A DNA stretch of 64,000 bases from Thelephora terrestris. Its lineage: Eukaryota; Basidiomycota; Agaricomycetes; Thelephorales; Thelephoraceae. The notes below the pieces were generated by a model that had not been told where the DNA came from, searched no databases, and was given only the letters and a program-made list of their open reading frames with translations. The stretch is from the NCBI GenBank assembly GCA_015956445.1, contig WIUZ02000019.1:434001-498000 (forward strand). The letters are read 5' to 3'. How positions within the stretch are numbered: the stretch's first letter is position 1; every line of letters begins with the position of its first letter. This document shows positions 1-64,000 of this stretch, in pieces. The translations under genes were made by a program, and so were the position numbers.

Positions 1-442
1 CGATGACGCCACCGGAGTCTCCCACGGCATACGCAACTCGGTGTCAAACGTGACCCCGCGCATAGACTCCTGTAGCTTGTGGTCAATCAAGTTGTGATAC
101 CACAACTCGTCATCTATGGTCAAATAGAGGGGAGGCCTGGCGATCGTTGCCTCCAGTTGTCGAGCATCCACCTTGTCGGCAACCGCGAAGATCTACGATA
201 CGATGTCAGTTGTTGCCAGTAAACAGCGACACGTGACGTCGCACCTCGCGATAACTAGGGTACGCCACGTTGGCGTTCGGGAGGAAGTAACTCTTGTTCT
301 GTACGGAGCGCGGATCCGCAGACTCGATGGTAGCGGTGCTGTTCTCAGCACGAAAGACACGATCGGAGATCATGGGCATAATGGATGAGTAGTGGGTTGG
401 TGGGATTGTTGATTTGGGAAGAAGGGAGTTTGATGGATCCAA
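1..442 (-). CDS. LTR-borne accessory coiled-coil protein (partial)
   Basis: On the minus strand, opposite to the LTR promoter, the sequence encodes the start of a protein related to the accessory gene in the LTR at 3590-6888. The related core holds a VDARQLEAT-like stretch and TIDDELWYHNLI, matching VDAERLRET and TWDDELWVRTII in the other copy; the basic N-terminal exon lies nearer position 442. The gene leaves the window at position 1. No known domain is recognised. The similarity of two antisense genes in two LTRs is seen directly; a function in the element is inference. Confidence 0.5.
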
Positions 443-1311
443 TGGTCGGTTCGCACTACGCTTTATTCGACCCTCGACAGCGCCCGCGCCCTATTCGCCA
501 TTGGCTCGGCCCATCGTTTCACCGGTCCAGACTCCTCATACATTCGCCTTCGACATTCGCGCTCCACTCGGTCCTTTGTTGTCCCGATCGGACGAGCTGA
601 CGCGTCGTCTTCTTATTGGTTCGTCTCCACATGTGATATTATCCTTTGTCATTCCTTTCCCACACGACGTCATGACCCCTTTCTTATTCTCTCACGAACC
701 CTGACCCATTAGTCATTCTTTTATTGTTTCTATCCTATAAACCCGGGCCGCTTACTGTTCTAGCTTACTCTCGGCCCTTCTTTGCTCCGAGTTATTATTA
801 AATAGGGTTATCTATGTCCCGGCCACTCTCCTATATAAGTACCAGTAGAGTAGCTGAGGACTCCCCATCTTTGATATCTCGGGAAGTCCTCTTCTCCTTG
901 CAGCATCGGTGTATTTGCTGTAGGCCACTGAAGAGCTTATCGAGTAACTCCTTGAACCGTTCGCTCACCTCTCTCACTCAGTCTTGATCCTTAACCGGTG
1001 TTTGAAGCGAGCTCGGACACGACATCGAGTTCCGCACTGCTCTTTGGATCAAGTCATCAGTTTGAGGCGCCATCCTCGGGCTCTTGTATCTGCCCTCAGA
1101 AGACGATAGGGATCTACCTGATAGAGGCTCGGCACTCCTGCTGTGAATTCGGACAACCTACCGGAGAACGCTCGTCCATCGCGTTTTGGACCACGAAGAC
1201 TTTGGGTGGATATAGGGAAGTCGTTCCCCCTTTGCCCCATTGTTTCTTGTTGGTTGGAGTTGCGACTCACCAACAGCACTGGTACCTGAAGGGCGAAGAG
1301 TGGCCCTGACA
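1..1311 (+). mobile_element. Long LTR, 3' part (left end outside window)
   Basis: This is the 3' portion of a long solo-type LTR. It ends with CCCTGACA immediately before Helitron coding sequence; AAAGT at 1312-1316 is the presumed target-site duplication, whose partner lies outside the window. A TATATAAG promoter box lies near 832-839 and reads rightward, followed by a pyrimidine-rich leader, as expected for R-U5. Its last 200 bases share blocks such as GGACAACCTACCGG and the end GAGTGGCCCTGACA with the inverted LTR at 3590-6888, so both belong to one family. No gag or pol is visible, so it looks like a solo LTR relic. The class (Ty3- or copia-like) cannot be told from an LTR alone. Confidence 0.72.
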
Positions 1312-3589
1312 AAAGTGTTTCAGGATCACCAGTTTACAGTTGGGGTAACGGGAATTGATGCGTTTCGTAGGGGGTTTATACAGCATTTATATTATGGACA
1401 TTGCGCCTCTGCTGGGGGTGTCGGGTGTACTGCGCTTGTCCGGGGTGAATCATCACCACATGCTGTGGCGATTGAACTTATAGACAGAACCATAGAGTGG
1501 ATGGATGTGGGTGCGTTGACCCTGAATCAATTTGTGGTTATATGTGACGCCCTCGCCATAACCGCAACGGCAAAAGCCAGAAGGGTATCGTTAATGACAA
1601 AACTTGTTCGGCGTCGCCGCGAGCTCTTGGACGACATGCAAGCTGCGGCTTTGTCCGTTTCTGAATTGTTCACGCAGTTAGGTTCCTCCTCTGCTCTGAA
1701 AACTGTTCGCTCGATAGCATCGGTGCACCACGTTGACGTACCGTCTAACGAAAGCAAAGTAAATGTCACGTCCGCGATCTTTCACCATATCGCCCACGGC
1801 AATTGCGCCGCGGACACAAATCAGGCTCCCGGGTGTAAAGAGCAGGTGAGCGCTGCCAGCGTGGACTCGGGTGATGTAGTTCCACTGCAAGTGTCTGTAC
1901 TATCGTCGGTTGTTGAGGTAGCTTCGAAGAATCAGCTGCGCAAAGTGTTGGATTTGCACGAGATTGCATACCACCCTGCTGAAAATCATAAAAAACTGAA
2001 ACGTCACATGCAGAAGTTCATTGACAACCTGGTGCAAGGCAAGCTGAAGGAATTTGACGCGCAGAAGAAGGGACTGGAACGTTTGCATACGCTCAATCAA
2101 ATTCGCGAACAGTGGCCGAAATTGTTACCGGCGTCTTTCAAGGAGAAAATCGTCAATGATTTTCGTTCTGCTACTTCTTCCACGACACTCGCCTCCTTCA
2201 CGTGTGCTTGTTGTGCACGGGAACTTTCGGTGCACGAACGTGTGTGTAAAAACGTAGACGATGTCGATCTCAAGCCATTGCAAAAACCGGCCTCGCATTG
2301 GATCGATTCGATGTATCCGCCGCCGCCTTCACCGTTCGAGGAGGGCCCGTTGAAGGATAAGCTCGTCTCGCCAAAGGGTGTGGTTATCGAAGCCAATACA
2401 TTGACTCTCGAGTTGTGTTTGTGTTGCTCACGGACTCTTCACAAACACGCTTTGCCAAAGCATGCGCTCGCAAATAAGATGGATGTGGGTCCTGTCCCCG
2501 ATGAACTTAGGGATCTTACGATGGTGGAAGAGAGCATGATAGCTCGCTCACGCGCCAAATCTTGCATTGTCAAATTACAAGAGCGAGACGTGGATTCCGC
2601 TTCACCAACTGCCCAGCGCGGACTGAAAGGGCACACCATTATATACCCTCAACGTCCCGACAAGCTCGCTACGCTTCTACCGCCTTCTATCCCCGAAACC
2701 CTGACCTACATTTGCGTAATATTTGTCGGCAGTTCAAAACCGACGAAGGATTGGCTGCAACAGAAAGCCAAACCATTAGTCGTCCGCCAGGAAAAGGTTC
2801 GAAATGCTTTGCTTTGGCTGAAACGCAACAATCCCCTTTACAAAGACGTTGAGATCTGTGAAGCGAACCTACAATCATTGCCAGACAACGATCTTCTCCC
2901 ATATCATATTGAAAGTGTTGCCAACAACGAAGCCCACGAGGAGTTGCTGTCGAGTTACGACAACCTGCGCCAGGACGTTGCCTCTACATCGTCTCCTACC
3001 CATTTTGAAAGTGTCGTCGTCACTGATGTTGACACACACACCCCTGTCAAAAATTTAAAGGCAGCTGCTATCCGTCATGCTAAGAGCGAAGGGAAGTCGT
3101 TTATTCAAGTGCCGCTTGGTCACACCCCCGTCAATGAATTCTTCAACGTTGACTTGTTCCCTACCTTGTACCCCACTCTCTATCCGTATGGATGTGGAGG
3201 TTTTGAAGATCGCACAAGAAAGAAAAAAATATCCATGAAAGAACACGTCAAGTACCTCTTCTCATTGAACGACCGACGCTTCCAGATGCACAACTCGTTT
3301 TTGTTTACAGTGTTCAACATATTGCAACGTCGCGAATTGTTGTTGGGTTGTAGCCTCAAGGTAAAAAGGGCCACCTTTGGCCAGTTCGCCCGGGATTTTG
3401 CATCTGTTTCTTCTGAAGCCGTCAGCTGTGTGTTGGAGAGGATCGAGAAAGGCGAGGGTGTGAAGGCGAGCACGGACGAAGAGCGCCGGGTGCTCAGGTT
3501 GATGAAAGAAGTCAACTTGGTTACCGCCAAGGTCCCGGGATCGTCTGCATCTCGTGTTGCCATGAGGAACGAGATAAGGGCGCTGACGT
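1312..3589 (+). CDS. Helitron replicase-helicase, N-terminal part (DUF6570 region)
   Basis: This is the leading part of a fungal Helitron Rep/helicase polyprotein. About 760 residues are open here. A Cys-rich module near 2205-2490 (CACCARELS, then LCLCCSRTLHKHALP) and a following LT-x-x-E region fit DUF6570, the domain that precedes Helitron_like_N in many basidiomycete Helitron proteins. The last residues before the break, RNEIRALTL, lead into the Rep domain. The open frame upstream of 1312 is LTR sequence, so the true start is lost to the left insertion. The right break is the LTR at 3590. The gene continues in frame at 6889 once one copy of the GACGT duplication is discounted. It is an interrupted, probably dead, autonomous Helitron gene. 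Confidence 0.85.
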
Positions 3590-6500
3590 TGTCAGGGCCA
3601 CTCTACCCCAACAACTACCAGTTCACTGAGCCGACTCCGCAGAGTACTCACTAGTCCGACTAGCTTGTGAGAGAACGATCACGTCTCTATTCTTCCGGTA
3701 GGTTGTCCGAGGTCACTGCAAGTCAGGTCGAAATCCTAAAGAGAAACCCAACCTAAACCGTACTTCGTTCGGTTTAACAAACAAGGGTTGATCCCTACAA
3801 CAGGATTGATGACTCCACCAATTGATCGACTGGACGCTCGAGGTGTTCTAATATGACTGCGGAGAGTCTATAGTTACGAGGCGCAGTTGACGCGCAGAGC
3901 GGGAGGGAGAGCAGATGGGGGATGTCTTGGATCAAACAAGAAACTCTGACTTGGCCTTAACTGCAACTGGGCTGAGAAGGGCAGAGGATTTCCTGAGGTA
4001 ACAAAACTAAGGTACTACGATACAGCCACAGTTGCTACTTATACTAAAGGAGTGGCCATGACGTCAATACCCTAATATACCCTAATCAAGTCCAGAACAA
4101 AGGGAGATAAGGAGTGTGAGAACGCTAAGTAAGGGAAGCGAACAAAGGTGATGCGTGGGAGAATAAAGACAAAGGGCCTTACTAGCGTGTGAAGGATTGC
4201 ATAAAAGATAAGGAATGTCCGCATGAAACATAGGGGTAAAGATAACACTAGTCCAAATGGAAATAGGAGCATGGGGTCGTGAAAGTTCGTACCTGGGGAT
4301 CTCACCCAAGGGCCAGGTGTCAATCTCCCTTTACATGGCCTCTGCCAGCTGGATTCGGGAGTAGAGACATTCAACATCCCTTGTTGTCTGTAGGCGGTAA
4401 CAGCATCACGGACAGGTGGCAACCTCAACGTACGTCCGAACATGAGGAGGTCGGGCCTAGACTCATGGGACATGAGGGATTACAGATTCACCGGCGTTTC
4501 ATGCTAACGGCTACTCCACATGCGCTGGGCTAGCCAGAAGGATCCTAAGGCGATGCTTCCGAATAGCGGCGAGTCCTTCCTCCGGTTAGGAGACTGTGAT
4601 GTGACTGTCCACGTGTGGGATCAGGGTCCAGGGTTGATCGTAATCGTAAAGTCATGAGGGGTCGTAAAAAGGGGTTCGTGATGTCATAACGGGGTCATCA
4701 GGGTCTTGAGACCTATTTTTAGTGCGCGCGTGTTCTAGGCGTTCCGGAACGAAGTTCTTCCAAGGCCGTCCCGCGGGCCGAGGTGTCAGCTTGATGTAGT
4801 AAGCCAACGATGATGGTACAGGGGCGGAAGTTGATGTGACCCGGACCAATGAGGTTCGTCGAGGTAGGTCACGTGAAGGATCACCGATCTAGGCTATAAG
4901 AAGGACGTCTTCTTGGAGCCATCCTTGATCAGCAACACCAGCAACTTCCCCATCATCTTACCAAAACATGTCCTTCCCCAACAACCATACCTACAAAGTT
5001 GCCAATGGTATCTCCACCATCTCTCGCATCAACCGTCGTGCCGCCGCTCGCAAGACCTACGCCTGTGCGGCTGGTACTCCCTATACCACGGATGACCAGG
5101 TATGGGGGAGACCTAGAGCTTCGTGTGTTCGCACTAACGCCTTCCTCTAGGTAGAGGAACGTTCTTTTGGCGTTTGATGTCAAACTAACGGCTTCTAGAT
5201 CTTGGAGGTCGTCACGGAAGTGGACGCCGAACGTCTCAGGGAGACAATGCCTCATTTGAAGGGGTTAACCTGGGATGATGAGCTTTGGGTCCGTACTATC
5301 ATTGCCGAGAAGGTGGCTTTCCAGATGAGGGGTAGGTTCAGAGAGTTGGAGCATCTGATCAAGAAGGAGCTCTGGTACACCCTGCAGAGGGGAATCTACG
5401 ATCAAGATCTGTTGGAGCACGGGGCAACCGTTCCTCGGGCCGTCCGCCATGCCACTGCCGCCACCTCGTTGTTGTGGTCGCTCGTTCGGGAGGGGGAGAG
5501 CAAGGTAGGTTCTCCGTTTGAATAGTCGAGTATGACTCTCGACTAATCAAACTGCCTAGGTTGAACGTTTGGAGCGCGAGGTGAAGGAGGCGAAGGCAGA
5601 CGTCCTTCGTTTGTCGGCGGAGAGTCTTCAGATGAAGGAGACCTTGGCTGCCTTCCAGCAAGGAACGAACGAGGCGTTGGAGGCAATGGTCGCCAACCAT
5701 CAAGAGTTGATCGCCGGGTTGAAGGTTAGGGATAACAACATCAAGGGGGTGTTGGCCAGGAGGGATGAAAAGGTAATGCCTCTTCCATCATTGCTTAGAA
5801 CGATGGAAGTTGACATTTCCTAGACCGAAGAACTCGAGAACGTGGTGGCTGTGTTGACAGCGCAGGTCGAGTCCTTGCAGGACAAAACCTGTAACTGCAA
5901 GGAGGGTCCCAAATTGGTTGGTCAGGGGACCGCCGATGTTCCGTTCGAGCTGGAGTACGCCGACGAGGTGGTACTCCCTTCTCCTAACCCGTCGTCCTAT
6001 GCGACGCCTCCAATTGAGAACGCGGTTCCCGTTCCGACTCCGGCTCCGGCTTCCACTCTGGCCGCTTCCGACAAGGAGAACTGTGGGCGCTGCGTCTTGC
6101 AGCCGATCCATCAGTTGGTGAAGATCGAAGATGAGGTCATGGAGGTTGACCGAGCCGAAGATGCTCCGAGGGTCGCCGAGGTACGTCTGGTGACTAAGGG
6201 GCAACGATGCAAACGCTCTCGACGCCGCCCTGCTTATCGCATGGCTCCATCAGCTAATCCCTATCCTCGTCCAGTCGAGTCGGATGGTGACCAGTCTGGT
6301 CGAGGTGGGGGACGAGAGTTCCGCTATCGGGTCAACCGTCCCTACCGACAGGTCGAGTCGGAGATCCAGCTTCGCCACCAGCTTCGACTCGCAAGACAGG
6401 ATTCCGCCCAGGGGTCCGACGAGGGAGACGGAGGGTCGCTTGCCGACTACGTCGATAGTGCTGTCGAGCAGTCACCCGGTGATGGAGATGTGGGACCAGG

Positions 6501-6888
6501 TGTTCCGCAGTTCGGTGACATCTGGGAGGCTGATCGGTCCGCTCGAAGGCATCTCTTCCTATCGGCTTGAACTGGTCGTTCAGCTGAGTGCCGAAGATGG
6601 TGACGCCATGTTTGGGGAGGTCCTTGCGAGGAGGGGCCAGCACTACGATCTCCGAGATGGACGTTTGGTGACCTTCAGGCCTGCCGTAGATAGAGTCGAC
6701 TTTTGATGAGATTAGGATAGCACTTGTATAGCTCGTTGTGGATTCGCTGGGAATAGTACGCGCGTGTGTGTTTCGAATGATTGGTGTGAAGGATAAGGAG
6801 TGTGAAGCATTCAAAACATAAGAAGTGATAAGAAGAGTTCGAAGAAAGAGCGTGTTATAAAAAGTTTAAAAATACCATGTTCCTGACA
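3590..6888 (-). mobile_element. Solo long LTR (3.3 kb) inserted in Helitron
   Basis: The element starts TGTCAGGG and ends CCTGACA and is flanked by the 5 bp duplication GACGT (3585-3589 and 6889-6893), the signature of LTR-element integration. Removing it restores the Helitron frame through RNEIRALTL into SHGMPSF. A TATAAGTAGC box on the minus strand near 4036-4046 indicates that the LTR's own transcription runs leftward. The unusual length is explained by a spliced gene on the plus strand (4968-6570). No gag or pol is present, so it is a solo LTR left by LTR-LTR recombination. The exact duplication and readable cargo suggest a fairly young insertion. It looks whole as an LTR. Confidence 0.85.
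4968..6570 (+). CDS. LTR-borne antisense accessory protein, coiled coil with acidic tail
   Basis: This four-exon gene lies inside the LTR but runs against the LTR promoter. Exons are about 4968-5099, 5199-5504, 5560-5772 and 5824-6570, with 50-100 bp GT-AG introns, and the phases agree, so it looks whole. The product has a short basic N-terminus (NRRAAARKTYA), a conserved helical segment containing TWDDELWVRTIIAEK, a heptad-rich coiled coil (the exon at 5560-5772 and the start of the next), and a low-complexity, charged C-terminus. It has its own TATA-like box CTATAAGAAGG at 4893-4903. No enzyme motif is seen. Paralogues sit in the same antisense arrangement in the other long LTRs. The role is unknown; an LTR-encoded regulator or particle-associated factor is possible. 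Confidence 0.65.
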
Positions 6889-9800
6889 GACGTTGTCCCA
6901 TGGAATGCCCAGTTTTTATGTTACTATCAATCCCGCAGACACTCACAACCCAATCGTTAAGTTCCTTGCAGGCGCAGACATAGATATCGACAAACTTCTG
7001 CCTGAGGATGCGCCCAACTATTGGGAGCAAGTGTTACTTGTCTCGTCCAATCCGGCGATCGCCGCGACCTTTTTTAACAGGTACTTAAAGGCGTTCATTA
7101 AGACAGTTCTTGGTTACGACCCTTTAGGTAAAAATGACGAAGGTGGTATCCTCGGTGTAGTGAAGGCTCATTACGGTTGTGTGGAAGCACAAGGCCGAGG
7201 CAGTTTGCACTGCCACATGCTTATCTGGATTGAAGGGGCGCTCAACCCCAATGAGATCCGTGAAAAAGTGCTGAGCGATCCTGCGTGGGGGAAGAGGCTA
7301 TTAGACTATCTGGACGACACCATCACCAACATAGTACCTGTAGATCCTTCTCCCGACCAAGCGACGCAATGGGATGACATAGACCCCTGTACATCAAGAG
7401 GCGTGAACCTGGATCTCGAAAATCTACAACAACGTTTGGCATTGAGAATGAAAGACATAAGTAGACTTGCCGAACGCGTTCAGAGACACCGCCACTCTCA
7501 CACGTGTTACAAACACTTTAAACCGGGGGAACAAAGAACGTGCCGGTTCGATCTCAAGGAGGAGAACTTTCGCGCTGAGAGCTGTATTAACCCCGAGACC
7601 GGAGAGATATGTCTGCGCTGTTTGGATGGGCTCGTCAACAATTTTAATATGACAATTCTTGAGGCCGTTAGGTGTAACATGGACATACAATTTATTGGTT
7701 CAGGCGGATCGGCGAAGGCGATGATATACTACATCACCGATTATATCACCAAATCCCAGCTTAAATCTCACGTTGCTTACGCTGCGCTGCAATTGGCTGT
7801 TAAGAAATGTGAGGACGTCGACGACGGGGAAGACGATTTCACCATAAAGTCTAAACGCCTCTTACAGAAGTGCGCCTATGCTCTGATATCGCATCAGGAG
7901 ATGTCGGCGCAACAAGTTGCTTCGTATTTGATGGCGTACGAGGACCACTTCACGTCGCACAATTTCAGCTCTCTTTACTGGGCGTCGTTTGAGCGATTTA
8001 TAGAGGGGGAAGATTCCGAGAAGTTGTGTGGGAAATGGGCCAACAAAAATAATGGACCGGACGACCCTTTGGAGGAAAAGACAGCGAATAACGACGACGT
8101 AGCGTCCGTCATCGATGACAACGAAGAGGATTTGGGCTCGAATGGACAAGGGGACAGTCCACAGGTAGATTTGCTGCCAGGAAATGACGAAGAGGTCTCC
8201 GTTCGTGTTGACAATTCTGAGACCGTTTCCGTGTTGACCGACCAGGTGACCGACTACACATTACGTCCAATGGAGGTCAGTGAGATGTGTCTGTGGGAAT
8301 TTGTGGCTAAAACGGAGAAAGCATACGGAGGAATGCCGAAAAGCAGTGCAGGGACCGAACACCACACATTGCTCGACGGGGTAACCGACCATCAAGCCCC
8401 GGTCGAGGCTGACGATGATGACGCTCAGAATGGATGGAATCTGCAGGATGATGAGTCAGAAATTGGGATGGCGGATGATCAAGATGGACGAGAGAGGCGT
8501 AACCGCCTTTCCAAACGACGCAAACAAGTGGTCCGTTACCAGTTTCTGCCCGAGCACAAGGAATGGGCAAATAAACACATCCGTTTACGGGCGCAAAGCT
8601 TTGTTCCTGTACCCATCGGACCAGCTCTACCGCGCGCTGACCAGGACGAAAACCGCGCACGATATTGTCGACTGATGTTGTTATTGTTTAAGCCATGGCG
8701 CACAGCCTCGGATTTGCGTGAACCTACACTTTCTTGGGAGAAAGCTTTTAATGACTTTGTGTGGTCCATCGATGCTGAATACCGACGTATCATCGCTAAC
8801 ATGCAAGTGCTGCATGAATGCCGTGATAGCCGCAATGATCACATGCAAACAAGGACGCGACTGCGCCATCGCGACTCTGCTGCAAACGAAGGCGAGGGTA
8901 ACAGCCATGGTAATGAGATTGAAGATGTCGACATGAGCGATTTGCTGGATCATCTGGAGAGCGACGACTCCATGTACTCCAGAAAGCGCGAAGATGGTAT
9001 GCGTGAGACGCAGCAGTGTATAGACGAACTGGACAACGCAGGGTTCTTCGATACCCGGGAATGTGTTTCTGCTATGCAACAAGACACAACAATGCACCAC
9101 CTGTTAGAAGAGAACGATGAGTTGTTAGAGGATGAATGGAAGGACACCTACGAGAAAAGGAAATTAACTTGGAAGCAGGAGGCTACTCGTTGTGAGGGTG
9201 TTGGGGAGCCAACAGCCGTCTCTGTGAATAGCTTGTGTGATTTGGCCACCGTCTCTGAAGAGACACCGGAGATAAACGGTGCGGAAACCGTTTCAGAGGG
9301 TTCAGCTTCCTCGTCGGATGCCCAAACAGAGATAGAGAGTACGGCCGACAAATGGACCCTCAACAGAGAGCAACGCCGAGCGTTCCGAATTGTTGCCCAA
9401 CATTGTTTGGAACCAAAAAACCCCCAACTTCTAATGTACCTTGGAGGTCCTGGCGGAACCGGGAAATCCAGGGTTGTAAATGCTCTCCGGGACCTCTTTG
9501 AGTTGCGGAAGCAGACACGTCGCTTTAGGCTGGCAGCGTACACAGGTGTTGCAGCTCGTAATATCGGAGGGGCAACCTTGCATTCACTGCTTCAGCTGGG
9601 TCAGTCGGAGACGAGAACGTCACAGAAAGTGAAACGCGACTTGTCTGCCATGTGGGATGGGGTGGACTATCTCTTCATCGACGAATTGTCTATGCTGGGG
9701 TGTGAAATGCTACACAACGTCAGCCGCGCCCTCACGGAAGCGAAGGGGGTTACCACGGCTTTCGGGGGCGTGAACATAATATTGTCAGGGGATTTTGCTC

Positions 9801-10969
9801 AGTTACCTCCCATAGGGGACACTAAGCTTTACAAAGACATTAACACTGCTTGCCTGTCTGCTGCATCCACAAACCGCGCACAACAAAAAATCCTGGGGAG
9901 GCTGCTGTGGCTGTCGTTTGACACCGTAGTCATGCTGCATGAAACCGTGCGCCAAGCGGGTCAGGACAATCTGCCATTCGTGGAGCTCCTCCGACGCTTG
10001 CGTGATGGTGTGTGCAACGAAGAGGATCACAACATGCTGGCGAACCGTTGTTTGCAGATGTGCTCCCTCCAAGGTGGAACGGGTCATTGGAAGTATGCCC
10101 CAATCATTGTCACGAACAACGCCACGAGGGATGAGATCAATCGCAGGGCGGCGCAAGCTTTCGCAGAAGAAAGGGGAGTTCAGCTTGACTGGTACCACGC
10201 CGTCGATACGCACCGGAAAACGATTATTACCGACGCCGCATTGGTTAAGAAGTTGGAAGAACAACACACCGGTCAAACCAAACACAGGCTCCGGCGTATA
10301 CCCCTGGTGATCGGTATGCCCGTTTCGATCAACCAGAACTTCGACGTGAACGCAGGGGTCGTCAACGGTTCACAGGGAATTGTGAAACATATCAGATATG
10401 TCACTGACAGTGAAAACCGTCGCTACCTGAAGTCGGTTGTGGTAGAGATCCCCAACTCGGACGCAGTGGAGATGCCGCATTTGCCACAACACCACTTCCC
10501 CATCTTACCGGACGTTGTAGACCTGAAATTCGAGCACGACAAGTCACATAAACGTTGCGTCATAAAAAGGAAACAAGTGCCAATAGAACCTGGTTTCGCA
10601 ATAACGGTACACAAAGCTCAAGGAAAAACCTTGCAAAGGGCAGTTGTTGATCTCGCAGGTTGTACGGGTACCGAACCACCGTATGTGATGGTTTCCAGGG
10701 TGACGTCATTGGAAGGTTTGTTGGTATTGCGCAACTTCGAAAAGAACCAGATTACAAAACGTCGTTCTGAGGATTTGAGAAAGGAATTTTCACGGTTGGA
10801 GGGCTTGAAATGGCTCACCGTCATCAACTACGGGGACGATGCTGAGGCCGTTGAGGCAAAACGGAGGTTACGAGCCCTGGTTGACAGGCGGGTGGTGACC
10901 CCCATGAAACGCAAAAGGGCTGAACCGTCCGCCGCTGGGCGGGAGCCAAAAAGGAAACAGGTTGTGTGA
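6889..10969 (+). CDS. Helitron Rep-PIF1 helicase, C-terminal part
   Basis: The longer piece of the Helitron protein, about 1,358 residues open from 6893. It begins with Helitron_like_N (PSFYVTINPAD). The HUH endonuclease motif is GSLHCHMLIW near 7200-7230, and the paired tyrosines are in YYITDYITKSQ near 7728-7760, so the Y2 rolling-circle nuclease is present. A long acidic linker (about 8040-9300) follows. The PIF1 helicase starts near 9357: Walker A GGPGGTGKSR, Walker B FIDELSML, GDFAQLPPI, and late motifs FAITVHKAQGKTL and VMVSRVTSLEGL. The basic C-terminus ends KRKQVV. The nuclease would nick and ligate the element ends and the helicase would unwind the donor strand. The domain is intact; only the upstream part is separated by the LTR. 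Confidence 0.92.
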
Positions 10970-11360
10970 GAACATGAGCACTACGGAAGAGTGTGGGCCC
11001 TACCCGCGTACAACTCCACCCCAATGTCTTGCGGTCGGCGTCTATCCCTCTCTAGCCAGGGAGCTTGGCGGGGTGCCAGAGATCGTCGATCGTGATACTG
11101 TCCCCTCGGGAATGCCATGGATGTCGGGATCGGGGGTTCTAGGCGCTGTTGAAAGGGGAAAGTACCCATGGTGCGACGAGACGGCCAAACGTCTAGACAC
11201 TGGGCCCAGGGGGCGCAGTCAACGAACGAACGCCGCGGTCTGGATGCTAGTATCAGCCCCGTGCTCCGAGGGAAGAGAACCGGTCTGGAACTTGCTTACA
11301 GGGGGGTGAATAATAAGACTCGACCTATGACGAAGACTCGACCCATGACGTGGTCGACCT

Positions 11361-11385
11361 ACCCGCCCTTTGTGTAAGGGCGGGT
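11361..11385. other. GC-rich perfect hairpin, candidate Helitron 3' hairpin
   Basis: ACCCGCCCTT and AAGGGCGGGT form a perfect 10 bp stem around a TGTGT loop, about 390 bases after the helicase stop codon. Helitrons end with such a hairpin shortly before a CTRR terminus. No clear CTRR-T follows, so the assignment is tentative; a transcription-related hairpin is the alternative. Confidence 0.4.
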
Positions 11386-11593
11386 GGGGACCACGGTTGC
11401 CCCCGATCGGAGGAGGAGGAGATGGCGGGCTTGAGCCAAGGGATCACCTGTGCGAAACGCCTACCTATCGATCGCGGCGACACGACCATGTGCTTCGACC
11501 CACCCCTCACAAAACTACTTAAGTTGCACCGATGTCCGTTCTCATCCTCTGGAAACACCCGCAACCCCCCTCCGTTCGTGCCGTACTCCCCTC

Positions 11594-13061
11594 ATGCCGA
11601 AGAGAGCTAGCGCCCAAGGTCCGGCGAGCGTCGACAATCGCAAATCGAAGGTCCTCAAAGCAGTCGATTCGCTCACCGGCGACAGTCATGCCGTCGAATT
11701 CACGAGCCCCCACGAAACGCCAACCTCTGTTCCGATTGACGTAGCTGCAAACTCTCTTCTCGACGACCCTGCCTCGGATGGGGACGCAGGCCGTGGCGCG
11801 TCCGAAAATGATGCTCATTCTTCGGGCCCAGGAAACATCGAACGAGCACCCACTACCGACAGCGCCCGTGATGAGGGTGCGGCTGGCAGTGATCTCAAAC
11901 AGGGTTGCTCCGCTGTCAGTCGTGTCAAAGCACCAGATCAGGTATTCTCAGAGGTCCTTGGGTAAGTGCATTCCGATACGAGTCTGAATGACAACCCTGA
12001 TCCCTTCACAGAACGAACGCTTTCTCGTACGTCCGCAGAGTCCCACTCAGCGCCATGCTAACAACGCACCCATAGGGTCCTCTTTCCCGGCACCAGGGTC
12101 CTCGACGGCGCCTCCGCTGTCTCTACGTGGATGACCGGAGACGGTACTTTGGATTTTACGATGGTGCCAGCAACGAACGTTCTCGAAATGTACCGTCCTA
12201 CCCACGCTTCGTAAGTCGGAACTTCAATGTTGACGCACGCTGACCTGTTACGCAGCCGTCTCCTCAAGTGCGCCAGTCACCCCGATGTGACGTCGTTGAA
12301 GTCCCCGAAGGGAGGTATCATCAATGTCGCCCTCCGCGAGCCGGCGAGCCTGTCTCTGAACCCCAACTCGGGTTACTTGCGCAGCAAGGAGAACAGCTCA
12401 TGGATTCTCGCCAGTTTGACGGGACAGGTCACGTATTTCTCCAACTCTGGCATACGCCAGATCTGCGTCACGCCCTTCGCACACAGGTGGTACCGCTTCG
12501 TTGCGGTGCTGGCGGCGGTTTGCGAGCAGCCCATACTATACTTCCAGTCTTTCAAAGGGGGTGTCACTTTCGGCACCAATCGGTTGAAAAGATCAGGTTA
12601 CGCCAACAAGAAGCCGAGGCAACATGTGGCTCCTATCGACGGGTCGTCACTCAAGGACGGGGATGCTAGTGAGTACAAGAGTCTTTACTTAACACGCCCA
12701 AACATTGAACAAAGCTACAGTCCCTGTCTACGACGGACGCGAACAGTTGCGTCTGGGCAGCTACTGGGAAAAACCCTACTTGGGGGATGTCAAGAAGGAC
12801 TCCGCGGCGATGATGCTCTTTTCCATCAGGAAGGGTGCTCTCCCGAGCGCGATACAAGAGCGGGAAGATTTGCCTCGCGCTCTCACCACCGCCGTCTACT
12901 TTAACATTCTCGGTGTTGTGGTGCTCGCAGAGCCCGGGGAGAAATCCACCAGTGACAACTCCGGAGAAGGACCAGAGGCGTTCGGAGTCAATTCCGTGCA
13001 GACAGAGCTACCGGAGCTTGAAGATGACGGCGAAGTTGGGGAAGGATCGCCTTGTTTGTGA
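11594..13061 (+). CDS. Unknown four-exon gene behind the Helitron
   Basis: Four exons fit with consistent phases: 11594-11961, 12076-12210, 12256-12668 and 12721-13061, giving about 418 residues. The N-terminal third is low complexity and charged. The middle, from about 12076 on, looks folded and is rich in hydrophobic and aromatic residues (SWILASLTGQVTYFS; FAHRWYRFVAVLAA), and the last 60 residues are acidic. I recognise no family. Its position right after the Helitron helicase, on the same strand and with no break, suggests an accessory or captured gene carried by the element, but a host gene is possible. All splice sites are canonical and no stop interrupts it, so it may be expressed. Confidence 0.6.
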
Positions 13062-13700
13062 TTGGGGGAGAGGGGAATTTGGTGGACGGAGGTGAAAAAA
13101 ACCCGCCTGTACACGAAGAGGCGACGGACTTCCTATGATACGCGACCGGTGTCCTTTTGTAAAATTATCAAGCACAAGTGTTGGTTTGTAAGACTGGATA
13201 TAAACTTCGAAACTACGATCAGTTGGTGCTACCGATGAACTGTGGTACCGGGAATGGAAAGGGGGGGTCGTGGGCCCTGCCGCTCGTCGGCGCTACTGTT
13301 ATCACTGATCATGCATTGCCACGGGTGACAAGTGGTGATCATTCATGGTCATGACCGATCATTGGTGATCATGAGTGGTCTTGCATGAAGGCAAGTGATG
13401 ACAGATTTTGTTCAATTTTCATCACCCGGTGTCACTCATTATCACTTATGACCACTAGTTATCATGGGCATTTGAAGATTATAACCCACCACTCACAATC
13501 ATTTTGTATCACCTCATGTAGTTCAGTATCACTTTGTACCACTCACTGTCACTCGGTGTCACTCAGTGTTTTGTTCTCGACTTTGTCACTAGTAATCATT
13601 ATCTATAATTTACCATCACTCTACACCTGAGTGCGCTAGACAATCAGAGCTCTCTCCTGGCTGGCGCAGTCCTTGGCACTCTGTCCCCATCATAACGAGA
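13062..13700. repeat. Gene-free stretch with TGATCAT/ATCACT-rich repeats
   Basis: No gene is seen. From about 13300 to 13620 the sequence is dominated by short degenerate repeats of TGATCAT and GTGATC types on the left and their near complements (TATCACT, GTCACTC) on the right, giving a loose foldback. It may be a decayed MITE or simple-sequence expansion. A 7-G run lies just after 13260. Confidence 0.4.
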
Positions 13701-13951
13701 CAACAAAAAGACTGAAGATTAATTGCTGGGACTATTTTTTACAAGACGTTATACTCAGATACATTTACATTCTGAAACAATTGTAAGTGGACCCATTTCT
13801 CAAAACCACTCTTACGCCCTTCCATTGCCTTGATGACAGCAGTATGAAGCCACGGGGTGTACGGCACAGTAGTCTCTCGACTGCATGTCGAGATACTGAG
13901 TGCCGGCGCACCTGCATCAGAGAGGAACAAATGCTTCACTTCCAGAGTAAT

Positions 13952-16900
13952 CTAACCAAAGTTTTGTGATTGTGTTAATGCCTTAGACCAGCTGCGTCCC
14001 ACCTTGATTTCACTCCCAGGGCCATTTCCCACTGGCAACAGCCAGGAATCCGTGAGCTGCTGCAGGGCAATCCTTGCTCTGAACAGTGAGTCTGATTGGC
14101 GGAGATTATACTCTTCTGCGGTTATGTGATCTGGCGTTGTTCCCAACACGTGCCCAACGCCATTGAGATAGACAAAGAAAACCTGCTTGAACGCGGATAC
14201 AATGGCATCAGCCTGCCCCCGTCGGAGTTGGCCATTGCCACCGTTGGTCTTGAAGGTAAAAAGCTGTTCTACATCGGAAACAGCATTCACCTTTCGGTTG
14301 TAGGCAGAAAGGGTGAGTGCCAATGGAGATAGATTTGTCAGGCGCAAGAGCTAGTTTTGCACCTGTTAGTTCGCACTAGAGGCATGCAAAAAAAAACTAC
14401 CTGAGTGATTGTCAAGTCGCCAAAGCCTCCCAATGGCACCATGAAACCCTCCAGCAGGCATTTAAACTGCGGCTTCTCCCACGGCTCTTGACATCCGAGG
14501 AAGGCAGTGGCCACAAGGGCCGAAGTCCAACACTCGTGGTCACCCTTGCACCGATGTGGGTTCACAGCATTCAACTTCGTTCTCATTGATCAGGCCGCCT
14601 GATCAAAGAAAATGCAGAACAGAGCATACCTGGAACTCGCACAGACTCAGAACGCTCTGAACCAACAGCACTGGCTGAGGGACAGGTCCATCATCGAACC
14701 CCGTTAGCTTATCTGTCTCCTTCAGCACCATCCATGGCTGTAATATTCCAGCTGTCCCAGGGTCAAGCTGGTAGAGGGATCCTAGGTCGATCAAGACATC
14801 TTGAGCTTGAAGCGATCGCTCTCCTGCAAGTGAAGCAGCGGTAAGGAGGAGATAGAGCAGGAAAGGCGAGATGGGCTCTGGCCCATTTCCTAATGTGAGC
14901 AGATGCAACAGGGCGAGCGTTCCAATTGTCTTCCAACGAGTTTGATGTTCGACTGAGAGAGCTGGAGTGAATGCTGGCCTGACCCAACCGCACCCATCTA
15001 CAGAGGCAACCCATAATGTTTGGTCCCCCACTATGGTTTGGATAGCTTGCTGGAGGGTCGCTCGTTCTGGTCCCTCGCCGGTGCTGACTTCTGGTATAAG
15101 TCCACCCCGAAATTCACTTCGGTGTGTCAGATAGGGGACAGAGGCAAAATGCAGTGGACTCACACAACATAGCAGCGCAGGGGCTGAAAGAATGCACCGA
15201 GAGAGGCTACTGCTTTCCAGTCCACTCCGTTGGGTACCTCAAGTTCAGAATCAAGAAGTTCAGAAGCCAGCACTGTCCCTTCATTACGATGGAATATATC
15301 CATCATCAAGACCAACGCCTCTGAAAGACTTTTGATCGACCTAGCCCGAATCTGGAGGTCGGAAACTTGAACTGGTGTGCCCAAGTGGTGTGCACTTCCG
15401 CCAGGACGGACTTTCTCATGCCATTGGAGATAGCCTGGGATATTGGGGGATGCCTTGATGCGCATGGGCCACAGCTCTGCAGAGGTCTCAATGGCCATAG
15501 GTCTTGTCAGCTCTATACGACGGAATGTCTCAGCAAGTGGACCGTCGTATATAGCCCGCAGTTCCGTCGATTGGAGTCGAGAAGGCTCTCCTATGGACTC
15601 GGGAACAGCAGCCTTGACAAGCAACACGAAATTGGTTTCATTCACATCATCAGCAACTTCTAAAAAACAAACAGACATTGGGTTACCTCCGCTGTTTCCA
15701 TCCTTTCAGCACGGGGCCTATTTACAGCTGGGAGGATTGACCTCTCCTGGTGATAAATCTCAGCAAAAGAACATTAGCCAATGAATGTACCACTCACAGC
15801 CTGTAACAAAGGTGCTCTTGGGCCCAGTGGTTGGAGGGGATGATAGGAAGGGACCTAGTGGAGAGGACTACGTCAGGTTGTGGGAGAAATAGAGTACATC
15901 TTATTCCACAAACTTCCTCTGACTCGGAAGAGTCAACAATGATGACTGAGTCCCCTGCCCTAAGAGAGGCTCGGCGACTGACTCGCTCGGCTGGGTCTTC
16001 ATCCATGCTCTACTCCAGGTGCCTGAGTTGACCTGGTACAAGCTACCCACTGAAACGTACTTACCTCATCGTCATCGATGTCCGGCAGCACAGGGCAGAT
16101 TGGAGTATTTTTGCCATTGTGGCAGCGCTTGAGAAGTTTAGCAAACGTTGTCTGGGTGTCCTCTCCACATATTTTCAGGCCATGAAGAAGGCGATAGACG
16201 TAACACCCGTGAGGGTAGAACAGGTCACCGTTACCCTCGTCAAAATCATCATGGTAGACACCTTTTATTGCAGCAGAACAGTTGCCCGGAAACCTTGGAC
16301 CTGTTGCACAGAGGTGTGATGATTTCGCCGTTTACCCCCTTTCATTTCCTTTATTTAACGCCTCATCACCACTAAGTCAGTTGGTGCCTTGCCCTAAACA
16401 CGGCGGTAAACTGTTTATTATGCAGTATGCCCTATGCTTAACGACTCAAAGTCCAATACGTGGAACGTGCTACTAGTCAAGATACCCCAGAAGACCCGAG
16501 GTATAATACGTGAACATGTACCGGCGGACCTTCATACGAAGATCCCCCCTACCTGGCCCTCCGTTGCCCCTGGACGACTAGTAGATATTCAGGCTACCGA
16601 CAACAAGGGATGTATTAATAAGCGACGCGCGCTGACCTCTCGCAGAAGTCAACCGGCTTATTAATCTGACCCTTGGATTGGACTTATGAAAACCATTATG
16701 CTTTACGACTCATGGATCACGCGCAATAGACAAAATAGAAAGAAGATTAAATTGGAAGCCTACAGTACAAAAGAGTTATTTAATCAATATCTCTTCGGAT
16801 CCTTTGTACTACTTCCAACGCCGATCTCACCAACTCCTCATTCAGCCAGTTCTGCTCCCGTATCTCGTTCGGGTCTACGTCCGACAGGTCGTCGTAATCT

Positions 16901-19659
16901 GGAAGCTCTGTGTCAGAGTTCGGTTCGCTGTTAGGAACGAACTCGGCATACGGATCATACTCCAGAGCAGGCCATTGACGGCGACTACCCCAAGGAGTAG
17001 AAACGAACTCAGGACGAGGAGTGTCCCGACGGACGACTCCTACGTTCTGGTAGAATTCGTCGCTTCCAATCTCGATGACCTCATCATCAACAGGAACCAA
17101 CCTGTTCTCGTGACGAACCAACAGACGAGCGGGCGGCGACTCAGCCCGATTGGGAATTATCGGCGACCCGGCCCGATGCAGAACTTCCTCTCCCTCCTCT
17201 TCTTCGACTTGGACCTCCGGCTCGTTACACCTTCTCTGGAGATCCCGGACTTCTCCGGTCAACTCAGAGACACGACGAGTAAGGCGAACCTAAAGGAATA
17301 GGGTTAGAAGATATCAAAAACCTTCAACCCCTACCCCTTACCTTATCGTCCTCCAACTCTCCGGTTTTAGTAACCAGAGCCCGGACCAAGTCCTTCAAAG
17401 TAATCACCTCTCCCTAAAAGAAAGTTTGAGTTAGAAAGGTCAATTACTCCTGACCCAAACTTTCTTACCTTCAACAAATCGATATCGGCCCCCTGCCGAA
17501 CAACGGTATCTTCCTGTCCGTGGATGACCCCCTGCATATCCTCCTTCCAACTCTCCAACGCTTCTATCTCCTCGCGACGACCATCAACTCGCTCATTAAC
17601 ATGAGCTATCTCGTCCATCAACATAGACCCAACGTTACCCGTATGGATAACGCTGGCTTCCAACACAGAGTTGAAAGTCTCGTTGGTCTCAGTAACGAAC
17701 TCGACACCCCTATTAAGGAGTTCGGTCGCATAAGGGTTCGTCTCGATACGCGCCAACTTGCGCCGAGACACCCTACGAGAAGCTTGGATGAAATCCCGAA
17801 AACCTAAAAGGAGTTAGCTTGGTTTCCTAAATCGGAATGCGCAAGCAGGGCCCCCACCTAAATCGGTAAAACCCTCATTAGGGTCGGCGGTGGCGGTCCT
17901 ATCCATGACAGCTCCCAAGGTAGGATAAGGGTGGGATGGATCACGGCGGGCATGGGAGAAACGGTCGATGTTGTAATTGTTCTCCTGAACAGGAGAGTAG
18001 GAGGAAGAGCGACGAGTGGGATTGCGAGTAGAAGCACGAGGCATGTTGTGTGTGTAACAAAGGTGGGTTTGTTGGAAGACCAGTCATCCAACCCCCTTTG
18101 GTTATATACCAAATGCCACGCCCCTTCCACGACTCAGGAGTTGAGTCATCATTTCTATTGTTTACTGCGCATGACCCACATGACATCATATGCCCCTATC
18201 TTTAGTCATATGCTCCCCTTTTGCTATTGGCTGTTAGTCAACCATACCCACATTCTTTCCGAACATTCTCAGACTACTTCATGCTTTGTAACTGCTTTGT
18301 AATGCTCTCAAATTGCTATTGGCCGCCACACTTTCGTTTATCAGCTGATAATTTGTAGCATTAGTCACCACGTAACGCACAGACCATGCAGTGCTGCGCA
18401 CGGACCATGTTTGTCTGTGTTTGTATCTTTAGGGTAGTTACATGTCACTGTCACGTCACAAATCTAAGTAGTATATATACTCAGAGTAGTTTAGCCTGTA
18501 CTCCTTAGATTTGTTATCATCAGACTCTCCGTGACCTCTACTGCTGTGTGCTTAGAGCAAGAGTGCCTGAAGACCCTTGTCTCCTTCTTTCTCCTCTTCT
18601 CCAATCTAGTCTGTGAAGAGACTTCCGATATCCCTGGGTTTGCAACAGGGTTATAACTGTGTGTTTGCCCCCTGCGTGTGAAAGGTTTGGATAGCAAGAG
18701 TGTTATCGAACTGTAGAGGTCGCGTCGGCCTGACAAGAGGTGACTGAACGAACAGATATGCAGGAGTTTGGTTCACGTACAAATTACGGCAATCTTCTCT
18801 GGCTCTGTTGCCACCTCTCGAAGTGTGTCCTTGAATCCAAACCCTTTGGCAATCTGGCTCATAGTGTACTCCACCGGTGCCAACCTCACCGAAGATCTCT
18901 TGATCTCAACGACCTCAACTTTTCGATGCTGCGCTCCTGCCCGTCTCGGTTGACCTCGGAGATCACTTTCCTTTACTTTTGTCCTTTTGCACATCAGCAA
19001 CTCCCAGCGTGGTTGCCCGTTGTTGTCCCCATTTGTCTGTAACTCTGGCAGCTTCGGCCCGCCTCTTGAAGTCAGGTCCGTCAGCCCTTGATCAATCAAG
19101 CCAGACACGATGCGGCTATCGTTGTCTTCGTGAGATACCTCCACAGTAAATATCAGGTTGTTTGACTTGCAACGTGACAGGAACCTGTCAAATGAATCCT
19201 CCGGGTCCAGCCAGAACTTCTGCAAGAAGTCTCTGGGTACGCCAGATTCCGGTGGCATCTGCAACTCCTTCATCTGGAGAACCCATGAGTCGTTGGGCCA
19301 GTGGCAGCAGCATCACATACGTAGAGAGGGAGAAACAGGATGCTCAGCCGCAAGGGAGCCTTTGCTCGTGGACGTGCCAGAACAGGGGGGCGTCCTAACA
19401 TGTGACGGGTTGGGGTGGATGCCGGAGATGGTATTCCACCCCGGTTACGAGTTGCAGCCCTGTTGGCACTGATCATCCGCTGTTCGTTTGCAGCAACACC
19501 TGGCTGTTGTGGTAACGAAAATACGTGAGTAATCGGGCTTGCACTGACAGCTGGCCGACTGGGTCCTGGAATGGGTGCAAGTGAGGTGATCATGGATGGG
19601 ATTGACGACATGTGCGGAGGACCATCAGGTCTGTGGGCATCTTGAAGACCGCCACACAC
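13952..19659 (-). CDS. Large unknown multi-exon gene, partner of the DDE integrase
   Basis: The gene reads leftward. The first visible exon (19659-19321) is proline-rich and precedes an exon starting at 19273 (MKELQMPPES). A donor at about 18780 leads into the intron that contains the LTR 16315-18735, and the next exon starts near 16301 with FPGNCSAAIKGVYHDDFDEG. Further exons are visible at about 16014-15800, 15670-15160, 15120-14640, 14586-14400 and 14340-14000, the last containing FTFKTNGGNGQLRRGQ. I do not recognise the family; a distant resemblance of the C-terminal half to HECT-like regions was considered but no catalytic cysteine motif supports it. Some exon joins in the 15.6-15.8 kb region do not keep phase, so decay is likely. 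Confidence 0.4.
16315..18735 (+). mobile_element. Solo long LTR copy A (2.42 kb)
   Basis: The element runs from TGTGATGATTTCG to GGCCTGACA with the 5 bp duplication AGAGG on both sides (16310-16314 and 18736-18740). A TATATATACT box near 18473-18482 reads rightward, followed by a leader rich in CT, so the LTR is oriented plus. It lies inside a short intron of the surrounding minus-strand gene. It is nearly identical in length and content to copy B at 30779-33198, which is inverted and has its own duplication. No internal retroelement genes accompany it. It looks whole as an LTR and young, judging from the few differences between the copies. Confidence 0.88.
16780..18044 (-). CDS. Antisense accessory coiled-coil gene in LTR copy A
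   Basis: This multi-exon gene on the minus strand of the LTR starts MPRASTRNPTRRSSS at 18044. The product has a basic N-terminus, a helical core (RIETNPYATELLNRGVEFV), a coiled coil split over two short exons, and an acidic, proline-rich tail ending EVVQRIRRDID. Introns are about 50-60 bp. The layout (basic head, coiled coil in short exons, acidic tail, antisense to the LTR promoter) equals that of the gene at 4968-6570 although sequence similarity is low. No enzyme motif is seen and its function is unknown. Confidence 0.6.
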
Positions 19660-20189
19660 ACACGTGTTAGGGTTTTGCTACGGGGCCATTAGCAAGAGAG
19701 AGGATGGCACTGGGGCACCAACGAACCTGTACTGGAATGAAACCACCGCAATGATGAGGTGGATACACTTCAGTGCCGTCACCCTTGACGTGCATGAGTG
19801 CTGTGTGAGAACAATCACAGAGTGTGTAGGGTTCCTATTGACTGATGATTAGTGTAGGTTACCTAAAAACCACCCTGAGACGCGTACCGGGATGCTGCCT
19901 GAATAGAGAAATTTTGGACATGCGCACCCCTGAATGTAGCACCGACCTCGAGAAGCGAGCTGACGGGGGAGATCCATGGTGGAGAACGGTGATGCCGGAT
20001 TCAAGAGCCGGTGATGTCCACTGAGAGGAGTTCGTACGGATTGAGGATGAGAGAAAGGTGCAAGGGGAACAGAAGGGTCTGTGCGAGAAGGGCTAGGGGT
20101 CTGACTGGTACTATGATGCTATATCCCTTGTGACATTGTTGGTGATTTTCGGTCGTTATATTTGGTCTGCCTGAGGAGACTTAGGCTCG
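18736..20189. other. Intergenic and 5' region before the integrase gene
   Basis: Apart from the exons of the large minus-strand gene up to 19659, the part 19660-20189 holds no gene I can support. It probably contains the divergent promoters of the two element genes: GTGTGTGTG next to an intron-like acceptor near 19650 and an AT-richer segment near 20120-20170. Confidence 0.3.
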
Positions 20190-22083
20190 ATGAAAGCCCG
20201 GCCCGGCAGAGCCGGAGCCCCCATGCGGCAGATCAGTCACAGGCTGAAGCTTGCCAAGGGAAATGGGTTTGGAACAAACCGAGAGGAGACTAGACTGGTG
20301 GGGGAGCAATGGGGGAGGCTCAGGGGACGGAGTGCTGTTCCGATCACCTCCTCCTCTGCAACCGGCATGGATCAAGTGTCCAATCTGCGCGTTTGCTACA
20401 GAATCCTCGAAGACAGAACCATCACAGCTCTTCAGACACAGGCCGGAGATAGCCAGAGGCTCAGATCCCTTCGAGATGATGCAATTGTTTTCATGGTGGC
20501 AGTAAATGATGTAAGTGTTTGTGATGTACAACTGCGGTACCGGTTAGATCTGATGTGTGTGCCACCTGCACCAAGCGCAAAGATATGTTTCCTGCAGAAG
20601 AGCTGGAGTTGATTACATTGAACATAAAGGCGATGGTTGAGTCGTTGGACAGAGCTGAGGACCAATCCATTGATCTGCCAAGCTCACCTCCGCATTCCAT
20701 TTCGCACCTCAACTACTCTGGGACACCCGGCAGACCAAGGATAGAGATTGATGCCGAGGTTCTATCAAATGTTCTTTCTATCGAACCAAAGACCACCCTT
20801 GCAACTGTGCTTGGGTGCTCAGCCCGGACCATTCGCAGGCGCCAACAGGACATTGAGCTCCAGACTGGTATGCCCCTGGTCCCCCAACGGTCCGTTCTGT
20901 CAGAGAACGAGCTCGATACAATTGTGGGTGAAATATTAAAGGAGTTCCCGCACTATGGATGAAATATGCTCATGGGTGCAATGACCTTCTGAGGTCACAA
21001 CATCCCAGAGCGGCGTGTCAGAGAATCTCTGGATCGAGTCCGCGGCGCCCCAGGCCGCTTTTTTGGTTCTCGACCGATACACCGACGAAAATACTACGTC
21101 CCTGGTGCCAACTCACTTTGGCATCACGATGGCCAGCACGGTATGTCATAGGCTGTCTTACGATAGCAAGGCTTAGGTCTCAACCCAAATCAGGTCTAAT
21201 CCGCTGGAAGATTGTCATCCACGGCTTCATTGATGGGAAGACAAGATTTATCGTTGGGCTTAGAGCCCACAACAACAACAGAGCAGCCACTGTGTTGAGC
21301 TTTTTCCTCGATATCATCTCAGTCCACGGCTGCCCCAGTAGAGTCTGAGGCGACCACGGAGTGGAGAATGTGAGGGTGGCCGACTATATGGAGGAGAAGA
21401 TGGGACCTGACAGAGGTTCATACATTTGGGGGAGGTGAGCAATGCCTTCCAAATGTTTCTGGTTTCTCTCACCTTGCTGCAGGAGTGTCCACAACTCCAG
21501 GATTGAGAGGCTCTGGTACGATATGACTGAGGGGTTTGGTCGTAAGTGGAAGGAGTTCTTCTACACCCTAGAAGATTGTCACGGCCTTGAACCATCGGAC
21601 CCATCCCACGTTTGGTTACTCCATCTACTCTTCCTGCCCACAATTAACGAAGATGCTCTTGCCTGGGCTGAGACATGGAACTCTCACAAGATCCAATTAG
21701 AGGGAGAACGAAGGAGCTCCCCGCAGCAACTTTTCACCCGAAGCAGCTTGTTGGACGGTGTACACGGTCTACCCCCTCAAGGCGAAGAGCCTGAAGACTT
21801 CAGTTTGTATGGTGTCGACTGGGAGGCTATGGAAGGCCTTGGTCTCACCGACCATCCTGAGGATACAGCAGAATTGGGGGACAGACAGGACCGTCCAGAG
21901 TGGATGAACGAGGTTGTCTGTGAGCCACCTGACTGTCCGCTGACGGATGAGCAGGTCAAAGGACTAGGGGACGAGCTTGCTGCAGTTGTGGATACATGGT
22001 CCAGAGACATGGACGTTCAAAGGGCGGTCTGGATCAAGGCTTTCGGGATTTTTTCACAGATGATTCAGGAAGCAGAGGACTAG
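20190..22083 (+). pseudogene. DDE integrase-core transposase (rva_4-like), three TGA stops
   Basis: The product is a DDE-type transposase with an N-terminal helix-turn-helix region (ATVLGCSARTIRRRQQDIEL near 20800-20860) and an integrase core. Catalytic residues are visible: first Asp in SLWHHDGQHG, second Asp in GDHGVEN, Glu in SVHNSRIERLW. The phrase IRWKIVIHGFIDGKTRFIVG is typical of the eukaryotic integrase-core family that Pfam calls rva_4, possibly the IS3EU superfamily. Introns of about 50-70 bp fit at 20511, 21141 and 21437. Three in-frame TGA codons interrupt the core region (near 20960, 20994 and 21346). At the third, related proteins have Arg (SRVRGDHG), so CGA to TGA change is likely. 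The rest, to the stop after QEAED, is open. Confidence 0.75.
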
Positions 22084-22158
22084 AACAATACATTGCTCAT
22101 GTAGTACATTTTTACTGGAGGCAACTTGTTCCCAAAAGCTACAGGCGCCGACCGAAGT

Positions 22159-23324
22159 CTAGTTTCGGCTTCGGGTGTACTGATGAATCATGTCACGAAG
22201 AGGTTTGAGCAAGTACGATGCCCTAGTGTCTCCGTTTGGCAGGCAACGCTCCCATGGCCCTGGGTGCACCCCCCAGCTCTCCATTGCCTGGCGAGCCTTG
22301 TAGAGCGATCCTCCAAGGTCTTCCTCCTCAAGATGCTCAGTGTCAACCAGGAAGTGATAGACTGTGATGAAGAACGTGAGTTTGTTGGACCACGTGCCTG
22401 GCGACTGCCCGTTCATGTACGAACCAAGGAGCGGAAATGAGATGGTCCTTTCGATCCTATCCCTGTCCAGGTATCGACCGGCTGACATACTGTGGAGAGC
22501 CATGTTGATGACCATACCGTACGTTCCTCCAATTTGGAGTAGAAGCTGAACCTCTGCAATGGTCCGGTATGCCGTTCCCCAGCCCCTTTGACTGAATGTT
22601 TGAAGCTGGGATAGCTTGTCTTGCACTAAGTCCCTGGTCCACTCTTGAACCTCTGCATCAGTCATGGGCCGTTTTAGCTCCTCAGAAGGAGGTTGATTGG
22701 GCTCAGGGGTTCTCCTGACGGTAGAGAGTCCACTGGCTGAGTTGTCCTCCAAGGGAGGTGAGTTCGTCAGGTCGACCTCTTGAAGCAATGGATTACCCGA
22801 CTCATGCTCCAGGATGAAGGTGTCAGTTGTGTTCTCCTCGGCAAGGGATGTACCGGCTGAGCCACTTTCCGGAAGAAACAGGGGGATGGCGGCGGAGATG
22901 GCATGACTGACGAGAGCAACCCCCGACGAAGTACCTTGCACTGGCAAGAGGATAAGCTAAGCAGTCGGCAGCGCAGTAAGATGTTGGGGGGAGACTCACA
23001 TTGATCGGCCTCGTCCTCAGAGGGTTCTTCGTGATCATGGGCCGCCTGGGTGTTGGGGATGGATTTTAGAATCGTGAGGATGGATGGTCCCTGTTCTCCA
23101 GAGTCGGTGGAAGCAGGTAAATCATCGTCAGATGTCGGGTACTCCTCTCCTGAGGACTCAGCAACCGCCTCTCCAGGCTGCTGGCGAAGCGCTGCCGCCT
23201 CGTCCAGGGTGTGAGGTTCTGGAGGGAGAGGTGGATTGATTTGTCTACCAGACCGTGTGGTTTGCATAGGGGAGGAGGTTGGCTTAGGAATAAGTAGTCT
23301 GGAGGGAAGAGGGTGGGCTGTCAC
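22159..23324 (-). CDS. Unknown two-exon gene tail-to-tail with integrase
   Basis: Exon 1 runs from 23324 to about 23000 and exon 2 from about 22940 to 22159, joined by a 59 bp GT-AG intron with matching phase; the product is about 370 residues. The N-terminal 150 residues are acidic and disordered. The C-terminal 200 residues look helical (EVQEWTRDLVQDKLSQLQTF; NKLTFFITVYHFLVDTEHLE). I recognise no domain. Its close convergent position to the transposase suggests that it belongs to the same element. No interruption is seen. Confidence 0.6.
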
Positions 23325-23413
23325 ATGCTTGATAGCATGTGTTTTAACACCAAGAAATTAGATTAAAGTTGCCTGTCCGGCACAAAATTCGATCGAAGTT
23401 GCGCACGGTTCAA

Positions 23414-24840
23414 TTAAAATAGACAACTGGCTGTCGCCTGGGTGTCCACGGCCAATGTTCTGGTTCGCCTTTCTCTTCTGCTTGAAGTGCATGTCAAGGT
23501 GAGAGCTTCCAACTTTCCCTTACCGGTCGCATCATCTGAGAAGCGATGCCCACACCGTTTACACTGAACTGTTTGTTTCAGGAAAAGTTCATCAAAATTC
23601 GGCTTATATCTGGAGAGTAGATCAGAAATCAACGAGGCAGCTCTGCAGAAATGGTGTTCGGTACTTACCCAGCGATTCATGCTGTCGAGAGCTCAATCCT
23701 CTGGGAAAGAAGCTTTCGCGCGTGCACTGACATATTCTTACTCGAGGAGTCTGTTGACTCCGACTTCGGTTCATTCACAATTTTCGAAGTCACAGGAGGG
23801 GCACCAGGAGCACCAAGTATGCCTGCCTTTACGAGGGCACTATACAAGCTCGCAATACCGCTTACTGCAGGCAAAGCAGGCACACCAGCCTGGTTAGTGG
23901 GTGCAGAAGGTATAGCAGATACGGGTTGCACAGGAGGATCAGAGGGGAAAGACGGCTTCACATCAAGAGTATCTTGAGGGTACGCACGTTGAGGTGGAGC
24001 AGATGAAGGGCCAGCATGATTGTAGCTATACTGCGAGTAAGTAGTAGAAGGCAGCAGAGCTGACATGTTGGGGGCAACAGGGTATGACAGGGGAGGTGGT
24101 TGGACAGGAGGGCGGGTGATGTTTCTAAGTTGACTCAGCATTTGGCGCGGTTCATCCTGGGGTAGCCCGTTTTCGCGAATTGGCGAAGCTAAAAGATAAC
24201 ATCACTTGCCCGATCACGAGGAAATGGCAACAAGATGTAGCTCACCTGATGTAAGACTGGAAGCTGGGTCCTCACGGTGTTATTATACGGATTAGACTGC
24301 ACCTCACGTTCCGCCTGACCGACGGCAAATTGCAACTCGCCTAGGGCCTGCGTTGGGGATATGTGACCGGCGTCCTGAATTCCGAGCGTTACGAGCAGTA
24401 AAGACAGTCAGGGACCGAAGGTACTTACTGACAAAGCGTTGGTGCCAAACAGCTCTTGTTCGATGGCCACTTGCGGCACAGCGCCGAAAAGCTCTTTGCT
24501 GTTGGGAGCACCGGCTTGCCAGGTAGCAAGGATCTTGATCATCTTGGCCTTGGTCGACTCATCCACCTGGGAATATGTAGGTTCTTGGAAATCGCGTACA
24601 GGAGGTAGAATGCGGTAAGCTTGAAGGGCGGTGGAATCTGTATACAAATTAGGCAATGCAGATGCCTTCGTCGCGGAACTGGCTCTTCCCACCACATTTT
24701 GTGAGCTGCTGGAATGGACGGCCAGCACGAAAGAGCGTAGGCATCAGGCATCAGCGGACAAACAGTGGACGCCAGCACGGAACGTACCTGAGAACTGCTT
24801 TGCATCTGTGAGCTCTCGTGCGAAAGACTCTAACGCGTGA
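23414..24840 (-). pseudogene. Decayed copy of Pcf11 (cleavage/polyadenylation factor)
   Basis: Pcf11 binds the RNA polymerase II tail and acts in pre-mRNA 3'-end formation. On the minus strand a piece of its CID domain is visible: FYLLYAISKN near 24585, then VDESTKAKMIKIL, TWQAGAPNSKELFG and VAIEQELFG at 24570-24430. A linker exon (SQLRNITRPPVQPPPL) follows, and a zinc-finger remnant VQCKRCGHRFSDDATGKGK lies near 23570-23510. The reading frame shifts between ISKN and the VDEST segment, and the join into the SQLRN exon is also out of phase; the second zinc-finger pair is not seen. It is a host-gene relic, perhaps a captured fragment, and not a working gene. Confidence 0.72.
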
Positions 24841-25456
24841 ACACGAACAGAATTTCTCATTGAGAAGTAAATTCATTAGCCTAGTGACATAGATCAGTGA
24901 AAGACAACGGTGCGTCGGTAGGGTTCCAGCAGCTATATGTCACTTACCGGCATGTGGAGGCCCATAAAACTGTGCCGTACTAACAGCGGCATGCCGTCAA
25001 CGGGAATCAATGTGGGCATGACAAGGCGAGAGATTTAGCAAAGACGACGACGCCCTTGAAGTATGTTGGCCGCCAGCGGTGTCGACTCGGTGGTAGATGC
25101 GTTTTGGGGCGCGGTCAATGGAGAGGTGTCCACAGTTGTTATGACTCCCCCAGATCTATGAAATGGGGACCTGGCGAGCCAAACATTTGAACGCGGCTGG
25201 CAGGAAGAGCAGTTGGCGGGTGGAACCGTTGTAGACCTTGGGGTGAGCTGAGACTCCAAGTGAGCTGAGGAGCGCGACGTCGCAGACGACGGCAACAATG
25301 GTGGAGGAATGGCAGGCAGGGAGCATCGAAAGAGTGGAGGCCTTCAGTCTCACATCTGCGAGGTTCTAGGCATCCCGCAATTGGTGTTTCTCCTCTGTGG
25401 CATCGACCTTCCTGCGTCGCACGACCAAGGGCCGCCACGCAGACGAGAGTCGCCCT
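24841..25456. other. No recognised gene
   Basis: Short open stretches exist on both strands but none shows a known domain or consistent splicing. The segment may contain eroded upstream exons of the Pcf11 copy; I cannot show it. Confidence 0.3.
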
Positions 25457-26291
25457 CACTGGGGGCAAGGGGTCACTTACCCAGAGATTACATTGTGATT
25501 ACATTGTGATTTTTTAGACAATGTGTTCAGCCTGTGGCCTAGAGGTACATGTTGAGTTCTTTTACAAAGTACCCATCAATGTGACCACAATGTGGCCAGT
25601 GGGTCCATCTTGATCACTTTTACAAAGTACCCATCAATTCGATCACAATGTGCCCTGTGGGTCCATGCAGGATACATTGTAAAAGTATCCATCAAAGTGC
25701 CACTGGGCACTTTGTGAAAGAAACCAGGGGTTTCTTTCACAATGTTGTTTAAAATTTATCCTACTGGGTGCCTGAGCCACTCATTGAGAGTTCTTTCAAA
25801 AAGTAACCAGCAATGTGACCACAATGTCCCCAGGAGGTTCTTCTCAATGTTTTCACAAAGAACTCTCAATGTGGTTGGATTTCATAACAAACTCTCAAAG
25901 AAATCATTGAGTATCTGGTTGAATACTTTGTGGACACATTACTGGATACTTTATGAAAGAACTCTCAATGAGTGGCTCAGATGCTGTACACTTTGTAAGC
26001 AAAATTGCGAAAGAACCCAGGGGTTTCTTTCACAAAGTGCCCAGTGGCCACTTTGATGGATATTTTTACAATGTATCCTGCATGGACCCACAGGGCACAT
26101 TGTGATCGAATTGATGGGTACTTTGTAAAAGTGATCAAGATGGACCTACTGGCCACATTGTGGTCACATTGATGGGTACTTTGTAAAAGAACTCAACATG
26201 TACCTCTAGGCCACAGGCTGAACACATTGTCTAAAAAATCACAATGTAATCACAATGTAATCTCTGGGTAAGTGACCCCTCGCCCCCAGTG
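25457..26291. mobile_element. 835 bp near-full palindromic CACTG-ended element
   Basis: The element begins CACTGGGGGCAAGGGG and ends with the complement (GCCCCCAGTG), flanked by the 3 bp duplication CCT (25454-25456 and 26292-26294). The two halves are inverted copies for roughly 300 bases each with few mismatches, followed by a less symmetric centre. The CACTG end and 3 bp duplication place it with CACTA-type non-autonomous elements. It shares only its termini with the 501 bp elements at 38045, 39235 and 47806. It has no coding capacity. Confidence 0.85.
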
Positions 26292-27740
26292 CCTGCGACG
26301 TCCATCTCACGAACCCACTAGTAGAAAAATCAGCCAATCGGTTTGTAGGGGAAGTACGGACCCTCAACGCGATCAACGCAGGAATCAGGAAATGCCAATC
26401 AGCGAGGGATTAACAGGAATGGAGCGACACAAAGGGCCAGGATCTGTATCCTGGTTGTAATCCTCTGCCAGTGGCGATTTCGAAAGCGCTCGTTATGGAG
26501 TGCGATGATATCCGAGTGGCAAGCGCCTCGCCTGAACACAGCACGAAACTGAGGGGAGAAGCTGCCATTCTAGAGAGAGAGAGAGAGAGATTTAACAAAA
26601 CACGTCGATAGAGAGAGAAGAACTCACTGTATCATATGTCATGGTTTAGTCCACCACATAGCACCCCCTACTCACTAAGGAGGAATTATGCGCAAACGAG
26701 GTTACGATGGAAGGATGATTTGATCGATCTGGCTCGGCACGGCAAGACTGAAGACTTGTCACAAACTTGGACGAGCGTCACCGCGACGGTACCACACCAC
26801 CCTCCCACTCCGTCTATTTGCTACCCACCACACCCTCGATTTAACTCAAAAACCACGCTCCATATTACGACTCGATGGGTTCTGGTGTGGGTGCCCACAC
26901 CAGACCACGCTGGACTGACTTCGAGGCCCCCGGCTCCCTGCTCCTGCTATTTGCGCCCCATTTGACACGCCTGAAAATCCACCATACCCTCCTCCCGCCT
27001 GTCACCCTCCCCAAACCCCACCCAGCCATACGTGCATATGTTTCCTTCTTGCCAACATGGGCTAGAAGGCGGCGACGAAGCCCGGACCCTCCCGCCTCAT
27101 ACGGTTGTACACCTGGGCGGTCAATTCCACTCAATTAGTGTGGAGTTCATGTGGCAACAAGTGACCGAACTCCCACAGTCCGCTGAACTTTGGTACCCCA
27201 TGCCCAGGGATAGTTATGACGACGAGGCGCGTTGCAACAAATCTTGTCGCCCGAGACCAACGGCGACAACCCGACACTACAAGAGCTGCAAAGCCAAATA
27301 CTAGGCAGCGTAGAAACCTTCCCTAGATTGTAATCAAATGGGTATCCCTCTCACGGAATTAATGTTGATTGGACGTTTATTGCAATTGGTCTCCAGTGTG
27401 ATTGGAGTTTGACTCCCATTGGATTAATATTCAATTGAGAGCAGATTACTATTCTCGGTCGTCAGATTGACGTTTGATTGGAATCGGATTATTATTGGAC
27501 CTCTTTAATTGTATTCAAATAAAATCAATCTGCCCAAAAATTCGCTCAAAATGAATTATCATTCATTATAATTACTTTATTTTATTTGCGACAGCAGACA
27601 TCACGATCACGCACCAGTGTGACTGACCGTGTCCCAGCTGCACACCGGCATCAGCAAACACAGCCAAACAACGTGCACCTTGAAAACACGACGCGACCAC
27701 CAGCCACCGATCAAACACACTCAGCTGCACAACCACCTCA
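26292..27740. other. Gene-poor stretch with AG microsatellite
   Basis: No gene is supported. A (AG)n run of about 19 bases lies at 26572-26590. From 27350 to 27500 the sequence is AT-rich with many scattered GATTGGA-like words. Short open frames between 26640 and 27300 show no known domain. Confidence 0.4.
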
Positions 27741-27743
27741 CTC

Positions 27744-27895
27744 CAACCAGGAGTTCCTGGAAGGATTGGCCAACCTGGAATTCCAGGATGGTTTGCTCGC
27801 GCTTGCGGGTGGAGGTGGTGATGAGGGAGATATTACGAGCCCACCCAACCAGGATTCCTGGATGGGTTGACCCACCTGGAATTCCAGGGCGGTCT
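27744..27895 (+). repeat. Two copies of the ~50 bp double-palindrome module
   Basis: Two modules start near 27747 and 27843. Each carries a CCAGGA(N)TCCTGG-type palindrome followed after about 13 bases by CCTGGAATTCCAGG. They match the five-unit array at 38735-39180 and single copies at 52526 and 59108. No coding role is evident. Confidence 0.75.
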
Positions 27896-28293
27896 GCTCA
27901 GGAGAATGTGATTCCAGACCCGACCAGAGGAGTAACCAACCGGACTGTCCACGATGGCTCAAGATGCCTGCCCTTGTGCCACACCATTTCAGCAAATTTT
28001 TGGTCTGCCAACTGGTATGTATACTTACTGGACCCAAACCCTCTCGATAGCTGATCCTGCACTGTTTGTTTAGCTAGCTGCTCATTTCTTCGTGGACCAA
28101 GAAGTTTTTTACTCGATTATCCACTTCACCCGCAATCCGAATTTCACACCTCCAGGGCAGCGTTCCGGCACCTCTCACACATCACCACAGTTCTCGACAG
28201 CCCCACCCGTTCACTTCCTAAAGCAATTGACACATTTCGCACCTGGGATTTTGCCTCTTGCCTTGGCTACGTTCACCCTCTCCACCCGATCGA

Positions 28294-28425
28294 ATTGCTC
28301 ATCAGTGATGTCGCCCTCCTTGAGCCTGGCGAGATTGTCCCTTGTGACGGTATCTTCATCTCCGGCCGCAACGTCAGATGCGACAAGTCTGGCGCAACTG
28401 GAGAATTGTCACGAACGCATGACAT
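28294..28425 (+). pseudogene. Fragment of P-type Ca2+-ATPase (PMCA)
   Basis: A short segment encodes DVALLEPGEIVPCDGIFISG and then NVRCDKSGATGE, the actuator-domain region of plasma-membrane-type Ca2+-ATPases in which the TGE motif acts in dephosphorylation. Only this segment is present; flanking sequence is unrelated. It is a gene scrap. Other pieces of the same kind of gene lie at 35215-35415 and 59400-61113. Confidence 0.75.
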
Positions 28426-28677
28426 AATAGCCAAAAACTCACAAATAATTCAAGACATTTGTCGCATTCGCAGTAATAATAATACAAAGGTAGATAAAGA
28501 GAACTACAAACTTAGACAAGAACAAACGGGTCAACATCGCATGAACAGTCCTGAGGAAGAGGACAACGATGAGCAAAGTGGTGAGGGTTGTGAACGCTCT
28601 CAGGACAATAAGACCACGCCCGCGTCACCGGATCCTGCCAACATTCTCTACACCCCAACACATCATGATATAGACTA

Positions 28678-29484
28678 TCATGCATCTCCCGCTTCACGTC
28701 CGACAAGGCTGCACTCACTAAGGTGAACCCATAACGGTCCTGGAGACCCGCCACTTCCACCTTCAACTTCATCCGAACCTGACGTGACTTGTCGGAGGGA
28801 CGACAACGTTGACCAGAACGAGTCATCGGATTCTTGCGGTTCTTCCTCTTCTGGGATCGCTCCACCATCTGACGAACTGGGGCAGGACTCCAGGGAGGGG
28901 ATGGAGGGAGAGGAACGCCCTGATCCTGGCGGTGGCGAAGAGATGACTGGGGACTTGCAAGGGGGGTCGGTGCAATAAGCTCCTCGGCATTGATGGCCGA
29001 AGTACCGGAAGAGAGATGCCTGGAAGGGTCCCCAATGTTCCAAAGCGAAGTGAGAGAAATCCTCGTTCAAACTGTTAACAATCACGTACATGGTATCCAT
29101 CCTCTTCTCCAGCCTAAAGATTCTATCTTCCCTATCCCGCTCCATAGCATCCAACAAACGAGGAACTCCAGGACGATCCAAACAAGCCCGGATAGGATTG
29201 TTGTACTCCGCTTCCGTCATGACGCTAAGAAGACGCCTTGCTCCAGCATGGGGAGCATCGAGACGATCAAGACGGGGGTCTTCATAGCCGGCCTCCTCCC
29301 AGAACTGAGGAGGAGCATTGTGGACCGTAAGGAAGTTGATGGACGCCTCGTTGTCCTGAGCGATGGCAGCGGGGGTGTCGTATAGGTGTTGCTCCATGAG
29401 GTAGGGAGCGTCCGTCTCGAAAGACGGAGTGAAGGGGGTGGCAGCAGCATTGAGCATGGCGGTATTGGCGTCAGAGGCAGACAT
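28678..29484 (-). CDS. Unknown 268-residue protein, divergent from 30145
   Basis: A single long frame starts MSASDANTAMLN at 29484. The central part is helical (EDRIFRLEKRMDTMYVIVNS) and the C-terminal half is Ser/Pro/Glu-rich and acidic. The layout resembles the antisense accessory genes of the long LTRs, and a TATATAAGG box lies about 500 bases away on the opposite strand (near 29993), as in those LTRs. It may therefore be another LTR-borne accessory gene, but I could not find LTR ends. No domain is recognised. Confidence 0.45.
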   Translation of the reverse strand: MSASDANTAMLNAAATPFTPSFETDAPYLMEQHLYDTPAAIAQDNEASINFLTVHNAPPQFWEEAGYEDPRLDRLDAPHAGARRLLSVMTEAEYNNPIRACLDRPGVPRLLDAMERDREDRIFRLEKRMDTMYVIVNSLNEDFSHFALEHWGPFQASLFRYFGHQCRGAYCTDPPCKSPVISSPPPGSGRSSPSIPSLESCPSSSDGGAIPEEEEPQESDDSFWSTLSSLRQVTSGSDEVEGGSGGSPGPLWVHLSECSLVGREAGDA

Positions 29485-29695
29485 GATGAAGAATAATGAT
29501 TTAAGAGGAGGAGATGGTGCTGGTGTTTAGTGGGAGTGGAAAAGAGACGATGAGGGAAAACGATCATTCATCCCCATGACTTAAATACACCTTGACTCAA
29601 CTAAAACCGAAAGAGGAGAACAATAATCTATTATCCAACAATATCCCCTTTAGGATAAATGAAACCCCAGCCCCAATCCGATTCCATCAAATTCC

Positions 29696-29830
29696 GAGAA
29701 ATCCCCATCGATCATGAGAATTCCCCGTCTGTCTTCTACTACTACCGCGAAACAAGAGAAATCCCCATCGATCAGGAGAAATCCCCCCCATGCTTCTATT
29801 ACTACCACGACACACGAGAAATCCCCTGAG
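29696..29830 (+). repeat. Tandem repeat, ~63 bp unit, about two copies
   Basis: GAGAAATCCCCATCGATCA recurs with a spacing of about 63 bases, followed by a third partial copy (GAGAAATCCCC) near 29815. It lies between the two divergent ORFs. Confidence 0.6.
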
Positions 29831-30144
29831 ACGCTTCCATTAGTTCGTTCTTCTATTAACCCCGTATTAGCAATTACCATTCGTCGCCCTAAGTCCCTCG
29901 ATCTGACTCATTCAACCTACCCTAAACTACGCACAGACCATGTTGATCCCTGTTTGGTTCGTTTTAGAATTATGACTCCTGTAGAGGATTGGGTATATAA
30001 GGAAGAGCGTTCGCTCCTCTCTTTTCCCCATTCTCAATCTCTTCTGTATTCCTCTACCCACAACCTGAATAAAAGTAAGCTGAGGAATTCTCCTCACGTC
30101 TTACCCTTTCTAACTCATTACAGCAGGAATTCTCCTGCTAGTGT

Positions 30145-30768
30145 ATGTTCAGCGCTCCTAACCCTTTCCCTTCCACAAGCCCTGTTCAGCGACCAGTCAT
30201 CCCTGACGCTAGGAGATCTATCTGGGAGTACAAACTCATCAGAAGTCTTCAAGTAAACCGAACCAACGGTTTACTCACCCACTTCCCTTACTATCGCCCC
30301 TTTGCCGCTCTCGACGCCGGAGTCACTACCCCCCCCTTCCTCCTAGGAGCCGATCATCAATTCCTTTGGAATTCAGATCTTACCGAAAGTGTCCTTGCCA
30401 CCGTCTACTTCAGTATCAGCCCCGCCTTTTACTTTCCCTCCCCACGAGTTCATCTTACCACTAACATCCATACTCATTCTCCTGCTATTATCGTGCTTTG
30501 GTGGGAGATTCCAACTGAATTACCTTATTCGGTTATAGAATACCTCGTCAACTTCGAAAGCCTTAGCGACCAAGACTTCGATCCCTTCGTGCAGCAACTC
30601 CACCAGTTCTGTCAAGACTACCACTCACCCGTGCACCCTTATCAGACAGAGTCTCCTCTCTCTCTTGATATCCCTCCCCCTCTCGTCTCTACACCCGGAA
30701 CCCCCTTCAAAACCAGACCCGATACCCCTCACCCGTCCGCTAATCCTCTAGCGCCCCACAAACAGTAA
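30145..30768 (+). CDS. Unknown 207-residue protein
   Basis: The frame starts MFSAPNPFPSTSP about 150 bases after a TATATAAGG box and ends 10 bases before an LTR insertion. The middle is hydrophobic and beta-like (LATVYFSISPAFYFPS; AIIVLWWEIP), and the end is proline-rich. No family is recognised. The stop codon precedes the insertion, so the LTR did not truncate it. Confidence 0.4.
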   Translation: MFSAPNPFPSTSPVQRPVIPDARRSIWEYKLIRSLQVNRTNGLLTHFPYYRPFAALDAGVTTPPFLLGADHQFLWNSDLTESVLATVYFSISPAFYFPSPRVHLTTNIHTHSPAIIVLWWEIPTELPYSVIEYLVNFESLSDQDFDPFVQQLHQFCQDYHSPVHPYQTESPLSLDIPPPLVSTPGTPFKTRPDTPHPSANPLAPHKQ

Positions 30769-30778
30769 GCAGGCCTTC

Positions 30779-33198
30779 TGTCAGGCCGACGCGACCTCTA
30801 CAGTTCAATAGCACTCTTGCTATCCAAACCTATCACACGCAGGGGTCAAACACACAGTTATAACCCTGTTGCAAACCCAGGGATATCGGAAGTCTCTTCA
30901 CAGACTAGATTGGAGAAGAGGAGAAAGAAGGAGACAAGGGTCTTCAGGCACTCTTGCTCTAAGCACACAGCAGTAGAGGTCACGGAGAGTCTGATGATAA
31001 CAAATCTAAGGAGTACAGGCTAAACTACTCGGAGTATATATACTACTTAGATTTGTGATGTGACCGTTACATGTAACTACCCTAAAGATACAAACACAGA
31101 CAAACATGGTCCGTGCGCAGCACTGCATGGTCTGTGCGTTACGTGGTGACTAATGCTACAAATTATCAGCTGATAAACGAAAGTGTGGCGGCCAATAGCA
31201 ATTTGAGAGCATTACAGAGCAATTACAAAGCATGACGTATCCTGAGAATGTTCGGAAGGAATGTGGGTATGGCTGACTAACAGCCAATAGCAAAAGGGGA
31301 GCATATGACTAAAGATAGGGGCATATGATGTCATGTGGGTCATGCGCAGTAAACAATAGAAATGATGACTCAACTCCTGAGTCGTGGAAGGGGCGTGGCA
31401 TTTGGTATATAACCAAAGGGGGTTGGATGACTGGTCTTCCAACAAACCCACCTTTGTTACACACTCATAACATGCCTCGTGCTTCTACTCGCAATCCCAC
31501 TCGTCGCTCTTCCTCTTACTCTCCTGTTCAGGAGAACAATTACAACATCGACCGTTTCTCCCATGCCCGTCGTGACCCGTCCCGCCCTTATCCTACTTTG
31601 GGAGCGATTATGGACCGGACCGCCACCGCCGACCCTAATGAGGGGTTCTCTGATTTAGGTGGGGGCCCTGCTTGCGAATTCCGATCTAGGAAACCAAGCT
31701 AACTCCTTTTAGGTTTCAGGGACTTTCTCCAAGCTGCTCGAAGGGTGTCTCGGCGCAAGTTGGCGCGCATCGAGACCAACCCTTATGCGACTGAACTCCT
31801 CAATAGGGGTGTTGAGTTCGTGACTGAGACCAACGAGACCTTCAACTCCGTGTTGGAGGCCAGCGTTCTCCATACGGGGAACGTTGGGTCCATGTTAATG
31901 GACGAAGTGGCTCATGTTAATGAGCGTATTGATGGTCGTCGTGAGGAGATAGAGGCGTTGGAGAATTGGAAAGAGGATATGCAGGGAGTCATTCATGGAC
32001 AGGAAGATAGCGTTGTTCGGCAGGGGGCCGACATTGATTTGCTTAAGGTAAATGTGGGGTCGGGAGATAATTGATTTCTCTAACCCAACATTTCCTTTAG
32101 GGAGAGGTGACTACTTTGAAGGACTTGGTTCGGGCTCTGGTTACCAAAACCGGAGAATTGGAGGACGATAAGGTAAGGGGTAGGGGTTGAAGATAATTGA
32201 TCTCTTCTAACCCTATTCCTTTAGGTTCGCCTTACTCGTCGTGTCTCCGAGTTAACCGGAGAAGTCCGGGATCTCCAGAGGAGATGTAACGAGCCGGAGG
32301 TCCGAGTCGAAGAAGAGGAGGGAGAGGAAGTTCTGTATCGGGCCGGGTCGCCGATAATTCCCAATCGGGCTGAGTCGCCGCCCGCTCGTCTGTTGGTCCG
32401 TCACGAGAACAGGTTGGTTCCTGTTGATGATGAGGTCATTGAAATCGGGAGCGACGAATTTTATCAGAACGTAGGAGTTGTCCGTCGGGACACTCCTCGT
32501 CCTGAGTTCGTTTCTACTCCTTGGGGTAGTCGCCGTCAATGGCCTGCTCTGGAGTACGATCCGTACGCTGAGTTCGTTCCCGATAGTGAACCAAACTCTG
32601 ATACGGAGCTTCCAGATTACGATGACTTGTCGGACGTAGATCCAAACGAGATCCGGGAGCAGAACTGGTTGAACGAGGAGTTGGTGAGATCGGCATTGGA
32701 AGTAGTACAAAGGATCCGAAGAGATATTGATTAGATAACTCTTTTGTACTGTTGGCTTCCAATGAATCTTCTTTCTATTTTATCTATTGCGCGTGATCCA
32801 TGAGTCGTAAAGCATATTGGTTTTCATAAGTCCAATCCAAGGGTCAGATTAATAAGCCGGTTGACTTCTGCGAGAGGTCAGCGTGCGACGCTTATTAATA
32901 CATCCCTTGTTGTCGGTAGCCTGAATATCTACTAGTCGTCCAGGGGCAACGGAGGGCCAGGTAGGGGGGATCTTCGTATGAAGGTCCGCCGGTACATGTT
33001 CACGTATTATACCTCGGGTCTTCTGGGGTATCTTGACTAGTAGCACGTTCCACGTATTGGACTTTGAGTCGTTAAGCATAGGGCATACTGCATAATAAAC
33101 AGTTTACCGCCGTGTTTAGGGCAGGGCACCAACTGACTTAGTGGTGATGAGGCGTTAAATAAAGGAAATGAAAGGGGGTAAACGGCGAAATCATCACA
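30779..33198 (-). mobile_element. Solo long LTR copy B (2.42 kb), inverted relative to copy A
   Basis: The plus strand reads TGTCAGGCCGACG to AAATCATCACA with the 5 bp duplication CCTTC on both sides (30774-30778 and 33199-33203). It matches copy A (16315-18735) end to end in reverse orientation, differing by scattered substitutions. The LTR promoter box is on the minus strand near 31040. Separate duplications prove two independent insertions, so the pair is not the two ends of one element. It looks whole as an LTR, and no internal genes are present. Confidence 0.88.
31472..32734 (+). CDS. Antisense accessory coiled-coil gene in LTR copy B
   Basis: This counterpart of the gene at 16780-18044 starts MPRASTRNPTRRSSS and has short GT-AG introns (for example about 32048-32100 and 32173-32224). 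The core contains RIETNPYATELLNRGVEFV and the acidic tail ends EVVQRIRRDID. It reads on the strand opposite to the LTR promoter. The two copies differ at a scatter of residues while both frames stay open, which hints at protein-level constraint or recent origin. The function is unknown. Confidence 0.62.
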
Positions 33199-33379
33199 CC
33201 TTCAACCCTGACAAGAATCAGACACCCTAAAGAAGGTCAGCAATTACGGCGAACTCCCTCTGAATATGTCTCAGGAAGGAATTGGTCAGTCAATGTGTTT
33301 GTCCAACCGATGCCCTGATCTCTAATGTATACCTCCCTCTAGAACGACCTTCGGACTCTTTCGATTCGCTGCTCACTCG

Positions 33380-33915
33380 ATGTGAAGGCGCCTCGATACA
33401 ATTTCGGGCTCGAGCTCACCATTCCCGACTGGTCGGTTCGCAGATCATGTTTCTTGTCCTCAGGCAAGGAATCTCCACCATCCAGGTCGTCCTCACTGAG
33501 GAGGAGGGAAAGGTCTCCCACAATATGGTCCGATGGGCCGGTAATCTTCACAAGGAGACTCTCTATTGAGAAGGTACTAGTGTTCTCTCGGGCAGTCCCC
33601 CCTCTAGGCTCGGCTAACTCGCCGATGAACCCATAGCTTCATGTGATTTCTGCTCCCACCTCCTCGCTTCCATTCCAGGTCGAGGATGCCGGTCGTTCCC
33701 TCGCCGAGCTTACCCGACCAGACACCCACTATCCTCGTATCGGCCAGACTACTCGTCTCGCCAACCAAGTTGTTGACCTCCGTCCCCCTGTCTCCCACTC
33801 TATCTTTCATGTTTGCGCCGGTATCACCAACCACTTCCGAACATTCCTCGATTCCCAAGGGTTCACCGAGATCCAATCTCCCAAACTCCAGCCCGCTGCC
33901 ACTGAGTCCGGTTCA
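33380..33915 (+). pseudogene. Fragment of cytoplasmic aspartyl-tRNA synthetase
   Basis: Pieces of the OB-fold and catalytic entry are readable: FLVLRQGISTIQVVL, EEEGKVSHNMVRWAG, then LPFQVEDAGRS, RLANQVVDLRPPVSHSIFHV and FLDSQGFTEIQSPKLQ followed by AATESGS. These match eukaryotic AspRS, which charges tRNA-Asp. The segments lie in more than one frame and the catalytic core after ESGS is absent; the sequence switches abruptly to alpha-glucan synthase. It is a truncated host-gene copy. Confidence 0.82.
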
Positions 33916-33949
33916 GAGTGGACGACGACGAGAGGTCCATTGGAGAAAA

Positions 33950-34875
33950 ACTCGGATCTTTGGGCCACAAGCAGACGGAGATCATCGGTTGGCCGGAGGA
34001 CAAGAACAAGCAAAGAAAGGTTTTGATCGCTACGCTCGAATACGAAATCATCGATTGGAAGATCAAGGTCAAGATCAGAGGTCTCGGTGTCATGTCGAGT
34101 TTGATGGGCAAGTCCATGACGGACGTTGATATGATTTGGGTTGTACCAAAGGTCAAGGTTATTGAATACCCGCCTGGCGAGCCGATTGAGCCGATTGAGG
34201 TTATCATCTTTGGAGAGCCTTATCTGAAAGTTATCTCATCGAGGTCGAGAAGCACGTGTTGGACCATATCAACTATGTCATTTTAGATTCCCCTGTGTTC
34301 CGTGCGCAGATGAAGTCGGACCCGTACCCGCCTCGTATGGACGATCTGTCGTCTGCGATCTTCTACTCGACTTGGAAATGCGGGACACGATGCTTGGAGG
34401 GAGTCGGATGGAGATACACGTGGGATGTTGCCGATTCAGCACAATGATAATTGGGATCCCGTTCACCAAGACGAACCGGCTCGACCATCCTGGGGGGACC
34501 ACGAAAGTGCCATGGACAGCCCAGGGTTGCGAAGCGGGAACACCAGCCGAGACGATCTTGCGGTCTCACAACCGCTTCTGGCAAAACCTCCTCCGGGCCG
34601 CAATTTGATCGCTTCTGATATCACGTTGAACGCAGACTATCACAATTCGGTGGCTTCCCAAACCCAGTATAATACCTTTTTGGAGAGGGCGAACCGGCAG
34701 TTCGCTCGGGGGAACCAAGACGCTCCGGACCCGTTCCTGGATCACTCGCGGGCTTCGTTGAGCACGAGGCCGTACAGTCAGTATTCAACGGCTTCGAGGC
34801 TTTCATCTGTGGAGTTGATTGCGACGATCGTTGATGAGAAGCAGAGAGGGAAGCCAGCATCGACCCTGAGACAAT
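33950..34875 (+). pseudogene. Fragment of alpha-1,3-glucan synthase
   Basis: The sequence encodes VLIATLEYEIIDWKIKVKI, GVMSSLMGKSMTDVDMIWV, EYPPGEPIEPIEVIIFGEPY, then in another frame KHVLDHINYVILDSPVFRAQ and RMDDLSSAIFYSTW. This is the glycogen-synthase-like (GT5) domain of the fungal cell-wall enzyme Ags1/Mok1. Downstream, from about 34425, a linker-like stretch (ADYHNSVASQTQYNTFLERA) may be the region between its transferase and C-terminal domains. Frameshifts and internal loss mark a pseudogene. It is fused directly behind the AspRS scrap. Confidence 0.82.
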
Positions 34876-35214
34876 GACTGATTACCTCAACGGGTTTAAG
34901 TGGGGATGCCCTCCACACGGCGGAGGTGTTGGTCTCGAGCATGTTGTCGTGCTGGTGCTGAAACTCGGTGACGTTCGATGGGCTAGCTTGATTCCAAGAG
35001 ACCCGAGGGGCTTCCCCCAAAAGGATCAGTCTCCACCTGGGACGACCGTGTTTGCTGCCCAGAACCTCCTTTGCCACGGCCCGGAGCCTACCACTTTCAC
35101 TACTAGCAACAAGCCTGTCGACAGTGAACTCCCTCGTCTCGAAACGAGAACGTACGTATGCCCTATTCTGTGGTCCAATATATGTGGTCTATTGACTATT
35201 CTACTTTGGTAGCT

Positions 35215-35415
35215 GATCGCAAAGTACGGTGATGCCACAAGTTGGATCAACCCTGCCTGGTCCGTTTGGCGAGACTGCAAGACTCATGTCGTGAATCTGC
35301 GGAGATTGTTCAAATGATCTCCTTTTCCAGCGAATGCAAAGCAATGGGCATCGTGTTTTGTCTCCGTCCCAGCTGCTATCGCTTCTTCCTAAAAGGCGCC
35401 TTGGAGATCCTCATC
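35215..35415 (+). pseudogene. Second Ca2+-ATPase (PMCA) fragment
   Basis: ESAEIVQMISFSSECKAMGI and YRFFLKGALEIL match the nucleotide-binding domain of the PMCA pseudogene near 60330-60440 (ESVEIVQMIPFSSERKAMGV, YRLFLKGASENL). Only about 60 residues are present. It follows the AspRS and glucan synthase scraps on the same strand. Confidence 0.75.
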
Positions 35416-35810
35416 TTTTGCAGAGTTCCACTTGTCTCTCCTTTCACTTTGTATCTCCCATCATTTTGTATCTCAAGTTGAAACATAGTTGTTGTGCATG
35501 TTCAGTATTCTTATTGGATGACTACATTGTACAAAACAGGCGCACACAGTGACAAAGTGCTCGGTTGAAATGCAGCAGAGCAAGGTGTCAAATCATAAAT
35601 ATAGTTCATCTCTGAGCCGGAAACGAAAGTCTTTACATTGTATGTAGGATGGGAGAAGCCAAAGAAACGATTTGTGAAAGCAGAAGTTGGCGAGAACGGA
35701 GAAATGACTACAGATAACGGAAAGGGGGGTGGGGATTGAGATTGCTGGTGCCACCGCTTGTGCAATGGTGCAATGGTGCAATGTCCTGGAACGAACCCAA
35801 ATACACCTCC
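35416..35810. other. No recognised gene
   Basis: No coding or repeat structure is supported here beyond a short (GTGCAATGG)-like repeat near 35758-35782. Confidence 0.3.
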
Positions 35811-37550
35811 TTACTTATCACCAACATCTGCTGCAGCATTACCAACAGATGCAATCAAGTCAGCATCGACGTGGGCAGCTTCAGCGTCAGGGTCCTCATC
35901 GTCACCAACATCATCGTCAGTGCCATCAATGTTGCCAGCATTACCACCAACTCCGGGTTCTTCACCGTGGCTGAGGTCACCTTCGATTGTACTGGGCACG
36001 CCTGAGGGGGGACGTGAAAGCAGCATTCCATCGTCCTCAATTTCAGAACTCTCTTCTTCCGTGCTTGAAATTCCCGGAGAGGTTCGCCTGCGCTTGGAAG
36101 GGCCAGCAATCTGCCTAGAAATGTGGTCACCGCTGGTTTCGTCATTGTTGTCGTGTTCGTTATCGGAGGTGCGCGATGAACGAGTCACAGGCATGACATA
36201 GGCATGGTTGAACTCGTGCGTGGACTGCACGGGATCATCTGTGTGGTTCTGTCGCAGCTCCAAAGCCCACGAGCAAAGATTAGGCTACAGCAGATGAATA
36301 AATCAACGATGAGGCATAAATGCAGAGGTGGTGCTTACCACCCGCCCCAGCTCAGTATCAAACCACTCGTCCAATTCTTCCTCAACAACTGCAGAAACCT
36401 CTACATCGTTCCACCGGGGGAACCCCCCACCCGTTGGCCTTGAGGACCTTTGCATGTTATTTTGGATAAGGTCGTGGTGACTCAATGTGATCGCGAAGTC
36501 CTCTTGGCTTTTCCCATCGATCTTCCCAAGAACGACGGCCAAATGCCACCGGGCCTCTCGAATATAGACAAGATTATGTCGGTAGGAAGGGATGTACTTT
36601 GGATCCAGTGGGTCCATCCCGAGGTAAAACGCCGTTACCCTGGCAATCGTAGGTTTGCTGTTTTGGGGATCCAGCGCTCTGCGAATCGCTGGACCATGTA
36701 CATCGGGAATTCCATTGAGTTGACGTTGGAGAATTGGTGTGAGGACTTTGGAGCGAAACTGGTGTTCTGCACCTCGGAACCTGTTGAGCTCCAGGCCGAA
36801 TTCATCAAGGACTTTCTGTGCGTATGTCTGCCGGCGGAGTATTTCATGAGCCTTGTTCTTTTTTGCCAGTTCGATCTCGAGTATGAATTGGTGGAGGAGA
36901 CGTGCGTATTGGACGGGAATGTGCTTTGTGACCATGTTCCATTTCCTCCGATCCCCCGATTGTTTCTTGCGTTTCCCGTAGGAGATATCATGCAGCTGGC
37001 CTTCTTTCCATGTCATGAACGAATCCCCAGTTACCTCGGCGTCAAAACGGTACTTTGAGCTAAGTGATGCCGCATAGATAAACAGGATGCACCTCTTAGA
37101 TCAGGAAAATCAGACGTACACATAATACACTGGCTTGTATTGCTGAAGTGTCCCCTCATAATCTGACTCTGTGACCTCGGCAATCTTCCGGGGGTTGTAA
37201 TCAGGAAAGGGATTGGTGTCATCCTCGTTGAAGGTGGTACCAAGTTTGAACTTGCGAAGGGGATTAACAGCATCGAACAGGATGCACATCTGGAAGTTCT
37301 GTGTAATCGCCCAGGTTCCGACCATGGATGGGGCAATCCATTTAGCGACTGGCCTATTGACCCGCGAACGATCTGTGGTGGCCTCGTCTGGTTCTGCCTC
37401 CGGGTCAGATAGGACATCGGCGGCCTTGCGCTTCTTAGTCTTCTTTGAGGAAGTTGCTGGCTTGCCACCACGCGAACAGCTGGGTCGACCTCGGTTGGGC
37501 GCAGGAGGTGCCTCCTCAGCACGAGTGCGACTTCTCGTCATTGGAGGCAT
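35811..37550 (-). CDS. Unknown three-exon gene
   Basis: Exons run about 37550-37122, 37052-36339 and 36283-35811; splice sites are canonical and frames agree. The protein starts MPPMTRSRTRAEEA with a basic, nuclear-localisation-like run (SKKTKKRKA). The middle is helical with aromatic residues (KWNMVTKHIPVQYARLLHQF; FYLGMDPLDPKYIPSYRHN). The last exon is acidic and disordered (DDDVGDDEDPDAEAA). I do not recognise a named domain. It appears intact and may be expressed; a role in a transposon or a host family expansion cannot be separated. Confidence 0.6.
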
Positions 37551-38044
37551 GGTATCGCAGGAAGGGGGAGGGATGCAGCTCTGCAATCGATGGGATATCG
37601 ATGAGAGAGACAGATGCAGTCCTACAATCAATACAGGATTGATAGGCAAAAGATCAAAAAGAGGGGCGATTGTCTAGCCCTGTTGGACGCCGGTGCTGAT
37701 TGCAAACTCCCAGCACTGTGTCTAAAAATAATATGATCGTAGTGGCGCCCTTGGCGCCTTGGCCCTTCTCTCTGATGAAGGGGGTAGAAGAGGCTGATCG
37801 GAGATTTCATGGCCAAAACTCCTCCTTCAGAACTGCCTCGATAAGCTGGCAGCGCAATGTTTCGGGGGTGGAGGTGTAAAAGGAGGGAAGAGACTGGACC
37901 GTGGAGTCAGAAGTCCTCTCGCATTATAGGTTACAGGTACTCTATGCAGCCCTTCCATCCATGCAACTTATGGGTACATCGGGTTGGTCGGGATGGAGCG
38001 AAGCTGGTTGTTGGCAGAGAGACCGACATGTTTCAACACGGACA
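37551..38044. other. Intergenic, no recognised gene
   Basis: It probably holds the promoter of the minus-strand gene that starts at 37550. No repeat or gene is supported. Confidence 0.3.
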
Positions 38045-38545
38045 CACTGGGGGCAAGGGCACCTGGAATCGGTGATTACATCTTGATTACATGGTGAGTT
38101 CATGTGCACTTTTCAATGATTGTAATCGCCGATTCCAGGTTGATTACATTTCAAATGTTACCTTGACATGCAATCCAGCCAATGTCCACCATTTACATTT
38201 GGAATGTTCTCTACAAATGTTTCTGGGATGTTCTTTACCTGTCGGCAAAAATGATACTGCAATGTAGTCAACATGTTCTTCAATCGTCTGAGATGTAATC
38301 TAAATGTGCTCAAAAACATGAGATGTTTTCACAATGTGCCCAGTGGGCACATTCAGGAAACATTGCTTGGGAACATTTTGAGGAAATTTCAAATCGAGTT
38401 GGTGGGCACAGTTGAATTACATGTCAAGGTAACATTTAAAATGTAATCAACCTGGAATCAGCGATTACAATCATTGAAAAGTGCACATGAACTCACCATG
38501 TAATCGGGATGTAATCACCGATTCCAGGTGCCCCTGCCCCCAGTG
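38045..38545 (+). mobile_element. 501 bp CACTG MITE, copy 1
   Basis: The element starts CACTGGGGGCAAGGGC and ends GCCCCTGCCCCCAGTG, with 3 bp duplication ACA on both sides. Terminal arms of about 190 bases are inverted repeats; the centre is unique and gives the element an orientation. It has the same orientation as copy 2 and is non-coding. Confidence 0.9.
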
Positions 38546-38734
38546 ACAAACGTTCCCCCTCCTTAGGTTTTCGGGGACACCAGTAGACCGGAAAGACCCG
38601 TTACCGGCCGACGGATGAAGGCCAGATGTGCCGATCGGCATATCATGAGCCCACGCGGCTAAATATATACAAATAACGTGTCTCAGACACGACGCGTGAC
38701 CGCGATCGGCGTTCAAACACGACCTCCGTACCAA

Positions 38735-39180
38735 CCCAACCAGGAACTCCTGGAAGGGCCCACCAACCTGGAATCCCAGGACGGTCTTCTCGCTGCGGCG
38801 AGTAGGGATGGCGTGTATTGGTGTTCCCAGCCCAACCAGGAATTCCTGGAAGGGCTGACCAACCTGGAATTCCAGGAAGGTCCAGCTCGTTTTTTTCGAG
38901 TGGGGAACACCTGCCCACCTTTGCGACAACCCCAGCCCAACCAGGAATTCCTGGAAGGGTTGGCCAACCTGGAATTCCAGGAAGGCTTTGTAGGGGCGAC
39001 ATCCACAGCAACCCCAACCCAACCAGGAATTCCTGGAAGGGCTGACCAACCTGGAATTCCAGGAAGGTCCAACTCGTTTTTTCGAGTGGAGATTGCCCTC
39101 TGTCGCTCATTTTGGCAACCCCAAGCCCAACCAGAAATTCCTGGAAGGGTTGGCCAACCTGGAATTCCAGGGAGGTTCAC
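38735..39180 (+). repeat. Array of five double-palindrome modules
   Basis: Five units start near 38735, 38833, 38938, 39020 and 39128. The conserved core is CCAACCAGGAATTCCTGG, a short linker, then CCAACCTGGAATTCCAGG. Spacers of about 35-60 bases differ between units. Every conserved block contains two 14 bp perfect or near-perfect palindromes centred on GAATTC. The array sits exactly between two 501 bp MITEs. Confidence 0.85.
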
Positions 39181-39234
39181 TTTGTTTGCTGAGTGGGGAA
39201 TGTTTAATGCCCTTCGGCGATCCCATATAGAAGA

Positions 39235-39735
39235 CACTGGGGGCAGGGGCACCTGGAATCAGTGATTACATCTTGATTACATGGTGAGTTCATGTGCACT
39301 TTTCAATGATTGTAATCACCGATTCCAGGCTGATTACATTTCAAATGTTACCTTGACATGTAATCCAACCAATGTCCACCAATTCCATTTGAAATGTTCT
39401 CAACAAATGTTTCTGGGATGCTTTTGACCTGCCAGCAAAAATGATACTGCAATGTAGTCAATATGTTCTTCAATCATCTGAGATGTAATCTAAATGTGCT
39501 CAAAAACATGAGATGTTTTCACAATGTACCCACTGGGCACATTCAGGAAACATTACTTGGGAACATCTTGAGGAAATTTCAAATGGAGTTGGTGGCAACA
39601 GTTGGATTACATGTCGAGGTAACATTTGAAATGTAATCAACCTGGAACTGGCGATTACAATCATTGAAAAGTGCACATGAACTCACCATGTAATCAAGAT
39701 GTAATCACTGATTCCAGGTGCCCCTGCCCCCAGTG
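39235..39735 (+). mobile_element. 501 bp CACTG MITE, copy 2
   Basis: Same family and orientation as the copy at 38045, with the 3 bp duplication AGA on both sides. Scattered substitutions separate the two; the length is identical. Confidence 0.9.
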
Positions 39736-40242
39736 AGAGGGGTCTTGTGTGATCCCTCAAGCCAGAGTATGACATGACACGAGACCGGGTATTCTACCTT
39801 GTGAGATGTAACATCAATAATATTGCTTATATACTTGTAGCTAGGTTCTGTAATCATCTTGTATCATAAGTGAGAGACATCTTACAAGAAAACGAAATCT
39901 GATTGTGGCCGATTAGGAAGCGCAGCAACGATTGATCTTGATATAAATAACAGATCTGTATCTGATCATGCGAATTGATAAGACCTCTTCACTCTGCAAC
40001 CCTCAAGACATGAGCAACGACCAGTGTGTAGATATTGTTTACGTTGGATTGGCCTGGGAAGCATCGCAAGGCTTCACACTGGAACAAGGCTTTGAGGCTA
40101 TGTCAAGGGATGGAACGATCAGAGCCTCGAACAAAGAATGGAACAATCGATGTATGTTGCGGCCACAAATATGTTCAGGATACTGACAGATTGGTTTACA
40201 CAGTAAGCCGGGCCAACGTCACCCAGATTAAGGTGCTCTCAG
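39736..40242. other. Upstream region of the next gene
   Basis: A possible first exon begins near 39968 (MRIDKTSSLCN), and coding-like sequence (CCGHKYVQDTDRLVYTVSR) lies at about 40155-40200, but its frame does not join the next exon cleanly. Otherwise nothing is seen. Confidence 0.35.
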
Positions 40243-42225
40243 ATGCGGCAAAGGCAAAGATTTGCAGAGACACTGGAAATGGAAAGTACAGCGATAGAGG
40301 GGATGCTAAGGAGCCACCTCTTATGGCCCCAGTCACTGATGCAACTCAGTATTCACGGGTGCGGTGTTAGTCCCTCCGAGCTAAAGACTGTTGCTGACGT
40401 CAAACAGTGGTGTTCCTTCTGCAATGACTTTCGTGATCTCCTGTTGCTCTGTGCAGGGTGCAGGGTCGCTCTGTGTTCTTCGGACGTGAACTCGATGAGG
40501 GGCTGTGTCCCATGGAACATCTCCATGGATAGGAAAGACTTCATCTTCCTTTGCCCATACTGTGCAGGGTCCAATGCGGATGGAGGCCCATCTACAGTAT
40601 GTCATGCAATCCACTTCATCACGTATATTGCTGATGTCTATTTCTAGCTAGTGTTTAGAGTGACAGGGACACTCCGGAAAAAATGGGACATTCCATTTCG
40701 CCATGCTCCAGCCGTCCTGATAGTATCCATACGCTATTCCAAAAAGTCGCACAGCTTTGGAAAGCTCCTTCGAGATCACCTGAATCTCTCCTACGGGAAC
40801 AATGAGGAATCTGTACGTCATCGCCGCATGTTTGCCAAGTGACACAACTGACATATATTCAGGTTATGCTCGTAGAGCAGGCTGTAGACAGCACCGTCAG
40901 ACACGATGACGACGGTCGCTTTACGTGGTCCAATGACACGTCACTTGCGGAGGAATTCCTAAATGCCCACAAGTCCGCGAAGATAGTGGTCGCCATTGAT
41001 ACTCACTCTGCAGACAATGGGTATTTTATTTGGACGGGGTCTACCGCTGAGACATACCGTGCATGTTCGCTACTTGAGGTAACTATGCTCACTGGAATCT
41101 CCGTACAAATCCTGATCTAATCAACAGATACTCCGGGATTGTAGCCCAAAGGGAATATTCAAGTATCTGTCAAATGCTGAAGACACTCCAATTCATAGTC
41201 ACAAGTCTCTGATCATAAACCTTGCATGTGGACAATCCATCTCTCAAGATCGCGCACGGAGTGAGCTACTCAATGGGTATGTTTCCATTCATTCAGGATT
41301 TCTGTATCACACTTCACTCATGGTTTGCAGACATTGTGCTGATGCGGTCCTCTCCCTGGCGAAAGATGCAAACCTTGTGGGCGATATCTCTGGAACACTC
41401 CTCGATTTGACCGCTGGCTGGGTTCAAACCCTGTCCGACTACAATGTCCTTATGGCCAGATTTATCAAAATGTCGTGGGCCTCCAACCACCTTCCCATCC
41501 TATCTCGGCATGGTCATGACACGACCCGGTTCACCACCTTCTTCATTGACAATGTACCACAGCCGGTCCCTGATGCCGCCAGACCCGATTCCAACGACCA
41601 TGTTCTCTTCACTGGCTTCAGCATGGGTTCTCCTGGAGGCATGGTGGTTCGCTGCCCTATTGTTGATCATCAAGGGATAGGCATCAAGCAGACGAAGGGC
41701 GCAGTCCGAATCACATGTGAAGAGTGCCTCTCCAAGTGCACCGTTCCCCAATTCAGGTCTGATCCTACCTCACCATTGAAAACCCAAGGGCTTGTAGCCA
41801 TCAACTACCCCCCAGCCCAGTACCCAATACAATGGGAGCTGTCTCCGAAGGCCCTCCAAACGAATGCCAAGATCTCTTGGGCAGAAACACCGATGCCAGA
41901 TACTCCCCCGCCCCTGCAGGGACCAAGGGAGCAACCGACTATTCGCATCTCATGTTTAGATACAGTGATCAGATCAGCATCCCTCCCATCCTCAACCACT
42001 GTCACCCCAAGACCATCGTCATCAAACTTGCGCATTCGAATCCCTGCAAGGCAGTCAACCCCAAACCTTCGTTTGCCGCAGTCAACAAGGGACAATGGAT
42101 CACATAGCAATAACTCGACTCCCCCTCTCCAATCCCCACAGGAGTCAGTGGAAGCCCGGAAAAGGGCATTTGAGGAGTCAACAAGTGGGATATGGGTGAG
42201 GCGGCGCAGGTCAAAAAACCAGTAG
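40243..42225 (+). CDS. Unknown multi-exon gene with Cys-rich motif
   Basis: Five exons keep phase: 40243-40596, 40648-40812, 40863-41078, 41128-41276 and 41331-42225, about 592 residues. Exon 1 holds a zinc-binding-like module, CSFCNDFRDLLLLCAGC and later LCPYC. The middle contains KIVVAIDTHSADNGYFIWTG and HCADAVLSLAKDANLVGD, which look like a folded alpha/beta domain. The C-terminus is Pro/Ser-rich. I know no function. Coding-like sequence upstream (40150-40340) is in another frame from exon 1, so the N-terminus is either mis-modelled or has a frameshift near 40350. Confidence 0.55.
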
Positions 42226-42859
42226 ACGTATAAGCAATAGTGCTGACGGGTAGTACTATGGCGCATGACAGTGTGTAAGTGGTGAAATTGACCTTTGCTC
42301 ACGATGGTTTCACACCTTGGCCCAACTTGGTTTCCAATGCTTCTGGGCAGACACTTTGATGGATCCTAGTCAATATAATGATGCTACGATTGTTTTCTAC
42401 AGAAAAGGGATACTCGCATCCCAATGTGTTACACATCTCAATGAATTATGCCCTCGGAGATGCTGAGCTTGTTCCCAAGCCTTCGTTGTTTGATGCCAAC
42501 TCAAGCCCGGGCTCTGTCATCAGGACCCCCGAATATAGGGGGCGAGCTTGGTTCTGGCATCCGGACAAAAATTAGTCCCAAATCCCGATCATGTTGGTTC
42601 GGGTCCGGACAAAAGCCGGGGGAGGGTCGGTTGAGGTCGGTTGGGTGGTCCGGACATTTTTTGAGCGGGCGGGCCATAGCCGACCTAGTCCTCGGTGTGC
42701 ACGCGCGGTGAGGGGCATGTGTTGTAGTCCAAGCGCAAGCAATGTATATAAATTACATGGTATAGAAGGATTTAAATAACAAACTAAGCAGTTATACAGC
42801 GAGTGCGACTCAGGCGGTCCTCCCTGGGAGCCCGCGATCGAGTAACCGCCATTTCACTC
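42226..42859. repeat. Gene-free; contains CCGGACA repeat, copy 1 (42515-42720)
   Basis: A palindrome CCCCCGAATATAGGGGG at about 42526-42542 is followed by GCGAGCTTGGTTCTGG and three spaced (T)CCGGACA words followed by A- or T-runs. The same arrangement lies inverted at about 51040-51180. It looks like a short dispersed element of unknown class. Nothing else is recognised in this stretch. Confidence 0.6.
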
Positions 42860-45800
42860 ATGGACGAACCCATTGAAATCGACGCAGATCCACAAAATGG
42901 ACTCGACGCTCTTTTGCAGGCGGTTTTTAGCAACGAAACGGAGGTCCCTGGAAAAATCTTGTGCCACATACCCTCTGCTTCTATCTCCATCTCGTCTCTG
43001 CTCAAGAACAGTCTCCCCACTCTCCTTAACCCATCCACTGTCAACTTGCAACCCGCAGAATCATGCACGACAAAGCTCCCCACTTGTTGGGATGTAGACA
43101 AGCTACTCAAAGCACTGATACCACCTAGGAGATGGCTCAGTGACCTCGAAATTACCCTGAAGAAAAAATGGCCTGGCGTCACCTCGGTTCAACACCCCAC
43201 GATATCTAGCCTGTATTTTCCACTGTGGGTTGGAAACTTCTGGTGGGCCCTAGTAGAAGCAGTCGAGCAGAAGGATGAATGGTCAAAAGCAGCACGTTGG
43301 ATCTCTCACCAGAGGCAGGATGCGAAGATATACGAGGCAAAAGACTTGATGGAAAGAGTTCCATGGGGGACAAAGATTTGGGCTCTAACTGGAGCAGATT
43401 CCCTCTCGTTTGTTGGAGTCCTCGCCCAGCTCCTCTCGACCGAGTGGCTCAGGGAGAGACACCTTGATACCCTCGCGTCTTACTTCAACTTTTACGTCAG
43501 CAAGGACAAGAAGGTTGCGGGGGAGTGTTGGATCGGTGACGTGTATCTCTCGGTCTGCGTGAAGAGAGTCTATAGGGCGTCGAAAGCAGTGATCCATGCC
43601 GACCGAGACCTGAGCAGTTATGGAGAAAAAATTGCTCCACATGGCTACAAGCGGCTGTTGTTTCCTGCAAACCTCAACAACAACCACTGGATTGTGTTCA
43701 GTGTAGACCTGGTGAAAAATCAGTTCTGTTATGGTGTGCATTCTCATCACTCCAAGCATGCAGATGCACTGACTTAGTTTGATCTAGGGGACTCGTTCGG
43801 CGATCGCAATCCCAACGCCGAGTTGCAGCAGATCCGCCGCGGGCTGACAAACTGGTTGAGCGTGGTATTCGGAGTCTCGTTTGCAGACCTCGGAAACGCT
43901 CTTCCAATCGGGCAGCAAGAGGATGGACACTCCTGTGGCATCTGTGTTATCAATGCGATAGAACATGCCATCTTCAACGTTCCGCTCTTCACGGACGAGA
44001 ACCGATATCGACTCCGCGTCCAGTATTTCGTGGAGGCAGTCAAGTACCTGCTGGAAAATGTAGGGATATCCGTCATGATTGTACAGCGAAATCGACAACA
44101 CTTAAACTATTCCCCTAGTCTCCTGCGCCCGCAAGCAATAGCGATGCCGAGCCAACAAACCCAGGAACCCAAAGGACCGGCGAAGCGATAGAACTTATGG
44201 CTGGGGACGAAGAGGGGAGAGGGGAGAGTGAGGATGATATAGTAGTAAGAGGCCAGAATGAGGAGGGTGACGATGCAGACCCGCACGATTTCGCCGTTGA
44301 GCAGGTAGCCGGCGAGGCGTCGCCACGAAGTCCAACTTTGAGTAGATGGCTCAGTGACGCCGTTTGCCCCCCTTCATCTGATTTTGAAGTCGAGATGACC
44401 GACGCCGACGATCAGGTGGTTGGTGGGGATGTGGGGGCAGGCCTTGACATGTCTGGTACAGCGGGAGTGGACCGGCTGAAACAATCGAGGAAGAAGGTGG
44501 AGGAACGAGATGATGGGGGTGGCACCGAGCGCAAATTGGTTCGAAAACAAAAGAAGAGGGAAACGGAATCAGATGATGAGAGTGGCGATGACGGTGCCTT
44601 GAGTCGTTCCGCAGAGGCAAGCCGGAAGTTAAAGGAGGATTTGAGGTCTGGGACGTTTGCTGTAGATGAAGGGAAGAGGAAGAGGTTTGAGGGCAAATGT
44701 CGTGCAGTCGACGGCCACGCAATGTTCCGCTACAAGAAGAGCTGGCAGGTCAGACACTCAAAGTGTTCCAAATGGGTAAAGATGCGGGAGCCGTACGATA
44801 TGGTGAGGTTTGGGGACCACGTCAAAGGGTGCAAGCGGACGGGGGAGAAGTTTCGCGATGGGGCGATTGACTCATTCTTCAAGCCGCGGGATGCAAAGGA
44901 GACAGGGACGATGAGGATGGCCCAACCTTCGGTGCGGATGCAAATTGTTACCGGCGCTCACGCCAAACTCACGGAAACATTGATCAAACAAAGTTCGCCA
45001 TCATTCTCGTTCGTCTCGAAAGAGCGACCGTGCTTTGGACTCAGGAAGGCTCAAGACGAACGAATCGAGACGTACATCTCCCGCGTCACTTCCGAGGGCG
45101 CTGGTTCACATTCAGAGACATACCTCACCGAAACTTACTTTGGAAAAGGCACTCAGTATCGAGAACTCGATGCCGACTCCAAATACTCGGTGGCTGCGGC
45201 ACAAGTTCACTCGGAAAAATGGAAGATTTCTCATAGACTTGGTGCTGTGTTCTCTGCTAACTGCCAAAGGAGTATTGTTGTCACAGACGAGGTGCAAAGC
45301 TTAGTATGCGACCAATGTTTGGGCCTTTTCAGACTTAACGCTTTCAAGAAGGCGCTCCGCACGAAACCGCCTCCACTCGAGAAGCTGAAATTTACTCCTC
45401 ACAGGCACCGAACCGCTGCAACAAGTCTCGGGATGAACCTTGCAAAGATTGAAGGGGTTTCTGATTTGCTTGAGAAGGTAAGCTACACCATTCCCCATAA
45501 TCTCGCAAGTTGGGCTGAGACGTGTTTAGGACTCGAAGCACTCGGTGTGGGTTCAGTTTGGGATCGGTGTCATCAACGGCAAATTTCAAGACAACAAAGT
45601 CTTCCTCGGCTTAATCGAAGCGATGGTCGGAAAGTCTGACCAACAAGAACGCAAAGTTGGGAACCAGAACTTCAGATACACAAAGGAGGTGGTTGACTTC
45701 TCACAACTCATCATGACGATCAGCCCGCAGTCGTACTGATACATGCAGCCGCAGCTGCAACTTCCGTCGGTTCGCCATCTACAGTATGTAATTGGTTCAT

Positions 45801-48800
45801 CTGATCGAATTCTTTCTGACGCAGGCGATGACAGGATCCTGCGATCTCAATCACACAAGTTCCCAAGGACCATCTGCAGTGAATGTTTCGCACGCGCCCG
45901 AGACTATGTTGACTCTGTGGAGTATGCCGGACCCGTTGCATTGGGATGTGATGACACGAAGCTTCATCCCTCGCTCCAAGTTTATTGGGATACAGCCCTC
46001 GAAACTCACGTGTTGGTTGGGACAACAAGTGCAGAGGTGATAAAAGTTGGAAATCCGGAGGAATTGGAACAACTCCTTCTTGAGTACAAGGACCAGGTGG
46101 CTACAAAGGTATGAACCAAGCATTATGTTTTGTACAGACTGATAACGTGCTTTCAAAGCTACGACTTTGGTGCATAGTGATCCCGCTAATCGGAATTCCC
46201 TCAATGATCGTAGCCGCCGAAGCGATCCCAAATGACCTCTCAGCTAGCGACTCGTACACCAAGTCACTGGCAGTCATCGAGGGTCTGATGAGCCATGGCG
46301 TCAATCTTGTCTCCTATGCCACTGATGGCGTCCAGGTCGAACGCAACGTGCAAGATCTATTGGCTTCAAAAGCCATCAGGACAATTTCCTACAAGGTTCC
46401 TGATCCCGAGGGCACAGTCCACACGATCTCCCTCCCGATATTTGGCGATTCTCCTGTTGTAATGGTCCAGGATTCGAAACACGCGCTGAAGACGATGCGA
46501 AACAATCTTTTTTCTGGAGCAAGAGCTCTCGTCCTTGGAAACCACCTCGCCATGTATTCGTACGCACGGGATCTTGCATTCACTGAGATCCACGGCCATC
46601 CGCTATACCATCGTGACGTTGAAAAGATGGACCGACAGGACGACAATGCAGCAACACGTCTGTTCTCTGCTGCAACTCTGGACTTTGTTCGGGAAAACCA
46701 CCCTGATCGCCTCGGGTTTGCCGTATATCTCTTTGTCATGGGAGAGGTCGTCGATGCATATCAAAGTCGGTCAATTGGTCACCATGAACGGCTGAGGATG
46801 GTGTTTCGATGCCGCTATTTTACTCGGCTTTGGCGGCGATTCCTACAAGCTGGAAAATACTCCAGGATGAAGTATTATATATCTCGAGAGGCCGACGATA
46901 TACTCGAGAAACTCGTGGATGGTTTGCTCGGTCTTATTTATGTGTATCGCGACCAGTTTCAAGGGCGATATCCTCTCCTCCCCTGGCTCCATTCCACGGA
47001 AATCTGTGAACATGTGTTTGCAGAGTGCCGAAAACTGATCAAGGACTTCACCCACCTCAACTTCCTCTTCATGAACGTTCGGCTACAGACTTTGCTTCGC
47101 GCGTCGTTGGCCCTTGCTCGAGGAACGGACCCGAAATCTCGAGCGAATGGTTATTCGCATGCGTACCTTGACCCCGAGACAGCTCGGGTTGAATCGCTGG
47201 CGGTCTTCCCAAACGACGAGGAGATAGAGATCATGGCAGGTCAGGCATGGGATGAAGCTGCTTCCCTCCTTTCTCTCGTTGGTATCGAATCCGGTGACAT
47301 CGAAAGTACGGAGTCGGAATCCCGCGGGTCCAATGATGCTGTCCCCAATGTTGCCAATTCTACCCGTGAACAGGGCTTCCCGGAGGAGAGTGACCATGGA
47401 GTCGAAGGTAGTCACAACGAAGACTCTGATGCTGCGCAGCTCCAACGTTTCATTGGGCTACAGGCAACTGAAGACTGGGGGAAGGTGGACGAATCTTCAC
47501 GTGACAAAATGCACGTTTTGACCTGCGCGGCGATGGCGCTTGAGATGGGCGATATGCATGCATTGTAGGTGGCAAACTTGCACTGGCTCTGAGTGTTTGC
47601 ATGACAGATGTGATTTTAGGACTGAGTCGAACACCGAGGCCGACGAAAGAATACTCTGGAGGGCCGATGCGGCAGCCATACGTGACGCGCAGTCTACCGT
47701 CACGGACACAGCAGCCCGAGGATGTGGGTCCGTGGTTTCAGTGACTCCCGCTGGTTGCAATACGCTCGAGAGATTGGTGGAACTTCGGAATTCACACCAG
47801 ACTCACACTGGGGGCAGGGGCACCTGGAATCGGTGATTACATCCCGATTACATGGTGAGTTCATGTGCACTTTTCAATGATTGTAATCACCAATTCCAGG
47901 TTGATTACATTTCAAATGTTACCTTGACATGTAATTCAACTGTGCCCACCAACTCCATTTGAAATTTCCTCAAAATGTTCCCAAGCAATGTTTCCTGAAT
48001 GTGCCCACTGGGCACATTGTGAAAACATCTCATGTTTTTGAGCACATTTAGATTACATCTCAGACAATTGAAGGACATGTTGACTACATTGCAGTATCAT
48101 TTTTGCTGACAGGTAAAGAACATCCCAGAAACATTTGTAGAGAACATTCCAAATGTAAATGGTGGACATTGGCTGGATTGCATGTCAAGGTAACATTTGA
48201 AATGTAATCAACCTGGAATTGGCGATTACAATCATTGAAAAGTGCACATGAACTCACCATGTAATCAAGATGTAATCACTGATTCCAGGTGCCCTTGCCC
48301 CCAGTGTCAGCGTGCGGCTAATAGTGTCAGGGCCCGAGGCGAACTAAGGAAACAGGAACCACAGCTTCCACAAGTCGCAGAAAACTCAATGACAGCAAAG
48401 CGACGAAATCTGTGTTCACAAATGGCCGATGTTTTAAGAAGGTCGGGAACCGGACTGGAACGATCTGCGCGTTGGAGATCGGCCCCCGGAGCCATGAATT
48501 CCTCTGAAGTATCCGAACTCAAGGGAAACTCGGCGAACGCAGAGGTCGCAGCGAAAGATCGGGTCAAGGCGGTAAGCAATCTTAATCGTCATCGCCTGTC
48601 CCACCCTGTCCTCAACGCCCTGCTTGCATAGGCACTCGAGTTACGGAGCAAGTATTTTACCGGTCGCATTAACTTCGCAAGACACCTTGCGAACGGACTC
48701 GTTGGTTCTGCTGTTCTCGGGACTGACCATTGCCCTCTGAAGCCTGGGTCTTGGGGATTTGTGTTTTCTGAGAACAATGTTTACGTTGGGGAAGGTTCGC

Positions 48801-49110
48801 GGATTACGTGTCCGATAAGTCTTGGGCACGCAAGGCTCACTCGCATATTGCAGTTTTAGCCCTCTATTCCAAGGAAGCTGGTGCAGGGAGCAAGCATGCA
48901 TGGCAACAACTCACGAACTCGATTGGCGCGGTTTCATACCTGGTTGTTCAAGCATACGAGGCCCCGGCTCCCGGCCGCACCAATTTATTTCGAGCGCTGC
49001 TCAATTCTCAGATCACCACACGGTGTCGGACCCCAGGATTATCATTATTTATTTTACGATTTTACGCACAATTTATACTTAACAGACTGGTCAATGGATT
49101 ATTTAAATGA
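42860..49110 (+). CDS. Ulp1-like protease fused to P-element-like transposase
   Basis: Nine exons give one continuous frame when the MITE in exon 7 and its duplication are discounted: 42860-43733, 43788-44059, 44119-45477, 45530-45783, 45835-46108, 46159-47564, 47620-48571, 48632-48784 and 48835-49110, about 1,771 residues. The N-terminal part is a C48/Ulp1 cysteine protease with NNHWIVFSVD (His), DSFGD (Asp) and GHSCGICVINAIEH (Cys). A charged linker follows. The C-terminal half resembles an RNase-H-fold transposase: GCDDTKLHPSLQVYWD, SYATDGVQVERNV, VQDSKHALKTMRNNLF (like the D-x-x-H-x-x-K-x-x-RN motif of P/THAP9 transposases) and STEICEHVFAECRKLI (Glu). The end has VLALYSKEAGAGSKHAW. The superfamily is inferred from motifs only. 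The MITE puts a stop in exon 7, so the present allele is probably inactive. Confidence 0.72.
47806..48306 (-). mobile_element. 501 bp CACTG MITE, copy 3, inside an exon
   Basis: Ends CACTGGGGGCAGGGGC and CTTGCCCCCAGTG with the 3 bp duplication TCA (47803-47805 and 48307-48309). The centre is inverted relative to the copies at 38045 and 39235. Removing element and one TCA restores LERLVELRNSHQTQRAANSV across the junction, so it landed in coding sequence. Length 501 again. Confidence 0.92.
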
Positions 49111-49283
49111 TTTAAATATTGTTTAATCCAGATAAGATTAGATAACAGAAATCTAATTATAATCCATTATAGATAAGATAAGATAAGGACCCTGAAGATT
49201 AGATCAAGAGATCAGATAGCCATGAAAACCATGGAATATCATGGAATCTCCCGGAACATGCTGGAACATGCTGGAAAGTGCTG

Positions 49284-49414
49284 GAACATTCTAGAAGGTG
49301 ACGGAATGTCACAAATGTGATGATTTGTCACACAAAGAACAAGACGGAAACTAATGGAACATGGCGGAATCTTACGGAATACTGTGGAAGGTGCTGGAAT
49401 GTTCTAGAACATTC
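49284..49414 (+). promoter_or_regulatory. Heat-shock elements upstream of TATA box
   Basis: GAACATTCTAGAA at 49284-49296 has three alternating nGAAn units, and GAATGTTCTAGAACATTC at 49397-49414 has four in perfect alternation, 13 bases before TATATATA. Additional GGAACATGCTGGAACATG units precede them. This is the consensus target of heat-shock factor (Hsf1 in fungi). Confidence 0.7.
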
Positions 49415-50032
49415 TTGTGTAAAATAGTATATATAGACCTCAACCCCACTTCTAAGAGAAGAACAGGTACCTACTGCTCAGGAGAAAAGCACAGTTTGCT
49501 CTATCCTCACATCAGCTGAGCATCCTTTTGCTCAGTGTCTCTTTTCCCCCCAACTTTACATCTACCCCCTCTCTCTCTACATCTACCCTCTAAAGTATCT
49601 ACCTCAATTCCCTTAGGACTGATTGGTTGAGTGATTTGAGCAATCACATACCATATTTTAGCCCTACCCTCTGTGAGAAGAAGTTCTAAGTCAGAAGAAC
49701 CGAATAAGCTTGGTACACTTGAGACGTTGGAATCTTGGTATCTGTAGTACTAAAGTCTGAAACTTTAGGCAGATAACCCCACCTCAGAGAAGTGACTGAC
49801 TGAGTGACAGCCAGATTTAGCAGTACCACAAGGACTTACGACATATTTTACGACATAGGTTTATTATCTGAAGATTATTGAAGACATATCAGTTAGACGT
49901 ACTAGACGTCATCTGCAGCAAAGTTTAGGGTATCAGTTATACCCTCCCAGTTTTACGACATATCTTGTCACCTTTACAACATATCTAGCACAGCCCCAGG
50001 TATAAGTGTACACCTTCCCTTTTAGGTCTAGT

Positions 50033-50190
50033 CACACGACACAGCCTCAACACAGCCTCAGGCATAGCCCTAAGCACAGCATCAATACACAGCCTCAATA
50101 CACAGCCTTAGGCACAGCCCTAAGCACAGCCCTAAGCACAGCATCAAAGCACAGCATCAAAGCACAGCCTTAGGAATTCAGCCTCAAACA
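50033..50190 (+). repeat. CACAGC minisatellite
   Basis: About twelve imperfect copies of CACAGCCTCAA or CACAGCCCTAAG, unit about 11-13 bases, run in tandem within the leader region. Confidence 0.7.
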
Positions 50191-50647
50191 CACCCTTTGA
50201 GCATCCCCCTCTTTCCCCCTCCCCTTTGGTCTACCCCAGTAGATCATCCCCTCCACTCTTGATCTCCCCTTAGATCAGGAACTCCATTCCCATCAAATCA
50301 CCACCAAACCCCCACACACCAGATAAGTGTCTAATCAAGGAACAGGAACAACTGAGTGATATAGTACGTCTGATTCCCTTGGAATAATACTGAAGGACAC
50401 ACTCACAGAGTAGATCCCTCAGCGAACTCATCAGGTCCGAGAGCCGGAAAGAGGAACCCCGCTCACCCTGTGGAGTTGTTAGTCGCGTTCATAGACTACT
50501 CAACCAGCCTGCTTAGCTTCTATACACTTAGTCTCTAAGCGAACCAACTGGGTCTAGTTATCTTCTGTATAGAACATAACACTACACCACCCACGAGCAC
50601 GACAACGGGCAGAGAGAGCGTTTCTCCACATTCCAGCGACTCAATTT

Positions 50648-50830
50648 TTGTGCAGACTTCAAGATCTGCCGACTTCAACAACTCCTGGGAAGCTAACTCT
50701 CCTTGAGAAGGATTGGTTGGTATTCCAGAAGGTGGCGGGTTCGTTACCGCTTCGTGAGAAGCTAGCGGGGGCTATCAAGGAACTTAACGCGGCTGCCAGT
50801 GGTTGGGGGAAGAAGGCAATTGTAGCGTGA
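50648..50830 (+). CDS. Short ORF, possible gag start (relic)
   Basis: A 60-codon frame includes KLTLLEKDWLVFQKVAGSLP, reminiscent of the start of copia-type gag proteins, and is then lost. It follows the LTR-like region directly. Family assignment is weak and the element is broken. Confidence 0.3.
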   Translation: MCRLQDLPTSTTPGKLTLLEKDWLVFQKVAGSLPLREKLAGAIKELNAAASGWGKKAIVA

Positions 50831-51770
50831 ACGGTTCATAAATTGGCATACATATAACCCCGAGGGTTGTAGACGTCGTCCGTGTGTTTTACGTGCGGGA
50901 GGCGAGAATCAGATCCTGTCCTCCACAATTGCATCCCAAGTCCCGTATACTTCAAGTAATCATTACTACGACTCATATACGTCGCTCGCGACCGCTTTTC
51001 TAACCCCTGGGCTCGTTTGGGAGATTTTTTTCAAAATTTACGCCCTGTCCGGACAAATTTTATCTTTTTGTTGGGGGGTCGGTCCCGGTCCGGACGTTTT
51101 TGACGAGAACCGCGGATTCCAGGTCCGGACATTTTTTCCCTCCTCCAGAACCAAGCTCGCCCCCTATATTCGGGGGTCGTCATCGCGATTGGTCTGGTTG
51201 AAGATCTGAGAAAAGGCGAAGGTGATGAACGCGAGGGCTGTGGCAAACATGTTGGTGGTGAAGGCGGACTCGTTGGGGTCGAGAGATGTCGGGTGGGAGG
51301 TACACGCAGCGTAGGCATGCAGACTGAGTCAGGGTGATACGGGGTGGCACTGTCCCCGGAGCGCAAACCGTTCACGAATTGCATTCGCGTGCGTTCTGAG
51401 ACTTAGGTTGGCCAAGGCATTGACGGCCGCTACTTAATAACCGCTCAGGATCGATCAACTCCCACCCTTTCTCTCGCCAGCAGCCATCCCCTCCGTGTTT
51501 CCCTTTTTTCTTCTAACCTCCTGGCGGCCTAGCCGAAGGGAGTCTTTCATTCTACCCTTTCATCTTCCAACCTCCTGGCGGCCTAGCCGAAGGGAGCCCT
51601 TCACTTTACCCTTTCATCTTCCTCCCGGCGGCCGAGCCGAAGGGAGCTTTTTGACCAGCTGCTTCCTCTTACTTCTGGCAACCAAGCCAAATGGATTTTC
51701 TTGAGTTAACGCCTTTCTTTTCCTTTGGTTACTGCACCCTTTGCCTTTTCTCCAGTCTTCCGCTCCTCCG
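50831..51770. repeat. Gene-free; CCGGACA repeat copy 2 and a 26 bp-core tandem repeat
   Basis: An inverted copy of the 42.5 kb repeat occupies about 51040-51180 (CCGGACA words, then CCAGAACCAAGCTCGCCCCC and a palindrome around TATATTC). From 51516 to 51660 the core CTCCTGGCGGCCTAGCCGAA recurs about three times at roughly 50-57 base spacing, with a fourth degenerate copy near 51680. No gene is supported. Confidence 0.6.
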
Positions 51771-52227
51771 ATGCCTGCTAAGCAAACTCGTCGACCGGCA
51801 TGTCAGCCCTCTCCCCCCGCACTTCCCGCCCAGGCTGAGGCTCCACCACCCCTTGGTACTACTGGTTACTACTGGTGGCCACTACGGCGTCGCGACCACC
51901 GTCTAAGGTCAAAGCCTTTATCATCCGGCCACCAAAATACAACGTGGACCTTTACCCTCACCATATAGCCACCTATCTCCCTCCCTACCTCCCACTCAAG
52001 AAGTGGTTATGCTCACGGTCACGTTTAACGGGAATTTGAAGGCGACCTTGGACCACATTGTGAACGGCACCTTCCGCCCCGAAGTTCAGAGCTTGCTTTG
52101 GGTACCTGAAGGTGCGTTATCCATTCTTTGTCAGCGCTGGTTATGCCAAAGCATTCCAGTATTCCGCTTTTTCTTTGTACTCCCTGCGCCCGAGCTGTTG
52201 GCCTTTGAACCCTCAGAATCGTCGTGA
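51771..52227 (+). pseudogene. Unknown coding remnant
   Basis: A start MPAKQTRRPACQPS is followed by coding-like segments in different frames: KVKAFIIRPPKYNVDLYPHH and then NGNLKATLDHIVNGTFRPEV. No splice model joins all of them, so this is a broken gene or an incompletely understood one. The basic N-terminus recalls the LTR accessory genes, but the similarity is too weak to assign. Confidence 0.3.
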
Positions 52228-52525
52228 GTACCCTATTTCAATGTTTCACATCTTTCTGACGCCCTGACACCCAACAACCCCCCACACCCTCACCAATCAC
52301 TCCATCTTGAAAGCCTGCAACCCGTCGTCTGCATTGTGTCGCCCGCATCCCATCATCTCTATCACACGGGCCATCCCCAGCCATTCGCAAACACCATCAT
52401 GCCCCTTCGGTTCGACCCGACAATGGCTTCCGAACGAACGCCCCCGTCTCTCGGTGGAAATACCCCATCCGCTTCCTTCCACAATCTTCCCAATGTCTTC
52501 CAGTGCCCGCAACCCTCCCAATCTA

Positions 52526-52575
52526 ACCAGGATCTCCTGGAATGATTAGCCAACCTGGAATTCCGGGAAGGCATT
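52526..52575 (+). repeat. Single double-palindrome module
   Basis: CTAACCAGGATCTCCTGG and then CCAACCTGGAATTCCGGG: one isolated copy of the dispersed module, with the second palindrome changed by one base. Confidence 0.75.
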
Positions 52576-52910
52576 CTCGCCCTTCGCCACCATCAGGAAA
52601 GGTGGCAAGGAGCTTAGTTGCAGGTTTTGTGTGCTTATTTAGCAAATAAGCACGGATAATCGGATTATACAACCTAGGTCGTGATTTTATATAATTTCGA
52701 CATATCTTATGTATGTTTGACAGATTATTTTTCGAGCAATTTACGCGGTGAAAATAAGATCAATTAAGGCTTGAACTAAAATCTAGCTAAGATAGGGATA
52801 GTGACGAGATAATCGACGGATAATGATCGAGAAAACAAGAAATAATCCTTCGGTAAATATCTTTCGAGTACGGGCGGTTAGCAACGGGGGTATCTAAATC
52901 TGTCATACGA
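52576..52910. other. AT-rich intergenic
   Basis: Contains the inverted words GCTTATTT and AAATAAGC (about 52634-52651) and otherwise nothing recognised. It lies downstream of the convergent DUF6532 gene. Confidence 0.3.
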
Positions 52911-54840
52911 CTACGCGGGTGAGGATGGGGGGTCGGCAGGAAGCAATGGTTCATCCTCGTCCTCTGAAACCGCTCCCACTTCAACCTGGGCTTCGTGCGA
53001 ACGAGCTTCTTGGTACTGGGCGACGGCCTCAAAGATTGCCTTCCAATCATCGTCGGTGAGGGCTTTGATCAACTTAAGGTACTTCTTTGTCGCCGGAAGA
53101 CAGTTGGTACCCGAGAACTCACTTGCAGTTGAAATATAATTACCGGTGCGGTGCATGGAGTATGCACGTTGGACCTGTAACAATGTTAGCAGAATTTATG
53201 AGACTAATTGAAGAAGACGTACTGCAGCGGCGGCGAGGGCAAGCGCGCCAACTGGACGCCCAGGATCATTAGAAGGGAGTCGCATGTGAACACCGTGAGA
53301 TGAGTAGTACACGGAAAAAGCGCGAATGACCGGGATTGACTGGAATGGGCCTCGACGTTTCTAGCGTTGAATGTTAGTGGTGGTTTGATGCAGGGAGGGA
53401 GGGACTAACCTCGTCATAGTATGTTTCTTCACCACAAGCGAGCTCAATGGTCCCTGGCCGGAAGTATTGCCAAATGATGGGATGCTGAGGGTGGTCAAGG
53501 AGAGTGGTTACGTAGGACGCCTTTGCATCCGTGGAATTGAGCATCCGTTTGGGGTATTGGGTTGGGAGATACTCAATGACAGCATCGATAGCTTCAGAAC
53601 CGATCTGGCTGCGAAGCACACCGATCTCACGATTGGTCTGTAAAATAGAGTGTTAGAAGTTTGATAAGTTTGATGACACAAGACACTTACTGAAAGGACA
53701 ACCGCGTCATCCCCATGCAGGCGGTATGGAAGGGCCGGATAGATGACAGCAAACTCTTGCTGGTAGACAGGGAGGGTCGGGTTGGACCATGGTGTCATGC
53801 TAGAGAGAGCGACCTTCATCATGTGTCGAATGAACGTGTTCCGGAAGCTGGGCTGCAGATTGGGCGGTAGATCCTTTAGTCCGGGTACCTGGGTTTTGCC
53901 AGCCTCATCCTTGAATCTCCTTGCAAATGAATAGACTACTGGATGTACTGGATAGGTGGTAGGGACTCCTTGAAAGATGTCATCAGGGGATTGCTGATTT
54001 GGGACGTTGAACTGGAAAGGGAAAGATTGTTGGTTGATGAAAGGAGTGATAGTATCTGGTGCAGGCATCATAGGGTCAAACAGAGTTGCATTCGACATGG
54101 TTGGGAAAGAATCTTGTTGCCAGGAAGTCGACATCAACGGACTAAGTGCTTGAGATGAGGACGATGGTGTAAAGACTTGGGACGAAGGCGATGGCGTCGA
54201 GAGCACCGGGGTAGACAACGGAGTTGAGTGCATCGGGATAGACGACGGTGTCGAGAGCATTGGGGTAGACGACCGGTGACGGAGAGGAGTGTTTGTCTTC
54301 GTAGTGACCTGACGCCAATTGTTTACAAGGCCAGACGGCTTGTTCCGGATTGTTGGCCGGACCTCATTGAATGAAGCATATGTTTTAGTACGCTTCAGAC
54401 CCCTGTATGGATTAGAGGTTAGATTGTGGCCAAAAACATTCGAGTGAACATACCGTGGGTCATAGCTGCTTGGGGGAATCCTTTTCCCACCAACAACTAT
54501 GTAGTCCTCGGTATCCGCCTCAGTTGGGGCCTCAGATCCAACAACGAGCCGGTCGACATCCTCCGGGCTGCTGTCTCTCAAAAACTGAGGAAAAGCAGAG
54601 GTCAGCAAGGGGCATGAGTGCCGACGATCAACTTACTAGAGGCTCCTTCGAAATGGCATCAACATCGTCCGGATTCTCGAAGGCAGCAAGACGAGCTTCA
54701 AGCTCACGGATTTTCTCGTCCTTCGTTGTCCTCTTGCTTTGACGCTTTGCAGATGGTATGCCGGCCTTAATCTTTGCAGCATGAGTCATGACAGGCGCCG
54801 CTGGGTGCTTGTCCTTGTTTTTTGCACGAGTTCCGGCCAT
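52911..54840 (-). CDS. DUF6532-family protein
   Basis: A five- or six-exon gene starting MAGTRAKNKDKHPAAP at 54840. The first exon is basic with a short coiled coil (DEKIRELEARLAAFE), then a Ser/Thr/Pro-rich linker with repeated STP words (about 54290-54110), then a conserved globular part: ARRFKDEAGKTQVPGLKDL, FIRHMMKVALSSMTPWSNPT, GPFQSIPVIRAFSVYYSSHG and ALALAAAAVQRAY. This fits DUF6532, a large agaricomycete family of unknown function that is often found near transposons. The 3' end is acidic. Splice phases agree and no stop is seen. It is divergent from the Plavaka transposase, with a 0.9 kb gap. Confidence 0.72.
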
Positions 54841-55748
54841 GGTAGAAGAACAAAAGTAAAGAGCAGTGTGAGTGAGTTAGATAAACGGAGCAGGGAATAA
54901 ATGAAACGAGAGAAGAAGGAAAGAGCGTTGGGGGTGGAGAAAGTCGTGCCAACCTACCTGCTCCATTTTATAGCACCAGAAGAATTTGAAAGTAAGTGCT
55001 CGGGTGCAGAGCGGTCGGGGTCGGGGCACGTTGGATGCATCCTTCCCTTCCCTAGGGACATGACACGTGCTGAGCACAATTACACATGTTGGGGCGGTCT
55101 CACCGCTTCTCCTGCAAGCCGACTGGTTAGGGAGCCCCAGGTGTATAGAGGAGGCTTACCACGAGGCATGAATTACACTTCCAATTTCAACCGCCTGCGT
55201 GATTGGCGTCGAGAAACCCAACCCAGATGGTGTCCCGAGAACCGACACCGTTGGTGTTGAAGAAGTGAGGTCAGTTTGGATTGTCAAGATTGGTGTGATT
55301 GGGCCCATCGAAAGAATCAGAGTGAGCGACATAGAGGGAATCAGCGTGGCCGGTATCAAGAGAGCCAACGCAGCAAGCATTGGCCGAATCGGCGCAGTTG
55401 GAATCGAAGGACGTGATGCTGTCGGGAACACGACTGTGGCCGATGTCGGGAACACAACCGTGGCCGATGTCAGGAACAAAACCGTGGCCGATGTCGGACG
55501 AGCCAGCATGCTTCGCAGTGAATCGGACCTCAGATGTAGGACACAAGGGATGGAAGAACGAGAATTGGGGTGGGAGGACGAGGGAGTTGGGAGTTGACCC
55601 GGTCCGCGAGTCAGAGCAGAGAGACTGAAGGCGGAGAAAAAGCTTGTCACAAGTTGCGCGAAGTGCAAGGAAGTCCCATGCTGGCAACAACCTGCCGCGT
55701 CGCTCCTGCCCCTCACCTCCCCCTCCAACTTGCTCACCGTTCGCTCTG
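54841..55748. repeat. Divergent promoter region with 24 bp tandem repeat
   Basis: Between two divergent genes. At about 55428-55500 the unit GTCGGGAACACGACTGTGGC plus CGAT (24 bp) occurs three times with small changes. Open frames on both strands here show no domain. Confidence 0.5.
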
Positions 55749-58700
55749 ATGGCGACCGGTCAATTAACTTTTCTTACTTGCAGCGAATGTGGCAAGGTAT
55801 GCAGGTCCCTTCGCGGGTTGACTCAACACCAATCTGTCCACCGTTCACTTCCTCGGCTGGGAAATCCCACCCAAGTCTTTCATCGTGAATATCACCCACT
55901 GCTCAATGGTAATGTTTTTTTTTACCAACCCGTTCCTGTGCTCACAGCATCCCATAAGGGTCACCCTGTGACCGCCACGGTCACTTCCTCCCACCAGGCA
56001 CGCCGCCGTTGCCCCCGCCACCAAAGTCGAATGACGACTGGACACCCTTCGCATTGCGAGCAGGATTCGAGCTCGCTGACATCCTGTACCTCAAGGCCCA
56101 CCTTTCACAAAGAACCATCAATGAACTCCTCGAGATTTGGAGTGCTACCCTTGTCCCTCACAGCGATCTCCCCCCAATCCTCGACCATCGAGACCTCCAC
56201 GCCCAGATCGATGCGATCAAGCTAGGCAACATTCCATGGAGGTCGTATACAGCACAGTACCAGTGGCTTCGTCCTAATAATGGCCCAGTGCCGGAGTGGA
56301 TGCAAGACAAGTATCAACTCTGGTACCGCGATCCCCGACAAGTCGTTCGCCATATCCTCGCAAACCCTGAGTTCACCTCAGGTATCGACTATGCGCCCCA
56401 CAGAGACTTTCAAGATGAGGAACGACAATATCACGACTTTATGAGTGGAGACTGGGCCTGGGAGCAGTGTGTAAGTTAATGTCTAGGCACCCGTGAAGTC
56501 CGCTCACAATCTATTGGCAGGACATCATCGCGATGGACCCCACGACACACGGGTCAATGTTCGTTCCCATCATTCTTGGTACCGACAAGACGACCGTCTC
56601 CGTCGCAACCGGTCAACACACCTATCACCCCGTTTATCTCTCGGTTGGGAACGTGCACAATCGCCTTCGACGAGCGCACAAGGCTGCCCTCGTTCTAATT
56701 GGCTTCCTTCCTATCCCAAAAGGTAATTGATATGTAATTTAATCATTGTACTCCTGAACTAACACGATCAACAGGCACTCGCGAGGACACGAAGTGCAAA
56801 CTCTTTCGCGACTTTCGCCGTCGTCTCTACCATGGGAGCCTCACTGTGATGAATGACACCTTGAAACCTTACATGACAACGTGGGACATTGTTCAATGCG
56901 CCGACTACCACTTCCGCCGCGCAATCTATGGCATTGGTCCACACATCTCGGATTATCCTGAGCAATCAGTTGCTGCAGGAATTGTGTACGGATGGTGCGT
57001 GACGTCCGTATCATTCTAACGTCGTCTGATGTTCGTCTACTGACACATATTCCTTTAGTTGTGACGCTGACCCTGCAGACCTCGATGGCTCGCCCGCCGA
57101 GCTTCGCACTCTTAAACAACTCCTGAGTCTCTTTAACGTTACTCATGAAGACACCCTTTGGTTTGGGTATGGGATTGTGCCTGACTTCTTGGTGGGTTTG
57201 GTGCCGCCACTCAAGTCCCTCACGTGCTGACCATCGATCCCAGCCATTTACCACTGAGTTCCCGCGTGCAGATATATGAACTCCTCACTCCAGACCTCCT
57301 CCACCAGGCCATTAAAGGGACATTCAAAGATCACCTCGTCACATGGGTTGAAGAATACCTCACATTGCAGCATGGTTCGTCTCGTGGGTCCGAAATCCTT
57401 GATGAAGTTGATAGGAGGTTCGCTTCTGCTCCCCACAATCAATTCATTATCACGCTGACCTTGTCTCCAGAGTTGCACTGGTCCCCCTATTCCCGGGACT
57501 TCACAGGTTCAAACAGGGACGAAATTTCCAGCAGTGGACTGGGAATGATTCCAAAGCGTTCATGAAGGTCTTCGTCACCTCGCTCGAAGGCTTCGTTCCC
57601 ATCGACATCATCAAGACTCTCATTTCATTTTTGGATCTTTGCTACATCGCACGTCTGGACACCATCAGTGAAAGCTCGCTTGACGCCCTCGATAACGCCC
57701 TCGAGAAGTTCCACCACTACCGCAAAATCTTCCATGAGACTGGTGTTCGCCCGACTGGTTTTTCACTTCCCCGCCAACACGCACTCACGCACTACCGCCA
57801 TCATATTGAGAAATTCGGCGCTCTGAACGGGCTGTCTTCATCGATTACCGAATCAAAGCACATCACCGCCGTCAAGAAGCCATGGCGCCAATCGAGCCAC
57901 TATGAGGCCCTCGGTCAAATGCTCACCATCAACACCCGGAATGACAAACTCAATGCCGCCCGCGTCGATTTTTCTACACGTAGCATGTTGGACGGAACCT
58001 GTCTCGGTGAGGCTCTAAAGGGGCTTCGTGACCCTCTCGAAGATGTCACAGGTGGCGGCGACAACGCGGAGGGTGATTTGAACGACAACGACGATCATGG
58101 CCGAGATCTTGATGCCGAAGAGGATGATGAAGAAACAGGTCCAGTTGACGGCCCCCCCACACTGAGCAACGTTTCTCTCGCCCTTAAGCGGGGTAAGTAT
58201 TAGCATCGATTTCTACGTACACAACCATTTCTCACGGCAATGTAGCTCGCGGATATCCTCTGAATTCATTTTGGGAACTCGGCCAACATATAAAACAGGA
58301 GAACCTCGAAGCCCTCGTTCGGGTTTTCTTATTCTATCAAGAGAATCCTGCCTTCACCGGAACCCCCTCACTCTCTGCCTGTCCAACTGTCGAATCCGTT
58401 CAAGAAATATCTGTTTTCCACTCCGCCAAAGCTACCTTCCGCGCCCCAAGCAATGCTTCTGGCATCGAGGGATTATACCGTGAGACCATCCGGTCTACCC
58501 CGAGGTGGCAAACGAGCGGTGTCACCGCTCCCCGCAGGGATCCCGTTCTGCTCGCGACCGGCTCGGACACTGCTGGGGTAAGGGGCCTCGATGTCGCAAG
58601 GGTACATCTCCTCTTTTCATTCGAGTTCAAGGACAAATCGTTCGAGTGCACCCTCGTCCATGAATACTGCAAAGCCTTCACCGACCCGGATCCGGACAAC

Positions 58701-58919
58701 GGCCTCTGGATCTTCGAACCAGATTACAGCAACGACGGATACAGAATCATGTCGGTCGTCCACCTCGATTCGGTCATCCGCGCCGCGCATCTATTACCTG
58801 CTTTCAAGGACGACACTCCCATGCCGAGGGAGATCAATTTCACTCACACGCTTAATGTATTCAAGGCCTTCTATCTGAACAAGTACATCGATTACCACGC
58901 TTTTGAGACCCTGACCTAG
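55749..58919 (+). CDS. Plavaka-type transposase
   Basis: The gene has a C2H2 finger at the start (CSECGKVCRSLRGLTQHQSV) and the Plavaka signature: KSNDDWTPFALRAGFELAD, HPVYLSVGNVHNRLRRAH and FLPIPKG, GTFKDHLVTWVEEYL, FPGLHRFKQGRNFQQWTG and KHITAVKKPWRQSS. Plavaka is a CACTA/CMC-related DDE family abundant in basidiomycetes. Exons are about 55749-55908, 55959-56470, 56521-56722, 56775-56994, 57059-57191, 57272-57417, 57471-58192 and 58246-58919. By homology exon 6 should start at 57244 (FTTEFPRADI), but that reading is out of frame at the ATATAT near 57272; using the later acceptor keeps the frame and loses about ten residues. Otherwise no break, about 922 residues. Confidence 0.88.
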
Positions 58920-59399
58920 CTCCTTGTCGTCTGTACCGCTAACTGATCCCGAATATTATTTTCTTGGTTATTTTCTTGCTTACCGATCACCTTGCTTTTG
59001 ACAATTGTCACTCGTTGAGTGCATCCAAATAAGTGCGGTATAACTTTGACAAGATCAAATAATCAAATAAAGGTGGAATAACGAGGTGCCTCTTTTACTG
59101 ATGACGCAGCCCAACCAGGATTCCCTGGGTAGGGTAGCCAACCTGGAATTCCAGGAAGGCTTGCTCGCGTTTTCTCCCCACACCCCTGACCGCCCTCTCC
59201 AACCACGGCATGGTGTAGGCGATGGTCTACGAACGCCGGAATGTATCCCCTGCTCCTCAACCGCCACCATTCACCCATCACCAACAAACTCTCCTACTCC
59301 TCGCCCATCCGTCCTTGTTCTCCCACAAACATCTCCTCCTGACCATCTCGGTCTACATTGCGCCCGCTTATTGCCTTTCACACCGTTTAGGGAATACAG
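58920..59399. repeat. Intergenic with one double-palindrome module (59108-59158)
   Basis: The module reads CCCAACCAGGATTCCCTGGG and then CCAACCTGGAATTCCAGG. The remainder is AT-rich Plavaka 3' sequence and unassigned sequence. No terminal inverted repeat of Plavaka was found. Confidence 0.6.
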
Positions 59400-61113
59400 T
59401 GATCCCTCCATGCTAGGTCCCGGGATTCTGAAGCCCGGTAATCCTCACACTCGCTTTCGCTACAAAGCGGATGACCATCAAAAAGCTCCTGATTTGTATC
59501 CCCAGCTCTTGCGAAACAACAGCGAACGATTCCGTTGTCTGCACTGACAAGACTGGAACACTTAATAGGAGCATCATGAGTGTTGTTGCCGGGTCGATCG
59601 GTATCTATGGCAAGTTCCTTATTTACTGCCCTGATGATCTGTTTCTTCGTACAATTAGGAACGGAGAACCCGCTCGGTTAGCGTTCATCATCTCACCACC
59701 TCCATTTTCCGCTCACATGTCCTCATAGTACTGCGAACGAGAAAGGCATCGCCTTCACTCAGATTTTGATCATCTCTGTATCCCTAGTCGTTGTGGCTGT
59801 TCCCGAAGGCCTTCCGCTTGCAGTACCCTCGCGCTCGCTTTCACTACGAAGCGGATGACCGCCGAAAAGCTCCTCATTCGCATCCTCAGCTCTTGCGAAA
59901 CAATGGCGAACGCTTCTGTTGTCTGTACCGACAAGACTGGAACATTGGCTCAGAACGTCATGACTGTCATTGCTGGTTCCATCGGTATCCATGGCAAGTT
60001 CGTTCGGAACCTCAAAGACAATCAGGCTCGCACGAACGCCCCGGATCAGGATGAAGATCGTGACCCCTCTCCCGAACGAGACATCGTGGATGAGCCCTGG
60101 GTAAATCGCAAGCACGCAGATGACTTCTCGATCGACCAGAGCGAGATCAGCTCTATCCTATCCCCTCAGCTCAGACGTCTTTTCAACCAGTCGATCGCGG
60201 TCAATTCCACCGCTTTTGAGGACATCGACCGGAAACCAAGGAGGTGGTCTTCGTCGGAACCAAGACCGAGACAGCACTTCTCCAGTTCGCCAAGGACATC
60301 GGCCGGGAAAACTGGAAGCAAACCCGTGAATCGGTGGAGATTGTCCAAATGATCCCTTTTTCCAGCGAGCGGAAAGCCATGGGCGTCGTGATTTGCCTTC
60401 GCTCCGGCCGCTATCGTCTGTTTCTCAAAGGCGCCTCAGAGAACCTCACCAAGATGTGCACCCGGCATGTCGTCGTCTCTAAGCACACAGATCAATCACA
60501 AGACCCCAACACCAGGATCGAGACTAGGGACATCGACGAGACGATGAAGGACAACATCTTGAGAACGATCATCTTCTATGCCAACCAGATGTTGAGGACG
60601 ATCGCGTTGTGCTATCGGGATCTCAGTTCCTGGCCCCCTCGTGGTGCCCAGTTCCAATCTGCAGATGAGGTTTCTTATGACGACCTCGCCTATGACAGAA
60701 TCCTGGTGGCCATCACCGGTATCGAGGACCCCCTTCGTGATGGTGTCCCGGATGCTGTCGCTTCCTGCTGCCGCGCTGGAGTCACCGTCAAGATGTGCAC
60801 GGGGGATAACGTCCTCACCGCTCACTCGATCGCTACTCAGTGTGGAATTTACACTGCGGGAGGTATAATCATGGAAGGTCCTGTTTTCCGCACCCTCGAT
60901 CCGAAAGACCGCACAGAGGTTGTCCCTCGTCTCCAGGTCCTGGCCTGCTCTTCCCCTGAGGACAAGAAGATACTCGTCGAGACCCTGCGCTCCCTTGGTG
61001 ACATCGTCAGCGTTACTGGCGATGGTACGAACAACGGCCCTGCTCTCAAGACGGCGAACGTCGGGGTTTCGATGGGTATTGCCGGAACCGAGGTTGCCAA
61101 GGAGGCTGGCTAA
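59400..61113 (+). pseudogene. Plasma-membrane-type Ca2+-ATPase pseudogene
   Basis: A P-type Ca2+ pump copy. The phosphorylation motif SVVCTDKTGTL occurs twice, near 59523-59560 and 59909-59945, because the preceding exon (KRMTxxKLLIRI..SCET) is duplicated in tandem. TM4 residues VVAVPEGLPLAV lie near 59794. The frame shifts near 60230, after which one long frame gives the nucleotide-binding and hinge regions: MIPFSSERKAMGV, YRLFLKGASENL, ITGIEDPLRDGVP, MCTGDNVLTAHSIA and SVTGDGTNNGPALKTANVGV. It ends after TEVAKEAG, where SDIILxDD should follow, so the C-terminal membrane part is lost. N-terminal domains are absent. Confidence 0.88.
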
Positions 61114-61721
61114 CGTTAGCCCTCAAGTGCTCCTCTTCCACCTTCACCGTCACTATCGCTACATCGCCGGACCCATCCTTCTCCTTCGGTTTTATGGCCA
61201 TTGGTCATTGTTCGGATTGCCTACTCTTTGCTTTCCGTCGTTCGCAGCCCGTTTTCCCGGTCGCTCTCGGTCACGGTTCCCTCGCACAGGACATCTTGAG
61301 TCACAATCATGCCTCCTCACTCCAAACATCGCTCTGCAATCTTTCTAGGGCTTTATGCATCGCGCTCGTTGTCCCAGAGATGAGAAAATTGACCGGCAAG
61401 TCGTTGCAAGACAGTTCGAGGTTTCAACCTGCCTCTCCTCGCATATCATACTATGCATTCAACTCGCCTACGTCCTGTGGGATTCTTTTGTACCTTTCAT
61501 GTATGACCTCATCTATCCGCTTTTCCACAAGCCATTCATTGGCTTTTCTTTGGTCCCAGTGAGTAGAAAGTACGGATAGATCCATACTGTACACTTCAGG
61601 ATATGTCAAAAAAAATTAATTTGCTCGTTGTGCCTACAATACAATACATCGCGGCTGCAAGGTCAAGATTCTGGTCGTGTGGCTCACGGAATCTAGACCA
61701 GTCTTAAGTTTTTTATTTGGT
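61114..61721. other. No recognised gene
   Basis: Short frames after the Ca2+-ATPase copy (for example VPEMRKLTGKSLQ near 61370) do not match a known domain with confidence. Confidence 0.3.
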
Positions 61722-62360
61722 GCACCCGACTATCTACCCAGGTCTTCATGAGACATATGTCAAGTTGACGATCGGGTTGTCTACTCAACATCGAACACAA
61801 ACCACGATATTTACCTTTTGTGTAGACATGGATTGGATACAGAACTATGTATACCGGTCATCGAAAATATGACTACATTTATATAGTTAATACCCTAGTC
61901 GTATACCGTACGAAACATACACAAGTCCCACGGAAATTTTTCAGTACACCTGACTATCTAACCGTGTCCTCATGAGGTGCGTGTCAGGCTGATGACCAGT
62001 ATATAATGTGACATTTACTTTTTCAAGGCAATGTAGACAAAATACTAACCTGTATATAGTGACCATTAACTACATGACGTCCACATAAGACCCAAGGAAG
62101 ATTTTCAGTGCGCCCAACTATCTAACCGGGTCTTCACAAGGCCCATGTCAGGTTGACAATGGGATCATCTACCTGACAGGATATTGTAAATAATACATTT
62201 ATCAGACCGCGCGATACATACTGACAATTGATCATATGACCACGCTATACAGTCAACACCCAAGTGGTTTGTTGTACAATATCTACATAAACTCCAAGCC
62301 TGGTTTTTGATACGCTCAATTATCGAACCAAGACCTTACAAGGCCGGCGTCGAGTCGACA
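61722..62360 (+). repeat. Degenerate tandem array, ~170-220 bp unit
   Basis: Four related blocks start near 61722, 61942, 62106 and 62309. Each begins like CACCCGACTATCTACCCAGG, then TCTTCATGAGRC, ATGTCAAGTTGAC and a WYCTACTCAAC-like word. The last three are preceded by a CC(A/C)CGGAARTTTTCAGT-like word. Divergence is high. It may be old satellite-like or element-derived sequence. Confidence 0.55.
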
Positions 62361-62864
62361 AACAGATCGCCTACTCAACGTCAAGCACATGACGCGGTGT
62401 CAGCATTTCAAAGTCAACATAAATAAATCATAGTCTGTATGTACCCTGTACAAAATAGACGCAACCCTAGTTAAATATACACCGCCTGTATAAACCTCTC
62501 TTCGTAGCAACACGACACTCACAAGACCCTCGTTAAATCAATAAGACATTGTTCAGTAATTGAGGGTTTATAACCCCTGTTCCGCGTCATAAGTGTTTCC
62601 CCTTTTTCCCGATGTTCGCCGTCGACGTTGGTACCAGTAACCAAATGTGTTCCAGTTGGGAGCGACGAGGATCGGTTGTTTCATCTACTCATTAGGGCTT
62701 CAGCTTCAGCACTTTCCTGGCGACTATTTTTGGATACTAGTATTCCTCCCAGTGTGGAACCAGTCACGGAATCACCATCAATTCATTGGTGAAACAAGGT
62801 TCGCCATAAATGCATCGAGTCCTCAACTCTCCTCGTCTCGGAGCCCCCCATCTCTCCTACCACA
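62361..62864. other. Upstream region of UDP-glycosyltransferase copy
   Basis: AT-rich on the left; no gene recognised. It may contain the original promoter of the next gene. Confidence 0.3.
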
Positions 62865-64000
62865 ATGTCCTCACACAATCGAAAGACAGTACTGTTCCTC
62901 ACCGTCTCCGAAGCTGGTCAATCCAACTCCATCTTAGCGCTCGCCCTCGAACTTCTCACCCACCCGAACATCGACTCCCACATCGCCTCGTTCCCCATTC
63001 TACAAAAACGCGTGGAGCAGTTGTCTAGCACTGCGAAGGTTGCAGACAGTAAACATCCTGGCTCGAGTTTCACGATATCGATGGCATGAGCCTCGGAGAA
63101 TCCATTTGGTCGAAGGGATTGACTGGGGAGTCGATTCTCCATCCGCCATTGGCCAAAAGCCAAGAACAGGGTATGAAAAACCTCATGCATATGCTAGCGG
63201 GTTGGAGTGGAAAAGGTGAGGGGCCCATTACTGTCATCTTCCTTGCCGCTTATGCGACTTGAAGCTTGAATGCCGATTGCACGCTGAAAATGTTGACCGT
63301 ATAGCATATGTCAGAATCGTCGACAGCTGCAAAAACATCATCAATGCGGTCGATCCAAATATTGTGGTCGTCGACTCGTTCTTTGGCGCGGGCTGCGAAG
63401 CGTGCTGGTCCCTGAGCAAGAGGTACATCATTAACTCTCCCATGGCGCCCTTGGACGTCGCAAGGCCCCTTCAGCCAATGTGGAAGACTTTTTTTACTAC
63501 CCCTTGTGAGTCCTTCAACACTCCCCTTCATCACCAGCGCCGCCTTACACCTTGTCTTACGGGCTTCCGGTATTGGGAGCGGCATACCATTCCCGATTCC
63601 ATGGTCTTACGTCCTCAAAAACGTGACGATACTCCTCGCTTTCATGTGGCGTGTACTCACCGACCCAGACGTCAAAGAACTGACAAACTACCGTCACGAG
63701 CACGGTCTTCCGGGGAGGCTCCCATTGCCAGGAGATTTCTCAATCATCCGATCCGTTCACGCATTCTGCTTCGGTCTACCCGAACTCGACCTCCCCCTAA
63801 TCCTTCCGCCAAACTTCGGTCTTTACAGACTGGTCACTCTCAATTCCATCCAGCTTCCAAGAGGAGACGAGTTGAGCGAATGGTTGGACAGGGGAAGGAC
63901 GATCGTGATGTGCATGGGGTCCCACTTCCACTACTCCGAAGCTTAAATCCGGAGCATCACCAGAGCGTTCAGGGCAGGGACTTCACCTATGGACCAGGTG
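62865..64000 (+). pseudogene. UDP-glycosyltransferase pseudogene (runs off window)
   Basis: The start MSSHNRKTVLFLTVSEAGQS and LALALELLTHPNIDSHIASF fit the N-terminal Rossmann domain of fungal UDP-glycosyltransferases, which move sugar from UDP-sugars to small lipophilic acceptors. The frame changes near 63065, where HDIDGMSLGESIWSKGLTG continues in another frame. Later exons encode VVVDSFFGAGCEACWSLSKR, then LPGRLPLPGDFSIIRSVHAF and TIVMCMGSHFHYSEA, followed by TAA at 63943-63945, where the frame would go on as IRSITRAFRAGTSPMDQ. A frameshift plus this stop mark a decayed gene. The UDP-binding signature lies beyond the window. Confidence 0.8.

What the first reader, a model, noticed from the sequence alone, without database searches (positions are those of the whole stretch)
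3590..6888. Long LTRs carry a spliced coiled-coil gene antisense to the LTR promoter
Four LTRs or LTR parts (1-1311, 3590-6888, 16315-18735, 30779-33198) contain a multi-exon gene on the strand opposite to their own TATA/leader. The products share an architecture: basic head, helical core, coiled coil in short exons, acidic tail. Two of them share VDAxxL and DDELW motifs. Most LTRs have no gene in U3; the sag gene of MMTV is a known exception but is sense-oriented. The genes remain open after the rest of the element is gone, which suggests selection or youth. This may be an undescribed class of LTR-encoded accessory protein.
Basis: partly seen in the sequence, partly recalled or inferred. Interest (0 to 1): 0.85.

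Follow-up and report, generated by a model that had tools for sequence, protein, structure and literature searches.

The report
Antisense spliced gene inside retrotransposon LTRs
In this fungus-like genome, some retrotransposons carry a complete intron-containing gene inside their long terminal repeats, on the strand opposite to their own replication genes; its protein sequence is kept by natural selection, and the gene stays behind in solo repeats after the rest of the element is lost.

Summary
Window 3590-6888 is a 3,299-bp solo LTR (TGTCAG...CTGACA, 5-bp target duplication) inside a Helitron gene. Full-length elements with these LTRs exist: Ty3/gypsy chromoviruses with intact gag and pol and the gene antisense to them, wholly in U3, diverging from the element promoter. 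The LTR ending at 1311 is a second family (C) with a homologous gene; the three C elements found carry it at both ends, antisense. The units at 16315-18735 and 30779-33198 are a third family (B) with an unrelated gene of similar layout, seen only as solo units (24 of 24 checked); its parent element and direction are unproven. Selection is clear: dN/dS 0.10 (A) and 0.04 (B); 26-27 of 27 A and 22 of 22 B copies are intact with all splice sites. Between three full-length elements the gene diverges at synonymous sites like pol and gag and is constrained like gag. Insertions look young, so selection probably acted in active lineages. Antisense accessory genes between pol and the 3' LTR (Grande, Retand, Boty) and HTLV-1 HBZ are known; nine library searches showed no spliced antisense gene inside U3. 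Function is inferred: most likely a trans-acting nuclear regulator.

The parts
3590..6888 (+). family A solo LTR, given in the orientation of its gene (the element itself reads on the minus strand)
   Evidence: TG..CA ends, TSD GACGT; 27 full-length copies
3590..4012 (-). R-U5 part of LTR A (inferred, border approximate): the stretch 3998-4009 equals, and its element strand is complementary to, 12 nt of the sequence next to the LTR in the full-length element, as in Tf1-type self-priming
   Evidence: 12-nt match; 2 of 300 shuffled PBS reach it
4030..4050 (-). TATA-like site AGTATAAGTAG of the element promoter (approximate place)
   Evidence: sequence; not tested functionally
4893..4967 (+). TATA (tataag at 4895) and 5' leader of the antisense gene; the least diverged of the LTR regions compared
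   Evidence: (pairwise divergence 0.0044 against 0.0756 in introns)
4968..5099 (+). gene A exon 1
5199..5504 (+). gene A exon 2 (VDAERL, DDELW)
5560..5772 (+). gene A exon 3 (coiled coil; dN/dS 0.016)
5824..6499 (+). gene A exon 4 (first part continues the coiled coil; then acidic, then a basic stretch with KRSRRR). In the alternative splice form it ends at 6180
6549..6706 (+). gene A exon 5, C-terminus (alternative form 6275-6706); boundary less certain than the others
1..1311 (-). family C solo LTR, gene-strand 5' end; the rest lies upstream of the window (from C11:432380); TSD ACTTT
245..379 (-). gene C exon 1
1..192 (-). gene C exon 2, cut by the window edge
30779..33198 (+). family B solo LTR-like unit, TSD CCTTC
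31472..32734 (+). gene B: exons 31472-31658, 31713-32047, 32101-32172, 32225-32734 (367 aa)
16315..18735 (-). second family B solo unit, TSD CCTCT
16780..18044 (-). gene B in that copy, intact (367 aa, 4 exons; start worked out from exon and intron lengths)

Best explanation
A and C are two related families of Ty3/gypsy chromoviruses whose U3 holds two diverging transcription units: the normal promoter that drives gag-pol, and about 0.85 kb away (A) a second promoter that drives a spliced gene on the other strand. The gene is element-owned: it evolved with gag-pol in active lineages under purifying selection about as strong as that on gag. Being antisense lets it keep introns, because the genomic RNA that is reverse-transcribed is the sense strand; lying in the LTR means that it is copied to both ends and survives LTR-LTR recombination in each complete solo LTR. 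How it works (inferred): a nuclear, coiled-coil, trans-acting regulator of its own LTR promoter or chromatin, made by the few full-length elements and by the many solo LTRs, in the manner of HTLV-1 HBZ or Grande gene23. Shown: structure, orientation, homology of A and C, coding, selection; youth of insertions follows from low noncoding divergence. Inferred: expression, splicing, nuclear site, regulatory role. B has a similar layout and stronger selection, but its parent element was not found.
For: Structure. Coding and selection: 27 of 27 A copies (alternative C-terminus) or 26 of 27 (favoured model), 7 of 7 complete A' copies, 22 of 22 B copies and 3 of 3 more diverged B copies intact; dN/dS A 0.098 (24 copies), exon 3 0.016, B 0.037; third codon positions hold 273 of 418 variable CDS sites in A, 84% of differences in B and 45 of 55 differences between two C genes, exons 1-4. 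No indel in A exons (27 copies) and one codon in B exons (22 copies), while introns and flanks vary in length. A and C share three intron positions in the protein alignment. Co-evolution: between three full-length elements synonymous divergence is 0.119-0.175 in pol, 0.093-0.131 in gag, 0.123-0.183 in the gene, with dN/dS 0.030-0.048, 0.078-0.150 and 0.048-0.138 (gene on the alternative CDS). Promoter: TATA-leader divergence 0.0044 against 0.0756 in introns (A). Youth: the LTRs within one element differ at 0-2 of about 3,300. Regulator reading: heptad pattern, a basic stretch and acidic segments; faster change than pol (36% protein identity A to C, against 76% in RT).
Against: No transcript, splice or protein data. 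No DNA-binding family in Pfam for A (first 336 aa) or B (C not scanned); weak hits are mostly generic coiled coils. The structure model of A exon 2 was poor (pLDDT 48.5) and that of B exon 2 middling (69.2, single sequence), so neither was searched. In B the TATA-leader is not specially conserved (0.0514 against 0.026-0.032 in other noncoding parts). B has no full-length element: 24 of 24 solo. A structural role or anti-silencing fits the same data.
Confidence: 0.6

Rival explanations
1. The protein is a structural or particle helper (an assembly, RNA-packaging or import cofactor working with gag) rather than a regulator.
For: Constraint like that on gag; long coiled coil with extreme conservation of exon 3.
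Against: Own promoter, antisense placement and retention in solo LTRs are not needed for a particle part; no gag-like or zinc-knuckle match for A (first 336 aa) or B.
Confidence: 0.2
2. Each LTR unit is itself the unit of selection or of movement: the solo copies are not only remnants, they spread (integrated in trans by the chromovirus machinery) or are kept for a benefit of the gene.
For: Few full-length elements against many gene loci: 8 A-type and 3 C-type RT loci against about 150 exon 2 loci listed for each of A and C (capped lists); B 24 of 24 solo, no full-length found, yet the strongest constraint.
Against: I know of no mechanism for copying a solo LTR; little-diverged noncoding parts and near-identical LTR pairs say that insertions are young, so selection in full-length lineages suffices; LTR-LTR recombination giving many solo LTRs is ordinary (crapaud, PMC10787394, passages read).
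Confidence: 0.15
3. A host gene captured by chance and carried as neutral cargo.
For: It has introns and its own promoter like a host gene.
Against: dN/dS 0.04-0.10 among copies; homologous genes in two element families with the same three intron positions.
Confidence: 0.03
4. The antisense RNA, not the protein, is the functional product (double-stranded RNA or promoter interference).
For: Antisense transcripts are proposed to regulate some retroelements (PMC7264820, parts 1 and 2 of 3 read).
Against: Codon-position pattern, frame controls and splice-site conservation point to a protein product; a second RNA role is not excluded.
Confidence: 0.05

Closest known systems
Antisense additional ORFs of LTR retrotransposons (aORF-3R: Grande gene23, RIRE2, Retand TRP28 ORFs, PvRetro13, Botrytis Boty)
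   Same: Element-owned gene antisense to gag-pol, own promoter (Grande), nuclear product (Grande), conserved like other retrotransposon proteins (PMC7264820, parts 1 and 2 of 3 read; PMC11963269, 12 of 15 passages seen).
   Different: Those lie between pol and the 3' LTR, once per element, and would be lost in solo LTRs; here the whole spliced gene is in U3, in both LTRs and in complete solo LTRs.
HTLV-1 HBZ (and APH-2/3/4)
   Same: Antisense, spliced, driven from the 3' LTR; HBZ is a bZIP nuclear protein that lowers provirus expression (PMC10186651, abstract and passages seen).
   Different: HBZ coding sequence runs into the internal region (recalled) and it has a bZIP; here the entire gene is in U3 and no bZIP family is hit.
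MMTV sag
   Same: Protein-coding gene in U3 of the LTR, copied to both ends (recalled).
   Different: Sense orientation, superantigen, mammalian retrovirus (recalled; papers on the MMTV LTR ORF seen in a search listing only).
crapaud of Podospora (fungal chromodomain LTR element with variable U3 and many solo LTRs)
   Same: Chromodomain element, diverged U3, many solo LTRs (PMC10787394, 12 of 21 passages seen).
   Different: Its divergent U3 part is under 200 bp and no LTR gene is mentioned in the passages seen.

Membership tests
Ty3/gypsy chromovirus (families A and C) | RT, RNase H, integrase and C-terminal chromodomain in pol | tested here: met
   on the A element of C1; C only by RT identity of 76% to A
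Ty3/gypsy chromovirus (families A and C) | Two LTRs with TG..CA ends and 5-bp target duplication | tested here: met
   A: C1 GATTA, C12 GATGG and C23 CATCA; C: C5 AACTG
Ty3/gypsy chromovirus (families A and C) | PPT before the 3' LTR and primer site after the 5' LTR | tested here: inconclusive
   purine-rich tract present by eye; primer site of self-priming type suggested by 12-nt (A) and 11-nt (C) complement
Ty3/gypsy LTR (family B) | B unit found as LTR pair around gag-pol | tested here: not met
   24 of 24 solo with duplications; no RT flanked by two antisense B genes among the 87 gypsy and 73 copia RT hits entered, one same-strand case at C4:1124039 not followed up (150 of 333 B matches used)
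Antisense additional ORF (aORF-3R) | antisense to gag-pol, in most copies, conserved | tested here: met
   (A and C)
[quoted passage not shown]
   located in the LTR
HBZ-type antisense regulator | spliced antisense gene with promoter in the LTR | tested here: inconclusive
   conserved splice sites and TATA-leader in A; no RNA data
HBZ-type antisense regulator | bZIP domain | tested here: not met
   no bZIP family among Pfam hits for A (first 336 aa) or B
HBZ-type antisense regulator | nuclear, regulates provirus transcription | not testable with these tools
   needs experiment
MMTV sag-like LTR gene | gene in U3 in sense orientation | tested here: not met
   gene is antisense

The most novel reading that the evidence does not exclude
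The solo LTRs are not dead remnants but a dispersed, working gene reservoir: because the regulator lies in U3, each LTR-LTR recombination event that removes gag-pol leaves one more source of the regulator, so that the many solo LTRs control (support or restrain) the few full-length elements in trans, a copy-number sensor built into the LTR; and unrelated families (A/C and B) arrived at the same layout independently.
Probability: 0.3. Interest if true: 0.88.

Novelty: new variant of a known kind. Interest (0 to 1): 0.75.

Why it matters
Solo LTRs are usually counted as inert remnants. Here they carry complete genes with their own predicted promoter, intact in nearly all complete copies examined, so losing gag-pol does not remove the family's gene. 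The antisense placement explains how a retroelement can own an intron-containing gene (introns survive reverse transcription). The gene occurs at well over a hundred loci per family in one genome, and the layout makes a testable model of control of full-length elements by their own solo LTRs. It also warns annotators: such genes could be called as a large host family or masked as repeats.

Tried and rejected
Rejected: (a) Stand-alone transposon rather than LTR: excluded for A and C by LTR pairs with shared target duplications. (b) Last intron of A only at 6181-6274: open in 27 of 27, but codon periodicity in 6184-6303 and the C gene, whose changes follow the matching frame, favour the exon 4 frame reading on to about 6499; both forms kept. 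(c) C23:838500-842500 as a B internal region: no gag-pol-like ORF by eye. (d) C56:1773103/1781427 as a B pair: both are solo with their own duplications CCTTC and GGCGC. (e) A guessed pattern for a B primer site next to the B unit: no match. (f) A-B and C-B homology: none by profile comparison. (g) Structure models: too weak to search. (h), a flank check from typed hit lists, used 149 of 324 A matches, 150 of 333 B matches, 87 of 97 gypsy and 73 of 99 copia RT matches. Of the A elements it recovered only the C23 tandem, because the other LTR genes were not in the printed list; it also gave one copia RT with A-type genes on both sides antisense (C23:2535060) and two same-strand cases (C56:1430945 with A, C4:1124039 with B), none followed up. 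(i) Papers PMC12037069 and PMC4016481 ('LTR ORF'; passages seen): they mean pol ORFs or non-LTR ORFs.

Dropped before counts: three near-duplicate A copies (L011, L020, L024) (periodicity); L054; B pairs of unequal CDS length. Three incomplete A copies are broken: L045 truncated and frame-shifted, L041b with an insert, L028 cut short (a B unit follows). The three more diverged B copies have in-frame length changes in exon 4 (501, 486 and 486 against 510 nt). Of six A' copies tested for flanks, five have a duplication and L043 has not. In one search one opposite-strand frame gave 0.183 (its third positions coincide with the gene's, my reading); the other four wrong frames gave 1.2-3.9. The null counts stops only, and was run on the alternative (479 aa) A model and on the 20 B copies of full CDS length. 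My first reading of the second C gene used a wrong offset and was redone.
Full report
What was checked. The window lies in G000:C11:434001-498000, an unnamed 40.6-Mb genome. Short introns and a Helitron with DUF6570 look fungal, probably basidiomycete; that is my inference.

The LTR. 3590-6888 begins TGTCAG, ends CTGACA and has GACGT on both sides. It sits inside a Helitron Rep-helicase gene whose two halves are the ORFs 1216-3654 and 6887-10969. Of 27 full-length copies listed (40 of 638 first-look candidates scored), 24 are solo with identical 5-nt flanks, two are the LTRs of one element, one (L014) has no matching flanks.

Full-length elements exist. C1:546891-559509 has two 3,301-bp LTRs that differ at 2 positions, flanked by GATTA. 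Between them are gag (681 aa, zinc knuckle) and pol (1,322 aa with protease, RT, RNase H, integrase, chromodomain) on the minus strand; the LTR gene is on the plus strand. A tandem of three LTRs and two internal regions at C23:1029462-1051374 and an element at C12:3167893-3180557 have the same build, with LTRs differing at 0-2 positions within each and open gag and pol. RT search gave 8 loci at 99-100% identity and 3 at 76%. At the four A-type loci not otherwise read, a 1-kb sample at the expected place in one LTR matched LTR positions 1080-2082, which hold the start of the gene, in the antisense direction, 4 of 4. The three 76% loci are family C: gene matches lie on both sides, same strand, antisense to RT, at C5, C12 and C23; C5 has the duplication AACTG.

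Where in the LTR. The sequence next to the LTR in the full-length A element contains GTAACAAAACTA, complementary to the element strand at 3998-4009, about 30 nt after a TATA-like site; the C element has an 11-nt equivalent (2 and 3 of 300 shuffles reach these lengths). This fits Tf1-type self-priming (recalled) and sets the start of R near 4012. U3 is then about 4013-6888 and the gene (4968-6706) lies wholly in it, with its own TATA at 4895, diverging from the element promoter.

The gene. Five exons; the first three introns have GT-AG in all 27 copies. The last intron is ambiguous: codon periodicity stays in the exon 4 frame to about 6480 and has switched by 6544, giving 494 aa, intact in 26 of 27 copies (L014 has a stop). 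The alternative intron 6181-6274 gives 479 aa, open in 27 of 27. Seven of seven complete A' copies are intact in both forms; three incomplete copies are broken. Family B: 4 exons, 367 aa (366 in two copies), 22 of 22 intact, and 3 of 3 more diverged copies too, with in-frame length changes in exon 4. Family C: two copies compared, exons 1-4; 4 of 294 residues differ, 45 of 55 changes at third positions.

Selection. dN/dS is 0.098 in A (24 copies after dropping three near-duplicates; exons 0.048, 0.074, 0.016, 0.149, 0.241) and 0.037 in B. Shifted frames give 1.9 and 2.7, opposite-strand frames 1.2, 0.18 and 3.9. No exon of the 27 A copies has an indel, and one codon in the 22 B copies, while introns and flanks vary in length. 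Placing half the nearest-neighbour differences at random gives stops in 12.1 of 27 A and 10.0 of 20 B copies on average, with minima of 5 and 3 in 500 runs (alternative A model).

Whose selection. Between three full-length elements, synonymous divergence is 0.119-0.175 in pol, 0.093-0.131 in gag and 0.123-0.183 in the gene, with dN/dS 0.030-0.048, 0.078-0.150 and 0.048-0.138. The gene therefore evolves with the element and is constrained about like gag. Pairwise divergence among A copies is 0.0044 in the TATA-leader and 0.0114 in the 300 bp before it, against 0.0756 in introns and 0.1285 at third positions of the alternative CDS; other noncoding parts range from 0.019 to 0.068. If the solo copies were old, unconstrained noncoding parts would have diverged throughout; so the insertions are young and most divergence arose in active lineages. 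In B the leader is not specially conserved (0.0514), although other noncoding parts are little diverged (0.026-0.032 against introns 0.111).

Numbers of copies. Protein searches with A, B and C returned 324, 333 and 150 matches (several exons can match per locus; 150 candidates scored of 1442, 577 and 568 first looks). Solo status was checked for 27 A, 6 A', 24 B and, of C, for the window copy and the C5 pair only. In the C search 139 of 150 exon 2 matches have no stop, and none of the first 60 rows has one. In A nearly all rows show a TAG, the intron end before exon 2; in B some stops are intronic, for example C59:933847, which reads intact when spliced.

Relations. A and C proteins align at 36% identity with three intron positions in register, hhalign E 2.5e-15; B matches neither. 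No Pfam family reaches its cut-off for A (first 336 aa) or B, and no NCBIfam family for A; weak hits are mostly coiled coils (C not scanned). A PDB search with B gave three weak hits, two of them GCN4 constructs (E 0.18 and 0.55).

Literature. Antisense additional ORFs between pol and the 3' LTR are known in plants and in Botrytis Boty (PMC7264820, parts 1 and 2 of 3 read; PMC11963269, passages). HBZ is a spliced antisense bZIP protein driven from the 3' LTR (PMC10186651, abstract and passages). crapaud has a variable U3 and many solo LTRs (PMC10787394, passages). Nine searches of the held library answered; in their listings and in what I read I saw no spliced antisense gene inside U3. The library lacks most subscription papers, so this is not proof of novelty.

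Verdict. A real, selected, element-owned gene inside U3, antisense and spliced (by sequence), in two related chromovirus families, and a look-alike in a third family seen only as solo units. The role as a trans-acting nuclear regulator is inference (about 0.5 on its own); the structural facts are about 0.95 for A and C.

Noticed in passing
window 1-10969: A Helitron Rep-helicase gene (two halves 1216-3654 and 6887-10969) is split by the A solo LTR, and a C solo LTR ends at 1311 at its upstream side.
   Followed up: partly
L005, L006, L019, L059, L061, L065: LTR units nest in each other: 3 of 27 A copies and 3 of 20 fetched B copies have both flanks in another A, B or C unit, for example a B unit in the gene of an A unit.
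   Followed up: partly
L010 and L015 flanks; window 30741-30778: Two A copies and one B copy are inserted within about 40 bp of each other in the same repeated sequence (TAATCCTCTAGCGCCCCACAAACAG...), perhaps a preferred target.
   Followed up: no
window 27737-59174: Nine scattered copies of a 70-nt unit (CCCAACCAGGAATTCCTGGAAGG...) with an internal palindrome, five of them clustered at 38730-39190.
   Followed up: no
window 38037-39739 and 47802-48314: Three roughly 500-nt units with internal inverted arms of about 133 nt, perhaps a foldback element.
   Followed up: no
window 25449-26299: 251-nt inverted repeat, 98% complementary, 349 nt apart.
   Followed up: no
L068 (C56:1775800-1779300): ORF open over the whole 3.5 kb with a retropepsin-like motif (by eye) and long acidic stretches, between two B solo units.
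   Followed up: no
C23:1029462-1051374: Tandem of three A' LTRs and two identical internal regions sharing the middle LTR, flanked by one target duplication.
   Followed up: partly
window 6275-6570: Two overlapping frames stay open in nearly all A copies (25 of 27 and 27 of 27 over this part); possible alternative splicing with dual coding at the C-terminus.
   Followed up: partly
C23:2535060: A copia RT match has A-type gene matches on both sides, antisense; chance neighbours or another carrier.
   Followed up: no
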